From positions 1,054,001 to 1,118,000 of the forward strand of contig OX637795.1 of NCBI GenBank assembly GCA_951802425.1: DNA of 64,000 bases, read 5' to 3'. Below the pieces are notes generated by a model. It was not told the DNA's origin. It saw only the letters and a list, made by a program, of their open reading frames with translations, and made no database searches. A program made the position numbers and the translations under genes. How positions within the stretch are numbered: position 1 is the stretch's first letter; each line of letters opens with the position of its first letter. Below are positions 1 through 64,000 of this stretch, in pieces. Source of the DNA: Clavaria fumosa. Lineage: Eukaryota; Basidiomycota; Agaricomycetes; Agaricales; Clavariaceae.

Positions 1-60
1 TAGGCCGTGGTGGGGTAGGTCGTGGTGGGGTAGGTCGTGGTGGTCGTGGTGGTGGCAGCG
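1..60. repeat. 15-bp tandem repeat coding for Pro-Arg
   Basis: The unit GGTCGTGGTGGGGTA is repeated at the left edge and grades into GGTGGT runs. Read on the minus strand it encodes PPRPT-type repeats in the same open frame as the neighbouring proline-rich exon, so it is probably a coding minisatellite rather than an intergenic repeat. Confidence 0.7.
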
Positions 61-840
61 GCGGAAGTGAAGGTGCAGCACGCGGAGTCGCCATTGGCAC
101 GTCGATGTCGTCCTTCGGAAGAGCAGAAACAATAGACTGCGGTTCGGTTCGGTTCGGTGGGTCCGTCACCATCGGATCGGGGCGTAGGGAATTTGGCGGT
201 ATCGAGGCCGTTTGGGAACTACTCGGTTTTGGAAGGGCTGCGGCTGCAAGCGCAGGCGGGACAGAAGGCGGAGCAGGGGGAGCTGTGAACGTGTTTGAAG
301 TGGGGGATGGCTGGCTAGACGTAGGAGGCGCTACATCGGGTGTTCGGAGCAGCGAAGGTGGTGGAATGGCATTCAAGGACCCCCGCCGCTGACTCTGCAA
401 AAATAAAATTAGATCAATGGGTTTGAAAACATACCGAAGGTGCCGTAAAAATTACAAGGTCAGGCGTTTCTGGTAACACAAAGAATCGTGGTACGCTAAC
501 AGGCGGCTTGGAGATTGGCAAAACGGTCGGCTGGAGATGTCAAGTCGCAATTAAAGGCACACTCGACTGACAACTCTGGGTCTATGCTCACCTTGGGCGG
601 GAGCACATGCCGAATACTGGTGGTCGTTGGCGTACCATTTGCAGTGCCCGGTACGCTGGCACCTTCGACTATCTTCGCAGGCGCGCGAGCTGGGAACGTA
701 GAGGGACCAGCATTCAGTGGCGCCGGGGGAGGGCTTTCGTATGATAAACTAGCAGACACGCGTTGAGCGGGAATGTATCGGAGGGCGTTCCAAAAAATTG
801 ATAGGACGTACTCCTCCACAATCGCCACATACTTTCTAGC
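1..840 (-). CDS. Proline-rich hypothetical protein, partial
   Basis: The minus strand is open from about 394 to the left edge. It encodes a Ser/Thr/Pro/Ala-rich low-complexity tail ending in PPRPT repeats. A good intron acceptor (TTTTTGCAG) lies just upstream at about 395-403. A second open stretch at 496-828 begins near AIVEEYVLSIFWNALRY and is also rich in P, S and A; it follows a possible acceptor near 836. The two stretches look like successive exons, but the donor joining them is unresolved because the obvious GT near 503 would create a stop. The gene continues beyond position 1. The long disordered tail would suit a cytosolic tail or scaffold. No family was recognised. Confidence 0.45.
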
Positions 841-1339
841 GACTCGAAAGAGGGGTCAGTGGAAAAACGCGGGTGCATGGTAGCCTAGGAATCACATGTG
901 CGAGGAAGCAGTGTCCTTGTTCCTTTGCGCCCGCCGGAAGTCTCTCACACGCGAGCTTACTGTTGTGTGAAGCGTCTGCATGCAGCCAAGCAAGGAGATA
1001 AGGACGAAATACGTCATGTCCACCGCCGCGTGCAATGAGAGAACAACATACGCTATTGCGCTTCGTGACCCAGAAAAAGCCAACCGTATTCGGTGGCACC
1101 AGGTATAGAGACGACGTTTTAGGTTTTGGTATCTTTAGCATCGCTAAGTCGTTATGCAAGGACGACATCACAGAGGGCATTCCGGTATTCGAGGCTGTTG
1201 ATGCATATCTCCGGTATTCCGCATCCACGTAGGAAATGCGGACGTGCAGCTTTATTTGATCTTGAAGCGCCAGAGATGTTGCCATGATAAATACCAGGGG
1301 TTCCAAGGCTTTTGGCTGGTCGGTTTGCCAAACTACCAT
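836..1339 (-). CDS. Possible upstream exons of the proline-rich gene
   Basis: An open minus-strand stretch here has peptide-like composition (for example LYLVPPNTVGFFWVTKRNS). An overlapping second frame at 892-1083 contains a hydrophobic run, AIAYVVLSLHAAVDMTYFVL, that could be a membrane helix. Only one frame can be used at a time, so the true exon structure must switch frames through short introns that I cannot fix. It lies immediately upstream of the proline-rich exons and may be the 5' part of the same gene. A chance open frame is an alternative. Confidence 0.25.
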   Translation of the reverse strand: MVVWQTDQPKALEPLVFIMATSLALQDQIKLHVRISYVDAEYRRYASTASNTGMPSVMSSLHNDLAMLKIPKPKTSSLYLVPPNTVGFFWVTKRNSVCCSLIARGGGHDVFRPYLLAWLHADASHNSKLACERLPAGAKEQGHCFLAHVIPRLPCTRVFPLTPLSSR

Positions 1340-1972
1340 TAGCGCCGCGTCTCATGGCTGGAAAAAGATGACACGTGACCTATTCGAAGGTAAGTCACAT
1401 GATCGAAACGTCGCCCATTCCGCATCGAGTAAACCATAAACATCTAACGCATGTACGTGTACTATGAAGTATAACGACGAAGTATGGGTACATCGTGTAG
1501 GCTCAACTCATTAGCAGCATCGCAGCTGATTATCCTGACAGGACTAGAACACAACATGTCTGCGCCACGCCGAGAATAACATTGCGGCGAGCTGCACTCA
1601 GCCGAAGGTTCCCTGTATGGTGCCCTACGGTTTAAGGGATTCGCAGCTACCCCATTCGAAAGGACGTCCAGTGGATTCGCTTTTCAGATAGAAGACGCAG
1701 CCCCAAGTCGTCATAAGGAAAGAAGCAGAGGCTTTAGACAAAATTCACTAACGTTTAGCGACATCAATCACCCCTACCATATTTGCTAAATCCCATGTCG
1801 CTATGCGCAAACAAGAGCATCAGTATTGGTAAACATCACCCAGGGAAATCCACTCACGTTCGAGAATGGCGCGGAAATGCTTCCTTGCAGTCAAGTGCGC
1901 TAACAGCCCTAGAAAGTTGACTACATCCTGGCTCAACGGCATCATGTTCATAAGAACAGAGGAAAAGGTGGC

Positions 1973-3566
1973 TCACCATTCGGTGCGACGAGACAGAGGA
2001 AATGGAGGACAAAATTGTCGGGCAGGATCACGAACTGGCTTTCGTACATCAAACTGCAACCAACCAAATAAAAATAGGGCTGACCATGGCAAAAGTAATC
2101 ATAACCAGAAGAATGGACAGCAAACCGGTGCAGCCGGTGTACAGAATCAAAACCCAGAGTAGTGCATCACACCTTAAACAAGGAAGGCCCTTCGCATTAG
2201 TGTACAGCTTATTCAAGTAGGTATCGCGGGTCACACCTTTCCAACTCATTTCGGAGTCGACACAATTTGACGCAGAGAGGGACTGTGACCAAAGCCCAAA
2301 CAATCAGCGCCGAAACGAAGCTCGAAATCACTACCACCTTGAGCGGTGCCGAAGGGGAAGAATATTGTATCAACAAAAAACCAGCCATCTGGCAACATAA
2401 AGAGAACCGACTCACCCGTATTTGTATGGGTGGGTGGAATGATCTGAATCTGAATTTCACGTTGAGGTGCGCCCTTCTGTGCGATCGAACAATATACTCA
2501 CATTCCGACCGTCAACGCTGAAGTGCAGAAAACAAAATGTCTCAGACGTAACATTGGCATGGATGTCAACGTTCGACTTACCCAATTCTGCGCCTTTCGA
2601 TCGTCCAGGTCAGCTGGAAATTAGACTAAGCATTTAAAATAAACTTACCAGCGCAGAGTAGGATCGAAATACCCTTTAGGGAGTAAAAATCCGTTAGTTT
2701 TCAAAGCACAGATCAGAAACTTAGGTAGTGGTTTACGGTAACCGTTGCTAGCACCCTCTTTCGACCACATACTACATCAAAACGCTTAGTCCAACGGTAT
2801 CCACCGAAGAAACAAAGAACAATTACATCGGTGGACTCGGGACGCGAAGATACTTCAAATGAGCGTTAGAGGTATTTTGACAAGCAAAGATATAGCGAGG
2901 ACGTACATGCGGACGAAAAAGTCCATCAGCCACTATGAAGAAGATTACTCTTGTTGCAGACGTAGCTTACCGCAGTAAAACTCACATATATAAGACGCTG
3001 TAACTGCGGGAAAGATACGTGAGTCAGGTGTTTGCAATGGTTGGCATTGGCCGGATCTCACTCCGCTGCTCCTACACGCACAATTGAAAATAGAGACGGG
3101 ACAAGTAGGAGCAGACGCACCATACAAGGCGTTGGACTGCAGTTGCATCACCGGGGTGAAGGATGATACGATAGTACAAAGCATGGGTCTTCAAAACTAT
3201 GTGCAGTGCGCTGCAAAGCCTGCGTATAACGCAACTTCATGAGATGGCGAGGAAAATATTGCGATTGGATGACGGGATTCTTGCCATAGAAAAGCAATCT
3301 ATGCATAATCAGCGAAGTCAGAGGTTGTGAATCAGATATACAAACCGTCGATCTTAACAGCGGCCCATCTTCATTGCTCCTACCCATACCCACGTAGTAA
3401 GTACAGGTTTGAACGCAGGTCACTCCAAATAATCTGCAATCGTGAAACGTTCAAAGGTGTGAATGTAAAATACAACCGGAAGGTTTACTAACGCCGCAAC
3501 AACGACGAGTCCAATGAAATATACTCCGAGAGTTTCCTGAGTGAAGGTGGAGGTCAGGGTTACCAT
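1973..3566 (-). CDS. DUF6534-like multi-pass membrane protein
   Basis: The start ATG at 3564-3566 opens a hydrophobic segment, TLGVYFIGLVVVAA. A 58-nt intron then joins it in frame to LFGVTCVQTCTYYV, which resembles the first helix of fungal DUF6534 proteins (typically L.G.......YGVTCVQ..YY). A DGPLLRS motif follows after a short intron, as in that family. Near the 3' end, SSFVSALIVWALVTVPLCV is joined by an intron to ERCDALLWVLILYTGCTGLL, matching the family pattern of a charged loop followed by a D-L...L.LYT..TGLL helix. The central helices (about 2500-3300) are spread over several tiny exons that I could not join with certainty, so some decay is possible. The 3' end at 1973 assumes one more short intron. 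The function of DUF6534 proteins is unknown; they are common multicopy membrane proteins in Agaricomycetes. Confidence 0.55.
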
Positions 3567-3928
3567 AGCGCAGCAGTGGTCGTGTGGTTAAAGGCGTAGA
3601 GGCATTCGCAAACGAAGGAGCAAGTAGCCTACCAGAGTCCAGATCAATCCGTTTCAAGAATGGATAAAATATCAGATTCCAGTTGGCTCTTCATTACATC
3701 GTATCCAGTAGATCGGCTGGAGTGGAAGTCGCCAAGGACAGGCATCAAGTAGGATCGGATCCAGGACGTTCTTGATCCCTCGAGAGAAAATCCTCCAGGG
3801 TTACCCCGATGGAAAGGTAAGTTGCGTTGATGCCGCATCGGAGAATGTACATTGATCAAAATTCACGCGAGGAATGGGCGGGATTCCATGGAGATTCAAG
3901 ATGCGTCTTCGTTCCACAGTAATTACAG
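3567..3928. other. Intergenic gap
   Basis: This lies between the membrane-protein start and the end of the aldo/keto reductase. A minus-strand open stretch at 3644-3859 was examined but has no recognisable domain or clear splice sites. It probably holds the reductase 3' UTR and the membrane-protein promoter. I see nothing else in it. Confidence 0.5.
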
Positions 3929-5291
3929 TCAACGGTTCCACCCAGTGGGTGATATGGAAACACCCAGATCACCTGCGTCTGCATCATACTGAACAATTCT
4001 CAACAATTCTCATTTCTTACATTCGGCTAACCTATGTAATGACTTTCGCGTTCGTCTTACCGGCGTTGTCTATTGCGGCTATGTCCTCATCAGAAAGCAG
4101 AATATCTGCCGCACGAAGATACCCCTTGAGCCGATCCTTTTTCGAGCTCGTACTATGCATCCATCGCATCGTCCGTCAGATATTGACAGCAAAGAAATGA
4201 TAAGCACTCACGTGACGACGACCCCAGCTCCCAATTTCTTTTTGGCCCAGGCAAGCAGAACTTGATCTGCAGTTACCTCGGGCCCTAATTTTTTGGCGAT
4301 CGTAGACACCAGTTTTGCCACGGTGCCGGTGGGCATCTTGGTGATGGGACTGACGAACAGGGCAGACAAGACTTCAGCATCACCAGGGCAGAGCGGATGA
4401 AGAGTGCACGTACATAAGAACACTGTAGGCCTCAACGACGATACCGTGTCTCCTGCAGTAATCGAGCAGTGGCGCTTGTTCAGCATAAACGTAAGGGTGG
4501 AGTAGAATCTGGAAATGGTCTGTTCGCCGGAGTGCTAACGAAGACGTAGTCGAGCAGAGAGCAACGAACCTGATTTACGGCAGGCTTGATCTTGGCCGAT
4601 GCAAGCAACACATCGAGGTCGTGCGTCTCGAAATTAGATACACCAATACTCCTGATGGCGAGTCATGAGATGCCACAATCATCAGAGCAATGATATGTCA
4701 GGCGAACAACACTGACTTTGCCAGTCCTTGGGCGCGTATGTTCTCCATCTCCTTCCAAGCGCTAGGTATGTCAGGTACCGCGATACTGGGTTCGTGTATG
4801 AGGTAGAGATCCACATATGTTACACCAAGCTGGATGAGCCATGTATCATTGTGAATCGCAGAACGCAAGTCAAGCAACTCTAGAATACGCACGTATCTGA
4901 GGCTGTTATGGTTAGATGTTCGGATGTCCAGGCCGTTCGTACCGGAGTATTTCGTCGTGATGTAAAGAGATGAGCGCGGGGCCCCGCTCCGACGAATCGC
5001 TATTCCGGCTTCAGTCTCATTTTGGTAATCTTGAGCTGTGTCTGAGAGGTCTTCAGTCGCACTCTTCTGAAGGGAAGTCGTGAGCTCTCTCACCAATGTG
5101 GTTGAAGCTCACTGATACAGCCTGTTCCACTCGCTTGATGGCCTTCTCACCGTTGCCCAAAAGCCATGTGCCAAAGGCAATGCTTGGGATACAATACCCT
5201 TCGTTTGGTGAGCATTGATTGTATGGTCCTCGTACATGGACATCAAGGAAAATGGCTGACCATCATTCAGCTTTACTGGCTCCCAGGGCAT
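3929..5291 (-). CDS. Aldo/keto reductase (AKR superfamily)
   Basis: This NAD(P)H-dependent (beta/alpha)8-barrel oxidoreductase would reduce aldehydes or ketones in the cytosol. Exon 1 (5261-5291, MPWEPVKLNDG) is joined by a 62-nt intron to IPSIAFGTWLLGNGEKAIKR. The next junction recreates HIDTAQDYQNE, holding catalytic Asp and Tyr. The catalytic Lys is in YITTKYSG and the His in DLYLIHEPS, so all four AKR tetrad residues are present. Further exons give SIGVSNF, PAVNQ, PITKMPTG and the cofactor-binding end TSSKKDRLKGYL...LLSDEDIAAID, each flanked by GT-AG introns. The stop is at 3929-3931. The length (about 290-300 aa) fits the family. Every exon joins in frame with no premature stop, so the gene looks functional. 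It is nearest to fungal xylose-reductase/GCY1-like AKRs; the substrate cannot be read from sequence. Confidence 0.9.
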
Positions 5292-5604
5292 ATCAGCGAG
5301 TGATCAGATGATAAGATTAACGGATCTTTGTACTGGGGACGGGCGATCCCCACTAAGAGCGCGTGACGCTTACATAAGCAAAAACGCGCCTAAGCCCTTG
5401 ATTTCACTGACCCAAAGATGTTTTACTCTCTCCTCAGTCAGTTCTCAAGCATTTGGCATGGGATTTTTTGTAAACACAGACTCTTTTATATGTAGATTAC
5501 AGGAAAAATACAGGCATAATTCAAAACATCTCCACTCATGTACAATTGCAGCAGAACATAAGGGGTCATGATACAAAACCTTGTACCTATCACAGGGCAT
5601 ACTT
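5292..5604. other. Intergenic gap
   Basis: This lies upstream of the reductase start and downstream of the stop of the interrupted gene. It should contain the reductase promoter. No repeat, RNA gene or convincing coding frame is visible. Confidence 0.5.
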
Positions 5605-6012
5605 CTAGTCCTCCAGATTGTCTGTCTCTCCAATAACAAAGTCTTCACTTGTGAACACCCTTATTGCTGTCTTGAGGGCATCAATCTTCTCTGCCTTTGT
5701 CCTCAGCTTGCTCTTCAGAGGGATATTTGGCACCAACTTCCTGTATAGTTCCAATTGGTTGTCCAAAGCTTTGACTGTCATGTCAACAGTGACTTCTTCT
5801 ACATTCTTTACCAGCACAACAGAAGCAAGCATTGCCTCCTTTTCAGCCTGCCTTTGAGCTTTGCTCTGCAGCTTTGCTCTCCTTTCTGCCACTTGTCTGT
5901 CTCTGAATGCAATGAGATTTGCATCCTGTTTCTTCCCCAGATGACTAGCATCCATCTCTCAAGCTAATTTGTGAACAAATGCATAGTCATCAGAATTGAA
6001 TTCTTGGTGGAC
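5605..6012 (-). pseudogene. Interrupted gene X, C-terminal piece
   Basis: This is the last of four pieces of one minus-strand gene of about 675 codons. It encodes a charged, Lys/Arg/Gln-rich helical tail (ERRAKLQSKAQRQAEKEAML) and ends at 5605 with NLED. Upstream, the frame continues through KLA, a TGA at 5959-5961, then across the element A insertion site into the next piece, with one copy of TGGAC retained. The TGA sits before EMDAS and is probably a mutated CGA. The family is a fungal protein I cannot name. The conserved core in the other pieces (WAGCAMHKDLN, KGGNAAMM) has a His/Asp/Asn spacing reminiscent of transposase RNase-H folds, so gene X may be an old transposase-like gene; that is speculation. 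Confidence 0.8.
6008..6012. repeat. Target site duplication of element A, left copy
   Basis: TGGAC lies directly before the LTR start TGTCAAC. An identical copy follows the other LTR at 19002-19006. Confidence 0.93.
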
Positions 6013-6357
6013 TGTCAACTAATGTTGTGTTGACTCTCGGTTATTTGAGGGACCCAGGTAGGAGCCAGTCAAATGAGAGCAAAGGAGTAAGTGATTGAAA
6101 GTAACAACCTGAGGACAGGTGTTACTTGGACGGCTACTTATATAGTACAAGGATATGAGTTGCGATGAGTCATACTGAAAAGGAACCGGCATGCGTGTAG
6201 GCAGCGAGGCGCGGTGTGAGTCATAGTGATAGCATAGAAGGGGGGAGAGCATGCGGTATGTGACAGGCGAGAGGAAAGGGTGTACGCATGGTGTGAAGGG
6301 TGAAAAAGGGGGGTGTGACATGAGAGAGGGGTGAGGTAAGGTGAAAGAAGTCTAACA
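6013..6357 (-). repeat. Element A 3' LTR
   Basis: This is the 345-bp left LTR, paired with 18657-19001. It begins TGTCAAC and ends CTAACA. The polypurine tract lies just inside at about 6358-6372 on the minus strand. Confidence 0.95.
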
Positions 6358-6395
6358 TAATCCCCTCCCAGTGGTCCGGCGTCTCGACGGGCCCA

Positions 6396-7166
6396 TCAAG
6401 CTTCAGGGCTCTCTTTGCGCTCGCATTGCTGGGGTTCAGTTGGGGGTGGTTTGGTTTTGGTCGGGGGGTCGATGCTGGTGTCACATGTATTGGGCACGAG
6501 AGGGTGTTCGTAGGTGTCGGCGGGGATGATCCACGGGGCCATCACGTCGGTGGTGATGGGTATGACCCAGGGGGGCCCGGTACGGCTATGGTGTATGGCC
6601 CACTCTTCTTGTAAGATAGGCTTGGGCGGTAGCGGGATTTCGAGCCGTAATCTTGTGCTCCAGGAATTGAGCCATATTTCAACGAGCACGGGGGAAGCAC
6701 GGAGGATGCGCCGTTGTTGCTCGAACTGTAGTCCCCGTAGTTCAGTCCACATGGCATGGCTGAAACTCACACTGAGCCACTCAACCATCCTATGGAGCCA
6801 GACGTCATCCTCCGGCTCCAGAAGTTCTCTGTTTTGTCGGAATTGTGGTATCCACGTGGGGGGGTCGTCTGTCATAAGTGGTGGGGGGTCCAGTCCCAGC
6901 ACTCGACGTGTGTGGGGGATTCATACCGCATCTAAAATATGGTGCATATGGGGGGTTGTGCTGGGGGACGACGGTGGGCCTTGGAGTCTCGGTGGTGTGC
7001 CCCGTGGGTCAGGCCCGGGTCGCAGGTCAAGCGCGGGCCGTTGGCGGGTGGTCTCGGCAGGAGGCGGGTGCGGTAGGCGGTTTGGCCATCCCGCTGCGCA
7101 GCGGGCGTAGTACGGTGGTCCTGGGGTCCTGCGGCGCGGGGTCTGGGGAGTGCAGTTGGGTGGCAT
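6396..7166 (-). pseudogene. Element A accessory ORF downstream of integrase
   Basis: This same-sense open frame between the chromodomain and the 3' LTR has about 256 codons and one in-frame TGA at 6921-6923, before ATCCCC. The first part is Pro/Arg-rich; the second is Trp-rich (WLHRMVEWLSVSFSHAMW) and acidic, ending in a Pro/Thr/Lys tail. It has no zinc knuckle, protease or envelope-like hydrophobic segment. Extra 3' ORFs occur in some gypsy elements but I do not recognise this one. The opposite strand is also open here, which is likely a GC-rich shadow. Confidence 0.5.
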
Positions 7167-7267
7167 GGCAGAGAGGGCAGATTGGGAGAAGAGAGGGAAA
7201 GGCGTTTGGTTGGTGAAGTTGTTTGGGGTTTTTCTTTTTAAGTGCTCGACCCTGAACGTGTGATTAT

Positions 7268-10200
7268 TCAGGCAAAAGATACTGTGAGAGAACGTGCCGC
7301 CTCAGGGTGTTTCCAGTGGAAGTCCGCAACAGCCTCGGCCGTGTCCTTCAGGTTTGTCCTCGGTTCCCACATGTTGTCCTCATGGGGGTAGCCAGTCCAT
7401 TTTACCAGGTATTGCAGCTTATGCCTGTGCTTGCGGCTTTTCAGGACCTCTTCTACCTCATGTTGCAGGTGGTCGTTGATTAATTCAGGGGGTGGGCGCT
7501 CGTCTGGAGTTTGATTGGGGAACTTTCCTTCCTTATATGGCATGAGTAGTGCCTCATTGAATACCGGGTGGATCTTCCATGTGACCAGTAGGTTGAGTCG
7601 GTAGGTGGCTGGTCCTACTTTCTCTATTACCACGAAAGGGCCAACTCTTCTATCAGTGAGTTTCTCTGACGGTCATTCGGTGTTCAGGTTAGTGGCATCC
7701 AACCAGACCAAGTTTCCCTTTTTGTAATTGAGTGTTTTTGTGTTTTTATGTTTATTGTAGGCAGTTTTCATGTATTGCACGGCTTTCTCCATGGCTCTTT
7801 TTGTGTTTTCCCTGGCTTTCTGCAGCTTTGCGGCAAAGTCAGAAGCTTCCGGGGTGTGTGGTACATCGGGCAGGCTAATGTCTCCCATGCGAGGGTGGAA
7901 TCCATAATTCAGGTAGAAAGGGCTGTACTTAGTAGCGGAGTGTTGCCGGTTGTTTAGGGCAAACTCTGCTGTGGGTAACCAATCCGACCAGTTGTCTTGC
8001 ATGAAATCAACGTATGAGTGCAGGTATATTTTGATCTCTTGGTTCATCCTCTCCGTTTGTCCATCGGTTTGCAGATGGTAGGCCGTGCTTGGATTCCCTT
8101 TTATACCGATAATTTTGTAAAACTCTTCCATGAAGTTGGAGACAAACTGGGATCCTCGGTCGCTTATCACCTTGCAGGGTACACCATGGCTTCGGAGTAC
8201 TCGGTCTCGTAAGATTTTTGCCGCTCCTAGTGCCGTGAGCTTCGTGTCCGTGGCTTCCAGTAGGGTCATCTTTGTGAGTTTGTCGCATATGACAAGAATG
8301 GCATTGTGTGTAGCGGATTTTGATAGTGGCCCGATAAGGTCCCAGGTGATGGTGTGCCACGGGCAGGGTGGTATTGCGTGCAGATGTAGGGGCGCACGTC
8401 GCTTCGTCCGGTCAGGTTTCGTCCTTTGACATTTTTCGCAACCGGCCACATACTCTGTTACGTCTTCCTTCACTCCTGGCCATGTAAATTGTCGGGTGAC
8501 ACTTTCCAAGGTCTTTTCGGGTCCAGGATGTCCTCCAAGTGGGGAGTCGTGTAATTCCATTAGGATCTTGTGTACCAGGTCCTGGGGTACCCAGATCTTT
8601 CCTTCATGTCTGAAGAGTCCGTCCACTCCTTTTTTGTAGGGTATTGCTTTGGGTGGTATAGTGTTTGCATGTGCTTCTAAAAGCAATTGGTCGATTGTTG
8701 GCTCAGGGATCAACAGCGTGGCAAGACGGTGAGCGGGGAAGACCTGTACTGTGGGCTTTTCGTATTTGTCTGTTCCCTCCCAGTGGTCTGGTCATTGGGA
8801 GAGTGTGTCCGCTTTCATGTTTGTTTTTCCGGGTTTATATTTTACTTCGAAGTTGAAGCACTGTAGCTTCGAATGCCATCGTGTTTGTCTAGGGTTGAGT
8901 TTTTGACTTTTCTGGAAATATTGAAGGTTTGCATGATCGGTGTGGATTTCAAAGGGGTCCTTGGCGCCTAATAGGTAATGGCGCCACTCTTCTAGTCCTC
9001 TGATGATTGCTAGGAACTCCTTGTCGTATGTTGCATAGTTCATCTCTGCTGGGGAGAAGGTTTTTGAAATAAAGTCCACCGGTCACCAGACGCCATCAGA
9101 CTGCTGTTGCGATAGTACTCCTCCAGTGGCATAATTACTCGCATCTACTTCCATTTTCCACTTGCCATCATCTTGTGGGATTGCCAGCACTACATCACTC
9201 TGTAGTATATCGATTAGGTGTCTCCAGGCACATTCTTGTCGATCCATCCAGATATATGGCGCGTTGTCACTCAATAATTCGTAGAGTGGCTTGGCGATAG
9301 TGGCGAATCCCTGTATGAATCTTCGGAAGTAATTTAACAGCCCGATCCCTTTTTGAAGAGCATGTTTGTTCTTTGGCACAGGCCAGTTGGCTATTCCCCT
9401 GCATTTTTTGGGGGAGTGTCGAATGTTGCCTTTTGAAATTAACAGCCCCAGAAACGTAACTTCCGATTGCTCTAGTTTGCATTTCGATTCCCGCACACAG
9501 AGGTCGTTGTCCTGGAGTACCTTGAATACTTCATGTACCAGACGTCGGTGCTCCTCGAGGGTTCGGGTCGCAATAAGAATGTCGTTGATGTACATGAAGA
9601 CTTTTCCAGTGGCTATCAGTGTGCGCAAGATGTAGTTCATTCTTCATTGGAAGACTGAAGGGGTGTTCATCAATCCGAACTGCATAACCATGGGCCACAC
9701 TGTGCCATATCTTGTGATTATTGCAGCGAGTTTTTGTGCCCATTTTGCCATTGCGACGTTCCAATAGCCCCACTCTACGTCGAGGCTTGTGAATATTTCA
9801 GCATCTTTTAGGCCTGCCACCGTCTCGTCGATTCTGGGTAACGGATATATATCCTTGACGCAAAACGAGTTCAAGTGCTTGTAATCGATGATTGGTCGTA
9901 GCTTGTCCCCTTCATCCTTGAAGAAAATCGGACTAACATAGTCTGATTCTCCCCAGACTAGTCGACCATTGTCTAGGTTTTCCTTTAACCATACCTTCAA
10001 GGCTTCGTCTTCCTTGTTGGTAAGTGGGTAGACCTTTGAACGTAGGAAACCAGGGTCGTTTTTGAATTTGATTTCGTAATCGATTCCTGGTAGTGATTTG
10101 GGTAACTTCTGGCCAGTTTTCCCAGCAAACACTTGGGGGTATAGGGTCTTCCAGTCGGGTGTGGTTGCCATATCGTGTAGGCCTTGAAGGCCATAGCCGT

Positions 10201-10780
10201 AATCCACAATGTGACAGTCTTTCTTTTTGCACTTGTCGAAGCGGATGTACTTTTCAAACCACCGGATACTAGGGTTATGGTATCGAAGCCAATCGTGCCC
10301 CAGAATCGCCGGGTGGCCGGTAACTCGTCCCAATAGAAACTGTTTGATTTCGACGTGACCTCCAATGTTGAGTCGTAGGGCTACCGAATGTTTGAAGGCC
10401 CCAGATACATTTGTGGTCCCATCGATATTCTTGAATATTATGGGGGTCTCGAGTCTTGTGAGATTTATTTTCCTAGCAACGGCCCACTCCAGGTCCATAA
10501 CAGATATTGTGCAGCCAGAGTCAACTAACAGTTTGATGTCATAGGTTTCTTTGGTGTCCAGCGTAGTTATAAATCCTGGCATGTCCAATTGTCATTCTCC
10601 TCCTTTCCCATATGTGGTTCTGGGGTCGGTGTCCCAGTCCACATCGTCGTTATATCCTTGGAGCTTCTTAGAGGTGAGGTCCTTGAGGGTGTGCTTAGCC
10701 CTCTCAGCCTCCTTTGGCAAAGGGAACAGTGGCATGTCATTCACAAGCTGTTTTACATGGCGACGAGCAGGGACAATATA
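7268..10780 (-). pseudogene. Element A pol: protease-RT-RNase H-integrase-chromodomain
   Basis: This is one reading frame interrupted by TGA at 10598-10600, 9644-9646, 9083-9085, 8792-8794 and 7673-7675. Domains in order: aspartic protease (LLVDSGCTISVMDLEW), RT (RPIIDYKHLN; active site mutated from the expected YxDD to MYINDI), RNase H (EVDASNYATGG, YDKEFLAI), integrase zinc finger (H...CEKCQRTKPDRTKR), catalytic core (WDLIGPLSKS; VISDRGSQF; STAYHLQTDGQTERMNQ) and a C-terminal chromodomain (LQYLVKWTGYPHEDNMWEP). The frame opens just before the gag stop in the -1 register. Three of the stops sit at strongly conserved Arg positions. The chromodomain would direct integration toward marked chromatin in living relatives. 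Confidence 0.92.
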
Positions 10781-10800
10781 TAAGGATCCGGCCTTAGCAC

Positions 10801-11288
10801 TCAGGCGGATCCCTGCTGAAAATCCTGTTCTCCAGCGTTTGAGGTTGCTTCGGTGGTTTCGGGCCCAGGAGTTGGTGCCCGGGGTCTCTGTTGAATGTGC
10901 AGTTGGTCCCGCAACTGTGCGATGGTATTCTCCATTTCCTCGAAGTTATTCTGGGTAGTAATGGAGGCGGCATAAGAGGGGTTGAACGACATAAGAGAGG
11001 CTGGGTGCGATGACGGATAGGCGGGTACTGGGTATGGAGAAAACGGGGGCGGCATGTAGTATCCAGGGGGCGAGTGCATCTCGAACGCACTGCCGAGTCT
11101 CGCTTGTTGTCTGGGCGTGGCGTGACATTGGGGTGGCTCTGGGCACAACCGTACAGGGTGTCCGACTTGCCCACAGTTGTAGCAGATCAGGGGGCGATGG
11201 GGACCAGTCCCCTGGCTTGTGTCCATTGGGGTCCCCTGTCTCGTTCCAGGTGGGGGCTGCCTGTTCCATTGTCCAGGCGGTGGTCCTT
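10801..11288 (-). pseudogene. Element A gag, C-terminal half
   Basis: This is the continuation of Gag after the nested element D is removed. It carries one CCHC zinc knuckle, CYNCGQVGHPVRLC, then a Pro/Tyr/Ser-rich linker and a short coiled stretch (NNFEEMENTIAQLRDQL). It ends at 10801 with QQGSA. Across the insertion site, with one TCCTT copy kept, the frame runs on from a polyglutamine tract (QQQQQQG then PPPGQWNRQ). The following pol frame is -1 relative to this one. Confidence 0.88.
11284..11288. repeat. Target site duplication of element D, left copy
   Basis: TCCTT lies directly before the LTR start TGTCAGAC. The identical copy is at 17184-17188. The target is the polyglutamine-coding part of element A gag. 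Confidence 0.93.
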
Positions 11289-11593
11289 TGTCAGACTTAG
11301 TCTCACGGTTCACACAACTTAACGTAAGGTCAATGATGACGATACTAACATAAGGGGAAAAGGGTACAAGTAAGGAAACGATGTGGTATATATAGCGAGC
11401 GGTTCGGGAGTTGCCGGCGTTCCCACGCTCGGACCCCGTGCGTCACGTGATGCGTCCAGGCCCGGGTCACGTGATTTTCCCATTATGTAATCCACCACCC
11501 GTTCGGGTCACGTGACTCGTCCGCAAACTTCCCACAACTCTTTTGTGATCCTTTCTTGGCCTTTCCAACCTGCTTATGTAAGCGATCCTGACA
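11289..11593 (-). repeat. Element D 3' LTR
   Basis: This is the 305-bp LTR paired with 16879-17183. It contains several CACGTG-like motifs (GTCACGTGA at about 11442-11520) in a GC-rich half, and the TATATATA box used for initiation in the 5' copy. Confidence 0.95.
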
Positions 11594-11604
11594 TCACCCC
11601 CCTC

Positions 11605-14600
11605 TTAAGGCTGGGCGTCTCGACCTGCCAACTTCGCCTTGTCAGGGTATTGCTGGAAGAAGTCCCGGAGCAACAGTGCAACATTAGTGAGGTTGCGACG
11701 AGGTTCCCAGGTGTTCTCCTCTGCAGGGTATCCTAACCACTTCACCAAATACTTCACTCCCCATCCAACCTTCTTGACATCAAGAATTTCCTCCACCTCA
11801 TACTCCAAGTGGTCATCGTCATTCGTGGGGGGTGGGGGTGGAGGCAAGTTCTGGGAAGGGAAAGAGGGAGCAATATACGGGGTGAGTAGCAACTCATTGA
11901 AAACCCGGTGAATGCGCCATGCTTGGGGGAGCTTGAGTCGGTATGCTGCTGGTCCGACCTTCTCTTCGATAGTGAAGGGTCCAGCCCGCTTGTTGTCAAG
12001 CTTCTTGGATGGTCGATCCATTTTCAGGTTCCGGGTATCCAGCCAGACTAAGTCCCCCTTTGAGTATTCACGACTCGGGCGCTTTCCTTTATGATAGCTA
12101 GCCTTCATCGCATCTGCCGCCTTCCCCATTGCATCCCTGGCTGCTCTTCAGGATTCCATGAGCTTGGCCATCCACTCGTCTGCTGCAGGGTTCACTTCAG
12201 AGGGTGGCCGGATACCACCATTCCAAGGGTGCCAGCCATACTCCAGATAGAAAGGTGTGAATCCAGTGGCTGAGTGCTCATGGTTATTGAGCGCGAATTC
12301 GGCTGTGGATAGCCACTCTGCCCAATCATCCTGCAGATGGTCAACATAGGCCTGGAGATACACTTCAACCTCCTGATTGACCCGCTCTGTCTGTCCATCT
12401 GTTTGTGGGTGGAAGGCAGTGCTCGGGTTCGCCTTAACTCCAATCATCCCATAAAACTCCCTCATGAATCTGGACACAAATTGGGTTCCCCGGTCACTCA
12501 CAACTTTCTGCGGGACCCCATGGTCGCGGAAGACCCGGTCTCGAAGGATCTGAGCAGCACCAAGTCCCGTGAGGTCAAGGCCAATAGCTTCAATGAGAGT
12601 TCGTTTTGTAAACTTGTCGACAATGACAAGGATCGCATTGTGACCACGTGAGAGGGGGAAAGGCCCAACAATGTCCCAAGAGATGACTGCCCAGGGGCTC
12701 TCAGGGACAGGGTGCGGATGGAGCGGAGCGGCGCGCCTGGTACGATCAGGCTTGATTCGTTGGCATGTCTCGCATCCACCTGCATACCAATTGGAATCCT
12801 TCACCATGCCCACCCACCAGTAGGACCTCAGCAGAGCCGCCCTCAGTTTCTGTGGACCAGGGTGCCCTGCGATGGGGAGGTCATGCTCAAAGGTGAGCAC
12901 TGCCTCACGTGCTTCTGGGGGCACCCAAGTGATTTCTGCCTTCCGCCAGAGTCCCATCCAATCTCTCGTCCACTCATCATCAAGCTCCTCCGGCTTCTGC
13001 ACATATACCGCACTGTTTTTCTGGAGTAGCGTCTCCATCTCCGATGTGAACGATGTGCGGGTCTCAGCCTCTGGGAAGACCTGTACTGGTGCATCCTCCT
13101 CCACCATCTCTCCATAATCTGGCCTCCATGAGAGTGCATCTGCTTTCGTGTTTGACTTCCCAGTACGGTACTTGATCTTGAAGTCAAAGCACTGGAGCTC
13201 TCCAACCCAATGGACCTGCCTCGGTTTCAACTTCTGGGGCTTCCGGAAGTACTGGAGGTTAGCATGGTCCATCCAGATTTTGATAGTCTCTTCCACCCCA
13301 ATCAGGTAAGCCCGCCACTCGCGTAGTGCCTGGATTACAGCCAGGAACTCCTTGTCGTACACATCGTAATTCTTCTCAGCTGCAGTGAGGGCTTTGGAGA
13401 TGTAGTCTACAACCCTCCAAGTCCCATCCACCTGCTGCTGTGAGAGAACTCCTCCAGTCGCCAAGTTGCTCACATCCGTTTCTACCTTCCATCTCCCTTT
13501 GTCTTGTGGTAGAGCCAAGACTGGGGCTGATACTAGTGCCAGGCGGAGATCTTGGAAGGCTGCTTCCTCCTCCTCCTCCCATCTCCACAGGACTTTCCCT
13601 GTCAGCCGGAAGAGTGGTTTTGCCTGGGCAGAGAGATTTGGGATGTGCCGGCGGAGGTAGTTCAGCATCCCGTTGAATCTTTGTACCTCTTTCACATTTT
13701 TCGGTCTGGGCCAGTTACGGATCGCCGTGCCTTTAGCTGGGTCATGCTCTAGACGGTTGTGGGAGATCTTCATCCCCAGGAAGAAAACCTCACTCTTCTT
13801 GAACTCGCACTTGCTGAGTCTGAGACACAGGCCATTCTCCCCAAACTTCTTCAAGACCCGATCCATCCAATACCGATGTGTAGCCAAATCCTCTGCAAAC
13901 ACTATAACATCATCGACATAGGCTTGGACATGCCCCCCTGCAATCTCTTCTCTCAACACATGGTTCATGAAGCGCTGGAAGGTTGCAGGCGCATTCTGCA
14001 GCCCAAACCACATAACTGCCGGTTCGAAGAGTCCACGAGGTGTTAGGAAAGCACAGCAGTGCTGATGTTCTGGCCAGACCTGCATCGATGGGAAACCTCC
14101 CTTCGCATCAATCTTGGAATAGATGGTCGCCCCCTTTAACACATCCACAGTGTCTCGTATGAGGGGGAGGGGGTACTTGTCTTTGATTAGATACGAGTTC
14201 AGCCTAGAGTAATTGATAATCGGCCGCAGCTTGTCCTTCTCATGTTTGAAGAAGAAGGGGCTCGTGTACGGGGACTTCGAAGGTTGGATTCGTCCAGAAG
14301 CTAGCTGCTCATCCACCCAGCGATTCATTTCCACCATCTCTTCTTGCGTCAGAGAGTATAGCTTAGAGGAGAGGTGTCCAGGGTCTGTTTTAAACTCGAT
14401 TTTGATATCAAAGTCAGGGTGGGAGTGGGGGAGCTCATCCCACTTTGCTTCACTAAAAACCAAAGGGTAGCGGCTGGGCCAATCAGGGGTAGGGCCAGTG
14501 TTGGGAAAACAAGTGTCCGGGATACTGGCCGAGGCCAGGGTACTTGCTTTTGGTGGACCTGAGGGTCAAACAGGGGACCGGTGGCTGTGTGGGGAGGAGG

Positions 14601-15228
14601 CACAGGAGTTGGGGCAGCGGGTGAGCCTTACTTCAGCTTTCACCCAGTCAATCTCTGGATTATGACACTTTAGCCAATCATGCCCAAGGATCGCCGTGTG
14701 GGACTGAGTCTTCCCTAGCAGGAAGTGGATCCGCTCCTGGTGATTGCCAACTGTCACAAGCAGCTCCATCCCATACTGGATCTTACCATCTCTGTTCTGT
14801 GTTCCATCCACATTATACATGGTGATTGGATTCAGCAAGGGAGATGGTTCCAATCCCACTTTTTTCGCCCACTCCAAGTCCATAAAGCAGTTGGTGCAGC
14901 CTGAGTCGACAAGGGCTTTCGTAGTTGCCCCTTTGCCAGTGCTGAGAGCCTCCAGGTGCACCTGGATGGAGAGCTCTCGGGGCATACGCAATAGGGTGTC
15001 CTTCAGCACCTCTGCAAGGTGCTTTGTTGGCTCCACTTGGCTGCTAGTCCCCTTTTCTCTTTTCGGTATTTCACTTTTAGCGGTTTCCGTTTCCGCTTTG
15101 TCCTTCACCTCAGCCCCAATCCGGGTGTGTCTCCGCTGCAAGATAGTGTATTTTGGGATACTAGCTGCGGGTACAGGGATGGGAGGGGGGCTGGGATATC
15201 TACTCCTGAGACTCCAGTTCGGACTCAC
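11605..15228 (-). pseudogene. Element D pol polyprotein
   Basis: This is a single frame broken by TGA at 14566-14568 (before a conserved PSGPP stretch where element C has Arg) and at 12148-12150 (within ES*RAARDAM, again Arg in C). Domains: aspartic protease (ALVDSGCTNCFMDLEW), RT (RPIINYSRLNSYLIKDKYPLP; active site AYVDDVIVF intact), RNase H (ETDVSNLATGG), integrase HHCC (CETCQRIKPDRTRR), core (WDIVGPFPLS; VSDRGTQF; HPQTDGQTERVNQE) and chromodomain (VKYLVKWLGYPAEENTWEP). It overlaps the gag end in the -1 register. Confidence 0.92.
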
Positions 15229-16229
15229 TGGGCCTCGTCTCCAAAATCCGGCTCCTCAACAGGAGCCCTCTTCTCTCTCTCGAGCAAATCCAGGCGGTCT
15301 CAGAGCAGTGCAATCTCGTTCTCATAGTCCTCTGCACTACGTGCCTGGCTTTCCATGGCACGGACCTGCGGCCTCGGGATCTGCGGACGTGTGTCCTGGA
15401 GCTGGCAATCTCTCACCATGTGACCAGCTTGGCCACATCAGAAGCAGGTGCGCAACACTCCAGGGGCACGGGCACGATCCACCACCATGGCATCACCGGC
15501 ATTGGTGGGACGCGGCATGGTGGGAGGGGCAGGGGTGCGGGCCAGAGGCTGGGCCAGGAAGGGACGGGGGGCTGGGGCGAAGCGGGTTTGTTGAGGGAGG
15601 GGGCAGCTGGTTGCGGGCAGAGCAGGATGCACAGAGTTCTGTTGTGCGATGACTCCATCAAGGCGATGCTGCTGAGCGTCTAGCTTTTCAGCAAGTGCCT
15701 TCCACTGCACGTAGGTCTCTGGCATTGGCGAAACACCATAGACCTTTCCCACTAGCCTCCTGCTCAGATTCGACTCCAGCCAATGGACCAGGATGTCCAA
15801 ATTGGCCACTTCCATCATCCCCGCTCTTCGGAACATCATTTCAAACTTTGTGAAGAACTCAGGTGCCGTCATGACACCCTGTTTCAACCTCGCAATATCT
15901 GCGAGGGCAGTCGCACGGTCGTTCGGGTCATCGAACGCTCGCTTCATCTCTTCCACAAATTCTGCCCAGGTTCCAACCTCGTTGTTACCCGGGATTTCCT
16001 CTCCCTTCACATTTGCCCATTCTGTGGCAAACCCCTCACCAGTGATTTTGCTGAGGGTGTAGAGGACCTTTGCCAGGTCCGTGGCATAGATTATCGGGTT
16101 CGCCATAAACAGGAGGTGGAGCGACCGGAGGAATGTATGGAAATTTCTTTTTTGCCCATCGAATGGGGCGACGACTAAATCCAGCCTCGTGGCATGGACT
16201 TCAGGCAGGGCGACATGGTCAGCCATCAC
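15225..16229 (-). pseudogene. Element D gag
   Basis: The ATG at 16229 starts MMADHVALPEVHATRLDLV, then a retrotransposon-type capsid region (PFDGQKRNFHTFLRSLHLLF; EEMKRAFDDPNDR; APEFFTKFE). A TGA at 15438-15440 splits the CCHC knuckle CF*CGQAGHMVRDC, and a second TGA follows LL about 100 nt further on. The frame would otherwise end at TGA 15225-15227. Element E has a TGA at the same knuckle codon. Confidence 0.88.
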
Positions 16230-16878
16230 AGACCCTGGTGGTGGTGATGGGGTTTCGGGGACGTCGGTAACAGGGGAATCGGGGGGGAGCTGGGCTCGAC
16301 CCGGTCTCGGATGCAGACGCTGTAAATAGAATTCCGGGCCTTGGGCACTCAGGATTTCTTCGATCTCTTAGCAGTCCTGTCCTCTCAGGCTGCTCTCTAT
16401 GTATCTAGATACTTATAGAACTCTTATTCTATAAAACTTGTTGCTAGCATGGGGCCCAAATGGTGTCCCAGGTGGTCACTCCACAACTCCTAGTGAGTTG
16501 CCCGTGTGCCCTTCTGACAAGGTCACAGAGCAAGGGCCCTGTCCACTGGACCAGGAAACTACAGAAAAACTATGTATAGGGCCTTTCCGTGCCCTGTACA
16601 CTACACGATTCACTGGTATGAAGCTGTAATGCAAAGTTCCGGGCCTTTGGCACTCGGTGTCTCTTGGGGAGGGTCACAGTAGACTTCCTCCGGGTCTGGT
16701 CATGTGTATCTACACACAGTAAAAATTTCACACGGTTCTGTTGCACACTGTGGGCAGGGTAAAGAGAAAGAGGATGAGGGGGATAAGCTGTCACAGAGTG
16801 TGACAGTTTGAGATAGGGGTCCAGGCTAGCCAGGTTAGGACACAGGGCTAGGGCGGACAGGGGTTGATGTTAGTATTG
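16230..16878. other. Element D 5' untranslated leader
   Basis: This leader between PBS and gag has no convincing ORF. It contains a short palindrome, GTCACAGAGTGTGAC (about 16793-16807), shared in altered form by elements C and E, that could fold in the genomic RNA. Confidence 0.6.
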
Positions 16879-16941
16879 TGTCAGACTTAGTCTCACGGTT
16901 CACACAACTTAACGTAAGGTCAATGATGGCGATACTAACAT
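16867..16941 (-). promoter_or_regulatory. Element D self-priming PBS and LTR partner
   Basis: The PBS beside the 5' LTR reads ATACTAACAT in element sense (16867-16876). Its 10-nt complement ATGTTAGTAT lies in the LTR at 16932-16941, about 40 nt downstream of the TATATATA box. This is the arrangement expected when the 5' end of the transcript primes reverse transcription, as in Tf1. Confidence 0.75.
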
Positions 16942-17183
16942 AAGGGGAAAAGGGTACAAGTAAGGAAACGACGTGGTATATATAGCGAGCGGTTCAGGAG
17001 TTGCCGGCATTCCCACGCTCGGACCCCGTGCGTCACGTGATGCGTCCAGGCCCGGGTCACGTGATTTTCCCATTATGTAATCCACCACCCGTTCGGGTCA
17101 CGTGACTCGTCCGCAAACTTCCCACAACTCTTTTGCAATCCTTTCTTGGCCTTTCCAACCTGCTTATGTAAGCGATCCTGACA
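16879..17183 (-). repeat. Element D 5' LTR
   Basis: This is the 305-bp LTR paired with 11289-11593. In element sense it begins TGTCAGGATCGC and ends GTCTGACA. Confidence 0.95.
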
Positions 17184-17990
17184 TCCTTGCTGTTGTTGTT
17201 GCTGCTGCGGCGCACGTGGTTGCCATTGCGCTTGCTGGGGTTGCTGGGCGGGCGGTGCGCCCCATTGGTTTAGTCCTGGGTATGTGACTTGCGGTTGCCA
17301 CTGTGGCGACCGCCAGAAACGGTTCTGAGGGGGCAGACGTTGCGCAGGTTGGTTCCAGGCGGGGCGGGGAGCAGGTGCCGTTTGGGCTCACATCTCTCTT
17401 TGCACTGCCGTGTGCAACTGGTGTTGGCAGTCTAATCGTATCACGAGCACCCGAAAGGCCTGGTAATCTGCGGGTTGTTCAGTGCAAGAGAGCACTTTCT
17501 CCATCAATTTAGGGTGTAGGGCTCTCATTAGTAATGCATGGATCACATTCCAGTGCGTTTCTTCATCGTAGCTGGCCTGGTTCATAAGCGTCTCGAATTT
17601 CTGAAAGAATTGTGCAGCATCCATCTGCACTTGCCTGAAGATGTTGATCTTCTGGACTGCCAAGGCTTGGTCTTTGATGGGGGCGAAAGCCTCCCTCATT
17701 CTCGCTTCAAAGGTCACCCAAATGACCTGTTCTCCTCCTTCTTCCATCAAAACCGTGGCTGCTTGATTTGCCCATTCGGCGGCGTAGCCTTCAGTCATAT
17801 TGCTCAAGGTAAAGACTATTTTGAGGAAGTCTGTGGGGTATCTGCCAGCGTTCACCCTAAACTCCAGGTGAAGGCTGCGAAGGAATGTTTGGAACTCTCC
17901 TTGTTCCCCTGAGTAGGGAGTGATCTTCAAGTTCAGCGTTATCGGTGCCGCTGCAGGAGCAGGGGCAGGTGCGGGGGCAGCGTCGGCCAT
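17184..17990 (-). pseudogene. Element A gag, N-terminal half
   Basis: The start ATG at 17988-17990 (MADAAPAPAP) comes four nucleotides after the stop of ORF0. A capsid-like region follows (YSGEQGEFQTFLRSLHLEF; AFAPIKDQALAVQKI; FFQKFETLMNQASYDEETHW). A TGA at 17388-17390 breaks REM*AQT. The frame then continues through a Gln/Pro/Trp-rich segment into a polyglutamine tract, where element D inserted. Confidence 0.85.
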
Positions 17991-17994
17991 TTGT

Positions 17995-18474
17995 TCAATC
18001 GAGGTCTTCAAGCCAAATCCGGGGTGGGTCCTGGAAAATGTTTATACGTAGGCGGTCTTGGAGGTTGCCAAAGGTAAGGTCAGTTTGGATCTCGGTGGAG
18101 TGGTGTGTAGGGGGTGCTTCGTTGGTCTGCGTCGCAACAGACAAATGCGTAGGTTCCTCAAGTTCTTCAAGAGCGCTCTGATAGTCACTCTTGCTAGCAA
18201 AATCTGTAAAATCCTCGTCTCCTTGGAGGAAGTCCGTGTCTTCGTTTGTGTGTTTCTGTTCGTCAACTACTGCTTGTAGCTTCTGTGTGAGCGTTCTTCG
18301 GAATGTTCGCCACTCGGGGGTGTGTTCGATGGTCAACAGGTTGTTTCATGCACAGTCCTGCGGCACGAGGATTCTTCTCGTAGCAAAATGGTAGCGGGGT
18401 GCCAATTGGGCAGCCTCGGAATGTCTTGGATACTGAAAGCTTTTGTAAGCTCGGTACGGGGTGCTCAGCGGCAT
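17995..18474 (-). pseudogene. Element A ORF0 upstream of gag
   Basis: This open frame before gag has its first ATG at about 18472-18474 and one TGA at 18346-18348 (before NNLLTIEHTPEW). The N-terminal part is basic and aromatic (YRAYKSFQYPRHSEAAQ); the C-terminal part is acidic (NEDTDFLQGDEDFTDF). It ends TGA at 17995-17997, and the gag ATG follows after ttgt. Stop-restart translation coupling is plausible. Family unknown; it may be a detached N-terminal Gag domain. Confidence 0.5.
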
Positions 18475-18645
18475 CAATTGTTCAAAATCGGTGTCTTGGT
18501 CTAGTCCAAGGAGGGCTCTCCTCCTGATGGATCGTTCGTATGCTGTCCAAAAGCATGCCAGGGTGTCTTCTCCGAATACGCGAGCCTTGCTTCGGCTCGG
18601 GCAGGGGTGTGGGTGCCTAGGTCCGTGAGGAGGTAGGCGGGGGAG

Positions 18646-18788
18646 AGGTTGTTACTTGTCAACTAATGTCGCGTTGACTCTTGGTTATTCGAGGGACTCA
18701 GGTAGGAGCTGGTCAAATGAGAGCAAAGGAGTAAGTGATTGAAAGTAACAACCTGAGGACAGGTGTTACTTGGACGGCTACTTATATA
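18646..18788 (-). promoter_or_regulatory. Element A TATA box, start site and self-priming PBS
   Basis: The PBS AGTAACAACCT (18646-18656, element sense) abuts the 5' LTR. Its exact 11-nt complement lies in the LTR at 18744-18754. A TATATAAG box at 18781-18788 is 34 nt upstream of that segment. Tf1 also pairs 11 nt at its RNA 5' end with its PBS, so the predicted transcript start is about 18754. Confidence 0.8.
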
Positions 18789-19001
18789 GTACAAGGATAT
18801 GAGTCGCAATGAGTCATACTGAAAAGGAACCGGCATGCGTGTAGGCAGCGAGGCACGGTATGAGTCATAGTGATAGCATAGAAGGGGGGAGAGCATGCGG
18901 TATGTGACGGGCAAGAGGAAAGGGTGTACGCATGGTGTGAAGGGTGAAAAAGGGGGGTGTGACGTGAGAGAGGGGTGAGGTAAGGTGAAAGAAGTCTAAC
19001 A
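18657..19001 (-). repeat. Element A 5' LTR
   Basis: This is the 345-bp LTR paired with 6013-6357 and followed by the TGGAC duplication at 19002-19006. Confidence 0.95.
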
Positions 19002-19998
19002 TGGACAAATGCAGCTGTGTGATTGAACTTGAATTTGGCAAGTGCATTGTACTGCAGCATTGTGGTGTTGGGCTTCTTGCGAATGTAAGAGCAAAATGCA
19101 CCAAGTGCTCCTTCATTCACATCATTGGTAGGGGGCATCCAGGCTCTATCCCTTTCTTCAGCTGTTGTGCTATGTATCAGGCCTCCCTCTTCAAACTCTG
19201 AAGTGAAGCGCTCCCAAGTGGTCAATGCACCTTTGAAGAATGCAACAAGCACAGGTTTAAGATGGGGCAGGGATAGAGAAAGCTTCAGGACTGCTTTGAC
19301 TGCCTCAGGGGTGTGCCAGGGCTTTCCATCCATGGACCCAGACTCATATCCATCTTGATTGAGAAGGATGTCAGGATCCTCAATGATTCTCTGAATATGA
19401 GCCTTGACCTTGGAGTGGAGTGGTCCTAGCTCCAACATATTGACTTGTTCTGTACCTGGACCTCTGACTACTCGCATATATGGATGGCTAATGGTCTCAG
19501 CATAGAGTGTGAGCACAGCCAGCTCAACTTGTGTAGGAACATCCTGCAGACCTTCAAAAACATTCTGCTCCAAGTTTGTGAACCCAGGTCTCTCTTTGCT
19601 GTCCCTGATCCAAGCAAGATACTCCACATACAAATCAAGCCTTGTGATAAGCTCTGCTGCAGCAGCACAATGTGACTGATATCTAGTATTACTAGTATCA
19701 GGGAATCTTGGTACCCTCTGTTCTCTTGATTCAAAGAATTGTTGGTGTGTATCCTGCTGTCCAACCTTGTCATCCTTATTGTTGAACAATGAACCTGCAA
19801 GGCTTGCCAACTTAACCCCACCACATCCTGATATTTCCATTGCCCTTTGTTCAGCCATTGTAGGCTCATCTAGATTCTCAGCATATCGCAGTACAGCTGC
19901 ATTGTCTCTATTGGCAAGAAAAGTGGGCCCAGTCACAGCATTTTCTTCCCACCACAACATCATTGCTGCATTCCCTCCTTTGACACAATTCAAGTCCT
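19002..19998 (-). pseudogene. Interrupted gene X, central piece
   Basis: This is the longest piece, 332 open codons without a stop. It runs from LNCVKGGNAAMMLWWEENAV through KLASLAGSLFNNKDDKVGQQ, RFPDTSNTRYQSHC, TLYAETISHPYMRVVRGPGT and MPPTNDVNEGALGAFCSYIR to FNHTAAFVH, where element A entered. It joins in frame with the next piece when element B is removed (WAGCAMHKD then LNCVKGG). I recall related multicopy proteins from other mushrooms but no named domain. The piece is a remnant because the full gene cannot be transcribed through 31 kb of insertions. Confidence 0.85.
19994..19998. repeat. Target site duplication of element B, left copy
   Basis: GTCCT lies before the LTR start TGTCAAGG. 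The matching copy is at 33022-33026. Confidence 0.93.
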
Positions 19999-20719
19999 TG
20001 TCAAGGTCCTAACAAGGTTAATGGCAAAGGGGTTAGCGGAGCGGAGCGGAGATGTTCTATCGGAGTCTGGTCAGAGTCCGATATTGGTGAAACAGAGAAG
20101 TAAACAGAGGAAGGAGACTTATGGGACTGCGGCCTCAACGTATGTGTTGTGCCACCACGTATATACTTGTCCCTATTTATCAAACAAGAACAATACCTAA
20201 GAGAGAATCAGAATGTAAGTCAACTCCGAAGTGATCGGAGTCCGCTGGAGTGAGTCGGAGTTGGTCGGATGACGTGGAGAACGTCGAGGACAGTGAGGAC
20301 GAAAGCTCAGAGATGTTTTTGGGATCAAGAGACGTTATATTCGAACTGAGGAGCAGGGAGATACAGGTGGAAACTTATACTGCAAGGACAGAGTATAGGA
20401 GTAATGTGAAACAATGTACTTATCAAATTACTAGGAGAGTTTCACCACTTGTGCCTGTGCAATTTTCTTGGAACAAAGAAACAACAACAAAAAAGCGACT
20501 CCCATGGGTCAAGGGTATCCTCTCAATGGTAAAAAGAATGAGGGGATGGAGGGAGAAGGTTCTGGAACGAAGTCCGAACGGTCCGAAGGCCGGCGGAGTG
20601 AAGTCCGATGAAGGTGCGGAGCGGAGCACACGGAGTTACGGCAGAGCGGATCGGAGTTGGTAAGGAGCTCGGAGTCCGGAGCGGGGGTCGTGCTTATGCA
20701 AGCGGATGGGGTCGTAACA
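19999..20719 (-). repeat. Element B 3' LTR
   Basis: This is the 721-bp LTR paired with 32301-33021. It contains palindromic CGGAGTCCG sites at 20236-20244 and 20670-20678. Confidence 0.95.
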
Positions 20720-20954
20720 GTATCCCCCTCTTAGGGTCGAACCCCTGAGACCCTGTGGCCAAAGCCCGCGTGAACACGTGGCTCCCATAACAAGTTAGCG
20801 TCGGAGTTTCGCAGCGTCTCGAGCGGAGTCCGAAATTTTTTTGGGGGTCAAAAGGTCACGCGCACCGTGCAACACTTTTTCTCTTCTTTAACCTGCTACC
20901 ATCATCACTAGCCCCTAGCACGGGCAATCCTTACTGTTTTCTTCAAAAACCTCG

Positions 20955-21950
20955 ATGTTGCATAACCTGAGCACACCCGGAGCGGGGCCCAGCCGGCCTC
21001 CCTGCCCTCGGCCACGCCCCGCGGTCGCCGTCCCCGCGCAGTTGCGCGTGGAGGACGAGGACCCCGAGATCGCGGTCCTCATGCGCCAGATCAAGGCGCT
21101 GAAGGACAAGAAGGCGTGGGAGGAGGAGGAGCGGCGGAAGTGGGAGGAGGAGGAATGGAAAAAGAGGGAGGTCGCGGATAAGGTGCGGCGGGAGGAGATG
21201 GAGAGGGCGAGGGCGGAGGAAATTGCGAAGGCGCAGGGGACGGGGAGGAAGCGGATGCCGGCCACGGAGTCGGACACGGAGCGCGCGGACTGCGCGTGAT
21301 GTGTCCGGCTCGGGATGGGGTGTGTGTGGCCGAGTGGAGGGCGGGGCACTGCGTGTGTCACGTGTGTGGCGGCGAAACAGCGGTGCGGGGGCGGAGAGGT
21401 GGAGGGGCCGGAGCGGAAGAAATTCCGCTCCGCACAGTCGAAGAAGACCATGGTGGAGTCGGAGGAGGAGGTGAAGGAGGTGTGGGCGCCGCGGGCGGAC
21501 ATGGACAGAGCGGAGGCGGAGCGGACCAGGGTGGTGAGGACCATCTACGAGTTGGTGGTCCGCGGGGTGTTCGAGTTGGAGGAGTGGCAGAAGGAGGCGA
21601 GGGCGGAGCGAAAGGAGATGAGGGCGGAGCGGAAGGCGGCAGCGGAGGATCGGAAGATCCTCCGGGAATTTCTGATGGGGGAGCGGGGAGCGGGGGAGGA
21701 GAAGGAGGAGGCGGAGAAGATGGTGGTGGAGGTGGCGGGTTCGGAAAAGGGGGTGGAGACGGAGGCGGAGAAGAAGGAGGCGGAGGAAGTGGGAGCGGAG
21801 AAAGAAGCGGAGACGGAGAAAACGGCAGAGAAGGGTGCAGAGGCAGGGAAGGAGGCGGAAGCGGAGGAGGGAGAAGTTGGAGCGGAGTCCAGGCTTAAGG
21901 AGCCCGAGGGAGTTTTACAAGCGTCGCCCGGCTCGCCCCCCTCCACCTAA
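20955..21950 (+). pseudogene. Antisense Zn2Cys6-like coiled-coil protein of element B
   Basis: This plus-strand frame of about 331 codons lies opposite to gag-pol between integrase and the 3' LTR, broken once by TGA at 21297-21299. It starts MLHNLSTPGAGPSRPPCPRP. Next comes a long charged helix (WEEEERRKWEEEEWKKREV). Then six Cys follow in the order CA-x-CVRLGMGC and ACVTCVAAKQRC: C-x2-C-x6-C-x10-C-x2-C-x6-C, where x is the TGA codon, probably CGA (Arg). That is the spacing of fungal Zn(II)2Cys6 DNA-binding clusters. The rest is Ala/Glu/Lys-rich coiled coil. The opposite strand is partly open, but the Cys pattern and consistent frame favour this strand. It could regulate the element or host genes; that role is inference. 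Confidence 0.65.
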
Positions 21951-22303
21951 AAAAAATAAAAAATTTATCTACATACTTGTTTCTTTTATAAATTTTATAA
22001 ATTTTTTGTTTTATTTTTGAACTTGAGTGAAGTAAGCGAAATGAAGGAAAATAAGTAAGACAAGACGGAGAAGACGAAGAGAGACTCGGAGATAGGCTTG
22101 GGAGAAAAATAAAAAGTTCGGAGTTTTTGGAGAAAGGAATGGAGAGAGAGACGGAGAGACGGAGAGACAGAAGTACGGATTTTTTTTTTTTTTTGGTTTC
22201 GGAGAAGACAGAGAAGCGAGAGATGGAGTAGTATAGAACGGAAAATGTACGTAAATAGAAGCATAAGAAAAATTTCGGGGTATAGGAGTGAACAGAGAAA
22301 GGT
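21951..22303. other. Element B AT-rich spacer
   Basis: This spacer between the antisense ORF stop and the pol end is noncoding and AT-rich, with a 16-nt T run at about 22180. It may hold convergent transcription ends for the two opposed genes, but no specific terminator motif can be shown. Confidence 0.5.
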
Positions 22304-25300
22304 CTAGAGGGTATTGAGAGGTCCGGGCTTATTCGGATAAGCTTGGTGGAAATCCGAAACGGCCTCGGAGGCATGAACAAGTTCCGTAGCGGGAAGCCAG
22401 GATGTTTCCTCATCGGTTCCTTCATATCTGGACCACCACAATAGGTATAGGGGTTTGCAGGTGCGGCGTTTGTCGATCTTGGAGTCGAGCACTTCGGAGA
22501 TTTCGTGCTCTAAGTCTCCATCGATCTCTACCGGAGGAGGCAGGGTGATGGTACGATTTGGAATTGTATTTGGAGTGACTGGCTCCAGCATGGAAATGTG
22601 GAAGACGGGGTGGACGGCTCGCATGGCCTCGGGGAGTCGGAGTACGAAGGAGTGCGAACTGGCCTCTCCAATGATTTCGAAAGGTCCGAGGAACTTGTTG
22701 GAGAGTTTTTTGGAGGGTCTGGTCGTATGGAAAAACTTCGCCTTTACGTATACTCGGTTTCCGACCTTAAACTCCAGTGCCGGAGTCCGACGTTTGTCTG
22801 CCGGACCCTGATAGCGACTCTGCGCTTCGGCGATTTGGTTACGGAGTTCTTGGTGCAGCTGATCCAAGTCTACAGTGAGCTCTCAGGCACGGACCGAAGT
22901 TACTTCGCGTTCGGGAAATACCGAGATATTCGGATGATAACCCTTGTTTGCGAAGAACAGAGAAACCCCAGTGGTGGCGCTCGGGGCATTGTTGTAGGCA
23001 AACTCGGCGAGGGGTAGAAGCTGCGACCAGTTGTCCTGTTGGTAATTGCAGTAACAACGGAGGTATTGTTCCAAGGTCTGGTTAGTCCGCTCCGTCTGTC
23101 CGTTGCCCTCCGGATGATATCCGGAGGTGAAGTGTAAAGTCATGTCCAGGACTTTACCCAACGAGCGAAAAAAACGGGAAACGAACTCGGAGCCGCGATC
23201 GGAGGTGACATGCGATGGAACTCCATGTTTCGAGAAGATGTGGAATATGAATAGACAGGCCAACTCCGCGGAGTTCACTTCGTCAGTCGTCGGGATGAAG
23301 ATCCCCTGCTTCATAAACCTATCAACAACCACCAATATTGCAGTAAAACCGGAGCTCTCAGGGAGTTGCTTGATGAAATCCATCGAAATGGAATTCCATG
23401 GTTTCTCGGGTATGGGCAGCTGTTTGAGCGTTCCATATGGCTTATGCCGAGGGGCTTTTGCCCTACCACAAGTTGTGCAAGATTTGCAAAAGTCTGATGT
23501 GAATCCTCGGAGTTTCGGCCAGGTATAATCCCTGATGACCAAGGCCGTAGTCTTGGTCCTACCGAAATGTCCGGCGAGCGGGTGATCATGTTTCGCATGT
23601 AAAACGCGGAGTCGGAGGTCATTGACGTCCGGTACATAGATCTGTCCACGCTCGCAGAGAAGTCCATCGTCGTCCATGGACCACTTAGGGTCCGCGGAGT
23701 TTGAGCGAAGGTCTTCTAGGATGGGGACGATCACAGGATCGAGCAAGAGTCCAGAACAGATGTCCTCTCGGAGTTGATGATCGTCAATCACAAACGACGT
23801 GTGGAGTGCGGGTAAGTAAAGCGACGAAGCTCGGAGAGACAATATCAATTGTTCGCTGGAGAACATCGGTCGGAGGTTTTGCAGATTGACACGGGCATAG
23901 TCGCTATCCCCCTCTTTGGGATAGACGTCCCAACGTCTAGTCAACGCATCGGGTTTCATTCCGAGGCGCCCGGGGCGGAATCGGATCACAAAATTGAACT
24001 GGGAAAGGAACTCCAACCACCTGGCTTGACGCCGGGTGAGCAGGCGGACCATGGAGAAGTACTCTAGGTTCTTGTGGTCAGTAACAATGTCAACCAGAAT
24101 TTCAGAACCTTCAAGATAGTGCCTCCAAGTGGTAAACGCCTCAAATATAGCAAGAAGTTCCTTATCGTGTGTATCATAGTTCAGTTCGGAGACGCCTAAG
24201 GTGTGGGAATGAAAAGCGATAGGGTGGACTTCACCGTCAGAGGTGACCGTAGAAAGTATCATGGCGACAGCGTAGTCCGAGGCGTCCGTTTCGACTATCA
24301 GCGGAGCTCCAGGAATGAAGTGCAAGAGGATCGGAGCCGTGGAGAACGCGGTTTTTAGATAGTCAAACGCGGACTGGCAATCGTCGGACCACTGCCACTC
24401 GATGTTTTTATGTGTCAAGCGGTTCATCAGAGCGACGATCTCGGAATAGCCATGGATGAAGCGGCGGTAGAAATTGGCGAACCCGAGGAAGGATTGGACA
24501 TCCTTGACCTTCCACGGAGTCGGCCAGTCCTGTATAGTTTTCACTTTAGCTGTGTCCATAGAAAGTCCGGACAGAGATAAAACAAATCTGAGATACTCCA
24601 CGGTTTCAGCATGAAATTCACACTTAGCCGGGTTCAGGAAGAGACCGTGCTCCCGGAGCCTTCAGAGTACCTCTCGGACGTGCTCAATGTGTTGTTTCGG
24701 ATCCTCAGAGTAAATTAGGATGTCGTCGAGGTAGACGACCATGAACGTGTCGAGAAGGTCGGAGAATATGTCGTTCATAAAGTGCTGGAATGTGGCGGGC
24801 ACGTTTGTGAGCCTGAAAGGCATCACACACCATTCAAAGGATCCGTATCGGGTGTGGAATGCGGTCTTCCATTCGTCACCCTCAGCGATACGGACCAGGT
24901 GATACGCGTGTCGGAGGTCGAGTTTTGTATAGATTCGGGCTTTTCCTGGAACGTCGAGAAGATCTTTAGTCAGCGGGAGCGGATAACGGTCTTTTTGGTC
25001 AATTTATTGAGACCACGGAAATCAACGCATAATCAGAGCGTTCCGTTCTTCTTCCGGACAAAGAGCACAGGTGCTCCGTGCGGAGAACAGCTCGGACGGA
25101 TAAATCCGATGTGGAGGTGTTCGTCCAGAAACTCGTGGAGTTCGCTGAGTTCGGACTGCGACAGAGAATAGACTGTACCTGGCGGAGGGGATTGGCCATC
25201 CAGCAGGTTGATTTTTAAATCATATGGTCGATGCGGAGCAAGGGTGTCTGCCTTCTTTTTACTGAAGACATCTGGAAAGTCCCTGTACTCCTCCGGAACG

Positions 25301-25983
25301 GAGAGGAGATCCTGGGGGGTGGTGTCGGGAACGTTGAACGAAGCGGAGGCCACGCGCGCGGACTCGCTTGACAACGTCATGCCAAAAACTTGGGACCCGC
25401 GAAGTCCACAAGCCATGGTGAATGCGGCAGCATTCACAAAGGAAACCTTGGGTGTCTCCTGGAGAGACAGAGTAGACAGAGAGGTCAGAGACGGAGTCAA
25501 AGACGGAGACAGGAGCAGAGATGGAGACGGAGTCCGGGCTTGGTTCGGAGTCGCTGCAGACGACATTTGAACCGGAGCGCACGGAGCGGAGACGGACAGA
25601 GGGACAGAGGTGGACAGAGGGACAGAATGGAGAGTGCTGGTCGGTGCACCCTCCAGATCAGATTTCGGAGATTTTTTCTCATTCGTAGATGGTCTGGGTT
25701 TTATCTGGCCAGTAGTCCAGTCGACCAGCAGGTTGTTTTGGAACAGCCAATTCATTCCCAAGATCACATCACTAGAGGGATCAAGATTGGTAACTACAAA
25801 CAAGACGTCGGTCGGATCCATGGCGGAGAGCCGAATGGATAACCAGACCGCTTCGGTAACCCATACGGAGGTGGTCCCGTTAATAAAAACGACCTCCCGA
25901 GGGGTCACCGGAGTTTTCGGAAGACGGAAACGAGAAGCAAATTTGGCGTCAATGAAACAAAGTTCAGCGCCAGAGTCTATCAT
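22304..25983 (-). pseudogene. Element B pol: protease-RT-RNase H-integrase-chromodomain
   Basis: Protease: MIDSGAELCFIDAKF and ILGMNWLF. A Pro/Ser/Thr-rich linker follows. RT: LRPYDLKINL-type start, VLFVRKKNGTL, TGA at 25033-25035 before LCVDFRGLN, then a 1-nt deletion near 24990 that shifts the frame. The active site [11 protein letters not shown] is intact. A further TGA lies at 24662-24664. RNase H: ETDASDYAVAMILS. Integrase: H...CTTCGRAKAPRHKP, SMDFIKQLP, TSDRGSEFVSRF, HPEGNGQTERTNQ. A TGA at 22883-22885 precedes the C-terminal part. The end carries a divergent chromodomain (LYLLWWSRYEGTDEETSWLP). All stops are TGA. It is closer to other mushroom gypsy elements with YLDD than to A/C/D/E. 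Confidence 0.9.
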
Positions 25984-26084
25984 TGCTTTGAATGGAGAAG
26001 AAATAGAAGGAGAGGAGGCAAGAAGGGAAAGAGAACGATGAAAGGAAAGGGTATCGGGTATAGGTTTAGTACGATTGGAGTCGG

Positions 26085-26089
26085 AGAAG
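26085..26089. repeat. Target site duplication of element C, left copy
   Basis: AGAAG lies before the LTR start TGTCAGAC. The matching copy is at 31049-31053, between gag and protease of element B. Confidence 0.93.
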
Positions 26090-26394
26090 TGTCAGACTTA
26101 GTCTCACGGTTCACACAACTTAACGTAAGGTCGATGATGACGATACTAACATAAGGGGAAAAGGGTACAAGTAAGAAAGCGACGTAGTATATATAGCGAG
26201 AGGTTCGGGAGTTGCCGGCGTTCCCACGCTCGGACCCCGTGCGTCACGTGATGCGTCCAGGCCCGGGTCACGTGATTTTCCCATTATGTAAGCCACCACC
26301 CGTTCGGGTCACGTGACTCGTCCGCAAACTTCCCGCAACTCTTTTGCGATCCTTTCTTGGCCTTTCCGACCTGCTTATGTAAGCGATCCTGACA
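26090..26394 (-). repeat. Element C 3' LTR
   Basis: This is the 305-bp LTR paired with 30744-31048. It differs from its mate at about four CpG-type transitions. Confidence 0.95.
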
Positions 26395-26405
26395 TCACCC
26401 CCCTC

Positions 26406-29400
26406 TTAAGGCTGGGCGTCTCGACCTGCCAACTTCGCCTTGTCAGGGTATTGCTGGAAGAAGTCCCGGAGCAACAGTGCAACATTAGTGAGGTTGCGAC
26501 GAGGTTCCCAGGTGTTTTCCTCTGCAGGGTATCCTAACCACTTCACCAAATACTTCACTCCCCATCCAACCTTCTTGACATCAAGAATTTCCTCCACCTC
26601 ATACTCCAAGTGGTCATCGTCAATCGTGGGGGGTGGGGGTGGAGGCAAGTTCTGGGAAGGGAAAGAGGGAGCAGTATACGGGGTGAGTAGCAACTCATTG
26701 AAAACCCGGTGAATGCGCCATGCTCGGGGGAGCTTGAGTCGGTATGCTGCTGGTCCAACCTTCTCTTCGATGGTGAAGGGTCCAGCCCGCTTGTTGTCAA
26801 GCTTCTTGGATGGTCGATCCATTTTCAGGTTCCGGGTATCCAGCCAGACTAAGTCCCCCTTTGAGTATTCATGACTCGGGCGCTTTCCTTTATGATAGCT
26901 AGCCTTCATCGCATCTGCCGCCTTCCCCATTGCATCCCTGGCTGCTCTTCGGGATTCCGTGAGCTTGGCCATCCACTCGTCTGCTGCAGGGTTCACTTCA
27001 GAGGGTGGCCGGATACCACCATTCCAAGGGTGCCGGCCATACTCCAGATAGAAAGGTGTGAATCCAGTGGCTGAGTGCTCACGGTTATTGAGCGCGAATT
27101 CGGCTGTGGATAGCCACTCTGCCCAATCATCCTGCAGATGGTCAACATAGGCCCGGAGATACACTTCAACCTCCTGATTGACCCGCTCTGTCTGTCCATC
27201 TGTTTGTGGGTGGAAGGCAGTGCTCGGGTTCGCCTTAACTCCAATCATCCCATAAAACTCCCTCATGAATCTGGACACAAATTGGGTTCCCCGGTCACTC
27301 ACAACTTTCTGCGGGACTCCATGGTCGCGGAAGACCCGGTCTCGAAGGATCCGAGCAGCACCAAGTCCCGTGAGGTCAAGGCCAATAGCTTCGATGAGAG
27401 TTCGTTTTGTAAACTTGTCGACAATGACAAGGATCGCATTGTGACCACGTGAGAGGGGGAAAGGTCCAACAATGTCCCAAGAGATGACTGCCCAGGGGCT
27501 CTCAGGGACAGGGTGCGGATGGAGTGGAGCGGCGCGCCTGGTACGATCAGGCTTGATTCGTTGGCATGTCTCACATCCACCTGCATACCGATTGGAATCC
27601 TTCACCATGCCCACCCACCAATAGGACCTCAGCAGAGCCGCCCTCAGTTTCCGTGGACCAGGGTGTCCTGCGATGGGGAGTTCATGCTCAAAGGTGAGCA
27701 CTGCCTCACGTGCTTCTGGGGGCACCCAAGTGATTTCTGCCTTCCGCCAGAGTCCCATCCGATCTCTCGTCCACTCATCATCAAGCTCCTCCGGCTTCTG
27801 CACATATACCGCACTGTTTTTCTGGAGTAGCGTCTCCATCTCCGATGTGAACGATGTGCGGGTCTCAGCCTCTGGGAAGACCTGTACTGGTGCATCCTCC
27901 TCCACCATCTCTCCATAGTCTGGCCTCCGTGAGAGTGCATCCGCTTTCGTGTTTGACTTCCCAGTACGGTACTTGATCTCGAAGTCAAAGCACTGGAGCT
28001 CTCCAACCCAACGGACCTGCCTCGGTTTCAACTTCTGGGGCTTCCGGAAGTACTGGAGGTTAGCATGGTCCGTCCAGATTTCGATAGTCTCTTCCACCCC
28101 AATCAGGTAAGCCCGCCACTCGCGTAGTGCCCGGATTACAGCCAGGAACTCCTTGTCGTACACATCGTAATTCTTCTCAGCTGCAGTGAGGGCTTTGGAG
28201 ATGTAGTCTACAACTCTCCAAGTCCCATCCACCTGCTGCTGTGAGAGAACTCCTCCAGTTGCCAAGTTGCTCGCATCTGTTTCTACCTTCCATCTCCCTT
28301 TGTCTTGTGGTAGAGCCAAGACCGGGGCTGATACTAGTGCCAGGCGGAGATCTTGGAAGGCTGCTTCCTCCTCCTCCTCCCATCTCCACGAGACTTTCCC
28401 TGTCAGCCGGAAGAGTGGTTTTGCCTGGGCAGAGAGATTTGGGATGTGCCGGCGGAGGTAGTTCAGCATCCCATTGAATCTTTGTACCTCTTTCACATTT
28501 TTCGGTCTGGGCCAGTTACGGATCGCCGCGCCTTTAGCTGGGTCATGCTCTAGACGGTTGTGGGAGATCTTCATCCCCAGGAAGAAGACCTCACTCTTCT
28601 CGAACTCGCACTTGCTGAGTCTGAGACACAGGCCATTCTCCCCAAACTTCTTCAAGACCCGATCCATCCAATACCGATGTGTAGCCAAATCCTCTGCAAA
28701 CACTATAACATCATCGACATAGGCTCGGACATGCCCCCCTGCAATCTCTTCTCTCAACACATGGTTCATGAAGCGCTGGAAGGTTGCAGGCGCATTCTGC
28801 AGCCCAAACCACATAACTGCCGGTTCGAAGAGTCCACGGGGCGTTAGGAAAGCACAGCGGTGCTGATGTTCTGGCCAGACCTGCATCGATGGGAAACCTC
28901 CCTTCGCATCAATCTTGGAATAGATGGTCGCCCCCTTTAACACATCCACAGTTTCTCGTATGAGGGGGAGGGGGTACTTGTCTTTGATTAGATACGAGTT
29001 CAGCCTAGAGTAATCGATAATCGGCCGCAGCTTGTCCTTCTCACGTTTGAAGAAGAAGGGGCTTGCATACGGGGACTTCGAAGGTCGGATTCGTCCAGAA
29101 GCTAGCTGCTCATCCACCCAGCGATTCATTTCCACCATCTCTTCTCGTGTCAGAGAGTATAGCTTAGAGGAGAGGTGTCCAGGGTCTGTTTTAAACTCGA
29201 TTTTGATATCAAAGTCAGGGCGGGAGCGGGGGAGCTCATCCCACTTTGCTTCACTAAAAACCAAAGGGTAGCGGCTGGGCCAATCAGGGGTAGGGCCAGT
29301 GTTAGGAAAACGGGTGTCCGGGATACTGGCCGAGGCCAGGGTACTCGCTTTTGGTGGACCTGAGGGTCGAACAGGGGACCGGTGGCTGTGTGGGGAGGAG

Positions 29401-29520
29401 GCACAGGAGTTGGGGCAGCGGGTGAGCCTTACTTCAGCTTTCACCCAGTCAATCTCTGGATTATGACGCTTTAGCCAATCATGCCCAAGGATCGCCATGT
29501 GGGACTGAGTCTTCCCTAGC
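26406..29520 (-). CDS. Element C pol, 5'-truncated but open
   Basis: An uninterrupted frame of 1,030 codons runs from the end of protease (ILGHDWLKRHNPEIDW) through RT (AYVDDVIVFAED), RNase H (ETDASNLATGGVLSQQ), integrase (CETCQRIKPDRTRR; WDIVGPFPLS; VSDRGTQF; HPQTDGQTERVNQE) to the chromodomain (VKYLVKWLGYPAEENTWEP). Arg codons that are TGA, Gln, His or Trp in element D are intact here. The protease active site DSG is lost with the 937-bp deletion, so the protein lacks its own start and protease. Confidence 0.9.
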
Positions 29521-30093
29521 AGGAAGTGGATGCTGCTGAGCGTCTAGCTTTTCAGCAAGTGCCTTCCACTGCACGTAGGTCTCTGGCATTGGCGAAACAC
29601 CATAGACCTTTCCCACTAGCCTCCTGCTCAGATTCGACTCCAGCCAATGGACCAGGATGTCCGAATTGGCCACTTCTGTCATCCCCGCTCTTCGGAACAT
29701 TGTTTCGAACTTAGCGAAGAACTCAGGTGCCGTCATGCCACCCTGTTTCAACTTCGCAATATCTGCGAGGGCAGTCGCACGGTCGTTCGGGTCATCGAAC
29801 GCTCACTTCATCTCTTCCACAAATTCTGCCCAGGTTCCAACCTCGTTGTTACCCAGGATTTCCTCTCCCTTCACATTTGCCCATTCTGCGGCAAACCCCT
29901 CGCCAGTAATTTTGCTGAGGGTGTAGAGGACCTTTGCCAGGTCTGTGGCATAGATTATCGGATTCGCCATAAACAGGAGGCGGAGCGACTGGAGGAATGT
30001 ACGGAAATTTCTTTTTTGCCCATCGAATGGGGCAACGACTAAATCCAGCCTCGTGGCATGGACTTCAGGCGGGGCGACGTGGTCAGCCATCAC
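29521..30093 (-). pseudogene. Element C gag, truncated
   Basis: The N-terminal capsid region is as in D (PFDGQKRNFRTFLQSLRLLF), with one TGA at 29803-29805 (EEMK*AFDDPNDR) and loss of everything after KLDAQQH through the deletion. No zinc knuckle remains. Confidence 0.88.
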
Positions 30094-30731
30094 AGACCCT
30101 GGTGGTGGTGATGGGGTTTCGGGGACGTCGGTAACAGGGGAATCGGGGGGGAGCTGGGCTCGACCCGGTCTCGGACGCAGACGCTGTAAATAGAATTCCG
30201 GGCCTTGGGCACTCAGGATTTCTTCGATCTCTTAGCAGTCCTGTCCTCTCAGGCTGCTCTCTATGTATCTAGGTACTTATAGAACTCTTATTCTATAAAA
30301 CTTGTTGCTAGCGTGGGGCCCAAATGGTGTCCCAGGTGGTCACTCCACAACTCCTAGTGAGTTGCCCGTGTGCCCTTCTGACAATGGTCACAGAGCAAGG
30401 GCCCTGTCCACTGGACCAGGAAACTACAGAAAAACTATGTATAGGGCCTTTCCGTGCCCTGTACACTACACGATTCACTGGTATGTAGCTGTAAAGCAAA
30501 GTTCCGGGCCTTTGGCACTCGGTGTCTCTTGGGGAGGGTCACAGTAGACTTCCTCTGGGTCTGGTCACGTGTATCTACACACAGTAAAAATTTCACATGG
30601 TTCTGTTGCACACCGTGGGCAGGGTAAAGAGAAAGAGGATGAGGGGGATAAGCTGTCACAGAGTGTGACAGTTTGAGATAGGGGTCCAGGCTAGCCGGGT
30701 TAGGACACGGGGCTAGGGCAGACAGGGGTTG
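30094..30731. other. Element C 5' untranslated leader
   Basis: This is homologous to the element D leader at 16230-16866, including the GTCACAGAGTGTGAC palindrome. No coding frame is supported. Confidence 0.6.
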
Positions 30732-30849
30732 ATGTTAGTATTGTGTCAGACTTAGTCTCATGGTTCACACAACTTAACGTAAGGTCGATGATGACAATAC
30801 TAACATAAGGGGAAAAGGGTACAAGTAAGAAAGCGACGTAGTATATATA
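30732..30849 (-). promoter_or_regulatory. Element C TATA box, start site and self-priming PBS
   Basis: The PBS segment at 30732-30743 (CAATACTAACAT in element sense) has a perfect 12-nt complement in the 5' LTR at 30795-30806. The TATATATA box at 30842-30849 is 43 nt upstream of that partner. Confidence 0.8.
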
Positions 30850-31048
30850 GCAAGAGGTTCGGGAGTTGCCGGCGTTCCCACGCTCGGACCCCGTGCGTCA
30901 CGTGATGCGTCCAGGCCCGGGTCACGTGATTTTCCCATTATGTAAGCCACCACCCGTTCGGGTCACGTGACTCGTCCGCAAACTTCCCACAACTCTTTTG
31001 CGATCCTTTCTTGGCCTTTCCGACCTGCTTATGTAAGCGATCCTGACA
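30744..31048 (-). repeat. Element C 5' LTR
   Basis: This is the 305-bp LTR paired with 26090-26394 and followed by AGAAG at 31049-31053. Confidence 0.95.
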
Positions 31049-31084
31049 AGAAGCCGGAGAGTCGTACTGTGCTCTCTGGGCTGC

Positions 31085-32260
31085 TCAATCTTTTTTTGGC
31101 ATGGAGTCATCTCCGTCGGAGGTGATTCGTGCAGCGCTGGCACTGGCCCGCGAGGTCCGCTTACGACACTCGTTGGCTTTATGGCCTGCTATTCCACAGA
31201 ATAGGCACAGATTATTATCGAAATGCCATTGGCGTTCCTCTGGAGTCAGTTTTCCATCCTGACCCAGATGAGTTTTCTTTGTGTCGCTGGGGCTACCGGA
31301 GTTAGCGGAGCCCTCAGCGGCCTTTGGAACGGAGTTTCCAGAAGTCGAACCAGAGTTCACCGGACGCTTTTCCAATGGTTTCTCGGGCTTGTTATTAGCG
31401 CTGGAAGTGTTCGGGGACTTGGAATTATCCGAAGTCTCGTTTTTGATGGTGTTGTTAGGCGTTGGAGCCTTAACAGAGTCCCGAGAGATCTCCTGCTGCC
31501 GAGCCCAATAACGACCATCGATCGCACTGGCTTGCTCGCGGAGTCTGCGGAGCGTGTCCACGCGGTTAACGTGGGCCAGTTCGTCCTTGATGCGGCTGGC
31601 AAGTCCTTTGTAGAACTGCCGCTGCAATGCATATTCATCCCAATGGACAATGGACGCGAATCTGTTGAACGAAATGGTATATTTCGTCAACTTCTGGTCC
31701 TCGCGCATCCGGAGGCGTTCGAGTTCGAACTCCGCCTCACGGATCGCGTCGTAAGGGCCAAAGTTCTCTGTAAGTTGAGCAACGAACATTTTATAGTTCG
31801 AAAGGACCAGATGGCCTTCACCATCCAGGATCATCAGTTCGAACCATTCCAGGGCGAAGCCCCGGAGAAAGGAAAGGACATAGCGTACCTTATGAGAGTC
31901 GGATTTGAATGCTCTAGGGCGATCAAGGAAGTTCAATTGGCATTGGACCAAGAAGCTTTTCAACTTCTTAGCGTCCGAGCCATCTAAGGTATCGGGGTCT
32001 CGTGGTTTAACCGTCTCCGGGCGTTTGTTGGTGTCAATGATCTTCTGAAGGAGACGCGCCGGAGTTAGTTCGCGTTCAGCTCGAGATGTCGGAGGTTCAT
32101 TTAGCTTGTCGTCGTCGTCAGTGACCGAGGGATCTGACTCTTCGTTGTGGTCTGGAGGTCCGGACACACTCGGAGTCGGAGTATTGTCGGCCGGTTCTGG
32201 AATGTCGACGTCGTTGGCAACAGGAGGTGGAAGTCGAGCACTGGAATGTGTAGTTGGCAT
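31085..32260 (-). CDS. Element B Gag, intact
   Basis: This is a 391-aa open frame (MPTTHSSARLPPPV) with an acidic disordered N-terminus and a capsid-like region (KLKSFLVQCQLNFLDRPRAF; VRYVLSFLRGFALEWFE; MREDQKLTKYTISFNRFAS; RQFYKGLASRIKDEL). A Ser/Asn/Lys-rich linker and one CCHC knuckle, CLFCGIAGHKANEC, follow. It ends MPKKD at 31085. It packages element RNA into particles in functional relatives. It is the only gag here with no stop. Element C inserted about 40 nt beyond its 3' end. Confidence 0.9.
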   Translation of the reverse strand: MPTTHSSARLPPPVANDVDIPEPADNTPTPSVSGPPDHNEESDPSVTDDDDKLNEPPTSRAERELTPARLLQKIIDTNKRPETVKPRDPDTLDGSDAKKLKSFLVQCQLNFLDRPRAFKSDSHKVRYVLSFLRGFALEWFELMILDGEGHLVLSNYKMFVAQLTENFGPYDAIREAEFELERLRMREDQKLTKYTISFNRFASIVHWDEYALQRQFYKGLASRIKDELAHVNRVDTLRRLREQASAIDGRYWARQQEISRDSVKAPTPNNTIKNETSDNSKSPNTSSANNKPEKPLEKRPVNSGSTSGNSVPKAAEGSANSGSPSDTKKTHLGQDGKLTPEERQWHFDNNLCLFCGIAGHKANECRKRTSRASASAARITSDGDDSMPKKD

Positions 32261-32287
32261 TGTTAAGTTTGTATATACGAGGTTTGA

Positions 32288-32681
32288 AGTTCGAATATAC
32301 TGTCAAGGTCGTAACAAGGTTAATGGCAAAGGGGTTAGCGGAGCGGAGTGGAGATGTTCTATCGGAGTCCGGTCGGAGTCCAATATTGGTGAAACAGAGA
32401 AGTAAACAGAGGAAGGAGACTTATGGGACTGTGGCCTCAACGTATGTGTTGTGCCACCATGTATATACTTGTCCCTATTTATCAAACAAGAACAATACCT
32501 AAGAGAGAATCAGAATGTAAGTCAACTCCGAAGTGATCGGAGTCCGCCGGAGTGAGTCAGAGTTGGTCAGATGACGTGGAGAACGTCGAGGACAGTGAGG
32601 ACGAAAGCTCAGAGATGTTTTTGGGATCAAGAGACGTTATATTCGAACTGAGGAGCAGGGAGATACAGGTGGAAACTTATA
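32288..32681 (-). promoter_or_regulatory. Element B TATA box, start site and self-priming PBS
   Basis: The PBS TATATTCGAACT (element sense, 32288-32299) is complementary over 12 nt to LTR positions 32638-32649. A TATAAG box at 32676-32681 is 32 nt upstream of that segment. Confidence 0.8.
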
Positions 32682-33021
32682 CTGCAAGGACAGAGTATAG
32701 GAGTAATGTGAAACAATGTACTTATCAAATTACTAGGAGAGTTTCACCACTTGTGCCTGTGCAATTTTCTTGGAACAAAGAAACAACAACAAAAAAGCGA
32801 CTCCCATGGGTCAAGGGTATCCTCTCAATGGTAAACAGAACAAGGGGATGGAGGGAGAAGGTTCTGGAACGAAGTCCGAACGGTCCGAAGGCTGGCGGAG
32901 TGAAGTCCGATGAAGGTGCGGAGCGGAGCGCACGGAGTTATGGCAGAGCGGATCGGAGTTGGTAAGGAGCTCGGAGTCCGGAGCGGGGGTCGTGCTTATG
33001 CAAGTGGATGGGGTCGTAACA
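32301..33021 (-). repeat. Element B 5' LTR
   Basis: This is the 721-bp LTR paired with 19999-20719. It is followed by GTCCT (33022-33026). CGGAGTCCG palindromes lie at 32363-32371, 32538-32546 and 32972-32980. Confidence 0.95.
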
Positions 33022-33450
33022 GTCCTTGTGCATGGCACAGCCAGCCCAAATGAACATGTCAACCTTATGTTTCTCATTGTCAGAGAGTTGAGAATATGCT
33101 TCATGACCAAGCTCCAGAACCAGGTGTGACACCATCTCAGTATCAATCTTGATCCTCTGTGCCTCTGGGAGTGCATCCCACTTGCTTTGCCCACCCACTT
33201 TCTCCAGCTTTTTCTCATTGGCTTTGAACAGAATATGCATGACTTGATGTATGTCCATGCCTAACAGCCTCTCTTCACCCAAAGACTGGTGGAGAAAAAA
33301 CTGCTTTATCTCCTCCAATAGTCTGGCAAGTTTCCTTTGGTCTTTGGCATGGTCACCATTCATGCCTTGCAACTTTGCAAAGAAGTCTGCCATTTTCAGA
33401 GCATATGCAGTTCGCTTCCTCATTGGTGACTGATCATAGATATGCAGCAG
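33022..33450 (-). pseudogene. Interrupted gene X, third piece from the C-terminus
   Basis: This 143-codon open piece encodes MRKRTAYALKMADFFAKLQG, a helical region, HQVMHILFKANEKKLEKVGG and DMFIWAGCAMHKD. The right end joins the N-terminal piece in frame once element E is removed (KKKIDDLL then HIYDQSPMRKR). The left end joins the central piece once element B is removed. Confidence 0.85.
33446..33450. repeat. Target site duplication of element E, left copy
   Basis: AGCAG lies before the LTR start TGTTAGG. The matching copy is at 39046-39050. Confidence 0.93.
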
Positions 33451-33741
33451 TGTTAGGATCGCTTATGTAAGCCATCCCAAAGTGCAGTTGTGGAGAAACT
33501 GGGGAGGGTTGTTGGAAGGTCACATGACCTGTGGCTGGGTCGGATTATGTAATCATGTAAGATCACATGACCTGGGGCCTGGGCGCATCACGTGATCCGA
33601 GGGTCCGAGCGTGGGAAAGTCGGCAAGTGCCGAAGCGTTCGCTATAAGTACTTTTGCTTTTCCTTTTTTGTACTCTTTTCCCCTTATCTTAGTATTGTTG
33701 TCATGACCTTACACTTAAGTTGTGTGAGACCCAGTCTGATA
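33451..33741 (+). repeat. Element E 5' LTR
   Basis: This is the 291-bp LTR paired with 38755-39045. A TATAAG box is at 33643-33648. Confidence 0.95.
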
Positions 33742-33753
33742 TAATACTAAGAT
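33643..33753 (+). promoter_or_regulatory. Element E TATA box, start site and self-priming PBS
   Basis: TATAAG (33643-33648) lies 43 nt before ATCTTAGTATT (33686-33696). The latter is perfectly complementary over 11 nt to the PBS AATACTAAGAT at 33743-33753. Relative to C/D, one base differs on each side of the pairing (C/G here, G/C there), a compensatory change that supports the pairing. Confidence 0.85.
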
Positions 33754-34312
33754 CCGCCTGTCCGCCCTAGCCCCGTGTCCTAACCCGGCTAGCCTGGACC
33801 CTAAATTTCAAACTGTGACACATTGTCACAGCTCAGCCCCTATCATCCTCTTCTCCTTTACCCTGCCCATGGTGTGTAACAGAACTGTGCGAAATTTTTA
33901 CTGTGTGTAGATACACGTGACCAGACCAGGAGGAAGTCAACTGTGACCCTCCCCAAGTGATACCGAGTGCCCAAGGCCCGGAACTTTGTTTTACAGCTAC
34001 GTACCAGTGAATCGTGTAGTGTACAGGGCAAGGAAAGGCCCCTACATAGTCTTTCTGTAGTTTCCTGGTCCAGTGGACAGGGCCCTTGCTCTGTGACCAT
34101 TGTCAGAAGGGCGCACGGGCAACTCATTAGGAGTTGTGGAGCGACCACCTGGGACACCATTTGGGCCCCACATTAACAAAAGTTTCATAGAATAAGAGTT
34201 CTATAGGTACATAAGTACACAGAAGAGCAGCCTAAGAGGACAGGACTGTTAAGAGATCGAAGAAATCCTGAGTGCCCAAGGCCTGGAACTTTATTTACAA
34301 CATCCAGGGCCT
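33754..34312. other. Element E 5' untranslated leader
   Basis: This leader between PBS and gag has no supported coding frame. It contains GTGACACATTGTCAC (about 33816-33830), the counterpart of the short leader palindrome in C and D. Confidence 0.6.
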
Positions 34313-37300
34313 GTGATGGCAGACCATGTCGCCCCGCCTGTAGCCCAACCTATGAGGCTTGACCTATCTGTTGCCCCCTTTGATGGGCAGAAAAGGAACT
34401 TCCATACGTTCCTCCGATCCCTTCGCCTCCTGTTTATGGCAAACCCGACTGTCTATGCTGTGGACCTGGTGAAGGTCCTTCTTGCTCTGAGCAAAATTAC
34501 TGGAGAAGGATTCGCTGCGGAGTGGGCGAATATGAAGGCAGAAGAGATCCTGGGTAGTGGCAAGGCTGGAACCTGGGCAGAGTTTGTGGAGGAGATGAAG
34601 CACGCATTCGATGACCCGAATGACCGTGCGACTGCCCTTGCCAATATTGCAGGGCTGAAACAGGGTGCCATGACAGCACCAGAGTTCTTCGCAAAATTCG
34701 AGACGCTGTTCCGACGGGCGAAGTTGAGTGCAGAGAAAGACTCAGGAATCCTAGTCCATTGGCTGGAGTTGAACCTGAGTAGGAGGTTGGTGGAGAGAAT
34801 CTATGGTGTCTCCCCGATGCCAGAGACATATGGAGAATGGAGGGTGCTGGCTGAGAGGCTTGATGCCCAGCAAAGGCGACTGGATGGGATACTCACGGAA
34901 CGGACACCGCGACCCACCACGACCCTACCACGACCTGCCATGACCATTTCGCAACCTCTTGTGACCCCTCTGCTGTGTACTCCAGATGTGGCCATGGCCC
35001 AAGGATGGGCCCCTGCTGATGAGAGATGTTGTTTCTGATGCCACCAGACTGGCCATGCTGTCCATTTCTGCCCCATGCCTGATATGCGTCTGCAGGTCCC
35101 AAGGGCCCAAACCCAGGCAGCACCATGTGCCCCCCAAATGGCAGAGGGATATGAGAAAGAGATTGCATGGCTCCGAGCCTGCATAGAGCTGTGTGAGAGA
35201 GAGAGGAGGACTCCCACTGGGGAGAAGAAGTGTGCCAGCCCCCTTTCCGTCCCTGTGCCTGCTGCAAGTATACCCCGATATACTATCTTGCAGCGGAGAC
35301 ATACCCGAATCGGGGCTGAGGTGAAGGAGGAAGTGAGACTGGCAGAGCACCTAACCAGAGTGTGGCCAGAAGTGCGGAAACATGTGCCACAAGAGCTAGC
35401 CATCCAGGTGCACTTGGAGGCTTTCAGCACTGGCAAAGGGACCACAATGAAGGCCCTTGTCGACTCAGGGTGCACCAACTGCTTCATGGATTTGGAGTGG
35501 GCGAAAGGAGTGGGACTGGAGCCATCTCTCCTGCTGAACCCAATCACCATGTATAATGTGGATGGGACACAGAACAGGAATGGAAAGGTCCGGTATGGGA
35601 TAGAGGTGCTGGTGAGAGTTGGTGACCACCAGGAGCGGATCCACTTTCTGCTGGGAAAGACCCAGTCCCACAAGGTCATCCTTGGGCATGACTGGCTCAA
35701 GTGGCATAACCCGGATATCGACTGGCAGAAGGCAGAGCTAAGCCTTACCCGCTGCCCCCCACAGTGTTCCCCATCCCCTCGAGCCTCTGCACCCCTGAAA
35801 ACGAGTACCCTCGCATCCACGAGTATTCTGGACACCCGTTTTCCCAACTCTGGCCCTACCCCCGATTGGCCCAGCCGCTACCCTTTGGTGTTTAGTGAAG
35901 CGAAGTGGGATGAACTTCCCCACTCCCGACCAGACTTCAATATTAAGATCGAGTTCAAAAAGGACCCTGAGCACCTCTCCTCCAAGCTGTATTCTTTGAC
36001 ATGGCAGGAGATGGTGGAGATGAACCGTTGGGTGGATGAGCAGCTTGCTTCTGGATGAATCCGGCCCTCAAAATCCCCATATGCCAGCCCCTTCTTCTTC
36101 AAACATGAGAAGGACAAACTGCGGCCAATCATCGACTACTCGAGGCTGAATACACACCTGATCAAGGACAAGTACCCCCTCCCCCGCATCCGAGACACAG
36201 TGGATGTGCTTAAAGGAGCGTCGATCTACTCTAAGATTGATGCAAAGGGAGGTTTCCCATCTATGCAGGTCTGGCCCGAGCACCAGCACCGCTGCGCCTT
36301 CCTGACACCCCGTGGACTCTTCGAACCAGCTGTCATGTGGTTTGGACTGCAGAATGCCCCTGCTACCTTCCAACACTTCATGAATCATGTGTTGAGGGAG
36401 GAGATTGCAGGAGGACATGTGAGGGCCTATGTGGATGATGTCATTGTGTTTGCAGAGGACTTGGCTACACACCGGTACTGGATGGATCGGGTCTTGAGGA
36501 AGTTTGGAGAGAATGGGTTGTGTCTCAAACTCAGTAAATGCGAGTTTGAGAAGAGTGAGATCATCTTCCTGGGGATGAAGATCTCCCACAACAGACTAGA
36601 GCATGATCCGGCCAAGGGTGCGGCAGTCCGAGATTGGCCACGTCCTAAGAATGTGAAGGATGTCCAGAGGTTCAATGGGATGCTGAACTACCTCCGCCGG
36701 CACATCCCGAATCTTTCTGCCCGGGCAAAGCCACTCTTCCGGCTGACTGGGAATGTTCCATGGAAATGGGAGGAGGAGGAGGAAGCAGCCTTCTGAGATC
36801 TCCGCCAGGCACTCGTATCAGCCCCGGTCTTGGCTCTGCCTCAGGACAAAGGGAGATGGAAGGTAGAGACAGATGCAAGCAACCTGGCAACTGGTGGAGT
36901 GCTCTTGCAGCAGCAGATGGATGGAACCTGGAGAGTTGTTGACTATATCTCCAAGGCCCTCACTGCAGCTGAGAAGAACTACGATGTGTATGACAAGGAG
37001 TTCTTGGCTGTGATTCGGGCACTTCGCAAGTGGCGAGCATACCTCATTGGAGCAGAGGAGATGATCGAGATCTGGACAGACCATGCAAACCTCCAGTACT
37101 TCCGGAAGCCCCAGAAGTTGAAGCCGAGGCAGGTTCGTTGGGTTGGAGAGCTCCAGTGCTTTGACTTTGAGATAAAGTATCGCACTGGCAAGTCGAATAC
37201 AAAGGCAGATGCACTCTCCCGGAGACCGGACTATGGAGAGATGGTGGAGGAGGATGCACCGGTGCAGGTTTTCCTGGAAACGGAAGTCCGTGTGTCATTC

Positions 37301-38743
37301 ACATCGGAAATGGAGAAGCTACTCCAGAAAAATAGCGCGGTACACATACAGAAGCCGGAGGAGCTTGATGATGAGTGGACACGAGATCGTGCTGGACTCT
37401 GGCGAAAGGGGATAGTCACTTGGGTCCCCCTAGGAGCTCGTGAGGCCATTCTCGAGTTTGAGCATGACCTCCCCGCTGCTGGACACCCTGGGCCCTGGAA
37501 GTTGAGAGCAGCACTAGTGAAGGGTTATTGGTGGCCGGACATGGTAAAAGATGCGGATCGGTATGCCCAGGGGTGTGAGACATGCCAGTGGACGAAGCCC
37601 GACCGTACCAAGCGTGCTGCCCCACTGCACCCCCATCTGGTGCCCGATGGTCCCTGGTCGGTGATCTCATGGGACATAGTCAGTCCCCTCCCCCTCTCCT
37701 GTGGACATAATGCCATCCTTGTTATTGTCGACAAATTCACGAAACAGACACTGCTCGAAGCGATCGGGCTCGACCTCACAGGACTTGGAGCGGTGCGTCT
37801 CCTCCGGGATTGAGTGTTTCGTGACCATGGAGTCCCTCACAAGGTTGTGAGTGACCAGGGGTCCCAGTTCATGTCCTGCTTCATGAAGGAGTTCTACTCC
37901 ATGATCCGGGTAAAGGCAAATCCAAGTACTGCCTTTCATCCGCAGACTGATGGACAGATGGAACGGGCAAACCAGGAGATGGAGATCTATCTCCAGGCTT
38001 ACGTGGACCATCTCCAGGATGACTGGGCTGAATGGTTGTCCACTGCGGAGTTTGCTCTTAATAATCATGAGCACTCAGTGACAGGACAGACATCTTTCTT
38101 CCTCGATTATGGATGACACCCATGGAATGGGGGGCTCCGGCCACCTTCTGAGGTGAACCCGGCAGCGGACGAGTGGATGGCTAAGCTCACGGAGTCCTGA
38201 AGAGCAGCCAAGGAGGCAATGGAGAAAGCGGTGGCAGCGATGAAGAAGAGCTACGATAAGGGGAAACACCCAAGTCGGGAGTACTCTGAGGGAGATCTGG
38301 TCTGGCTGGATACTAGAAACTTGAAGATGGACCGGCCCTGTAAAAAGCTTGACAACAAGAGAGCAGGCCCCTTTGCAGTTGAGGAGAAGGTGGGACCTGC
38401 TGGGTATCGCCTCAAGCTCCCTCGGGCCTGGCGCATCCATCGGGTCTTCAATGAGTTGCTGTTGACACCATACCACCCCCCTTCCTTCCCTTCTCAGAAC
38501 CTGCCTCCCCCTCTGCCCCCTACGATTGATGATGACCACCTGGAGTATGATGTGGAGGCGATCCTTGATGTTAAGAAGGTGGGGTGTGGAGTGAGATACC
38601 TGGTGAAGTGGTTGGGATACCCTGTAGAGGAGAACACTTGGGAGCCACGACGGAACCTCACCAATGTGGCACTGCTTCTCCAGGACTTCTTCCTTGCTCA
38701 CCCTGACAAGGCCAAGCTAGCTGGTCAGGATGCCCAGCCTTAA
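34313..38743 (+). pseudogene. Element E fused gag-pol
   Basis: One continuous frame carries TGA at 35036-35038, 36056-36058, 36794-36796, 37811-37813, 38114-38116 and 38198-38200. Gag: MMADHVAPPVAQPMRLDLS, capsid motif PFDGQKRNFHTFLRSLRLLF, knuckle CF*CHQTGHAVHFC with the TGA inside it. Protease: ALVDSGCTNCFMDLEW. RT: RPIIDYSRLNTHLIKDKYPL, AYVDDVIVFAED. RNase H: ETDASNLATGG. Integrase: CETCQWTKPDRTKR, WDIVSPLPLS, VSDQGSQF, HPQTDGQMERANQE. Chromodomain: VRYLVKWLGYPVEENTWEP. Gag and pol share one frame here, unlike the -1 arrangement in A and D. Confidence 0.92.
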
Positions 38744-38754
38744 GAGGGGGGTGA

Positions 38755-39045
38755 TGTTAGGATCACTTATGTAAGCCATCCCAAAGTGCAGTTGTGGAGA
38801 AACTGGGGAGGGTTGTTGGAAGGTCACATGACCTGTGGCTGGGTCGGATTATGTAATCATGTAAGATCACATGACCTGGGGCCTGGGCGCATCACGTGAT
38901 CCGAGGGTCCGAGCGTGGGAAAGTCGGCAAGTGCCGAAGCGTTCGCTATAAGTACTTTCGCTTTTCCTTTTTTGTACTCTTTTCCCCTTATCTTAGTATT
39001 GTCGTCATGACCTTATGCTTAAGTTGTGTGAGACCCAGTCTGATA
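38755..39045 (+). repeat. Element E 3' LTR
   Basis: This is the 291-bp LTR paired with 33451-33741 and followed by AGCAG at 39046-39050. Confidence 0.95.
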
Positions 39046-39250
39046 AGCAGGTCATCAATTTTCTTCTTCCATCCATCTGCCTGTGTCTGAGCTGAGTGGT
39101 CTGTTGCAGAATCTACTCCAATGAGTCTGCTTTGGTGTTGCACAGAAGAATCATCATTGGACCCATATGTTGGCACCTTCATGTTCACATGCCTAGATTC
39201 AAAATTGACATGCTTATGTGTTGTACCATCACTGCTGCACACCCTTCAGC
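39046..39250 (-). pseudogene. Interrupted gene X, most N-terminal recognised piece
   Basis: An open stretch of about 65 codons (TTHKHVNFESRHVNMKVPTY to GWKKKIDDLL) joins in frame to the next piece after element E is removed. Upstream the frame meets TGA near 39250 and TAA shortly before, and no clear ATG is seen. The true start must be in another exon to the right or has been lost. The right-hand sequence is repeat-like, so a further rearrangement is possible. Confidence 0.65.
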
Positions 39251-41110
39251 GTACCCAAACCCCATCTTATAGGGCCAGCCCATTTTGACTGGTGGCCATC
39301 TTATAGGCCCAGCTGAGCGTCGGCCGAGATATTACATAATAGGCTGGGCCGAGATCTTAGGTCACCCAAAATTGGTAACTAGAGGTTCAGATGACTTGAT
39401 ATGCATGGGGCCTTTAAAATAGGCTTGGCCCAGGTCAGTAGGGCTTGGCTCAGAATAATATTCTTCAACCTGCATTCCAGGTCTAATATCACTACCTTAC
39501 ATCTGGTAGCACCCGTATTATGATTTTCCAGCCCTAATGCACTGCTCACTCATCTAAATTACCAGATACTGTAGTAATACCAATGTACCTGAGCAAGAAG
39601 AGCTTAGCCCAGACAATTATTCTGCATCCAACATCTTATATCAAATGTCCCCTTATTTAATATGACACCCTACAATAAATTGTTCATTATTGAATGTTAG
39701 GTGTGACATGTCACAGTGTGACTAGCATTGAAGTACTTCATCGCCTGTCACATTGTGACACATTGTCACACCTGAAATCTGGGTTAACTGCTTAGGTCAC
39801 CCAAAAACTAAATCTAGAAATACAGATAACTTGATATTGTGGGTGCCCTTAAAATAGGCCCAGCCAAAGCCTACATTCTTGACTGTATATCCAAGCTCAA
39901 TACTCTTGTATATGCTAGCTCCATATTCTTGTATAAGTAGCACTGTTGCTCTTATTTTATCAGCAGCAGAACATGATTTGTGAGGTAGATCATCAGAAGT
40001 TAATTCAGCTGCATTTCAGGTTCTATACTACTATCCTAAATATGAAACAACTTGCTGCAATGTATTGTCTATAATCTCATCTTCACCACCTCAATAAACC
40101 ACTCACCCATCTGGACTACCTGATATGAATATGCCTTTACAAAGGGCTCAGCTGAGATGGTCATTCTCAGGTCTGCATTTCATGTCAAATATCCCTTCCT
40201 TGCAGATCAAAATCATGAATCCTGAGCAACCCTATTGTTATTATTCCAACCCCAATGAGCCACCCATCTGGATTTCTTCATTTGAATATGCCCTTCCCAA
40301 GGGGTTCCCAGATGGTTTTACTTCACTCAACATAGCCTTCTTTCTATGTTCCCAGTCACAGCAGACACCTCTGGAGGTTGATTATTTGATATTAATACCT
40401 CTTCATGAAGGGCTTGACTCAGTATTCTCCAAGCCTAATCCCATGTTAAATATGCTCTACCTGCATATCATAACATTTCAATAATGATCATATAATGTTA
40501 TTTCTAGCCCCAATGAACTGCCCACTCATCTGGACCACCTGATATTAAGATGCCTTTACAAAGGGCTTAGCCTGGATGGTTATTCTTCAGTCTACATAAC
40601 TTCAAATATCCCCTCTCTACAAGTATTGAACAATCTGCATATGGAAACAATCACCATTATTATTTCAGTCACAATGAATTGCCTCTTACGAAATGGGCAA
40701 GCATACTGCATCAGTATCCCCTTCTTGTATATCTTAAACCACCTTTGCAAATGCTAACACCCTTGTCTTCATTTCTACAGCATTGATCAACTCCCATTCA
40801 TTTACACCCCCTCATATTAATACATTGTTATCAGCAGCTTTACCCAGATAGTTACTCTCAATAGATTCACTCAATTTGAGAATAATATGAAGGAACCAAC
40901 ATACTAGGTATGCCTTGAGATGTCTCTTGTATTTCCTATGATATTTGTTTGACAAGGGGTAGATTTTAAACAATGAAAACCTGTCAAAGTAAAGTTCTAT
41001 ATCATAGATTTAAACAATGTTCTAATTCAAAGACATTGGATTGCCATTTCTCAAGATACTGATCCATTTGATTGTCCTTTCTGAAATGCATGGATATGAA
41101 AACTTAATCT
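39251..41110. repeat. AT-rich noncoding stretch with degenerate repeats
   Basis: No gene is supported here. A motif of the form CACTCATCTGGA..ACCTGATAT.AATATGCCTTTACAAAGGGCTTAGC..GATGGT recurs around 40102, 40258 and 40518, with weaker copies near 39545 and 40780. A second motif (CACCCAAAA...GATAACTTGATA...CCTTAAAATAGGC) occurs near 39365 and 39795. It looks like decayed tandem or dispersed repeats. A 50-bp AAGTACTT-centred palindrome lies at about 39710-39759. Confidence 0.6.
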
Positions 41111-41174
41111 ACAATGTGCATTATTCACACTTGTAGGGCTATGAAATCAATAAATATACATTTGTCAAAAAGAA

Positions 41175-43120
41175 CTACCGCCTTTTTGCCCTGGGTCTTA
41201 GCACCCGCTGCTTTGCCTCCATGGATGCTTTCCTCTTGCTTCGTGTTCGGTATGAAAGATGAGGCTCCTTCTCATCTCTGGCTCTTTTCTTCTTCAGCGA
41301 GCCAAACTGCTGATCATTCTCCACCTCACTCTCCACTTGCAATTGATCCCTCTGCCTCTCCTGCACCTCCTCCAGTATATTTAAATTGGCCATCTCATAT
41401 GATTGTCCACCAATATCGTCATCAGTGTCCTCTTCATAATTGGCACTGTCTTCATCTGTAGTGTCCTCGTCATCACCAGCATGGTCTTCATCAGTGTCTT
41501 CTCTATCACTGTTATTGACTGGTTTCTCTGAACTGGATCTGACTCACATTAGTCAATGATATTTTCAGGTGAGAAAAGATCTTACACTTCAGAGACAAGC
41601 CAGATATGCTTAGCTGTTTGAGACAGCCTTGACACTTCATTGTCAGTATCTTGTGTATGACTCTTGTCTGCATCCCTTAAGGCCTTCCCTCTCCTATGGG
41701 TGGGTAGAACAGTCTTGAACTCAAGGACCCTTTGACCTAGAGTTTGTCGATGGTGGAGGAAGGAACAAAGCCTTCTCACATCTGCTGATTGCATTTTTGA
41801 GGGCTCACGGATGTGTACTCCTTTAGGAATGTATTGTGCTTGTATAAAGGCACTTGGGTTGTCAGATATTTGCAGCCATGGAACAGCAGCCTTCTTGTTG
41901 TTACTTTTCTTGCCTACAAAATACAACATTTTTTCAATTTATGAAATAATGAAATGTGAAAAGCTTACGGTATGCAATAGTAAAACATGATCTCAAGATC
42001 TCCTTGAGCTGAGCCAAGGGAAGTGCCAACTCTAGAGGTAGTAATGGCCAACCATCCTTGTCTTTTGCAAGATCCCATGGGACGCTTGTATCTGTTCTCT
42101 TAGAGAGAAGCACAGCATCCCAATCATCATTTTGTGGCCTTGTTGCATCCTCTGAACTCAGATTAGAGCTCTTCTTAGACACAATTGTACAGAGCACACT
42201 TACTGTTCCACATATCCCCTAAATACTCATCCCATTTTTGCCAAACAACATCTCCTGTCTGTTGAAACACATCCTTGAACCCAGCAGTGGAGGGTCCTGG
42301 CGTCTGGACTCTAAGAGAAATTCAAGAACATACACATTAGTCAGGAATGTAGAACACCTCATAGAAAACACTCACTTTGCCTTCTTGATCTGCCCTTTGT
42401 CATCTTGCCAACCAGCCAACATAAAAATCTCTACTCCCATCTGCTCTTTGGCCAACCGGGAAAACTCCAAAGCATTATGCATAAACTTTCGCGAAGCCAA
42501 TCTTACAGTAAAGGAAACAGCTGACATAAGTTGCAAATGAATAACATGCAGAGATTCACTCACTCTCTTTGAATATTAGACGGTACAGGCTCTGTATTCC
42601 ACTTCTCAGCCAAGCCTTCATATTCAAGCTGTTCCTGTGTTGACAACTCCTGGCAAATTTGAGTCCTGGCTCGACGGTATGCGGATAAGAAGTCTATTGT
42701 GCCTCTCTCAGCCTTTGAGAGCTCTTCTGCGCGGGCATTGATTTTTTCCTTCTCATGCTGCTCAACAACACTCTGGAAGGTCCACCTTTTGCATTTCCAA
42801 ATATTGAGGCCTGGCCTTTGACCTGGCTCAGAATCAGAACCATTATCCATTCCTGCCCCAACCCTGCGATGGTTATGCAGCCAGTTGCGAATTTTCTGCA
42901 GAAGGAAAGCATCAAATCATAAGTGAATCAGATGTGTGAAGTTCTGCTTTACCTGGTTTAAGCCATCAGGGGGATGTTCCTGCGTAGCTTCAGCCAGGTC
43001 TCGGATTTGTCTCTTGATCTCCTTGACAATACTAGCACGTTCCTTGGTGTCTGCCTTCCCATATGCTTCCAGGCTGCCTTTGAGAAGCTCAACATAAGCA
43101 GGGGTTGTCCACTTGGTCAT
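41175..43120 (-). CDS. Transposon-associated fungal hypothetical protein
   Basis: The ATG at 43118-43120 starts MTKWTTPAYVELLKGSLEAY. Exons joined by short GT-AG introns then give KIRNWLHNHRR (Trp/basic), WKCKRWTFQSVVEQHEKEKI, LSAYRRARTQICQELSTQEQ, FSRLAKEQMGVEIFMLAGWQ, VVWQKWDEYLGDMW and VPWLQISDNPSAFIQAQYIP. An acidic Asp/Glu stretch precedes a basic tail (LSYRTRSKRKASMEAKQRVL) ending at 41175. The layout of a Trp-rich N-terminal helical region, a coiled middle, and acidic then basic ends suggests a nuclear DNA-associated protein. I recall similar multicopy genes beside KDZ and Plavaka-type transposons in mushrooms, but no domain name is certain. It lies on the same strand as the KDZ transposase to its right and may be that element's accessory gene. 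Exon ends are approximate. Confidence 0.6.
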
Positions 43121-43252
43121 TTACTTGAGGATTGTGAGGAGGCAATACGCAGGATGTAGGTAGAAGTAAGAGAATGATGATTCCAACACGTGATGTTGAT
43201 TGCTTCAAAGACGCAAGAAGTATTTCGAAGTCACGTGCTGTCGGCGTTACAT

Positions 43253-43302
43253 GTCACTATGTGACCTGCGTTGAAGTACTTCAACGCTGGTCACATAGTG
43301 AC
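43253..43302. repeat. 50-bp palindrome centred on AAGTACTT, copy 1
   Basis: GTCACTATGTGACC, one base, GCGTTGAAG, then the same in reverse complement. It is almost perfectly self-complementary over 50 bp. Related copies are at 43549-43598, 39710-39759 and twice at 60857-60945. Confidence 0.85.
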
Positions 43303-43548
43303 TTGTCACACCCCTTTCAAAGTGAATTGGTATTACCAACCAAGTCAAATGTAGAGGAAGGGTGGTTCCAGACTAAGAATTGATACCTCTGTATCGTTGC
43401 TTATTGAGTTTTCAACAGGGGTGTGCTATTGGGTAATTTTTGGAGATCTTTATACTCCCTAGAATCTTACTCCTAAGCCATTCTGTGAAGCGATGGACAA
43501 ATTGATCAAAGGCCACAGATTTGAGTTTCTTATCAGTCAGCGTTACAT

Positions 43549-43598
43549 GTCACTATGTGACCAGCGTTGAAGTACTTCAACGCAGGTCACATTGTGAC
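43549..43598. repeat. 50-bp palindrome centred on AAGTACTT, copy 2
   Basis: This is the second copy, in the right half of the tandem duplication, with one changed pair in the outer arm (TATGTGAC against ATTGTGAC). Confidence 0.85.
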
Positions 43599-44124
43599 TT
43601 GTCACACCCCTTTCAAAAAAATCAAAGTGCATCGGTATTACCAACCAAGTCAAATGTAGGGAGGGTGGTTCCAGACTAAGAATTGAGACCTCTGTATTGT
43701 TGCTTATAGAGTTTTCAATGGGGATGTGCTATTGGGTAAATTTTGAAGATCCTTATACTCCCTAGAATCTTACTCCTAAGCCATTCTGTGAAGCGATGAA
43801 TAAAACGATCAAAGGCCACAGATTTGAGTTTTCTTACCAGACCAGTACCCTGTGATATTTTCTAGACATTATTCCATACCGAAATCAACAATGGAGAACT
43901 TACCATCCCTCTACATCCTTGATGGCTTAACTTGCTTCACTTTTTCTATCCGGCCCTTCGCCAATCGGGTTGTCGCGCAATTTCTAGAGTTTGGCTGTTG
44001 TTCCAAGAGACCCTTATGACCTGGTTTGCACACATATGGGGTGAGGTGTATGCAAATCGTACGCTTTGGTTCACGGCGATAAGGCTCAAAATCAAAAAAG
44101 CTAGAGAAATCAATTTAGGAATAT

Positions 44125-47100
44125 TCATCTTCCCGGGTTCAAAACAGATTCCCAGGCAAGTTCAGCAGCGGTATGCATCCTCCTCCATAAAATAATCTGC
44201 TTCTCGGCATAGCATTTGTGCCCAGGCTTATGCTCTGTGTCTGCCCAAACAGATCTCCTCTTCCATTCGCTTTCTCGGTTTGCAAACCAAGACAAAGTCC
44301 AAGTCATCTCATGTTTCACCAATTCCAACTCTTCATTCCACCTGTCATGTCGAGCTTTCGCTCGAAGCCAGTTGACCCGGCAAACTTCTCAGCGTTAGAG
44401 CAAGTAGACGTTGAGAGGTAAATGAGCATATCTCACTTTCATTCATCCAAGGGCTTTCATTACCTCCTCCGGTCCTCCAAATCCAAGGTAGTTTATCATT
44501 TCTCTGGCCCACTCGGTTCTCTTCTATGACATCTGTGTTCACCTTCAGGTCCGAATCTGAGAGCGCTTGGAATTTGGCAAGTGTATCTGCAGGAGCACCT
44601 AAGTCAGACAAGGCAGCTCTTGCTCGCTGATATCTCCCAGCCAGCTCTTTAATCTTAGAACTGATTTGAAGAAGCTCTGCTTGACTCCTTGTCTTGCTGC
44701 TCTGTGTTTTGGATTTTCGGATGCATAATTTGTAGAGCAGTGATTTGTGTCCAATAGCTAGCCTGAGTGCATCAAGGGACTCGCCTGCCTGTGCTGTCCG
44801 AAGTTGTATTTCTTGTTCGACAATCTGGCCCCATCCATTTTTCAGGCAGAAATCTCGACCGAAAGTCGAAGGCATCAAGAGCCTGGCTTGCATGCTATTT
44901 CCCACAAGGTCTTCAAAATGATCACCTTCGTCAATCCCATCCATACCCCCTTCAGAGTCTTCATCCCCTTGCACATCTGACTCATCTTGGTTCCACTCAA
45001 AATCTCCAAGAACTGTGGAGATTTTTAAATTGTGGAGTTCGATTTTTGATTCGAGTTTGTTTAGCCGATCTACAATGCTCTGTTTTTGAGGGATGGCAAG
45101 CTTTTGCCTCTTGGACAGTTCTGTCGCAATGGAATGCCTGGGTAAGGACTTGTTACAGGGGCACTAATAAAAACACTCAAGAGCATCACTCACTGAATTT
45201 CTTCCAAAGCCATTCCTTCCATCAGCAGAGAAACTATGCCTGAAGGTAATCCAACAGTCCTCTCCTTTGTCGACAGCATTAACTGCACTTCTGCAAGAGA
45301 TGGTGCTTTATTTTTATGTCTTCAGTTTTGTATAGGGGTCTGTGGCAAGAATTGAACCCACCTTTGTCCAATTGTACATCATATATCGACAGGTGTTCTC
45401 CACGACATTCCAAAGCAACCTTCTCACTTTCTTTCCATGCTTCTCTTAAATTGCTGGGAATATTGCGATTCAGAACTTCAAAGGGTGTTTTGGTTTGCTG
45501 AACGCCTTCAACTGCTGCTTTGAATTTGGAGGAGAGGGCTTTCACTTGATTGAACATTCAGTTTGAAAAAATATCTTGTAAAAAGCTTTTAATGCTCACC
45601 AATCTTCACTAACTTCTTCCAGTTGGAATCTCGCATGTAGTCATCCAGCACTTCTTGACGATGCGCTTTGCTCATGGCTCGTATGCTGCTGGAGATCTTG
45701 TTCAAATTGGACCACAGTGTCTCCAAAATCTCTCCATCTTGTTGTCCTGCACCAGGAATAAAATTGAGCGAGAAAAGAGGAAAACAAGAAGGAATGTGTG
45801 CCCCCAAGTGGAATTTTCCAACTGCTCCTATGATCTTTGTAGCAGCTGGCATGTATAGGTATGCACTACTTTCAGCTCGTACTCTGAAGTTGCGAATCCA
45901 CTGGCAACAAACATCGTAAATGACCAATATTTCAGACATTCCTTCGGTGCGATATTTCATAGCTTGGCATATTGCATAGTCGATGTTGATGTGACTGCCA
46001 AGAGAAAAGTTGAGAAGATTCAAAGAATGTATTTGCTCTCACTTACCGCTCGCCCTTCTGAAAATCAACCGCACAATGAGGAACAAAGCATCCATGCCGA
46101 GAACAGGCGCATGCCCCAATTCCAGTGGCTTCAAGGTGACTAGAACGTGCATTGAGTGCCTGGCTAATTGCTCGATGGTTTGAGCATTTTGACTTCTAGA
46201 AGAAGTATTCAGGATACACATGTAACAGTTTTTCTGAGGCACTTACCTCACGAATATCCTTTGCCTCTAAAAGGTGCCGCTGATAATTCGAGTTTTCTAC
46301 CATATATCCTTCTCCATTAGTCAGCCACACATCTTTGTCTGCTCTGGGCATCTTCAAGTGCTCCGCAGAAAAATTTCCGTCCACAACGAGAGATCTCCGG
46401 AAAAGCCACCTTTCATCGTCAGGAATGAGGCAAGATTACTCAGGTAAGACTCACTGGTCTGGGTGACTTCTCCAATTGTCGGGAAGATTGATCCCCGGTT
46501 GAGGGCATGCTGGGCAGAAAAGAGCTAGATCGCCTGTGCCTGGTGTTATATCCACATCATGTCCATATCCAAATCGTTTTCTATTCTTCAGATCTCTCCA
46601 TTGCCGGGAGACTCTCATCAACTCTCGGTACCGATCCTAATTATCGCGATCCAGGACAATGAACAAGCAAAATCTAGAAAAGTATGAATTGGACGAACGG
46701 GGATAGTGTCTGGGAAAGCGTTAGAGGTTAGCTGCCTCAATTTGGTGTAAAATGCTCCAGCTGAAGTTTTGCACTCCATTGCATCGATATGAAAATGATC
46801 AAGAACTTGAAAAGTGAAAGCAGTTTGCAGTCTCTTGGAGCTTGCAGGAAAGAGATGGTGCTGAAGTAGTTGGATATGGTATGCTGGAGTGTTTGCACAT
46901 TTGCAGTATCGTATAGTCCTTTCACACACTCCATTGGAATGAATGATTTGCAGTTGTCTTGCATGGCAACTCTCTGAATCGACGTCACCTTCGTTGCTTG
47001 AAAACTGATCCTCATTCTCGTCCTCTCCTCTGTCTTGGTACTCTGGACAAGGGGAGCCCTTGTGCCCTAAGCAAATCACCAATCCTGCTTGTGCGAGATC

Positions 47101-47696
47101 CGATGGTAAGAAGCACATTCCATTCCATAATTCAACAGAATGGAATGGGGTATTGGCATGCCCTTTAGCACAACATGCTTTACAGGTCAGAGGCCGATAA
47201 AAGCAATCGCAACATCAAAACTTGAATTCTGTCTTGTGGCAGCCTTGGCAAGTGGTTGACGGGGATGGAGCTTCCAATCCCAAGATTTCCTCAGCGTAGA
47301 TTGATCGTAGCAACAACCATTCCTCCAGAAACACATTCTGGGCCTGAAATTATGTCAGTGGCTACACATTATGAAGGAAGCATCAACCCGTACTTTTCCT
47401 TGTTTTCGCTTCCTTGACCTCTCTACACGAATAACAGGGACAGAGCCAGGATCAACAGATGCCTCAAAGCGAAGCACTGGAGCTGGTGCAATATTGGAGG
47501 AAAAGAAGCCACTGGCAGAGGGCTCAAATTCTTCGGACAAGAGTTTGTTCGGGGAGGCGGTGTGGGATCGAGAGGAAGTCGATTTACGAACATCGTGAGC
47601 TCGTATAAATGACTTTCGGAGTCGCTTGTTATAAACTGGAACAAACTCAACCTCCTGAGCATTTTCTTTTCGTTTTGAACCAGGCAGTCCAGCCAT
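44125..47696 (-). CDS. KDZ transposase with CxC-type zinc cluster
   Basis: This is a cut-and-paste DNA transposase of the Kyakuja-Dileera-Zisupton superfamily (RNase-H fold, DDE). The ATG at about 47694-47696 starts MAGLPGSKRKENAQ. After a basic disordered N-terminus come the Cys-rich cluster (CQGCHKTEFK; CCDCFYRPLTCKACC; HANTPFHSVELWNG), CKCANTPAYHIQLLQHHLFP, FTFQVLDHFHID, RYRELMRVSRQWRDLKNRKR and GDLALFCPACPQPGINLP. The first Asp is in VVDGNFSAEH, the second in LVIYDVCCQW and the Glu in GQQDGEILETLW. HLGAHIPSCFPLFSLNF and MSKAHRQEVLDDYM are typical. Many short introns separate these. The C-terminus has Trp/Arg-rich helices (WFANRESEWKRRSVW) ending at 44125. All blocks are recoverable, so it may be intact, but I did not find its terminal inverted repeats. 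Confidence 0.85.
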
Positions 47697-47859
47697 AAGT
47701 AGAGACAGAAAGAAGTACAAGTCACGTGTGTGGTATTTGAAAGAACAAAGAACCTTCCCTTATGATGCCTTTGCTTCATAACCAAGATACAACTGTCCTA
47801 GACTCATGTGTGATGAAAATGATGAGACAGCACGACAGAAAGAAGGAACGACAGTGTGA

Positions 47860-48072
47860 TTAAAAGGAGCGGGTCTATGTTCACCCAGGGCCAGAAGCCG
47901 TTGCGCAGTGCAGACAGGACTGATTCGACAAATCGTTGGTTTGGGTGATCAGTAAGGAGGCGTTCGAAGGCGTCAACTTTGAGAGGAGTTATGGTTTGGA
48001 ACACGGGTGAGCTTGGACAGTTTCCCATCCATTCCCAACGTTGAATTCACTCTCGGGAGGTGACGGTACCAG
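47860..48072 (-). pseudogene. Retroelement pol-like fragment
   Basis: The minus strand encodes TITPLKVDAFERLLTDHPNQ followed by FVESVLSALRNGFWPWV. This matches my memory of a block in mushroom retroelement ORFs (TPINVDRFE.LL..HPN...GLREGFWPW), probably of the tyrosine-recombinase/DIRS-like group. It is cut by the KDZ element on the right (48081) and loses similarity near 47880 on the left. Its partner is the Gag-like remnant at 55296-56518, so the two were adjacent before the KDZ insertion. Confidence 0.45.
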
Positions 48073-48080
48073 TTCTGCGA
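48073..48080. repeat. 8-bp target site duplication, left copy
   Basis: TTCTGCGA lies directly before the inverted-repeat end CACCTGGG. An identical copy is at 55288-55295. Confidence 0.93.
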
Positions 48081-48492
48081 CACCTGGGTCTCACCCCTGA
48101 CAGATCCAATTAGATACAAACACTGATGCATCGACAGTAACTAATTAGGTGATTTTTGAATCCTGGGGTGCACCGGCAGTTGCACCAGCATTTCCCAGGG
48201 ATTTTGCTGGACTTAAGCACCGCTCAAACATCCCAACGTGATGTCCCAGTTAGGATGCTTATGCGTGACCCTCAACACAAATGCACGTGCCATCAACAAA
48301 CACACACACGCATCGTCTGACACGATGCCAGCTGTGCTTTGCTCATCGTCGTCGACGATGAGCAAAGCAATCTCAATAACTATTAAAGATTTCCACTCCG
48401 TTCTTTTTGCGCCATCAACTGTTATTCAACCGCATATCAACAAATGTAATGAATCACTCGATACTCCGCAGGAAGTCCACTAAACGTCCAGC
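48081..48492 (+). repeat. Left terminal inverted repeat of the KDZ element
   Basis: These 412 bp match 54876-55287 in reverse complement. The repeat contains the last 39 nt of the transposase gene and a 33-bp perfect hairpin at 48336-48368. Confidence 0.93.
48336..48368. repeat. 33-bp perfect hairpin inside the left inverted repeat
   Basis: GCTTTGCTCATCGTCG, one T, then CGACGATGAGCAAAGC. The mirrored copy is at 55000-55032. A subterminal palindrome conserved in both ends is a candidate transposase-binding or cruciform site. Confidence 0.85.
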
Positions 48493-51400
48493 ATCATCAA
48501 GCACAACATCATCTTCATCAACAGCTGCGAGCTCGGTGTCTGAAACGTCTGAAGAATCACCCACTTCACAATTTGACAGCAATTGAGGTCCTGTGTAACC
48601 GTCCAGTGTGCAGATTGCATGGAGCCGAATGCGGTGATTCTTGTTGATTCGGTGTTGAACCCGAGCTAAAGCTTGTACCTCTGCAGCAAGTAGTGGTTGT
48701 GTCAAGCTGAGATTTCTTGAGATCAACACAAGCTGTTCGTCTTCATAGTCTATCCAGGCTGAGAGGCGTTTTACCTCACAATTGAGTCGGTCTATCTCTT
48801 CTCGTGCACGGCATATCTTGAAGAATTTTGCAGCGATCTCACGGTTGCTTGGGATGGACCAGGGTTTGAGCAGAATGTCATGGCGTGAGTACTTGAGAAG
48901 AACAAAGTCGCCAAGAGATGCATAACCAATGATGTCTGTATATCCGAGGATTGGGCGTGGAGGGCTCTGTTTCGGGGCCAGCTCATTGTACTTGTTTAGA
49001 GCAGTCCGGATAGCAGCGGAGCGGCGTGCTATGGCTTTTGAAATATGCTTGCGCATCTTGTAGCCTGATACGAATATCAATGGGAGTTCAATGAAAAAAA
49101 AAAGATGTACCTGTCCCAGAGAGATTTGCCTTTGACAATTCAAACAACCTTTGCACAACTAATCCTTCCAGAGCCTCAACTGCTCGGATAAACTGGCAAT
49201 TGTTGAGATATTGAAGGGTTCTCTGGTAGTTCTCTCCTGTGCGCACCCATCGGTCAACGATTCCCATCTTGTGCTCCAGATCCTCGACGGCATTGATCGC
49301 AAGGTTAAGTTTCCTGAGTGCTGACCTGCGTTCTGCCTCGACTCCCCTTGCATTTGTGGTTTGGATCAATGTGCTGGTTCCACGGACCGCACCAAAGTCA
49401 GCAGGTGTGTATGAGACAAAATTGAATGGTACAGAGGTTGTGGCGCTGTAACGTTGCCTGAAAGAATGTTAACTCAGTCGCACAGATGGCTATTCAACTT
49501 ACTCGGCATGATGGAGCTCTTCCAGGGCTTTGACATATGCACAATTGAGGATATCCTCCTCCGGTTCACGGCAAAGCTTACGGAGGTAGTCCAGTTCATC
49601 TTCTTGCCATTGATGAAAGACATTATCAGAGTAGCCATAAGCCTTCTGGAGGCGCTCAACTTCAGGCGTATAATTGGCAATGATCGCAAGAGCTTGCTTG
49701 TAGTTATTAAAAAGAAAATTACCTGGGATTCATGAGATATGTACGGGCATGTAGATTTGGACAGTTACATACTCAGCTCCGTGTATCGATCGAGATCCCA
49801 CTGATTGAAATGAAGATCTAAGAATTGGAGCCAATGGAAGTACGACGCATGGCGGACAAGGCGCGCAACTGAGTTTGATGCGGAAAAAATACGCTCGCAT
49901 ACTTCAAGATCTTCAATACCAAGCCCTTTGAGGTAGAGCGGGTGGAATTGTAGCTGGCAAAGGCGATTGTGCGCATGACCATGGAAAGCATTCACTGCGA
50001 AACGCAGACTATGGTGTGCAGCCTTCGCACCCAAAGAACTGTGACTGACTGTTGATGAGAATGTGCACCCGATGTCAGAGCCAATAAGTTGATCATTTCC
50101 AAAGATATTGAGAATAGTATCAACAGTCGCAAGGCCATACTTGGCGCTTAAACACGCAGTTATGAGCATGAGAAAACATAAAAGTGCTAAGACATACAGT
50201 TCCCCACTGCGACGCATCTCTGTGAATGTCTCAACTATGCCATGACGGCATGCGCTGACAAAAACACCTGTCTGCTCAAAGAAGTTGATGGCCTCCTCCC
50301 GAACACTTTTCGCAGCGGTCCAGTGCTCAGCACACGGTTGGATCGCACCATTTCCTGATGATGCTTCCTTGGGAGGTCTTGATCTCGCCGAAACTTCATC
50401 CTTGAATCTGTCGACTTGCTCGGGCGTGATGTGATAGCTGCTTACGAACACACGTGTATCGGTTTCACCAGCTGCTCGTTGACGACGGAGGGAAAAATTC
50501 CCGTCAATTGCATGAAGGCGACTAGGCTGAAGGACTGGCTCGCCGTCAACCTGCATGCCTTTTGTGAGGGATTATTTCATCTATATCCAAGTCACTATTC
50601 ATACCTCATAACTGCAAGCTGGGCAACTATAGCGAATACGCCATTCACGGCCCTCACGTCCTAATACTTGATCCACATCTTTCTTAATGTAACGTAAGAT
50701 GGCAAGGTACACATCAAAGGCAGCAGATAACTGCTTGCGAAAATACGAGACATAAGTAATCTATATTTAAAACAAAGTAAGCCACGGAATGATGGATCGC
50801 AAAGGAAACGTTACATTATTGAGTGTACAGAGTACCTTTGCCATGGCTTGGACACTGAAGGAGGATTGTCGCCGCCGAAGTTGATGGTACAATTCAAGCA
50901 CATCAAGAGAAATGGCAGAGGTCGGTTCAAGGGGTGAACACCCTAGATATCCCTGCGAGATGAGTGCCGCATTTGCTAGCTGCCCCTCCATTTGTTTGAT
51001 GGCAAGAGCACTATCAAAATCTCCATTACAGTGTGAGGGTGTGCTCGAAACACACATTTAAATGCTTACCTCGAAGCCCAACAGCTCTCACATGAAACAC
51101 ATGGCCTGGATCTGCCGTTTCAACAGGCATTTGGCGATGTCTCCATGCCAGGAGTGCGGCCACAAGTTCAGGCAGTTGATCGGCCCATGCGGCATGATGA
51201 GCAGCGGTCCTATCTGCCCATGTTGGTCGGGAGCGACTGGGCTGACATCCCATAACACTAATGAATTTGAGATTTGAACAAATGAGAGGACGAGAGGCAT
51301 GCGTACTAAACAATAGGATCCAAGTCATCATCATCGGCAGCGTCAATCCACCCCTCCGTAGCATGGCCTTGCTCATCATCTAAAAATTCTTCGCCAGACA

Positions 51401-51651
51401 GTATGCCTGCATCGATGCCACTCATTAATGTGGCTTGTGCGAGTTGCTGATGAGCAGTTGATGATAATTCTGTCCAGTATATCGTGAACAAGACATTGCG
51501 TACACAAGGATATAGGCATACTAGCTTTCCGTTCTTCTGTTCGCCTTCGTTTCTGGACAACTTGCTCTAGAGACAGTGTAGCACGATGGTTTGAAGTTGA
51601 GACATGGACACGTCTTGACGTCGTGATTTGGAGTTTGGAGCGTTTCGCCAT
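48454..51651 (-). CDS. KDZ transposase of the complete element
   Basis: The ATG at 51649-51651 starts MAKRSKLQITTSRRVHVSTS. Exons then give an acidic segment (DDEQGHATEGWIDAADDDD), ADQLPELVAALLAWRHRQMP, GYLGCSPLEPTSAISLDVLE, LYHQLRRRQSSFSVQAMAKV and the small zinc-binding pair CPACSYE. The catalytic core follows: first Asp in LHAIDGNFSLRR, second in LIGSDIGCTFSST, and FHGHAHNRLCQLQFHPLY leading to the Glu in GIEDLEVCERIFSASNSVA. The C-terminus carries MGIVDRWVRTGENYQRTLQY, VVQRLFELSKANLSGTGYKM and RSAAIRTALNKYNELAP, all standard KDZ blocks. It ends DFLRSIE at 48454, inside the inverted repeat. Introns are short GT-AG. No internal stop was seen in the exons I joined, so it is probably functional. 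Confidence 0.88.
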
Positions 51652-51763
51652 CAATCTGCTGTGCTCGCTGACTGACAATCCAATCACTGATTGACATCAA
51701 CACCACTCACAGCTCACAGCGTTCTGCGTTATCTACCACTTGCTCAAACTACACTACACCCAG
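51652..51763. promoter_or_regulatory. Divergent promoter between transposase and SPxK gene
   Basis: A 112-bp spacer separates two start codons facing away from each other. A CCAAT box (GACAATCCAATCACTG) lies near 51682. No clear TATA. Shared regulation of the two genes is likely by geometry. Confidence 0.5.
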
Positions 51764-53327
51764 ATGCGAATCGTCACTCCGTCTGGAACTCAACCTCTTG
51801 GTTTGGCTGGGGATGAACAAAAGTCAGCCATTGTGAGCTTATCATATTCACCCGTTTACTTTGGACTCACAGTTGATACAGGCTACGATCAGCCTCACAC
51901 TTTCAGCGACCATCAACCCAGCAAGCAAGAAGGACAATTTACCTGTGCAAGTTACGTTGTCAGGAATCACAAACGACGACGTCAGCACGGCAACCTTGCA
52001 CTCGCTGATCAACACGTTTCGCGTTGAGATTGCCCTACCGGTTCAGAATCGCCTTAACACACCAGCAGTGATAGTGAATGAGGGCATGAGAAAGGACTCA
52101 GGTGAGAATCACTTTTGATTCAAGAAGCGCCGGCTTATCCAATCGCAGCCAACGAAGCTCTATCTGATGACGCTGCACAGGCTGTCAGCGCTGTCAGCAT
52201 ATCCAATGAAGACTTATCGACACCACTCCTATCGCTTTCGCAATCTCTCCTTGATGCACTAGCAGGTCCTCTCGATGAACTTCATGATCTCGATGGTCCA
52301 GACAATATACAAACCGTGGCCATTCCTGCCTCGCTTGAAGAAAATCAGTTGAGTAATCTGGTTGATCTATCGCTTCTCATATATTCATTTTACACCTGCT
52401 AGACCCTCAGACGAACTCTCATTTGCGGTTCCAACATCTACTCCTTTGCCCCGATCTATTCAACTTCCTCACGATACGGCTACGACCTTGCCTGTCACAC
52501 CTGTAGCTAAACTGAAAAAAAACCTACCTGTGACGCCTGCACAATGTGCTCCGAGCCCCGCTATGATACCTGTGCCATGCACTCCCTTGGTGATGTCTTT
52601 GCCGCTCGCACCTGCTGCATCGAAACCAGATTTCCCAACTGCAACAAAAGCTAAGGGGAAGCGGCGCCTACATGTCATGACTGCTGAGGAAGCTTTCAAG
52701 AGGATGGGTTCACCAGATCCTTTGAAATCTCCCTGCCGGCCATCTCCTACTCGTTGCCCAGGATCACCCACAAAAGTCATGCTGGCATGCCCAGATTCAC
52801 CAGTAAAGGTCACGCAGGCGCCTCCATCTCCTACTCGTCGCCCAGGATCGCCCACAAAAGTCATGCCGGCATGCCCAGAGTCACCAGTAAAGGTCACGCA
52901 GGCGCCTCCATCTCCTACTCGTCGCCCAGGATCACCCACAAAAGTCATGCCGGCACGCCCAGAGTCACCAGTAAAGGTCATGCAGGCGCCTCCGGCTGTG
53001 GTGACAGATCAATGTACGGGTTCTACCAGTCCTGTGTCCAGCAGTACCCCCTTTTCTCCGGCAATGTCATATTTCAAAAACTTGAATCCGTTGACTCCAG
53101 GACGGTCCCCTTCTCCATTGCCTGCAGTCCCAGCTATTGTTGCAGAGATCCTTAAACATCTGAAGGCACCGCCTATCGCTACGGCTGAGGTTCGACGCTG
53201 TCTTGCACTTGTTCCAGGTTACGAGCAGTCCATGTGGATTTTCCGGTTGAAGCAATGTGGCGTTGAGGAAAACAAGGACCTTCTTAGCGTTATGTCAAGT
53301 TTTGTTGATGACCCTTTTTTCTTTTAA
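51764..53327 (+). CDS. Proline-rich SPxK-repeat protein of the KDZ element
   Basis: The ATG at 51764-51766 (MRIVTPSGTQPLG) is joined by a 40-nt intron to LIQATISLTLSATINPASKK, a beta-rich stretch (VQVTLSGITNDDVSTATLHS). Two more introns lead to a low-complexity Ser/Thr/Pro region with three exact-length 28-residue repeats built on SPTK and SPVK motifs. The C-terminal domain (PAIVAEILKHLKAPPIATAE; RCLALVPGYEQSMWIFRLKQ) ends DDPFFF at 53327. SPxK motifs are proline-directed (CDK) kinase sites and resemble the SPKK DNA-binding motifs of histone H1, so DNA binding or cell-cycle control is possible; both are inference. No family recognised. Exon ends are approximate. Confidence 0.65.
52740..52991 (+). 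repeat. Three 84-bp coding tandem repeats
   Basis: Units start at 52740, 52824 and 52908 (CCATCTCCTACTCG...) and keep the reading frame (28 codons each). They are nearly identical, so the array is young and its copy number may vary between element copies. Confidence 0.92.
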
Positions 53328-53468
53328 TCTCTGTCTTGTCATTGCTCGCTGAAACACCCTCAGTTGTCGAAGGGGAGCATTATTTCTTCTGATTCTTTGT
53401 TTATATTTCACGTGATTCTGTTGATTAGTCGTGCTCTCCGAAGTTTTTTTTTAATTACAACTTAAGCT

Positions 53469-54850
53469 ATGCGCTCTCCTGGCTCACCCTATCGTCGGGC
53501 AAAACTAACTCCTGCCCAGAAAGAAGCTCGCCATGCCAAGGCTCTTGTGCTCGCTAGCAATGTCAAACAGGCCCGCAATGACATTGAAAACCAGGTTTCT
53601 GCAGTTGCCGTGAACAATGGAAGGTAAAAATTCATATCCCATACCCAAGGAAATACTCATTACCCTGTCCAGGTCGAAAGACTGGGTTAAAAGGCAGCTG
53701 TTCATTACTGGGAATGTCCAGAAACGCGCCCCAAATGCCTGGAATGGCTATATTGCTGGTAATCTGAAGGCGCACAACATGAGTTAGTCGTTCTCTTTAT
53801 CTTGCAAGGCTCTGTGCCCTAATAGATTGCCAAGACCTTCCGGCAGGTGAACGAAAGTCACTCCCACAATTCCTCGCCAGTGATGAAGGTGCAAAGTTCA
53901 AGGCTGAGTGGGAGGCAATGCCAGAGAATGAGAAAGACGTATACCGCTCAGATATCAAGAATATGAGAATTTCCAAGCAAACTATTGTCCGCACAAACCC
54001 AAGATCTGTGCTTACTGAAGTTCATAATACTTTTAACCGGATGGAAAATGAAGTAAGTATATTTTTCAATGCCATGAGCTGACAAGTAAATATCTTCGGT
54101 GACAGTGGAACACGGTTGAGAACAAGACAGGTGGAGAAGGCCTGTACATTTTTGTGCGGAAGGATCTCAATCAATACCACGCACCCAAAGTCCATTACAC
54201 GCCGCTTGTTGAAAAATTCTTCAAGGATGTGATGAGCATTGAGCCTGAGGAGATGGCGTTGAGGATGGAGGCGTACATGGTTGGAGGCTGCGGTAAGTTG
54301 TACACCTTTTGTCCTATACTCGACTGATAAGCGGTTGTAGCTAAAGGCAGGACCATCAAATCCACACGGACCACCGTCGCATTGATAAGTGCATGCCGCA
54401 AGCTCATTCAAGATGGTCTCAGTATGTCTTCCAAACTCTTTCTCACCTAAATGACACACTACAATTGTAAGTTCAGATCAAATTCTCAAGGAAGAAGGTG
54501 TTGACCCAATCCCAATCCCAATGAATTATGAAAATTACGAGGCTAGAATTGTCGAAGCCCATGGTGTCGTGCTGGAGGGATGGCCAAATGGTCCTGTCCG
54601 CAACCCTGGTGCTATTGGAGGAGGCCGCGGAGCTGTCCAGAAGCTACTCACAGCGCTGACAAATGGTGAATGTCAATGGATCAAACTGAGCGAGGAACAG
54701 CACGCATCACGCATCAAGGCCAATGAAGCAGCTGTCGCTCGGGGTGAGTCTGTTTATAAGCCACGAAAGAAGTCAGGGGGCACTGGCAAAGATAGTTTCA
54801 AGAGTGCGGAGCTCATAGACTCAGATGATGATGAGCACAACAACGTGTAG
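53469..54850 (+). CDS. HMG-box-like DNA-binding protein of the KDZ element
   Basis: The ATG at 53469-53471 starts MRSPGSPYRRAKLTPAQKEA. After an intron, WVKRQLFITGNVQKRAPNAW then NGYIAGNLKAHNM opens a region like an HMG box (basic, P-N-A-W-N-x-Y/F start). A second intron leads to LPQFLASDEGAKFKAEWEAM then PENEKDVY, the typical W...P.EK..Y end. A C-terminal domain follows (YHAPKVHYTPLVEKFFKDVM; RTTVALISACRKLIQDGL; GPVRNPGAIGGGRGAVQKLL), then a basic linker and acidic tail (ELIDSDDDEHNNV). Short GT-AG introns; no premature stop seen. I recall HMG-type genes accompanying fungal KDZ elements. It may bind element ends or bend DNA for transposition. Confidence 0.65.
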
Positions 54851-54875
54851 GAGGTGGTCTGAGACGGCACAGATA

Positions 54876-55287
54876 GCTGGACATTTAGTGGACTTCCTGC
54901 GGAGTATCGAGTGATTCATTACATTTGTTGATATGTGGTTGAATAACAGTTGATGGCGCAAAAAGAACGGAGTGGAAATCTTTAATAGTTATTGAGATTG
55001 CTTTGCTCATCGTCGACGACGATGAGCAAAGCACAGCCGGCATCGTGTCAGACGATGCATGTGTGTGTTTGTTGATGGCACGTGCATTTGTGTTGAGGGT
55101 CACGCATAAGCATCCTAACTGGGACATCACGTTGGGATGTTTGAGCGGTGCTTAAGTCCAGCAAAATCCCTGGGAAATGCTGGTGCAACTGCCGGTGCAC
55201 CCCAGGATTCAAAAATCACCTAATTAGTTACTGTCGATGCATCAGTGTTTGTATCTAATTGGATCTGTCAGGGGTGAGACCCAGGTG
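54876..55287 (-). repeat. Right terminal inverted repeat of the KDZ element
   Basis: This is the reverse complement of 48081-48492 with about four substitutions. It begins 26 nt after the stop of the HMG-like gene and contains the mirrored hairpin at 55000-55032. Confidence 0.93.
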
Positions 55288-55295
55288 TTCTGCGA
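55288..55295. repeat. 8-bp target site duplication, right copy
   Basis: TTCTGCGA, identical to 48073-48080. Confidence 0.93.
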
Positions 55296-56518
55296 AGAGT
55301 GAGTACCTGGCTGTAACCCCAATCATCTCATCGTCATCTCTCCAGAGAAACTCAAGTAGCAAGGACGCTTCGCTTTAGCTTCAAGTTCCTCCCTTCGACT
55401 TCTCTTTGCAGTCCCCTTTCCTGTGATGTCCCCCACAGCAGGTGCAGACATGTTTGAACCTGCAGTTCGTAGTAGACAAGCTCCGTCTCACTTCGCTGAT
55501 GCGGCTAGCGACACTCCTGCCGACCCACCCGATATCACAACACTTGGTGAGGGCCCACAAACGACAACCCAAACACCACCAAGCCCCCCTACATCAACAT
55601 GTGCTGATACCCGTTTGGATCCAAAGAGTCCGAGGACATAATCAGTGTATTTGGCGAGTTCTCGCTCTCGATGCGGGAAGGCGAGTGGCAACAACGGTGC
55701 GTTGCCGTGCAAAGACCCAGTCTCCTGCTGTCCTGACTGATTTTGACGGTTTGGATGGACCATGTCGAAGCTCAATGTCCCCGACACGTTCAATGGTTTG
55801 AGTCTTGTCACAAGTTGCATAGGCTCCCGAGAGCACAATGTCGAGGTTGACCGCTTTGCCCAAGAGGACGTTCGTCCACTCTGAATCTGGGAACCGAGGG
55901 ACTCCTGGTGTGGTGGAGAGGTGAAGTTTGGCGTTTTTGATGTCGGCAGCGAAGTTAATGATGAGTCGGCAAGTGAGTTCAAGACTTGGGCTGAGTTAAT
56001 TCGAAGCAAGTTTTGCCCGCTGTGCCCAGGGATAGAACTCTTCGTCAACGGGCTGCTTTCGAAGCAACCGGTCTCCTAATTCAGGTGAGTTGCTCCGTCG
56101 CCGTTTGTCTCTGGCTTCGCGGGTCTCGCCCTGCTCGCCGTTTGTCTCTGGCTCCGCGGGTCTCGCCCTGCTCGCCGAGTTGATCCTCTCCAGGTTCGAG
56201 ATCCTGTCCATCAGGGTCTTCTGCATCTTCGCCACTCTCCGAGGCTGTGCGGAGAATTCTCCCATGCTCCTCAAGTGAGTCGAGATATACTTCATACGCT
56301 GAGTTGACCTGTTCTTCCGATGCGACAGGTCCTGTTTCCCGTAATACGTTGAAGATCTGTGTCACTGCCGCTCCCTTGGTGATTTTCCCATCTCGAAAGC
56401 GCTTGACGATTTCGTCGCATTGCACATTTGTTGATGGGGCGCTTGGTAAGTCTGAGGCGGACACAGTTCTAGACGTTGGAGGAGGGTTGGTTCCGACTGC
56501 ATCTGAGGTTGAGGTCAT
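55296..56518 (-). pseudogene. Gag-like ORF of a decayed retroelement
   Basis: The ATG at 56516-56518 starts MTSTSDAVGTNPPPTSRTVS. Next come IVKRFRDGKITKGAAVTQIF and YEVYLDSLEEHG, a block I recall from mushroom retroelement Gag-like proteins. After a frameshift caused by a 37-bp duplication come YPWAQRAKL, DSEWTNVLLGKAVNLDIVLS, VGDIELRHGPSKPSKSVRTA-GDW and, in another frame, LPLAFPHRERELAKY. A zinc-knuckle-like CTCCGGHHRKGDCKEK lies near 55410. Several frame changes show that it is dead. It lies directly beside the KDZ element, whose other flank holds the pol-like fragment. Assignment to tyrosine-recombinase (DIRS-like) elements is tentative. Confidence 0.55.
56102..56175. repeat. 37-bp tandem duplication in the gag-like gene
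   Basis: Two copies (56102-56138 and 56139-56175) differ at one position (TTCGCG against TCCGCG). The length is not a multiple of three, so it shifts the reading frame. Confidence 0.9.
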
Positions 56519-57046
56519 GTAAACCGATTGAGAATGAAGTTCTCAATAAAGTGCTCGCGATATGTATGTGCTGCGATACGTGTGTGCTGCAATGCGTGTG
56601 TGCTAACGGAATGAGGAGGCTCAGTAACACTACCGGCTACTGGAGATGAAGGAGGCGCACCTGGTGAGCAAGAGGAGAGGCTAGAGAGCCTTTCCCTTCG
56701 CTGCTCACCAGGGTAGGGCAAGCAGGGGTAAAGTCTGGGCTGAGACGTTTGCCGCAGCGAGCGGGATACAGATAGTCCGGGCGCGGGTGAACCGAGTGTT
56801 TCACCCAGCGTGGACAATGGGAGCCTCGCCCAGCGCGGGCATGCGGAGGCGAAGCGACGCTTGTCGCTGTGTGGGCTACCAGCGTCGCGTGTGCGAACGG
56901 TATTGCCGTGCATGATTGAACTACTGTAAACAAACTTTAAAATACGACACATGATTGTGGTTCATAACACAAGCTGGCTCTCTCGAAATTCTGAAATGCT
57001 TTGGAACCAACACGTATTTACCTATTCTCATCTATCCTATTCTCAT
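56519..57046. other. Noncoding leader of the gag-like gene and downstream of TET
   Basis: This is GC-rich, with TGTGTGCTGCRAT-type short repeats near 56566-56604, and is probably the retroelement 5' region. Next to the TET stop is a 14-15 bp tandem repeat, CTATTCTCATCTATC (about 57022-57050). No gene is supported. Confidence 0.5.
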
Positions 57047-58484
57047 CTATGAGATATAGTCAGATCTCTTTGGCCATGCAGGCCTCGGAAAATCCAGTCT
57101 GTCATGGACAGTGTCCTTGACGAAATGAGCAATGCATACCCTGTCCCCTTCCCATTGACGAACTTCATGGAAGAAAACCTTCCCACAGAGGGAGACCATT
57201 GTCCCAGGAGGATATGAGAGGGAAACTCCTAACTCTTGAACATCAAAAGTGGTTCCATGGTGTGCCCCAGCACTGAGAAGGAGGTCAAAGTGCGTTGGAC
57301 AACCACCTTCATCCCTGTGACGAGGAGTCACCCGATTCACGATCACCTGCATTGCAGTGTATACCGATGGCCATAACTCGACATTTTGATACTTTTGAGC
57401 CATTTCGACACCCTCTTTGATCTTGCCTATGGCTGCGAGCCCATAGTCATATAGTTCTGGAGTAATTAGTGCTGTGACACAGTTGCAGAGGAGCTCTACA
57501 TCGGCAATTGCTGTCATGAATGACCGGCCATGCAATGCCTGCAAACTTGTAGATGCTCTGAGCTTCTCATGAGGTTGCTATTAGAGATCATCAGTTTGTG
57601 CTATTGGATGTCTCATTTGACGCACATCTCGTAGTTGCATAAACCAACCAGCAGAGAATGCCAGAACACCAGCGCCAAAGACAGTGTTGGCTGGAGGGTT
57701 CAAACCCTGCAACCTCCAAGGCTTATCTCGGCCTGATGTCTTGTTCACAAGATTACTCTTGATCAGGGCTATAGCTCTGTTGCAGTCAGCCTAAATATTT
57801 CCATATAAGCAAAGATCAATTAAACATGAGCTCTGCTCACGATTCGCGATGTTGAGATGATACCAGGCAGATGCCATAATATGATGTGGTTGAACTTGTC
57901 CACTACAATTGCTGGCTCATCGATGTATCCTGAGCCATCTGGGATTCTGAATTTCTTCTTCAGACGAGCCAACTCATTATCTATCCTTGACTCATAGTCT
58001 CCTGCCATATTGAGCTCCTTGACGTTGCTGATAAATCTTTCGACATCCCAATCTGTCTGAACTGAGAATGTAATTAGTTAACAGAGCCATGCAGCAACTA
58101 GGGACCAAGGGTATTTCAGTGCTCCACGTACTAGGGTTGAGCAAAGCATATGCAGCAGTAAGCGCTATCCTTTGGAAGTCTGCTTCTCCAAGCGGGGTGT
58201 GGTCACTCAAGTCTAAAGCTGTCTTCAGTTCCTCAAGTTCAGCCCAAACTTTGAGCCTGGGATAAAATTGAGGTTATATTAAAAAATGACAGTTGGAGGA
58301 TCACATACTGTTTCTTCTTCAGGTTCTCTGTCACATTGCCACAATGCCTACGCAAAATATCTTTCAACTGGGCCCAAATAGAGTCTTTTAGAGTGGAGGG
58401 TCCTGCCAGTGGGAAGGTCGATGAAGGTGCCAAAGGAGTGGAATTACCCGTCGTTTCCGATGCCTGTTTACGACGTCGCTTCAT
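57047..58484 (-). CDS. TET/JBP-family 2-oxoglutarate/Fe(II) dioxygenase
   Basis: TET/JBP enzymes oxidise 5-methylcytosine (or thymine) in DNA in the nucleus. The ATG at 58482-58484 starts MKRRRKQASETTGNSTPLAP, a basic N-terminus. Exons follow: IWAQLKDILRRHCGNVTENL; VWAELEELKTALDLSDHTPL; DWDVERFISNVKELN; EPAIVVDKFNHIILWHLPGI (the pre-catalytic block seen in fungal TETs); NTVFGAGVLAFSAGWFMQLR. The last exon (57047-57544) carries LWPSVYTAMQVIVNRVTPRH then the HxD iron motif HRDEG, FDLLLSAGAHHGT, LGVSLSYPPGTMVSLCGKVF, the distal His in FFHEVRQWEGDR, and the Arg for 2-oxoglutarate in GDRVC, followed by VHDRL. All metal and cosubstrate residues are present and no premature stop was seen, so it looks active. 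About 420 aa, usual for fungal members. It lies immediately 3' of a KDZ transposase fragment on the same strand. Confidence 0.82.
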
Positions 58485-58598
58485 GGCTGTTTGTGGAACA
58501 GTTGTGAAAATCAAGCTTACATGATGCCTTGCTAACCTTACCCAAACGAGATAAACACTACAATGTTACCTAATAAGCCCTGTCAGCAAAGTACAATT

Positions 58599-58669
58599 TG
58601 TGAGACGAAGGGCATTCATTCACCCATTTGTACAGTACAAATGGGTGAATGAATGCCCTTCGTCTCACA
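58599..58669. repeat. 71-bp perfect palindrome upstream of the TET gene
   Basis: Arms 58599-58633 and 58635-58669 are exact reverse complements (35 bp) around a single A; the outer arm reads GTGAGACGAAGGGCATTC. It lies 115 nt upstream of the TET start codon. Such perfection implies recent origin or selection. Confidence 0.9.
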
Positions 58670-58748
58670 CAACTGCTATCAAGATGACACGCTTTTCTAA
58701 GAAGTCCAGAGTTATTTTTTTGTAAGAGAAACGTAGAAAAAACACATA

Positions 58749-59785
58749 TTACACCACAAGATACACAACAACGAAAGTGAGCCTTGAACATGCCACAAGT
58801 TGAGATGAATGGTTTGCCTGAGATGAATGGTTTGCCTGCAGTTCAATGGCTTCTTCAAAGAGAGATAAAGTGGCCCATTTCTTCTCATATTTGCTGATCT
58901 CAATCTGGAGGCGCCTTCGCTTTTCCTCCAACTCCTTTTTATCAGAGAGTGAGGGTTGCCTCAAAGACTGTGTATAGGCAACCAAAGAGGCCCTATTTTG
59001 TTGTGAATGACAGGCAATGGAACTTTGCAATACGACTCACTGAGTGGCTTCTATGCTCAATCCTAGAGCCAAGAGATTAGATATGCCAGATAGATTTCCA
59101 GCAGCATGATGTTTTTGAGAAAGCTCCAGTAGAACCTCAGCACAACCTGGTTCTGTGTAAAAGTGTATGCCATTAGCCAGGCAATATAGCAACTATAGAT
59201 ATGTTTTCCAAGTACTGGCCTTTCACATTTGTGACATCGTACACCGAAAGAGCATCTCCCCGTTGAGTCATTGCCTTCTCCTCTAGGTCCTTCCATTCTA
59301 ATACCCATGTTGGTTCAAGCCGTTTCGTCAACTCATCCAGGGCTAACTTCTTGTCCTCTCTTTCAGTCATTGCTTTTTTTAACTTGGTGACAATAGATTG
59401 TGCTGTGCCAAGTCATCAGCAAAGACACATGTGAGAATATGGGGATTTGCTTACATGCTCTAGACATTTTCTTCCAATTGGAATCCTGCATGTAGCTGTC
59501 CAGTATCTCCTGCCGATGTGGTTGAGACATGCCCCTTGTATGGCTTGCTGCCTTATTAAGTGATGACCAAAGGCTTTCCAATACTTCCCCATCCAATTGC
59601 CCCACACCTTGCACAAAGTTCAAAGAGAACTGTGCAAAACATTTTTGGATGTGAGCACCTAAGTGGAATTTTCCAACTGCAGTTATCACTTCAAGATCCT
59701 CCCGCACATACAAGTGCCCACTGGCATCAACTCGCTGCTGAAAATTGATGTGCCACTCACATCCAACATCATATACAAAAATGAC
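58749..59785 (-). pseudogene. KDZ transposase fragment, 5'-truncated
   Basis: The minus strand begins abruptly inside the core: VYDVGCEWHINFQQR (second Asp), GKFHLGAHIQKCFAQFSLNF, GQLDGEVLESLWSSLNKAAS (Glu) and MSQPHRQEILDSYM. It then continues through DKKLALDELTKRLEP and WVLEWKDLEEKAMTQRGDAL to a helical tail (KKELEEKRRRLQIEISKYEK). The zinc cluster and first Asp are missing. The 5' edge near 59785 joins a Gag-like ORF. It is closest to the KDZ transposase at 44125-47696. The TET gene follows on the same strand, consistent with a KDZ element that carried TET as cargo. Confidence 0.8.
58804..58840. repeat. 18-bp direct repeat in the KDZ fragment tail
   Basis: GAGATGAATGGTTTGCCT is present twice in tandem near 58804-58840. 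It adds six codons in frame to the transposase tail. Confidence 0.8.
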
Positions 59786-60237
59786 TCTCTTGGCAAGTAA
59801 GACGGCTGAGGAGTGAGCGGGTTTTGGTCGTTGGATGGAGGTTGGTCGTCTGGTGTGGGATCCTGGTTTCCTTGATCTCCGGGCTGCGAACTAATTGTAT
59901 GGGATCGGGCACTTGCAGCTTCTCTGAAACGATCGAAGTTATCGAGCATCTTGGTGTAGGATTCAAGCGCTTTAAGAAACTCGGGCTGTTCGAACGTTTC
60001 GTGTGGGATGATCTGTTGGAACTGTAGGATGGCTGCAACCTTCGTGAGACGACCTCCGCGGTATTGTTGGACGACTTCATAACACTTTCGACCAACTTCG
60101 GTGTCTGCACCCTGAAAATTTTGGTCTTGTGCGTCGATAGACGGTCCAGCAACGTCAATCGATGCCCCTTGGTTCGATGATTGCTGTCTATTCGCTTGTG
60201 ATGTAGATGGATGTGCTGTATCATCACTCCTTGACAT
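59786..60237 (-). pseudogene. Second Gag-like fragment
   Basis: The ATG at 60235-60237 starts MSRSDDTAHPSTSQANRQQS. It shares its layout with the Gag-like ORF at 56518: CYEVVQQYRGGRLTKVAAIL corresponds to IVKRFRDGKITKGAAVTQIF, then LKALESYTKMLDNFDRF. It ends in a Pro/Asp/Gln-rich tail (DPTPDDQPPSNDQNP) and runs without a stop into the KDZ fragment in another frame. It is the 5' part of a separate element copy. Confidence 0.5.
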
Positions 60238-62667
60238 ATTTGAGAATATGATTCGATTGGAGGTACGACGATATAGCGCTAAGATGATACAGGTGTAACA
60301 CTAGGGAAAAGGGAGTCATAGTGAGAGCGAGTGAGGAGGGCATACAGAGACGACATACACGAGGGGACACCGAGAGCGAGAGAGGAGGTAGAGAGGCTGG
60401 CTCGGTGTCCCTCGTGTTAAGAGTAATGGTGATGTCTCAAAGGAATAGCAGGGGCTAAGTACGAAAAGGAAATGGAAGTGGAGGATATGAGAGTTAAACG
60501 AGGTAGAAGAGTAAACATAGGTAAGCAAGAGGAAAGGGAAGGAGAAGCGAGGTTAAGTTAAGAAGGAGAGACGAAGAGGGAGGTCTCTGAGTCGCGCGGG
60601 GCGAGAGGAGAGATGCGGGGCATCTGGACGCATGGAGCGTGAGGCGAGTGGATCGCAATATGTCAAGGACATAAGACGCACAGGGCGTGAGAGGCACGGA
60701 TGCCGGATGAGTGCTCTGGGAGTGCTTGTCACAGATTAGACTCTAGTAAACTTGTTTAAAGCCGATTAAAGTCACATGATTGGATGGACATATTGAATTG
60801 AACAGACTCTCAGTCGGTTACTTGCGATTGGAGGTCGGTGAGTCACACGCAGAGGTGTCACACTATGTGACCATCGATGAAGTACTTCAACGGCGGTCAC
60901 ACTGTGACCAGCGTCGAAGTACTTCAACGCCAGTCACACTGTGACCATTCTTGAAGTTCTCTTTTTTTGCCTTCAGACTTTTTGTAGACGAACGGTCGCC
61001 TTCTCAATTGCAACTGGTGAGGGACAGTGCTTCTGGCATTGCAGAGTAATGTCAGAGGCACTGCCCCTCTCTACGCAAGGCTATTCTATTCATCTCGGCT
61101 CTCGCATTTTCTGTTATTATTATTATCAAGACGAGCTACTCTCACCTTCAGAAGGAAGCCATGTTTGGTGTGAAAACTAGTGCTGGTACACTGTAACAAA
61201 GCAAAGTGCGAACCTCGTAGGCAGTGACATTTAAAGCAGAGGTCACGTGATTTTTTTCACCAACCAGAATTTCTTCCAAATTTTTAAGTTGTTGTACAAT
61301 TCTTGGTTATAACGTAGAAAAGATTGAATAAAAAAAGTGTAAGAGTGCAAATGTATGTAGGGCCATTTGGAGAGGACTGAGTGGCCAGTTCAGTCCTCCC
61401 CGAGCCCGGAGAAAGAAGCGCTATCTAAATATGGGTGCATCGAAATTCTGTAGATATGCTAAGGGAAACACCCATGAGATGAGCACAGAGATATGTGAGA
61501 TGTAGATACTACGTACTTTGAAAAGGCTTCTATGGAGGTTCCACTCGGTCTCGTCTGTAGGGCTAGTACTTCCTTCTTCGGAGGCTTGCGATTTCTTGTT
61601 GGTAGGGCTAGTAATTAAGGTCAGTACGAGTAACAAAAGTACGCAATACGTACCGTTTGCTAGACCCAACTCGGGTCTTCAAAATGCCCTGAATTGGAAC
61701 AATCCGGTGAGTACGCGCAACTGACAATGGCAATAATTCCAGGTGGAAACAAAAGCCTATTATCTTCAAGGGGTGAGATGAGGCCAATCAGCATCAAGAT
61801 CAGCATTCAATCTCATCGGCAAGCATAATGCCCCCCCCCAGAGCCAGTCCTAGGAGGCAGAATGACTCGCGCCAGCATATAGACGCAAACTCAACTCTGA
61901 AGGCGCACAGTGCCCCCTCCCCTTGACTCGTGCTAGCCTGACTGCAAAGCCCATACCCTGAAAAATAGATGAGTAGTATGGACTGATAGGAAACTGCTCA
62001 CCTGAGAAAAAGAGCCTCGGACCTTGGAGAAGGAGTATTGGACCTCAGAGAAAGAGTGTCGGAAGAGGGAGTCGCAATGCCCGCAGCACAAGAATAAGGC
62101 GTATCCAGCACTGCTCTGCAGGTGCAGTGCTGGATGCGTCGCATTCCTATGGGAAGAGTGCATGGAAGAGAGAAGAAAGTGACGGATCTCTATGTTTCAG
62201 TTTATTTATGTTATCATCACATGATGAGTGCTCAACGCATTGTCCATCACATGATGAACACGCGATGCGTTGTCTGTCACTGTTTCACAGATGAGCGCTG
62301 AGCACGCGACGCGTTCACAGTCACTCAAAAAAATAATCGTGTTTAAATGTGTTTACAGTAGTCCAATCAGTAGCAGCCTGGCCCCATCCTTTCTTCTCGC
62401 CCTCTTACCAGCTGTACCTTTCAGCTTCTCACTTTGGTACATTCTTTTGACTGCTAGTGTACTCATTTGCGAGCACCCGCCTGCCACTCCCTCTACTTAG
62501 CCTACTGTTTGCCCTACACGACTTGTGAGCTGAGCCCCCCCAGGCGTCATCAGATGCCGGGGGTGGCTGCTTTACCACTACTTATTACATCATTTGCATG
62601 AATTTGTTATAGCTTATGTAACTACACTGCAAACATTCTTGCCAAACGAAACTGAGAATCTCTAATA
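60238..62667. other. Noncoding region with decayed repeats
   Basis: No gene is supported in about 2.4 kb. 60240-60720 is purine-rich (GAGAGCGAG, GAGGAAAGG) and is probably the leader of the Gag-like element. A double palindrome lies at 60857-60945. Around 62216-62330 a short repeat recurs (CATCACATGATGA, ACGCGATGCGTTG). A hydrophobic minus-strand ORF at 61421-61669 was judged unsupported. Confidence 0.5.
60857..60945. repeat. Double AAGTACTT palindrome
   Basis: Two copies of the dispersed 50-bp palindrome overlap by sharing one GTCACACTGTGACC arm. Each centre reads GAAGTACTTCAACG. Confidence 0.85.
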
Positions 62668-64000
62668 ATGGCTTCTCGGTCTCAAAAGCGACGGCTTCCA
62701 ACAAAAGAAGAGCTTGTGAATAAGAAGCGACATCTTTCAGCTGCTAATGATGTATGTGCTCTTTTGCTGTTGCAGAACTAGTACAAATGTCTCCCAGCGT
62801 TGCTACATGTGCCTTAATGGCAATAAACCCTTGATCATCTGCTACAACTGTCCTCGCACACTATGCTCAAATTGCATAACAATCCCGGCTTTTCCATCTT
62901 CAAATTTAGTATTCTTTTGTCTCAATTGCCATGAACGATTCTTTGCATCACAGCCATATAAAGTGAGGGTCTTATGTTCCAATCCTCCTTCTAACCTGAA
63001 CAATGCCCAGGGCCTCCATATCCATGACACCACCATCCCCCCCACAGTAGACGGTGATATCAATGTTGCGGCTTTTCGTCCTGTTCATGACCAAGGGGTG
63101 AAGATCAAAGGTCACTTTCAGATGACTGCACAGTCCCAGGTTATCAACACGAAACTGGTTATTGTCCACTTTTACCTCTCCGGCTTGCGATTGAATGGAT
63201 CTCCTGCCAAGATTCTTTCTGAGTACATGTCAGCATTCCTGGATCAAGAGGTCCTAGTTAACAGAGAGATCTCGTTTGACCTGTCCTCTGACATGCTGAT
63301 TTCTGAGCATGCCAATCGAATCCAGAACAATGTCAGAGAGATTATTGGCCAATGGTAAGTGGACTGCTATCACTTGGAAAATTTCTAACACTGCGCAACA
63401 GCTCAACTACCCGAGTCGTCATATTCATAAGTACACAGTTGCACAAGGATACTGGAGACCCAATGCTGGGTCCAAACACGTCTGGCAGTGTTACAGAGGT
63501 GAGAGATGGGTAACCATTTTTAAAAACACTGCCTTTACATTATTCCTAGTTCATGCAAGCACTCCTCCCCAAGCCGCTATTCCCGATCAATACAGAAGCT
63601 CACTTATGGTTCTTGACTGGTCTCTCTCTTGTCAATAAGTCATCGAGTTATAACAGTTTCTTGATTAGTTCCAGCCAGTGGGTCTGTCTCACTCCCCAAA
63701 CTTCTGCTCTGACTTAATATTTCAGCCTTAATCTTTCTCATATCATTGGCTTCACCAATGCGGAGCTGCAGCCCTGCATAATCTCCCCCCTTGTCCTTTC
63801 ATATGCCCAGCATGTTCTTGTTGAAGGCCTTCCTTTCTTCAACTTCAATCGCCAATTTCTTCCAACAATGACTTCAATTTGCCGGCACACAAACATCTTT
63901 CATATCTTCAGAGATGTCGGGCTTGTGACAGCAAAACCCCTTTGGTGTGCAAGGGTAGAGCGAAGGGTCTGTTCAGTTTCTAATGCTAGTCGATAGTCCT
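62668..64000 (+). CDS. Zinc-finger protein of a fungal multicopy family, partial
   Basis: The ATG at 62668-62670 (MASRSQKRRLPTKEELVNKK) opens a basic start. The next exon (open from 62747) has a PHD/RING-like cluster: CYMCLNGNKPLIICYNC, CSNCIT, FFCLNCH. After a central region (NTKLVIVHFYLSGLRLNG; ILSEYMSAFLDQEVLVNREI), a 45-nt intron joins to STTRVVIFIS. A second intron joins to EFMQALLPKPLFPINTEAHL then WFLTGLSLV. The last visible exon has HIIGFTNAELQPCIISPLVL, QHVLVEGLPFFNFNRQFLPT and ICRHTNIFHIFRDVG. I recall this layout from large families in Agaricomycetes of unknown function. The first junction (about 62750-62785) would need an intron of only 24-30 nt, so it may be damaged. The 3' end is outside the window. 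Confidence 0.6.

Follow-up and report, generated by a model that had tools for sequence, protein, structure and literature searches.

A TET/JBP dioxygenase gene lies beside a truncated KDZ transposase piece on the same strand in a 64,000-nucleotide stretch of the Clavaria fumosa genome (here called the window, C2:1054001-1118000; the genome surveyed comprises 48.8 Mb in 17 contigs). The earlier note, made from the letters of the window, had taken the gene for cargo that a KDZ transposon retained after its transposase was truncated. The locus raises the question of whether TET is the leftover of a dead element or a part of one that still works. Our reading, to which we assign a probability of roughly three in four, is that TET is a working component of a giant KDZ-class cut-and-paste transposon which is Kyakuja-like in its ends and target site duplications (TSDs), and which measures 38-41 kb in four of its seven young copies and 48-49 kb in the other three. 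The features discussed below are collected in Table 1, and single positions in the text are those of the window unless a contig is named.

Table 1. Features of the TET-bearing element and its insertions, in window coordinates.
Feature	Position	Strand	Remarks
TET/JBP gene	57047-58484	minus	profile match, splice model, CcTET alignment
TET exons (n=5)	58484-58309, 58256-58132, 58061-57841, 57790-57626, 57577-57047	minus	
Giant TET-bearing KDZ (Kyakuja-like) element, part within the window	39238-64000	minus	strand is that of TET and KDZ A
Terminal inverted repeat arm, ~4.1 kb	39238-43334		other arm ends at C2:1141268
KDZ A transposase gene	44125-47759 (outer limits approximate)	minus	likely TET partner
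Nested KDZ element, 7.2 kb	48081-55287		~413-bp inverted repeats, 8-bp duplication TTCTGCGA
KDZ B piece, 986 bp	58818-59803	minus	KDZ domain 59477-59797; fragment of another KDZ family
Probable truncated LTR and gag-like start	59804-60780	minus	fused to KDZ B
Gene Y, ORFs with C4-type (PHD/B-box-like) finger	62720-63635	plus	finger related to that of gene X

The TET frame is open over 405 codons from the ATG at 58484 to the stop at 57047, and all four introns have GT..AG borders, which bears out the earlier impression of an intact dioxygenase; its position and strand had also been given correctly. The last exon (57050-57577, minus strand) scores 54.5 bits against the Pfam Tet_JBP profile PF12851, for which the curated cut-off is 34.9, so the profile search returned this family and not another 2OG oxygenase family. 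The HxD, distal His and 2OG-binding Arg named in the earlier note are all there: the translation contains RHRDEGG, FFHEV and GDRVCIAHF, each aligned with CcTET of Coprinopsis cinerea, and we take the Arg of the last motif to be the one that binds 2OG. CcTET is the nearest solved relative of the window protein (8jkk, 7vpn; phmmer E ~8e-21). The main alignment of the two spans residues 214-396 only, and in the 8jkk alignment the window protein has the same residues as CcTET at His326 and Asp328 of the HxD motif and at Gly331 and Asp337. In CcTET, Gly331 and Asp337 facilitate 6mA recognition and catalysis, and Asp337 is essential on 5mC (PMC12730594). Judged by its sequence, the window gene is an intact-looking TET/JBP dioxygenase gene with predicted activity in 5mC oxidation. 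A protein database search with the spliced TET query returned 5447 candidates and none at E ≤ 0.001, PADLOC gave no match for the TET exon, and a single-sequence AlphaFold model of the TET exon alone was of too low quality to be informative (pLDDT 49).

The earlier note had overlooked that TET sits inside a large repeat. The full-length gene recurs as DNA at nine other places with 97-100% identity and at a tenth with 92%, and an eleventh further copy, in an element on C6, is split by an insertion. When the 20-kb surroundings of ten TET copies were compared with the window, the shared block reached far past the gene. This repeat has a sharp edge at 39238 that is common to the sister copies, with the terminus CACACCCTTCAGCG and the 7-bp TSD ACTGCTG. 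The same end recurs inverted at the far ends of paired elements, the two ends reading CACA..TGTG, and a 34-base terminus pattern with at most three mismatches occurs 49 times in the genome, against zero for a backward control. The element of the window extends past the window end to C2:1141268 and comprises 48,031 bp including nested insertions; its part at C2:1118001-1137160 is known from match coordinates and 72 bases read. Since the sister copies part from the window sequence exactly at 63914, a further insertion probably begins at 63915 and runs out of the window.

Fifteen paired elements of 8.75 to 49.3 kb were compared. Fourteen have an exact 7-bp target duplication, the exception being C2:3746386-3771173, which has none, and of 210 mismatched left-right flank pairs none shared 7 bp. 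With KDZ content tallied from 150 listed matches of 185, TET and KDZ occur together in 11 of the 15 (31-49 kb), KDZ alone in two (24.8 and 32.7 kb) and neither in two; among the 15, no copies without KDZ sequence were found except short or TET-less ones. Seven young TET-bearing copies (38.3, 38.4, 40.0, 40.6, 48.0, 48.3 and 49.3 kb) are ~98.5-99.8% identical across the main shared blocks. Because precise 7-bp duplications go together with near-identical young copies, we infer that a unit of ~40 kb moved recently by transposition.

Clusters of ~50-bp palindromes of the type GTCACA..TGTGAC, with GAAGTACTTC, are found at 39700-39760, 43252-43312, 43548-43608 and 60856-60945; palindromes of this type are also present in other element arms and are candidate transposase-binding sites. 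Outside the element, the window holds LTR-type repeats of ~5-6 kb at 33450-39047, 26089-31049 and 11289-17183, the first of which has at least 11 copies at 97-98% among the matches listed.

The KDZ match that the earlier note had seen beside TET, on its strand, is present. TET is indeed borne by a transposon, and one of KDZ class, but the adjacent truncated piece, KDZ B, belongs to another KDZ family. Among the matches listed, with 40 of 332 candidates scored, exactly this stretch recurs at 98-99% identity in at least 14 other places, and three further copies reach 90-91%. In the older sister copies homology beside TET ends near 58566, part of the upstream region is inverted in some, and KDZ B was not found beside TET. 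KDZ B was rejected as the transposase of the carrier for its family and for this absence. Several copies of the KDZ B family lie near contig ends (for example C1:137692, C4:88201 and C12:94555), as does a diverged TET-like family with 344-codon frames, and both are perhaps subtelomeric. Between TET and KDZ B, just upstream of the gene, an inverted repeat with two perfectly matched 35-bp arms and a 1-base loop (58599-58669) is kept in young sisters and possibly represents two fused transposon ends. The LTR/gag-like stretch fused to KDZ B matches C4:1699882-1700851 at 86% and in part again at C4:1704706, that is, two direct copies 4.8 kb apart in an LTR-element-like arrangement. Of the Gag-like relics proposed around TET, what stands is this LTR-like repeat at 60780-59800, whereas neither the ORFs there nor those at 56084-56542 gave a Pfam hit.

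Two further KDZ matches had escaped notice, one 3' of TET (45592-46038) and one within the nested 7.2-kb element (49795-50145). The former is the KDZ domain of KDZ A, which also carries a CxC2 cluster at 46621-47214 (PF18758, 102.8 bits; PF18803, 93.4 bits) and lies on the strand of TET with an open frame in the window copy, its frames being read block-wise. Because this open transposase gene stands 3' of it on the same strand, TET is not simply cargo that outlived a dead transposase, and the earlier claim of cargo kept beside a truncated one is wrong or incomplete. The simple reading of a dead element with retained cargo was rejected with KDZ A open in the window; two sister copies have stops. 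TET and KDZ A are parted by the nested element, which is missing from the sister copies aligned across the site (one sister copy shows the empty site with a single base difference, of CpG type), and minus this insertion KDZ A stands ~4 kb 3' of TET. The order of genes in other copies upholds the link for KDZ A, whose region was detected by DNA in all 11 TET-bearing paired elements, but not for KDZ B. In the compact TET-KDZ pairs at C1:5231668, C3:486937, C4:3978399 and C10:3204406, the KDZ gene is itself a relative of KDZ A, with ~70% identity in DNA.

The association extends across the genome, where a profile search of the contigs gave at least 64 Tet_JBP and at least 185 KDZ matches. Measured against the 150 KDZ matches listed out of 185, a KDZ neighbour is no more than 5 kb away for 34 of the 64 TET matches; 1000 random placements, made with approximate contig sizes, gave 2.1 on average and never more than 7. 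When distances up to 12 kb are allowed, 26 of the 64 have as their nearest listed KDZ one that lies downstream in opposite orientation, 1.4-1.9 kb off in 25 of these, a layout unlike that of the window, and 24 have no listed KDZ at all.

Several other explanations of the repeat have to be weighed against a working TET transposon. The copies are large and near identical, as segmental duplications would be, but this origin is extremely improbable and was rejected on the 7-bp target duplications, found in 14 of 15 elements whose precise ends lie at unrelated flanks. It is also unlikely that TET is a passenger, a host gene caught in a composite repeat that was amplified for other reasons. The mosaic make-up of the element, with KDZ B, the probable LTR/gag relic and other insertions, would suit such a history, as would the four paired elements of 15 that have no TET, one of them the 32.7-kb element with KDZ. 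However, TET is retained in 11 of the 12 paired elements longer than 31 kb, it has been kept across lineages only 66-69% alike in TET DNA, and the genome also holds compact TET-KDZ pairs apart from these elements. A passenger would also not be expected to show the constraint seen against the C9 copy (90-92% identical), where dS is 0.198, dN 0.044 and dN/dS ~0.22, and where exclusion of CpG transitions leaves 39 synonymous changes and 24 nonsynonymous ones at several-fold more numerous sites. TET is under purifying selection along this branch, the longest measured, and clearly so only there, since dN/dS in other pairs is 0.29-0.77 for young against old copies and 0.44-1.17 for old against old, with each pair contributing 15-31 changes. 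Seven of 11 copies, the split C6 copy not counted, retain the complete frame with its four introns; of the other four, two are frameshifted, one has a stop, and the C9 copy itself combines a stop late in the frame with an altered splice site.

Slightly better odds, though still poor, attach to mobilisation of the element in trans by another KDZ family, with KDZ A a relic and TET perhaps serving host regulation. The 185 KDZ matches in the genome represent many potential donors, and stops occur in one or two KDZ A blocks of the C5 and C7 copies, two of the five young sisters. Against a relic stand the open KDZ A frame in the window copy and the presence of the KDZ A region in every TET-bearing paired element. 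The selection data on KDZ A, taken from blocks picked for being open in the window copy, lean the same way: relative to the old copy at C1:92-94, all four blocks have dN/dS of 0.20-0.43, from a small number of changes, although one block reaches 1.63 against another old copy and values above 1 occur in several comparisons between young copies, where differences are very few. We prefer the reading in which TET and KDZ A belong to one working transposon.

CpG decay, from which the earlier note had concluded that retroelements in the window carry 5-methylcytosine, is indeed pronounced, and the KDZ/TET element itself shows it. Among the private substitutions of six young copies, 164 of 248 are C>T (or G>A) at CpG. 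On the TET side these make up 88 of 130, where CpG accounts for 664 of 4100 C+G bases, and on the KDZ A side 76 of 118, where it accounts for 346 of 3026. This excess of CpG-type changes indicates that the carrier element is most likely methylated at CpG by the host, in whose genome PF00145 (C5 DNA methyltransferase) matches two loci in pieces, some with stops if read without introns. It further suggests that TET leaves its carrier open to methylation in the long term; activity that is brief or exerted in trans would suit the data better than permanent protection. In Laccaria and Coprinopsis, 5hmC and 5fC are enriched at transposable elements and TET genes (PMC8889193), which is consistent with TET products on such elements.

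TET and KDZ A are not the only genes that the element carries. Sister elements contain a gene, here called X, whose protein begins with MARTKQSAKRSSG or a variant and continues into a C4-type zinc finger; the copy of the window's own element begins just past the window, at C2:1125665, where its start was read. The start of the product resembles the histone H3 tail (ARTKQSAKRSSG). The H3 tail itself reads ARTKQTARKSTG, and uncharacterised mushroom proteins with H3-like starts exist. Six variants of the gene X start share 7-10 of 12 residues with the tail, and among the 6388 open 12-mers that begin with ATG in 267 kb, only five have at least six H3 identities, every one of them a gene X start. 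Searches with the gene X start (47 matches) and with the H3 stretch (17 matches) yielded 55 loci with H3-like starts matching from residue 1, 21 of them at E ≤ 0.001, a tally that omits two of the 47 not starting at residue 1 and seven of the 17 that hit fragments of histone H3-type genes. The weaker loci that were read, on C8 and C12 and at C3:1763820, C7:1338479, C1:4493428 and C1:3631538, are all H3-like. For 44 of the 55 starts a KDZ or TET match is found no farther than 10 kb away (random mean 4.0, maximum 11 in 500 draws), and nine of the ten further loci contributed by the H3-stretch query lie upstream of a co-oriented TET match, at a distance of 3.5-9.2 kb. Conversely, 17 of the 64 TET matches have an H3-like gene within 10 kb. 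Gene X is present in nine of the 11 TET-bearing paired elements, three of these by weak matches (E ~0.2) of which one was confirmed by its start, and the copies read are partly broken, with a stop inside the finger of one (L033).

The finger of gene Y, in the window, is 37% identical to that of gene X (E 8e-6), and no H3-like start was seen when one was looked for in gene Y. No Pfam model scored above its cut-off for either finger; the best sub-threshold matches are PHD_ash2p_like for X (12.6 bits) and zf-B_box (16.2 bits) and PHD (13.4 bits) for Y. An older sister (L036, 3635-4606) has, between genes Y and X, an ORF that by eye resembles a Harbinger-type transposase and has no Pfam match. The gene X protein, a putative histone-H3 mimic, would probably act on the histone side of silencing.

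A mechanism can be proposed that starts from the observed ends, 7-bp TSDs, long inverted repeats, co-carriage of TET with KDZ A, purifying selection on TET over the longest branch and CpG-type mutation. The host would methylate the element at CpG, and TET, acting for a short time and probably in trans, would oxidise 5mC, possibly also 6mA, on the DNA of the element. During a limited period of expression, this oxidation could make the promoter of the transposase gene and the inverted-repeat ends accessible again, and KDZ A would make staggered cuts at these ends and insert the whole unit. The protein with the H3-like tail and PHD-like finger would probably compete for readers or writers of the H3 tail. 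The TET-oxidation half of this scheme follows a proposal in PMC12730594, and the histone half is our own. Taken together, KDZ/TET transposons, both giant ones with 4-kb inverted repeats and compact ones, may carry a two-layer anti-silencing kit of a 5mC oxidase and an H3-tail decoy with a PHD-like finger, an idea we put forward tentatively and at somewhat less than even odds.

According to PMC12730594, the notion that TET frees its transposon from methylation has so far had no experimental test. In this genome near-identical recent copies coexist that are CpG-mutated and have the TET frame intact or not, so that copy methylation, TET integrity and mobility become directly comparable. The H3-tail-like gene suggests a double attack on chromatin silencing, a form of counter-defence that would be new among transposons.

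Among known systems, Starships are large cargo-bearing fungal elements with a tyrosine-recombinase captain; the element described here is likewise giant and cargo-bearing, but has a KDZ transposase and long inverted repeats instead. At the level of the enzyme, the likeness is to CcTET (7vpn, 7w5p, 8jkk), to judge from the matched HxD, Gly331 and Asp337. The closest relatives as elements are the TET-bearing Kyakuja of Agaricomycotina, which combine a KDZ transposase and TET with 7-bp TSDs and 5'-CA..TG-3' ends (Kojima 2025, PMC12730594); the window's element shares the KDZ gene, the AG-type TET residues, the 7-bp TSDs and the CA..TG ends. It differs in its 4.1-kb terminal inverted repeats (TIRs), for which two Laccaria Kyakuja families are reported to have no counterpart, a report on those two families that does not make absence of TIRs a defining trait of the group (PMC12730594). 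On account of this difference we call the element Kyakuja-like and treat it as a variant. Inverted repeats are not new in themselves in the KDZ group, since KDZ or Plavaka elements of Marasmius oreades have a characterised TIR motif (PMC8290104). Zisupton and Dileera are also KDZ elements, with an 8-bp TSD (PMC12730594), a length matched by the nested element, whereas that of the giant element is 7 bp. No giant TET-bearing KDZ form with long TIRs was found in the literature searched, and a search for H3 mimics in transposons, which covered mostly non-subscription papers, gave nothing on point; PMC12730594 has, as far as we found, no mention of a co-carried H3-tail-like gene. TET-bearing Kyakuja are thus already known, and what the Clavaria element apparently adds to them is a giant form with long terminal inverted repeats and an H3-tail-like companion gene.
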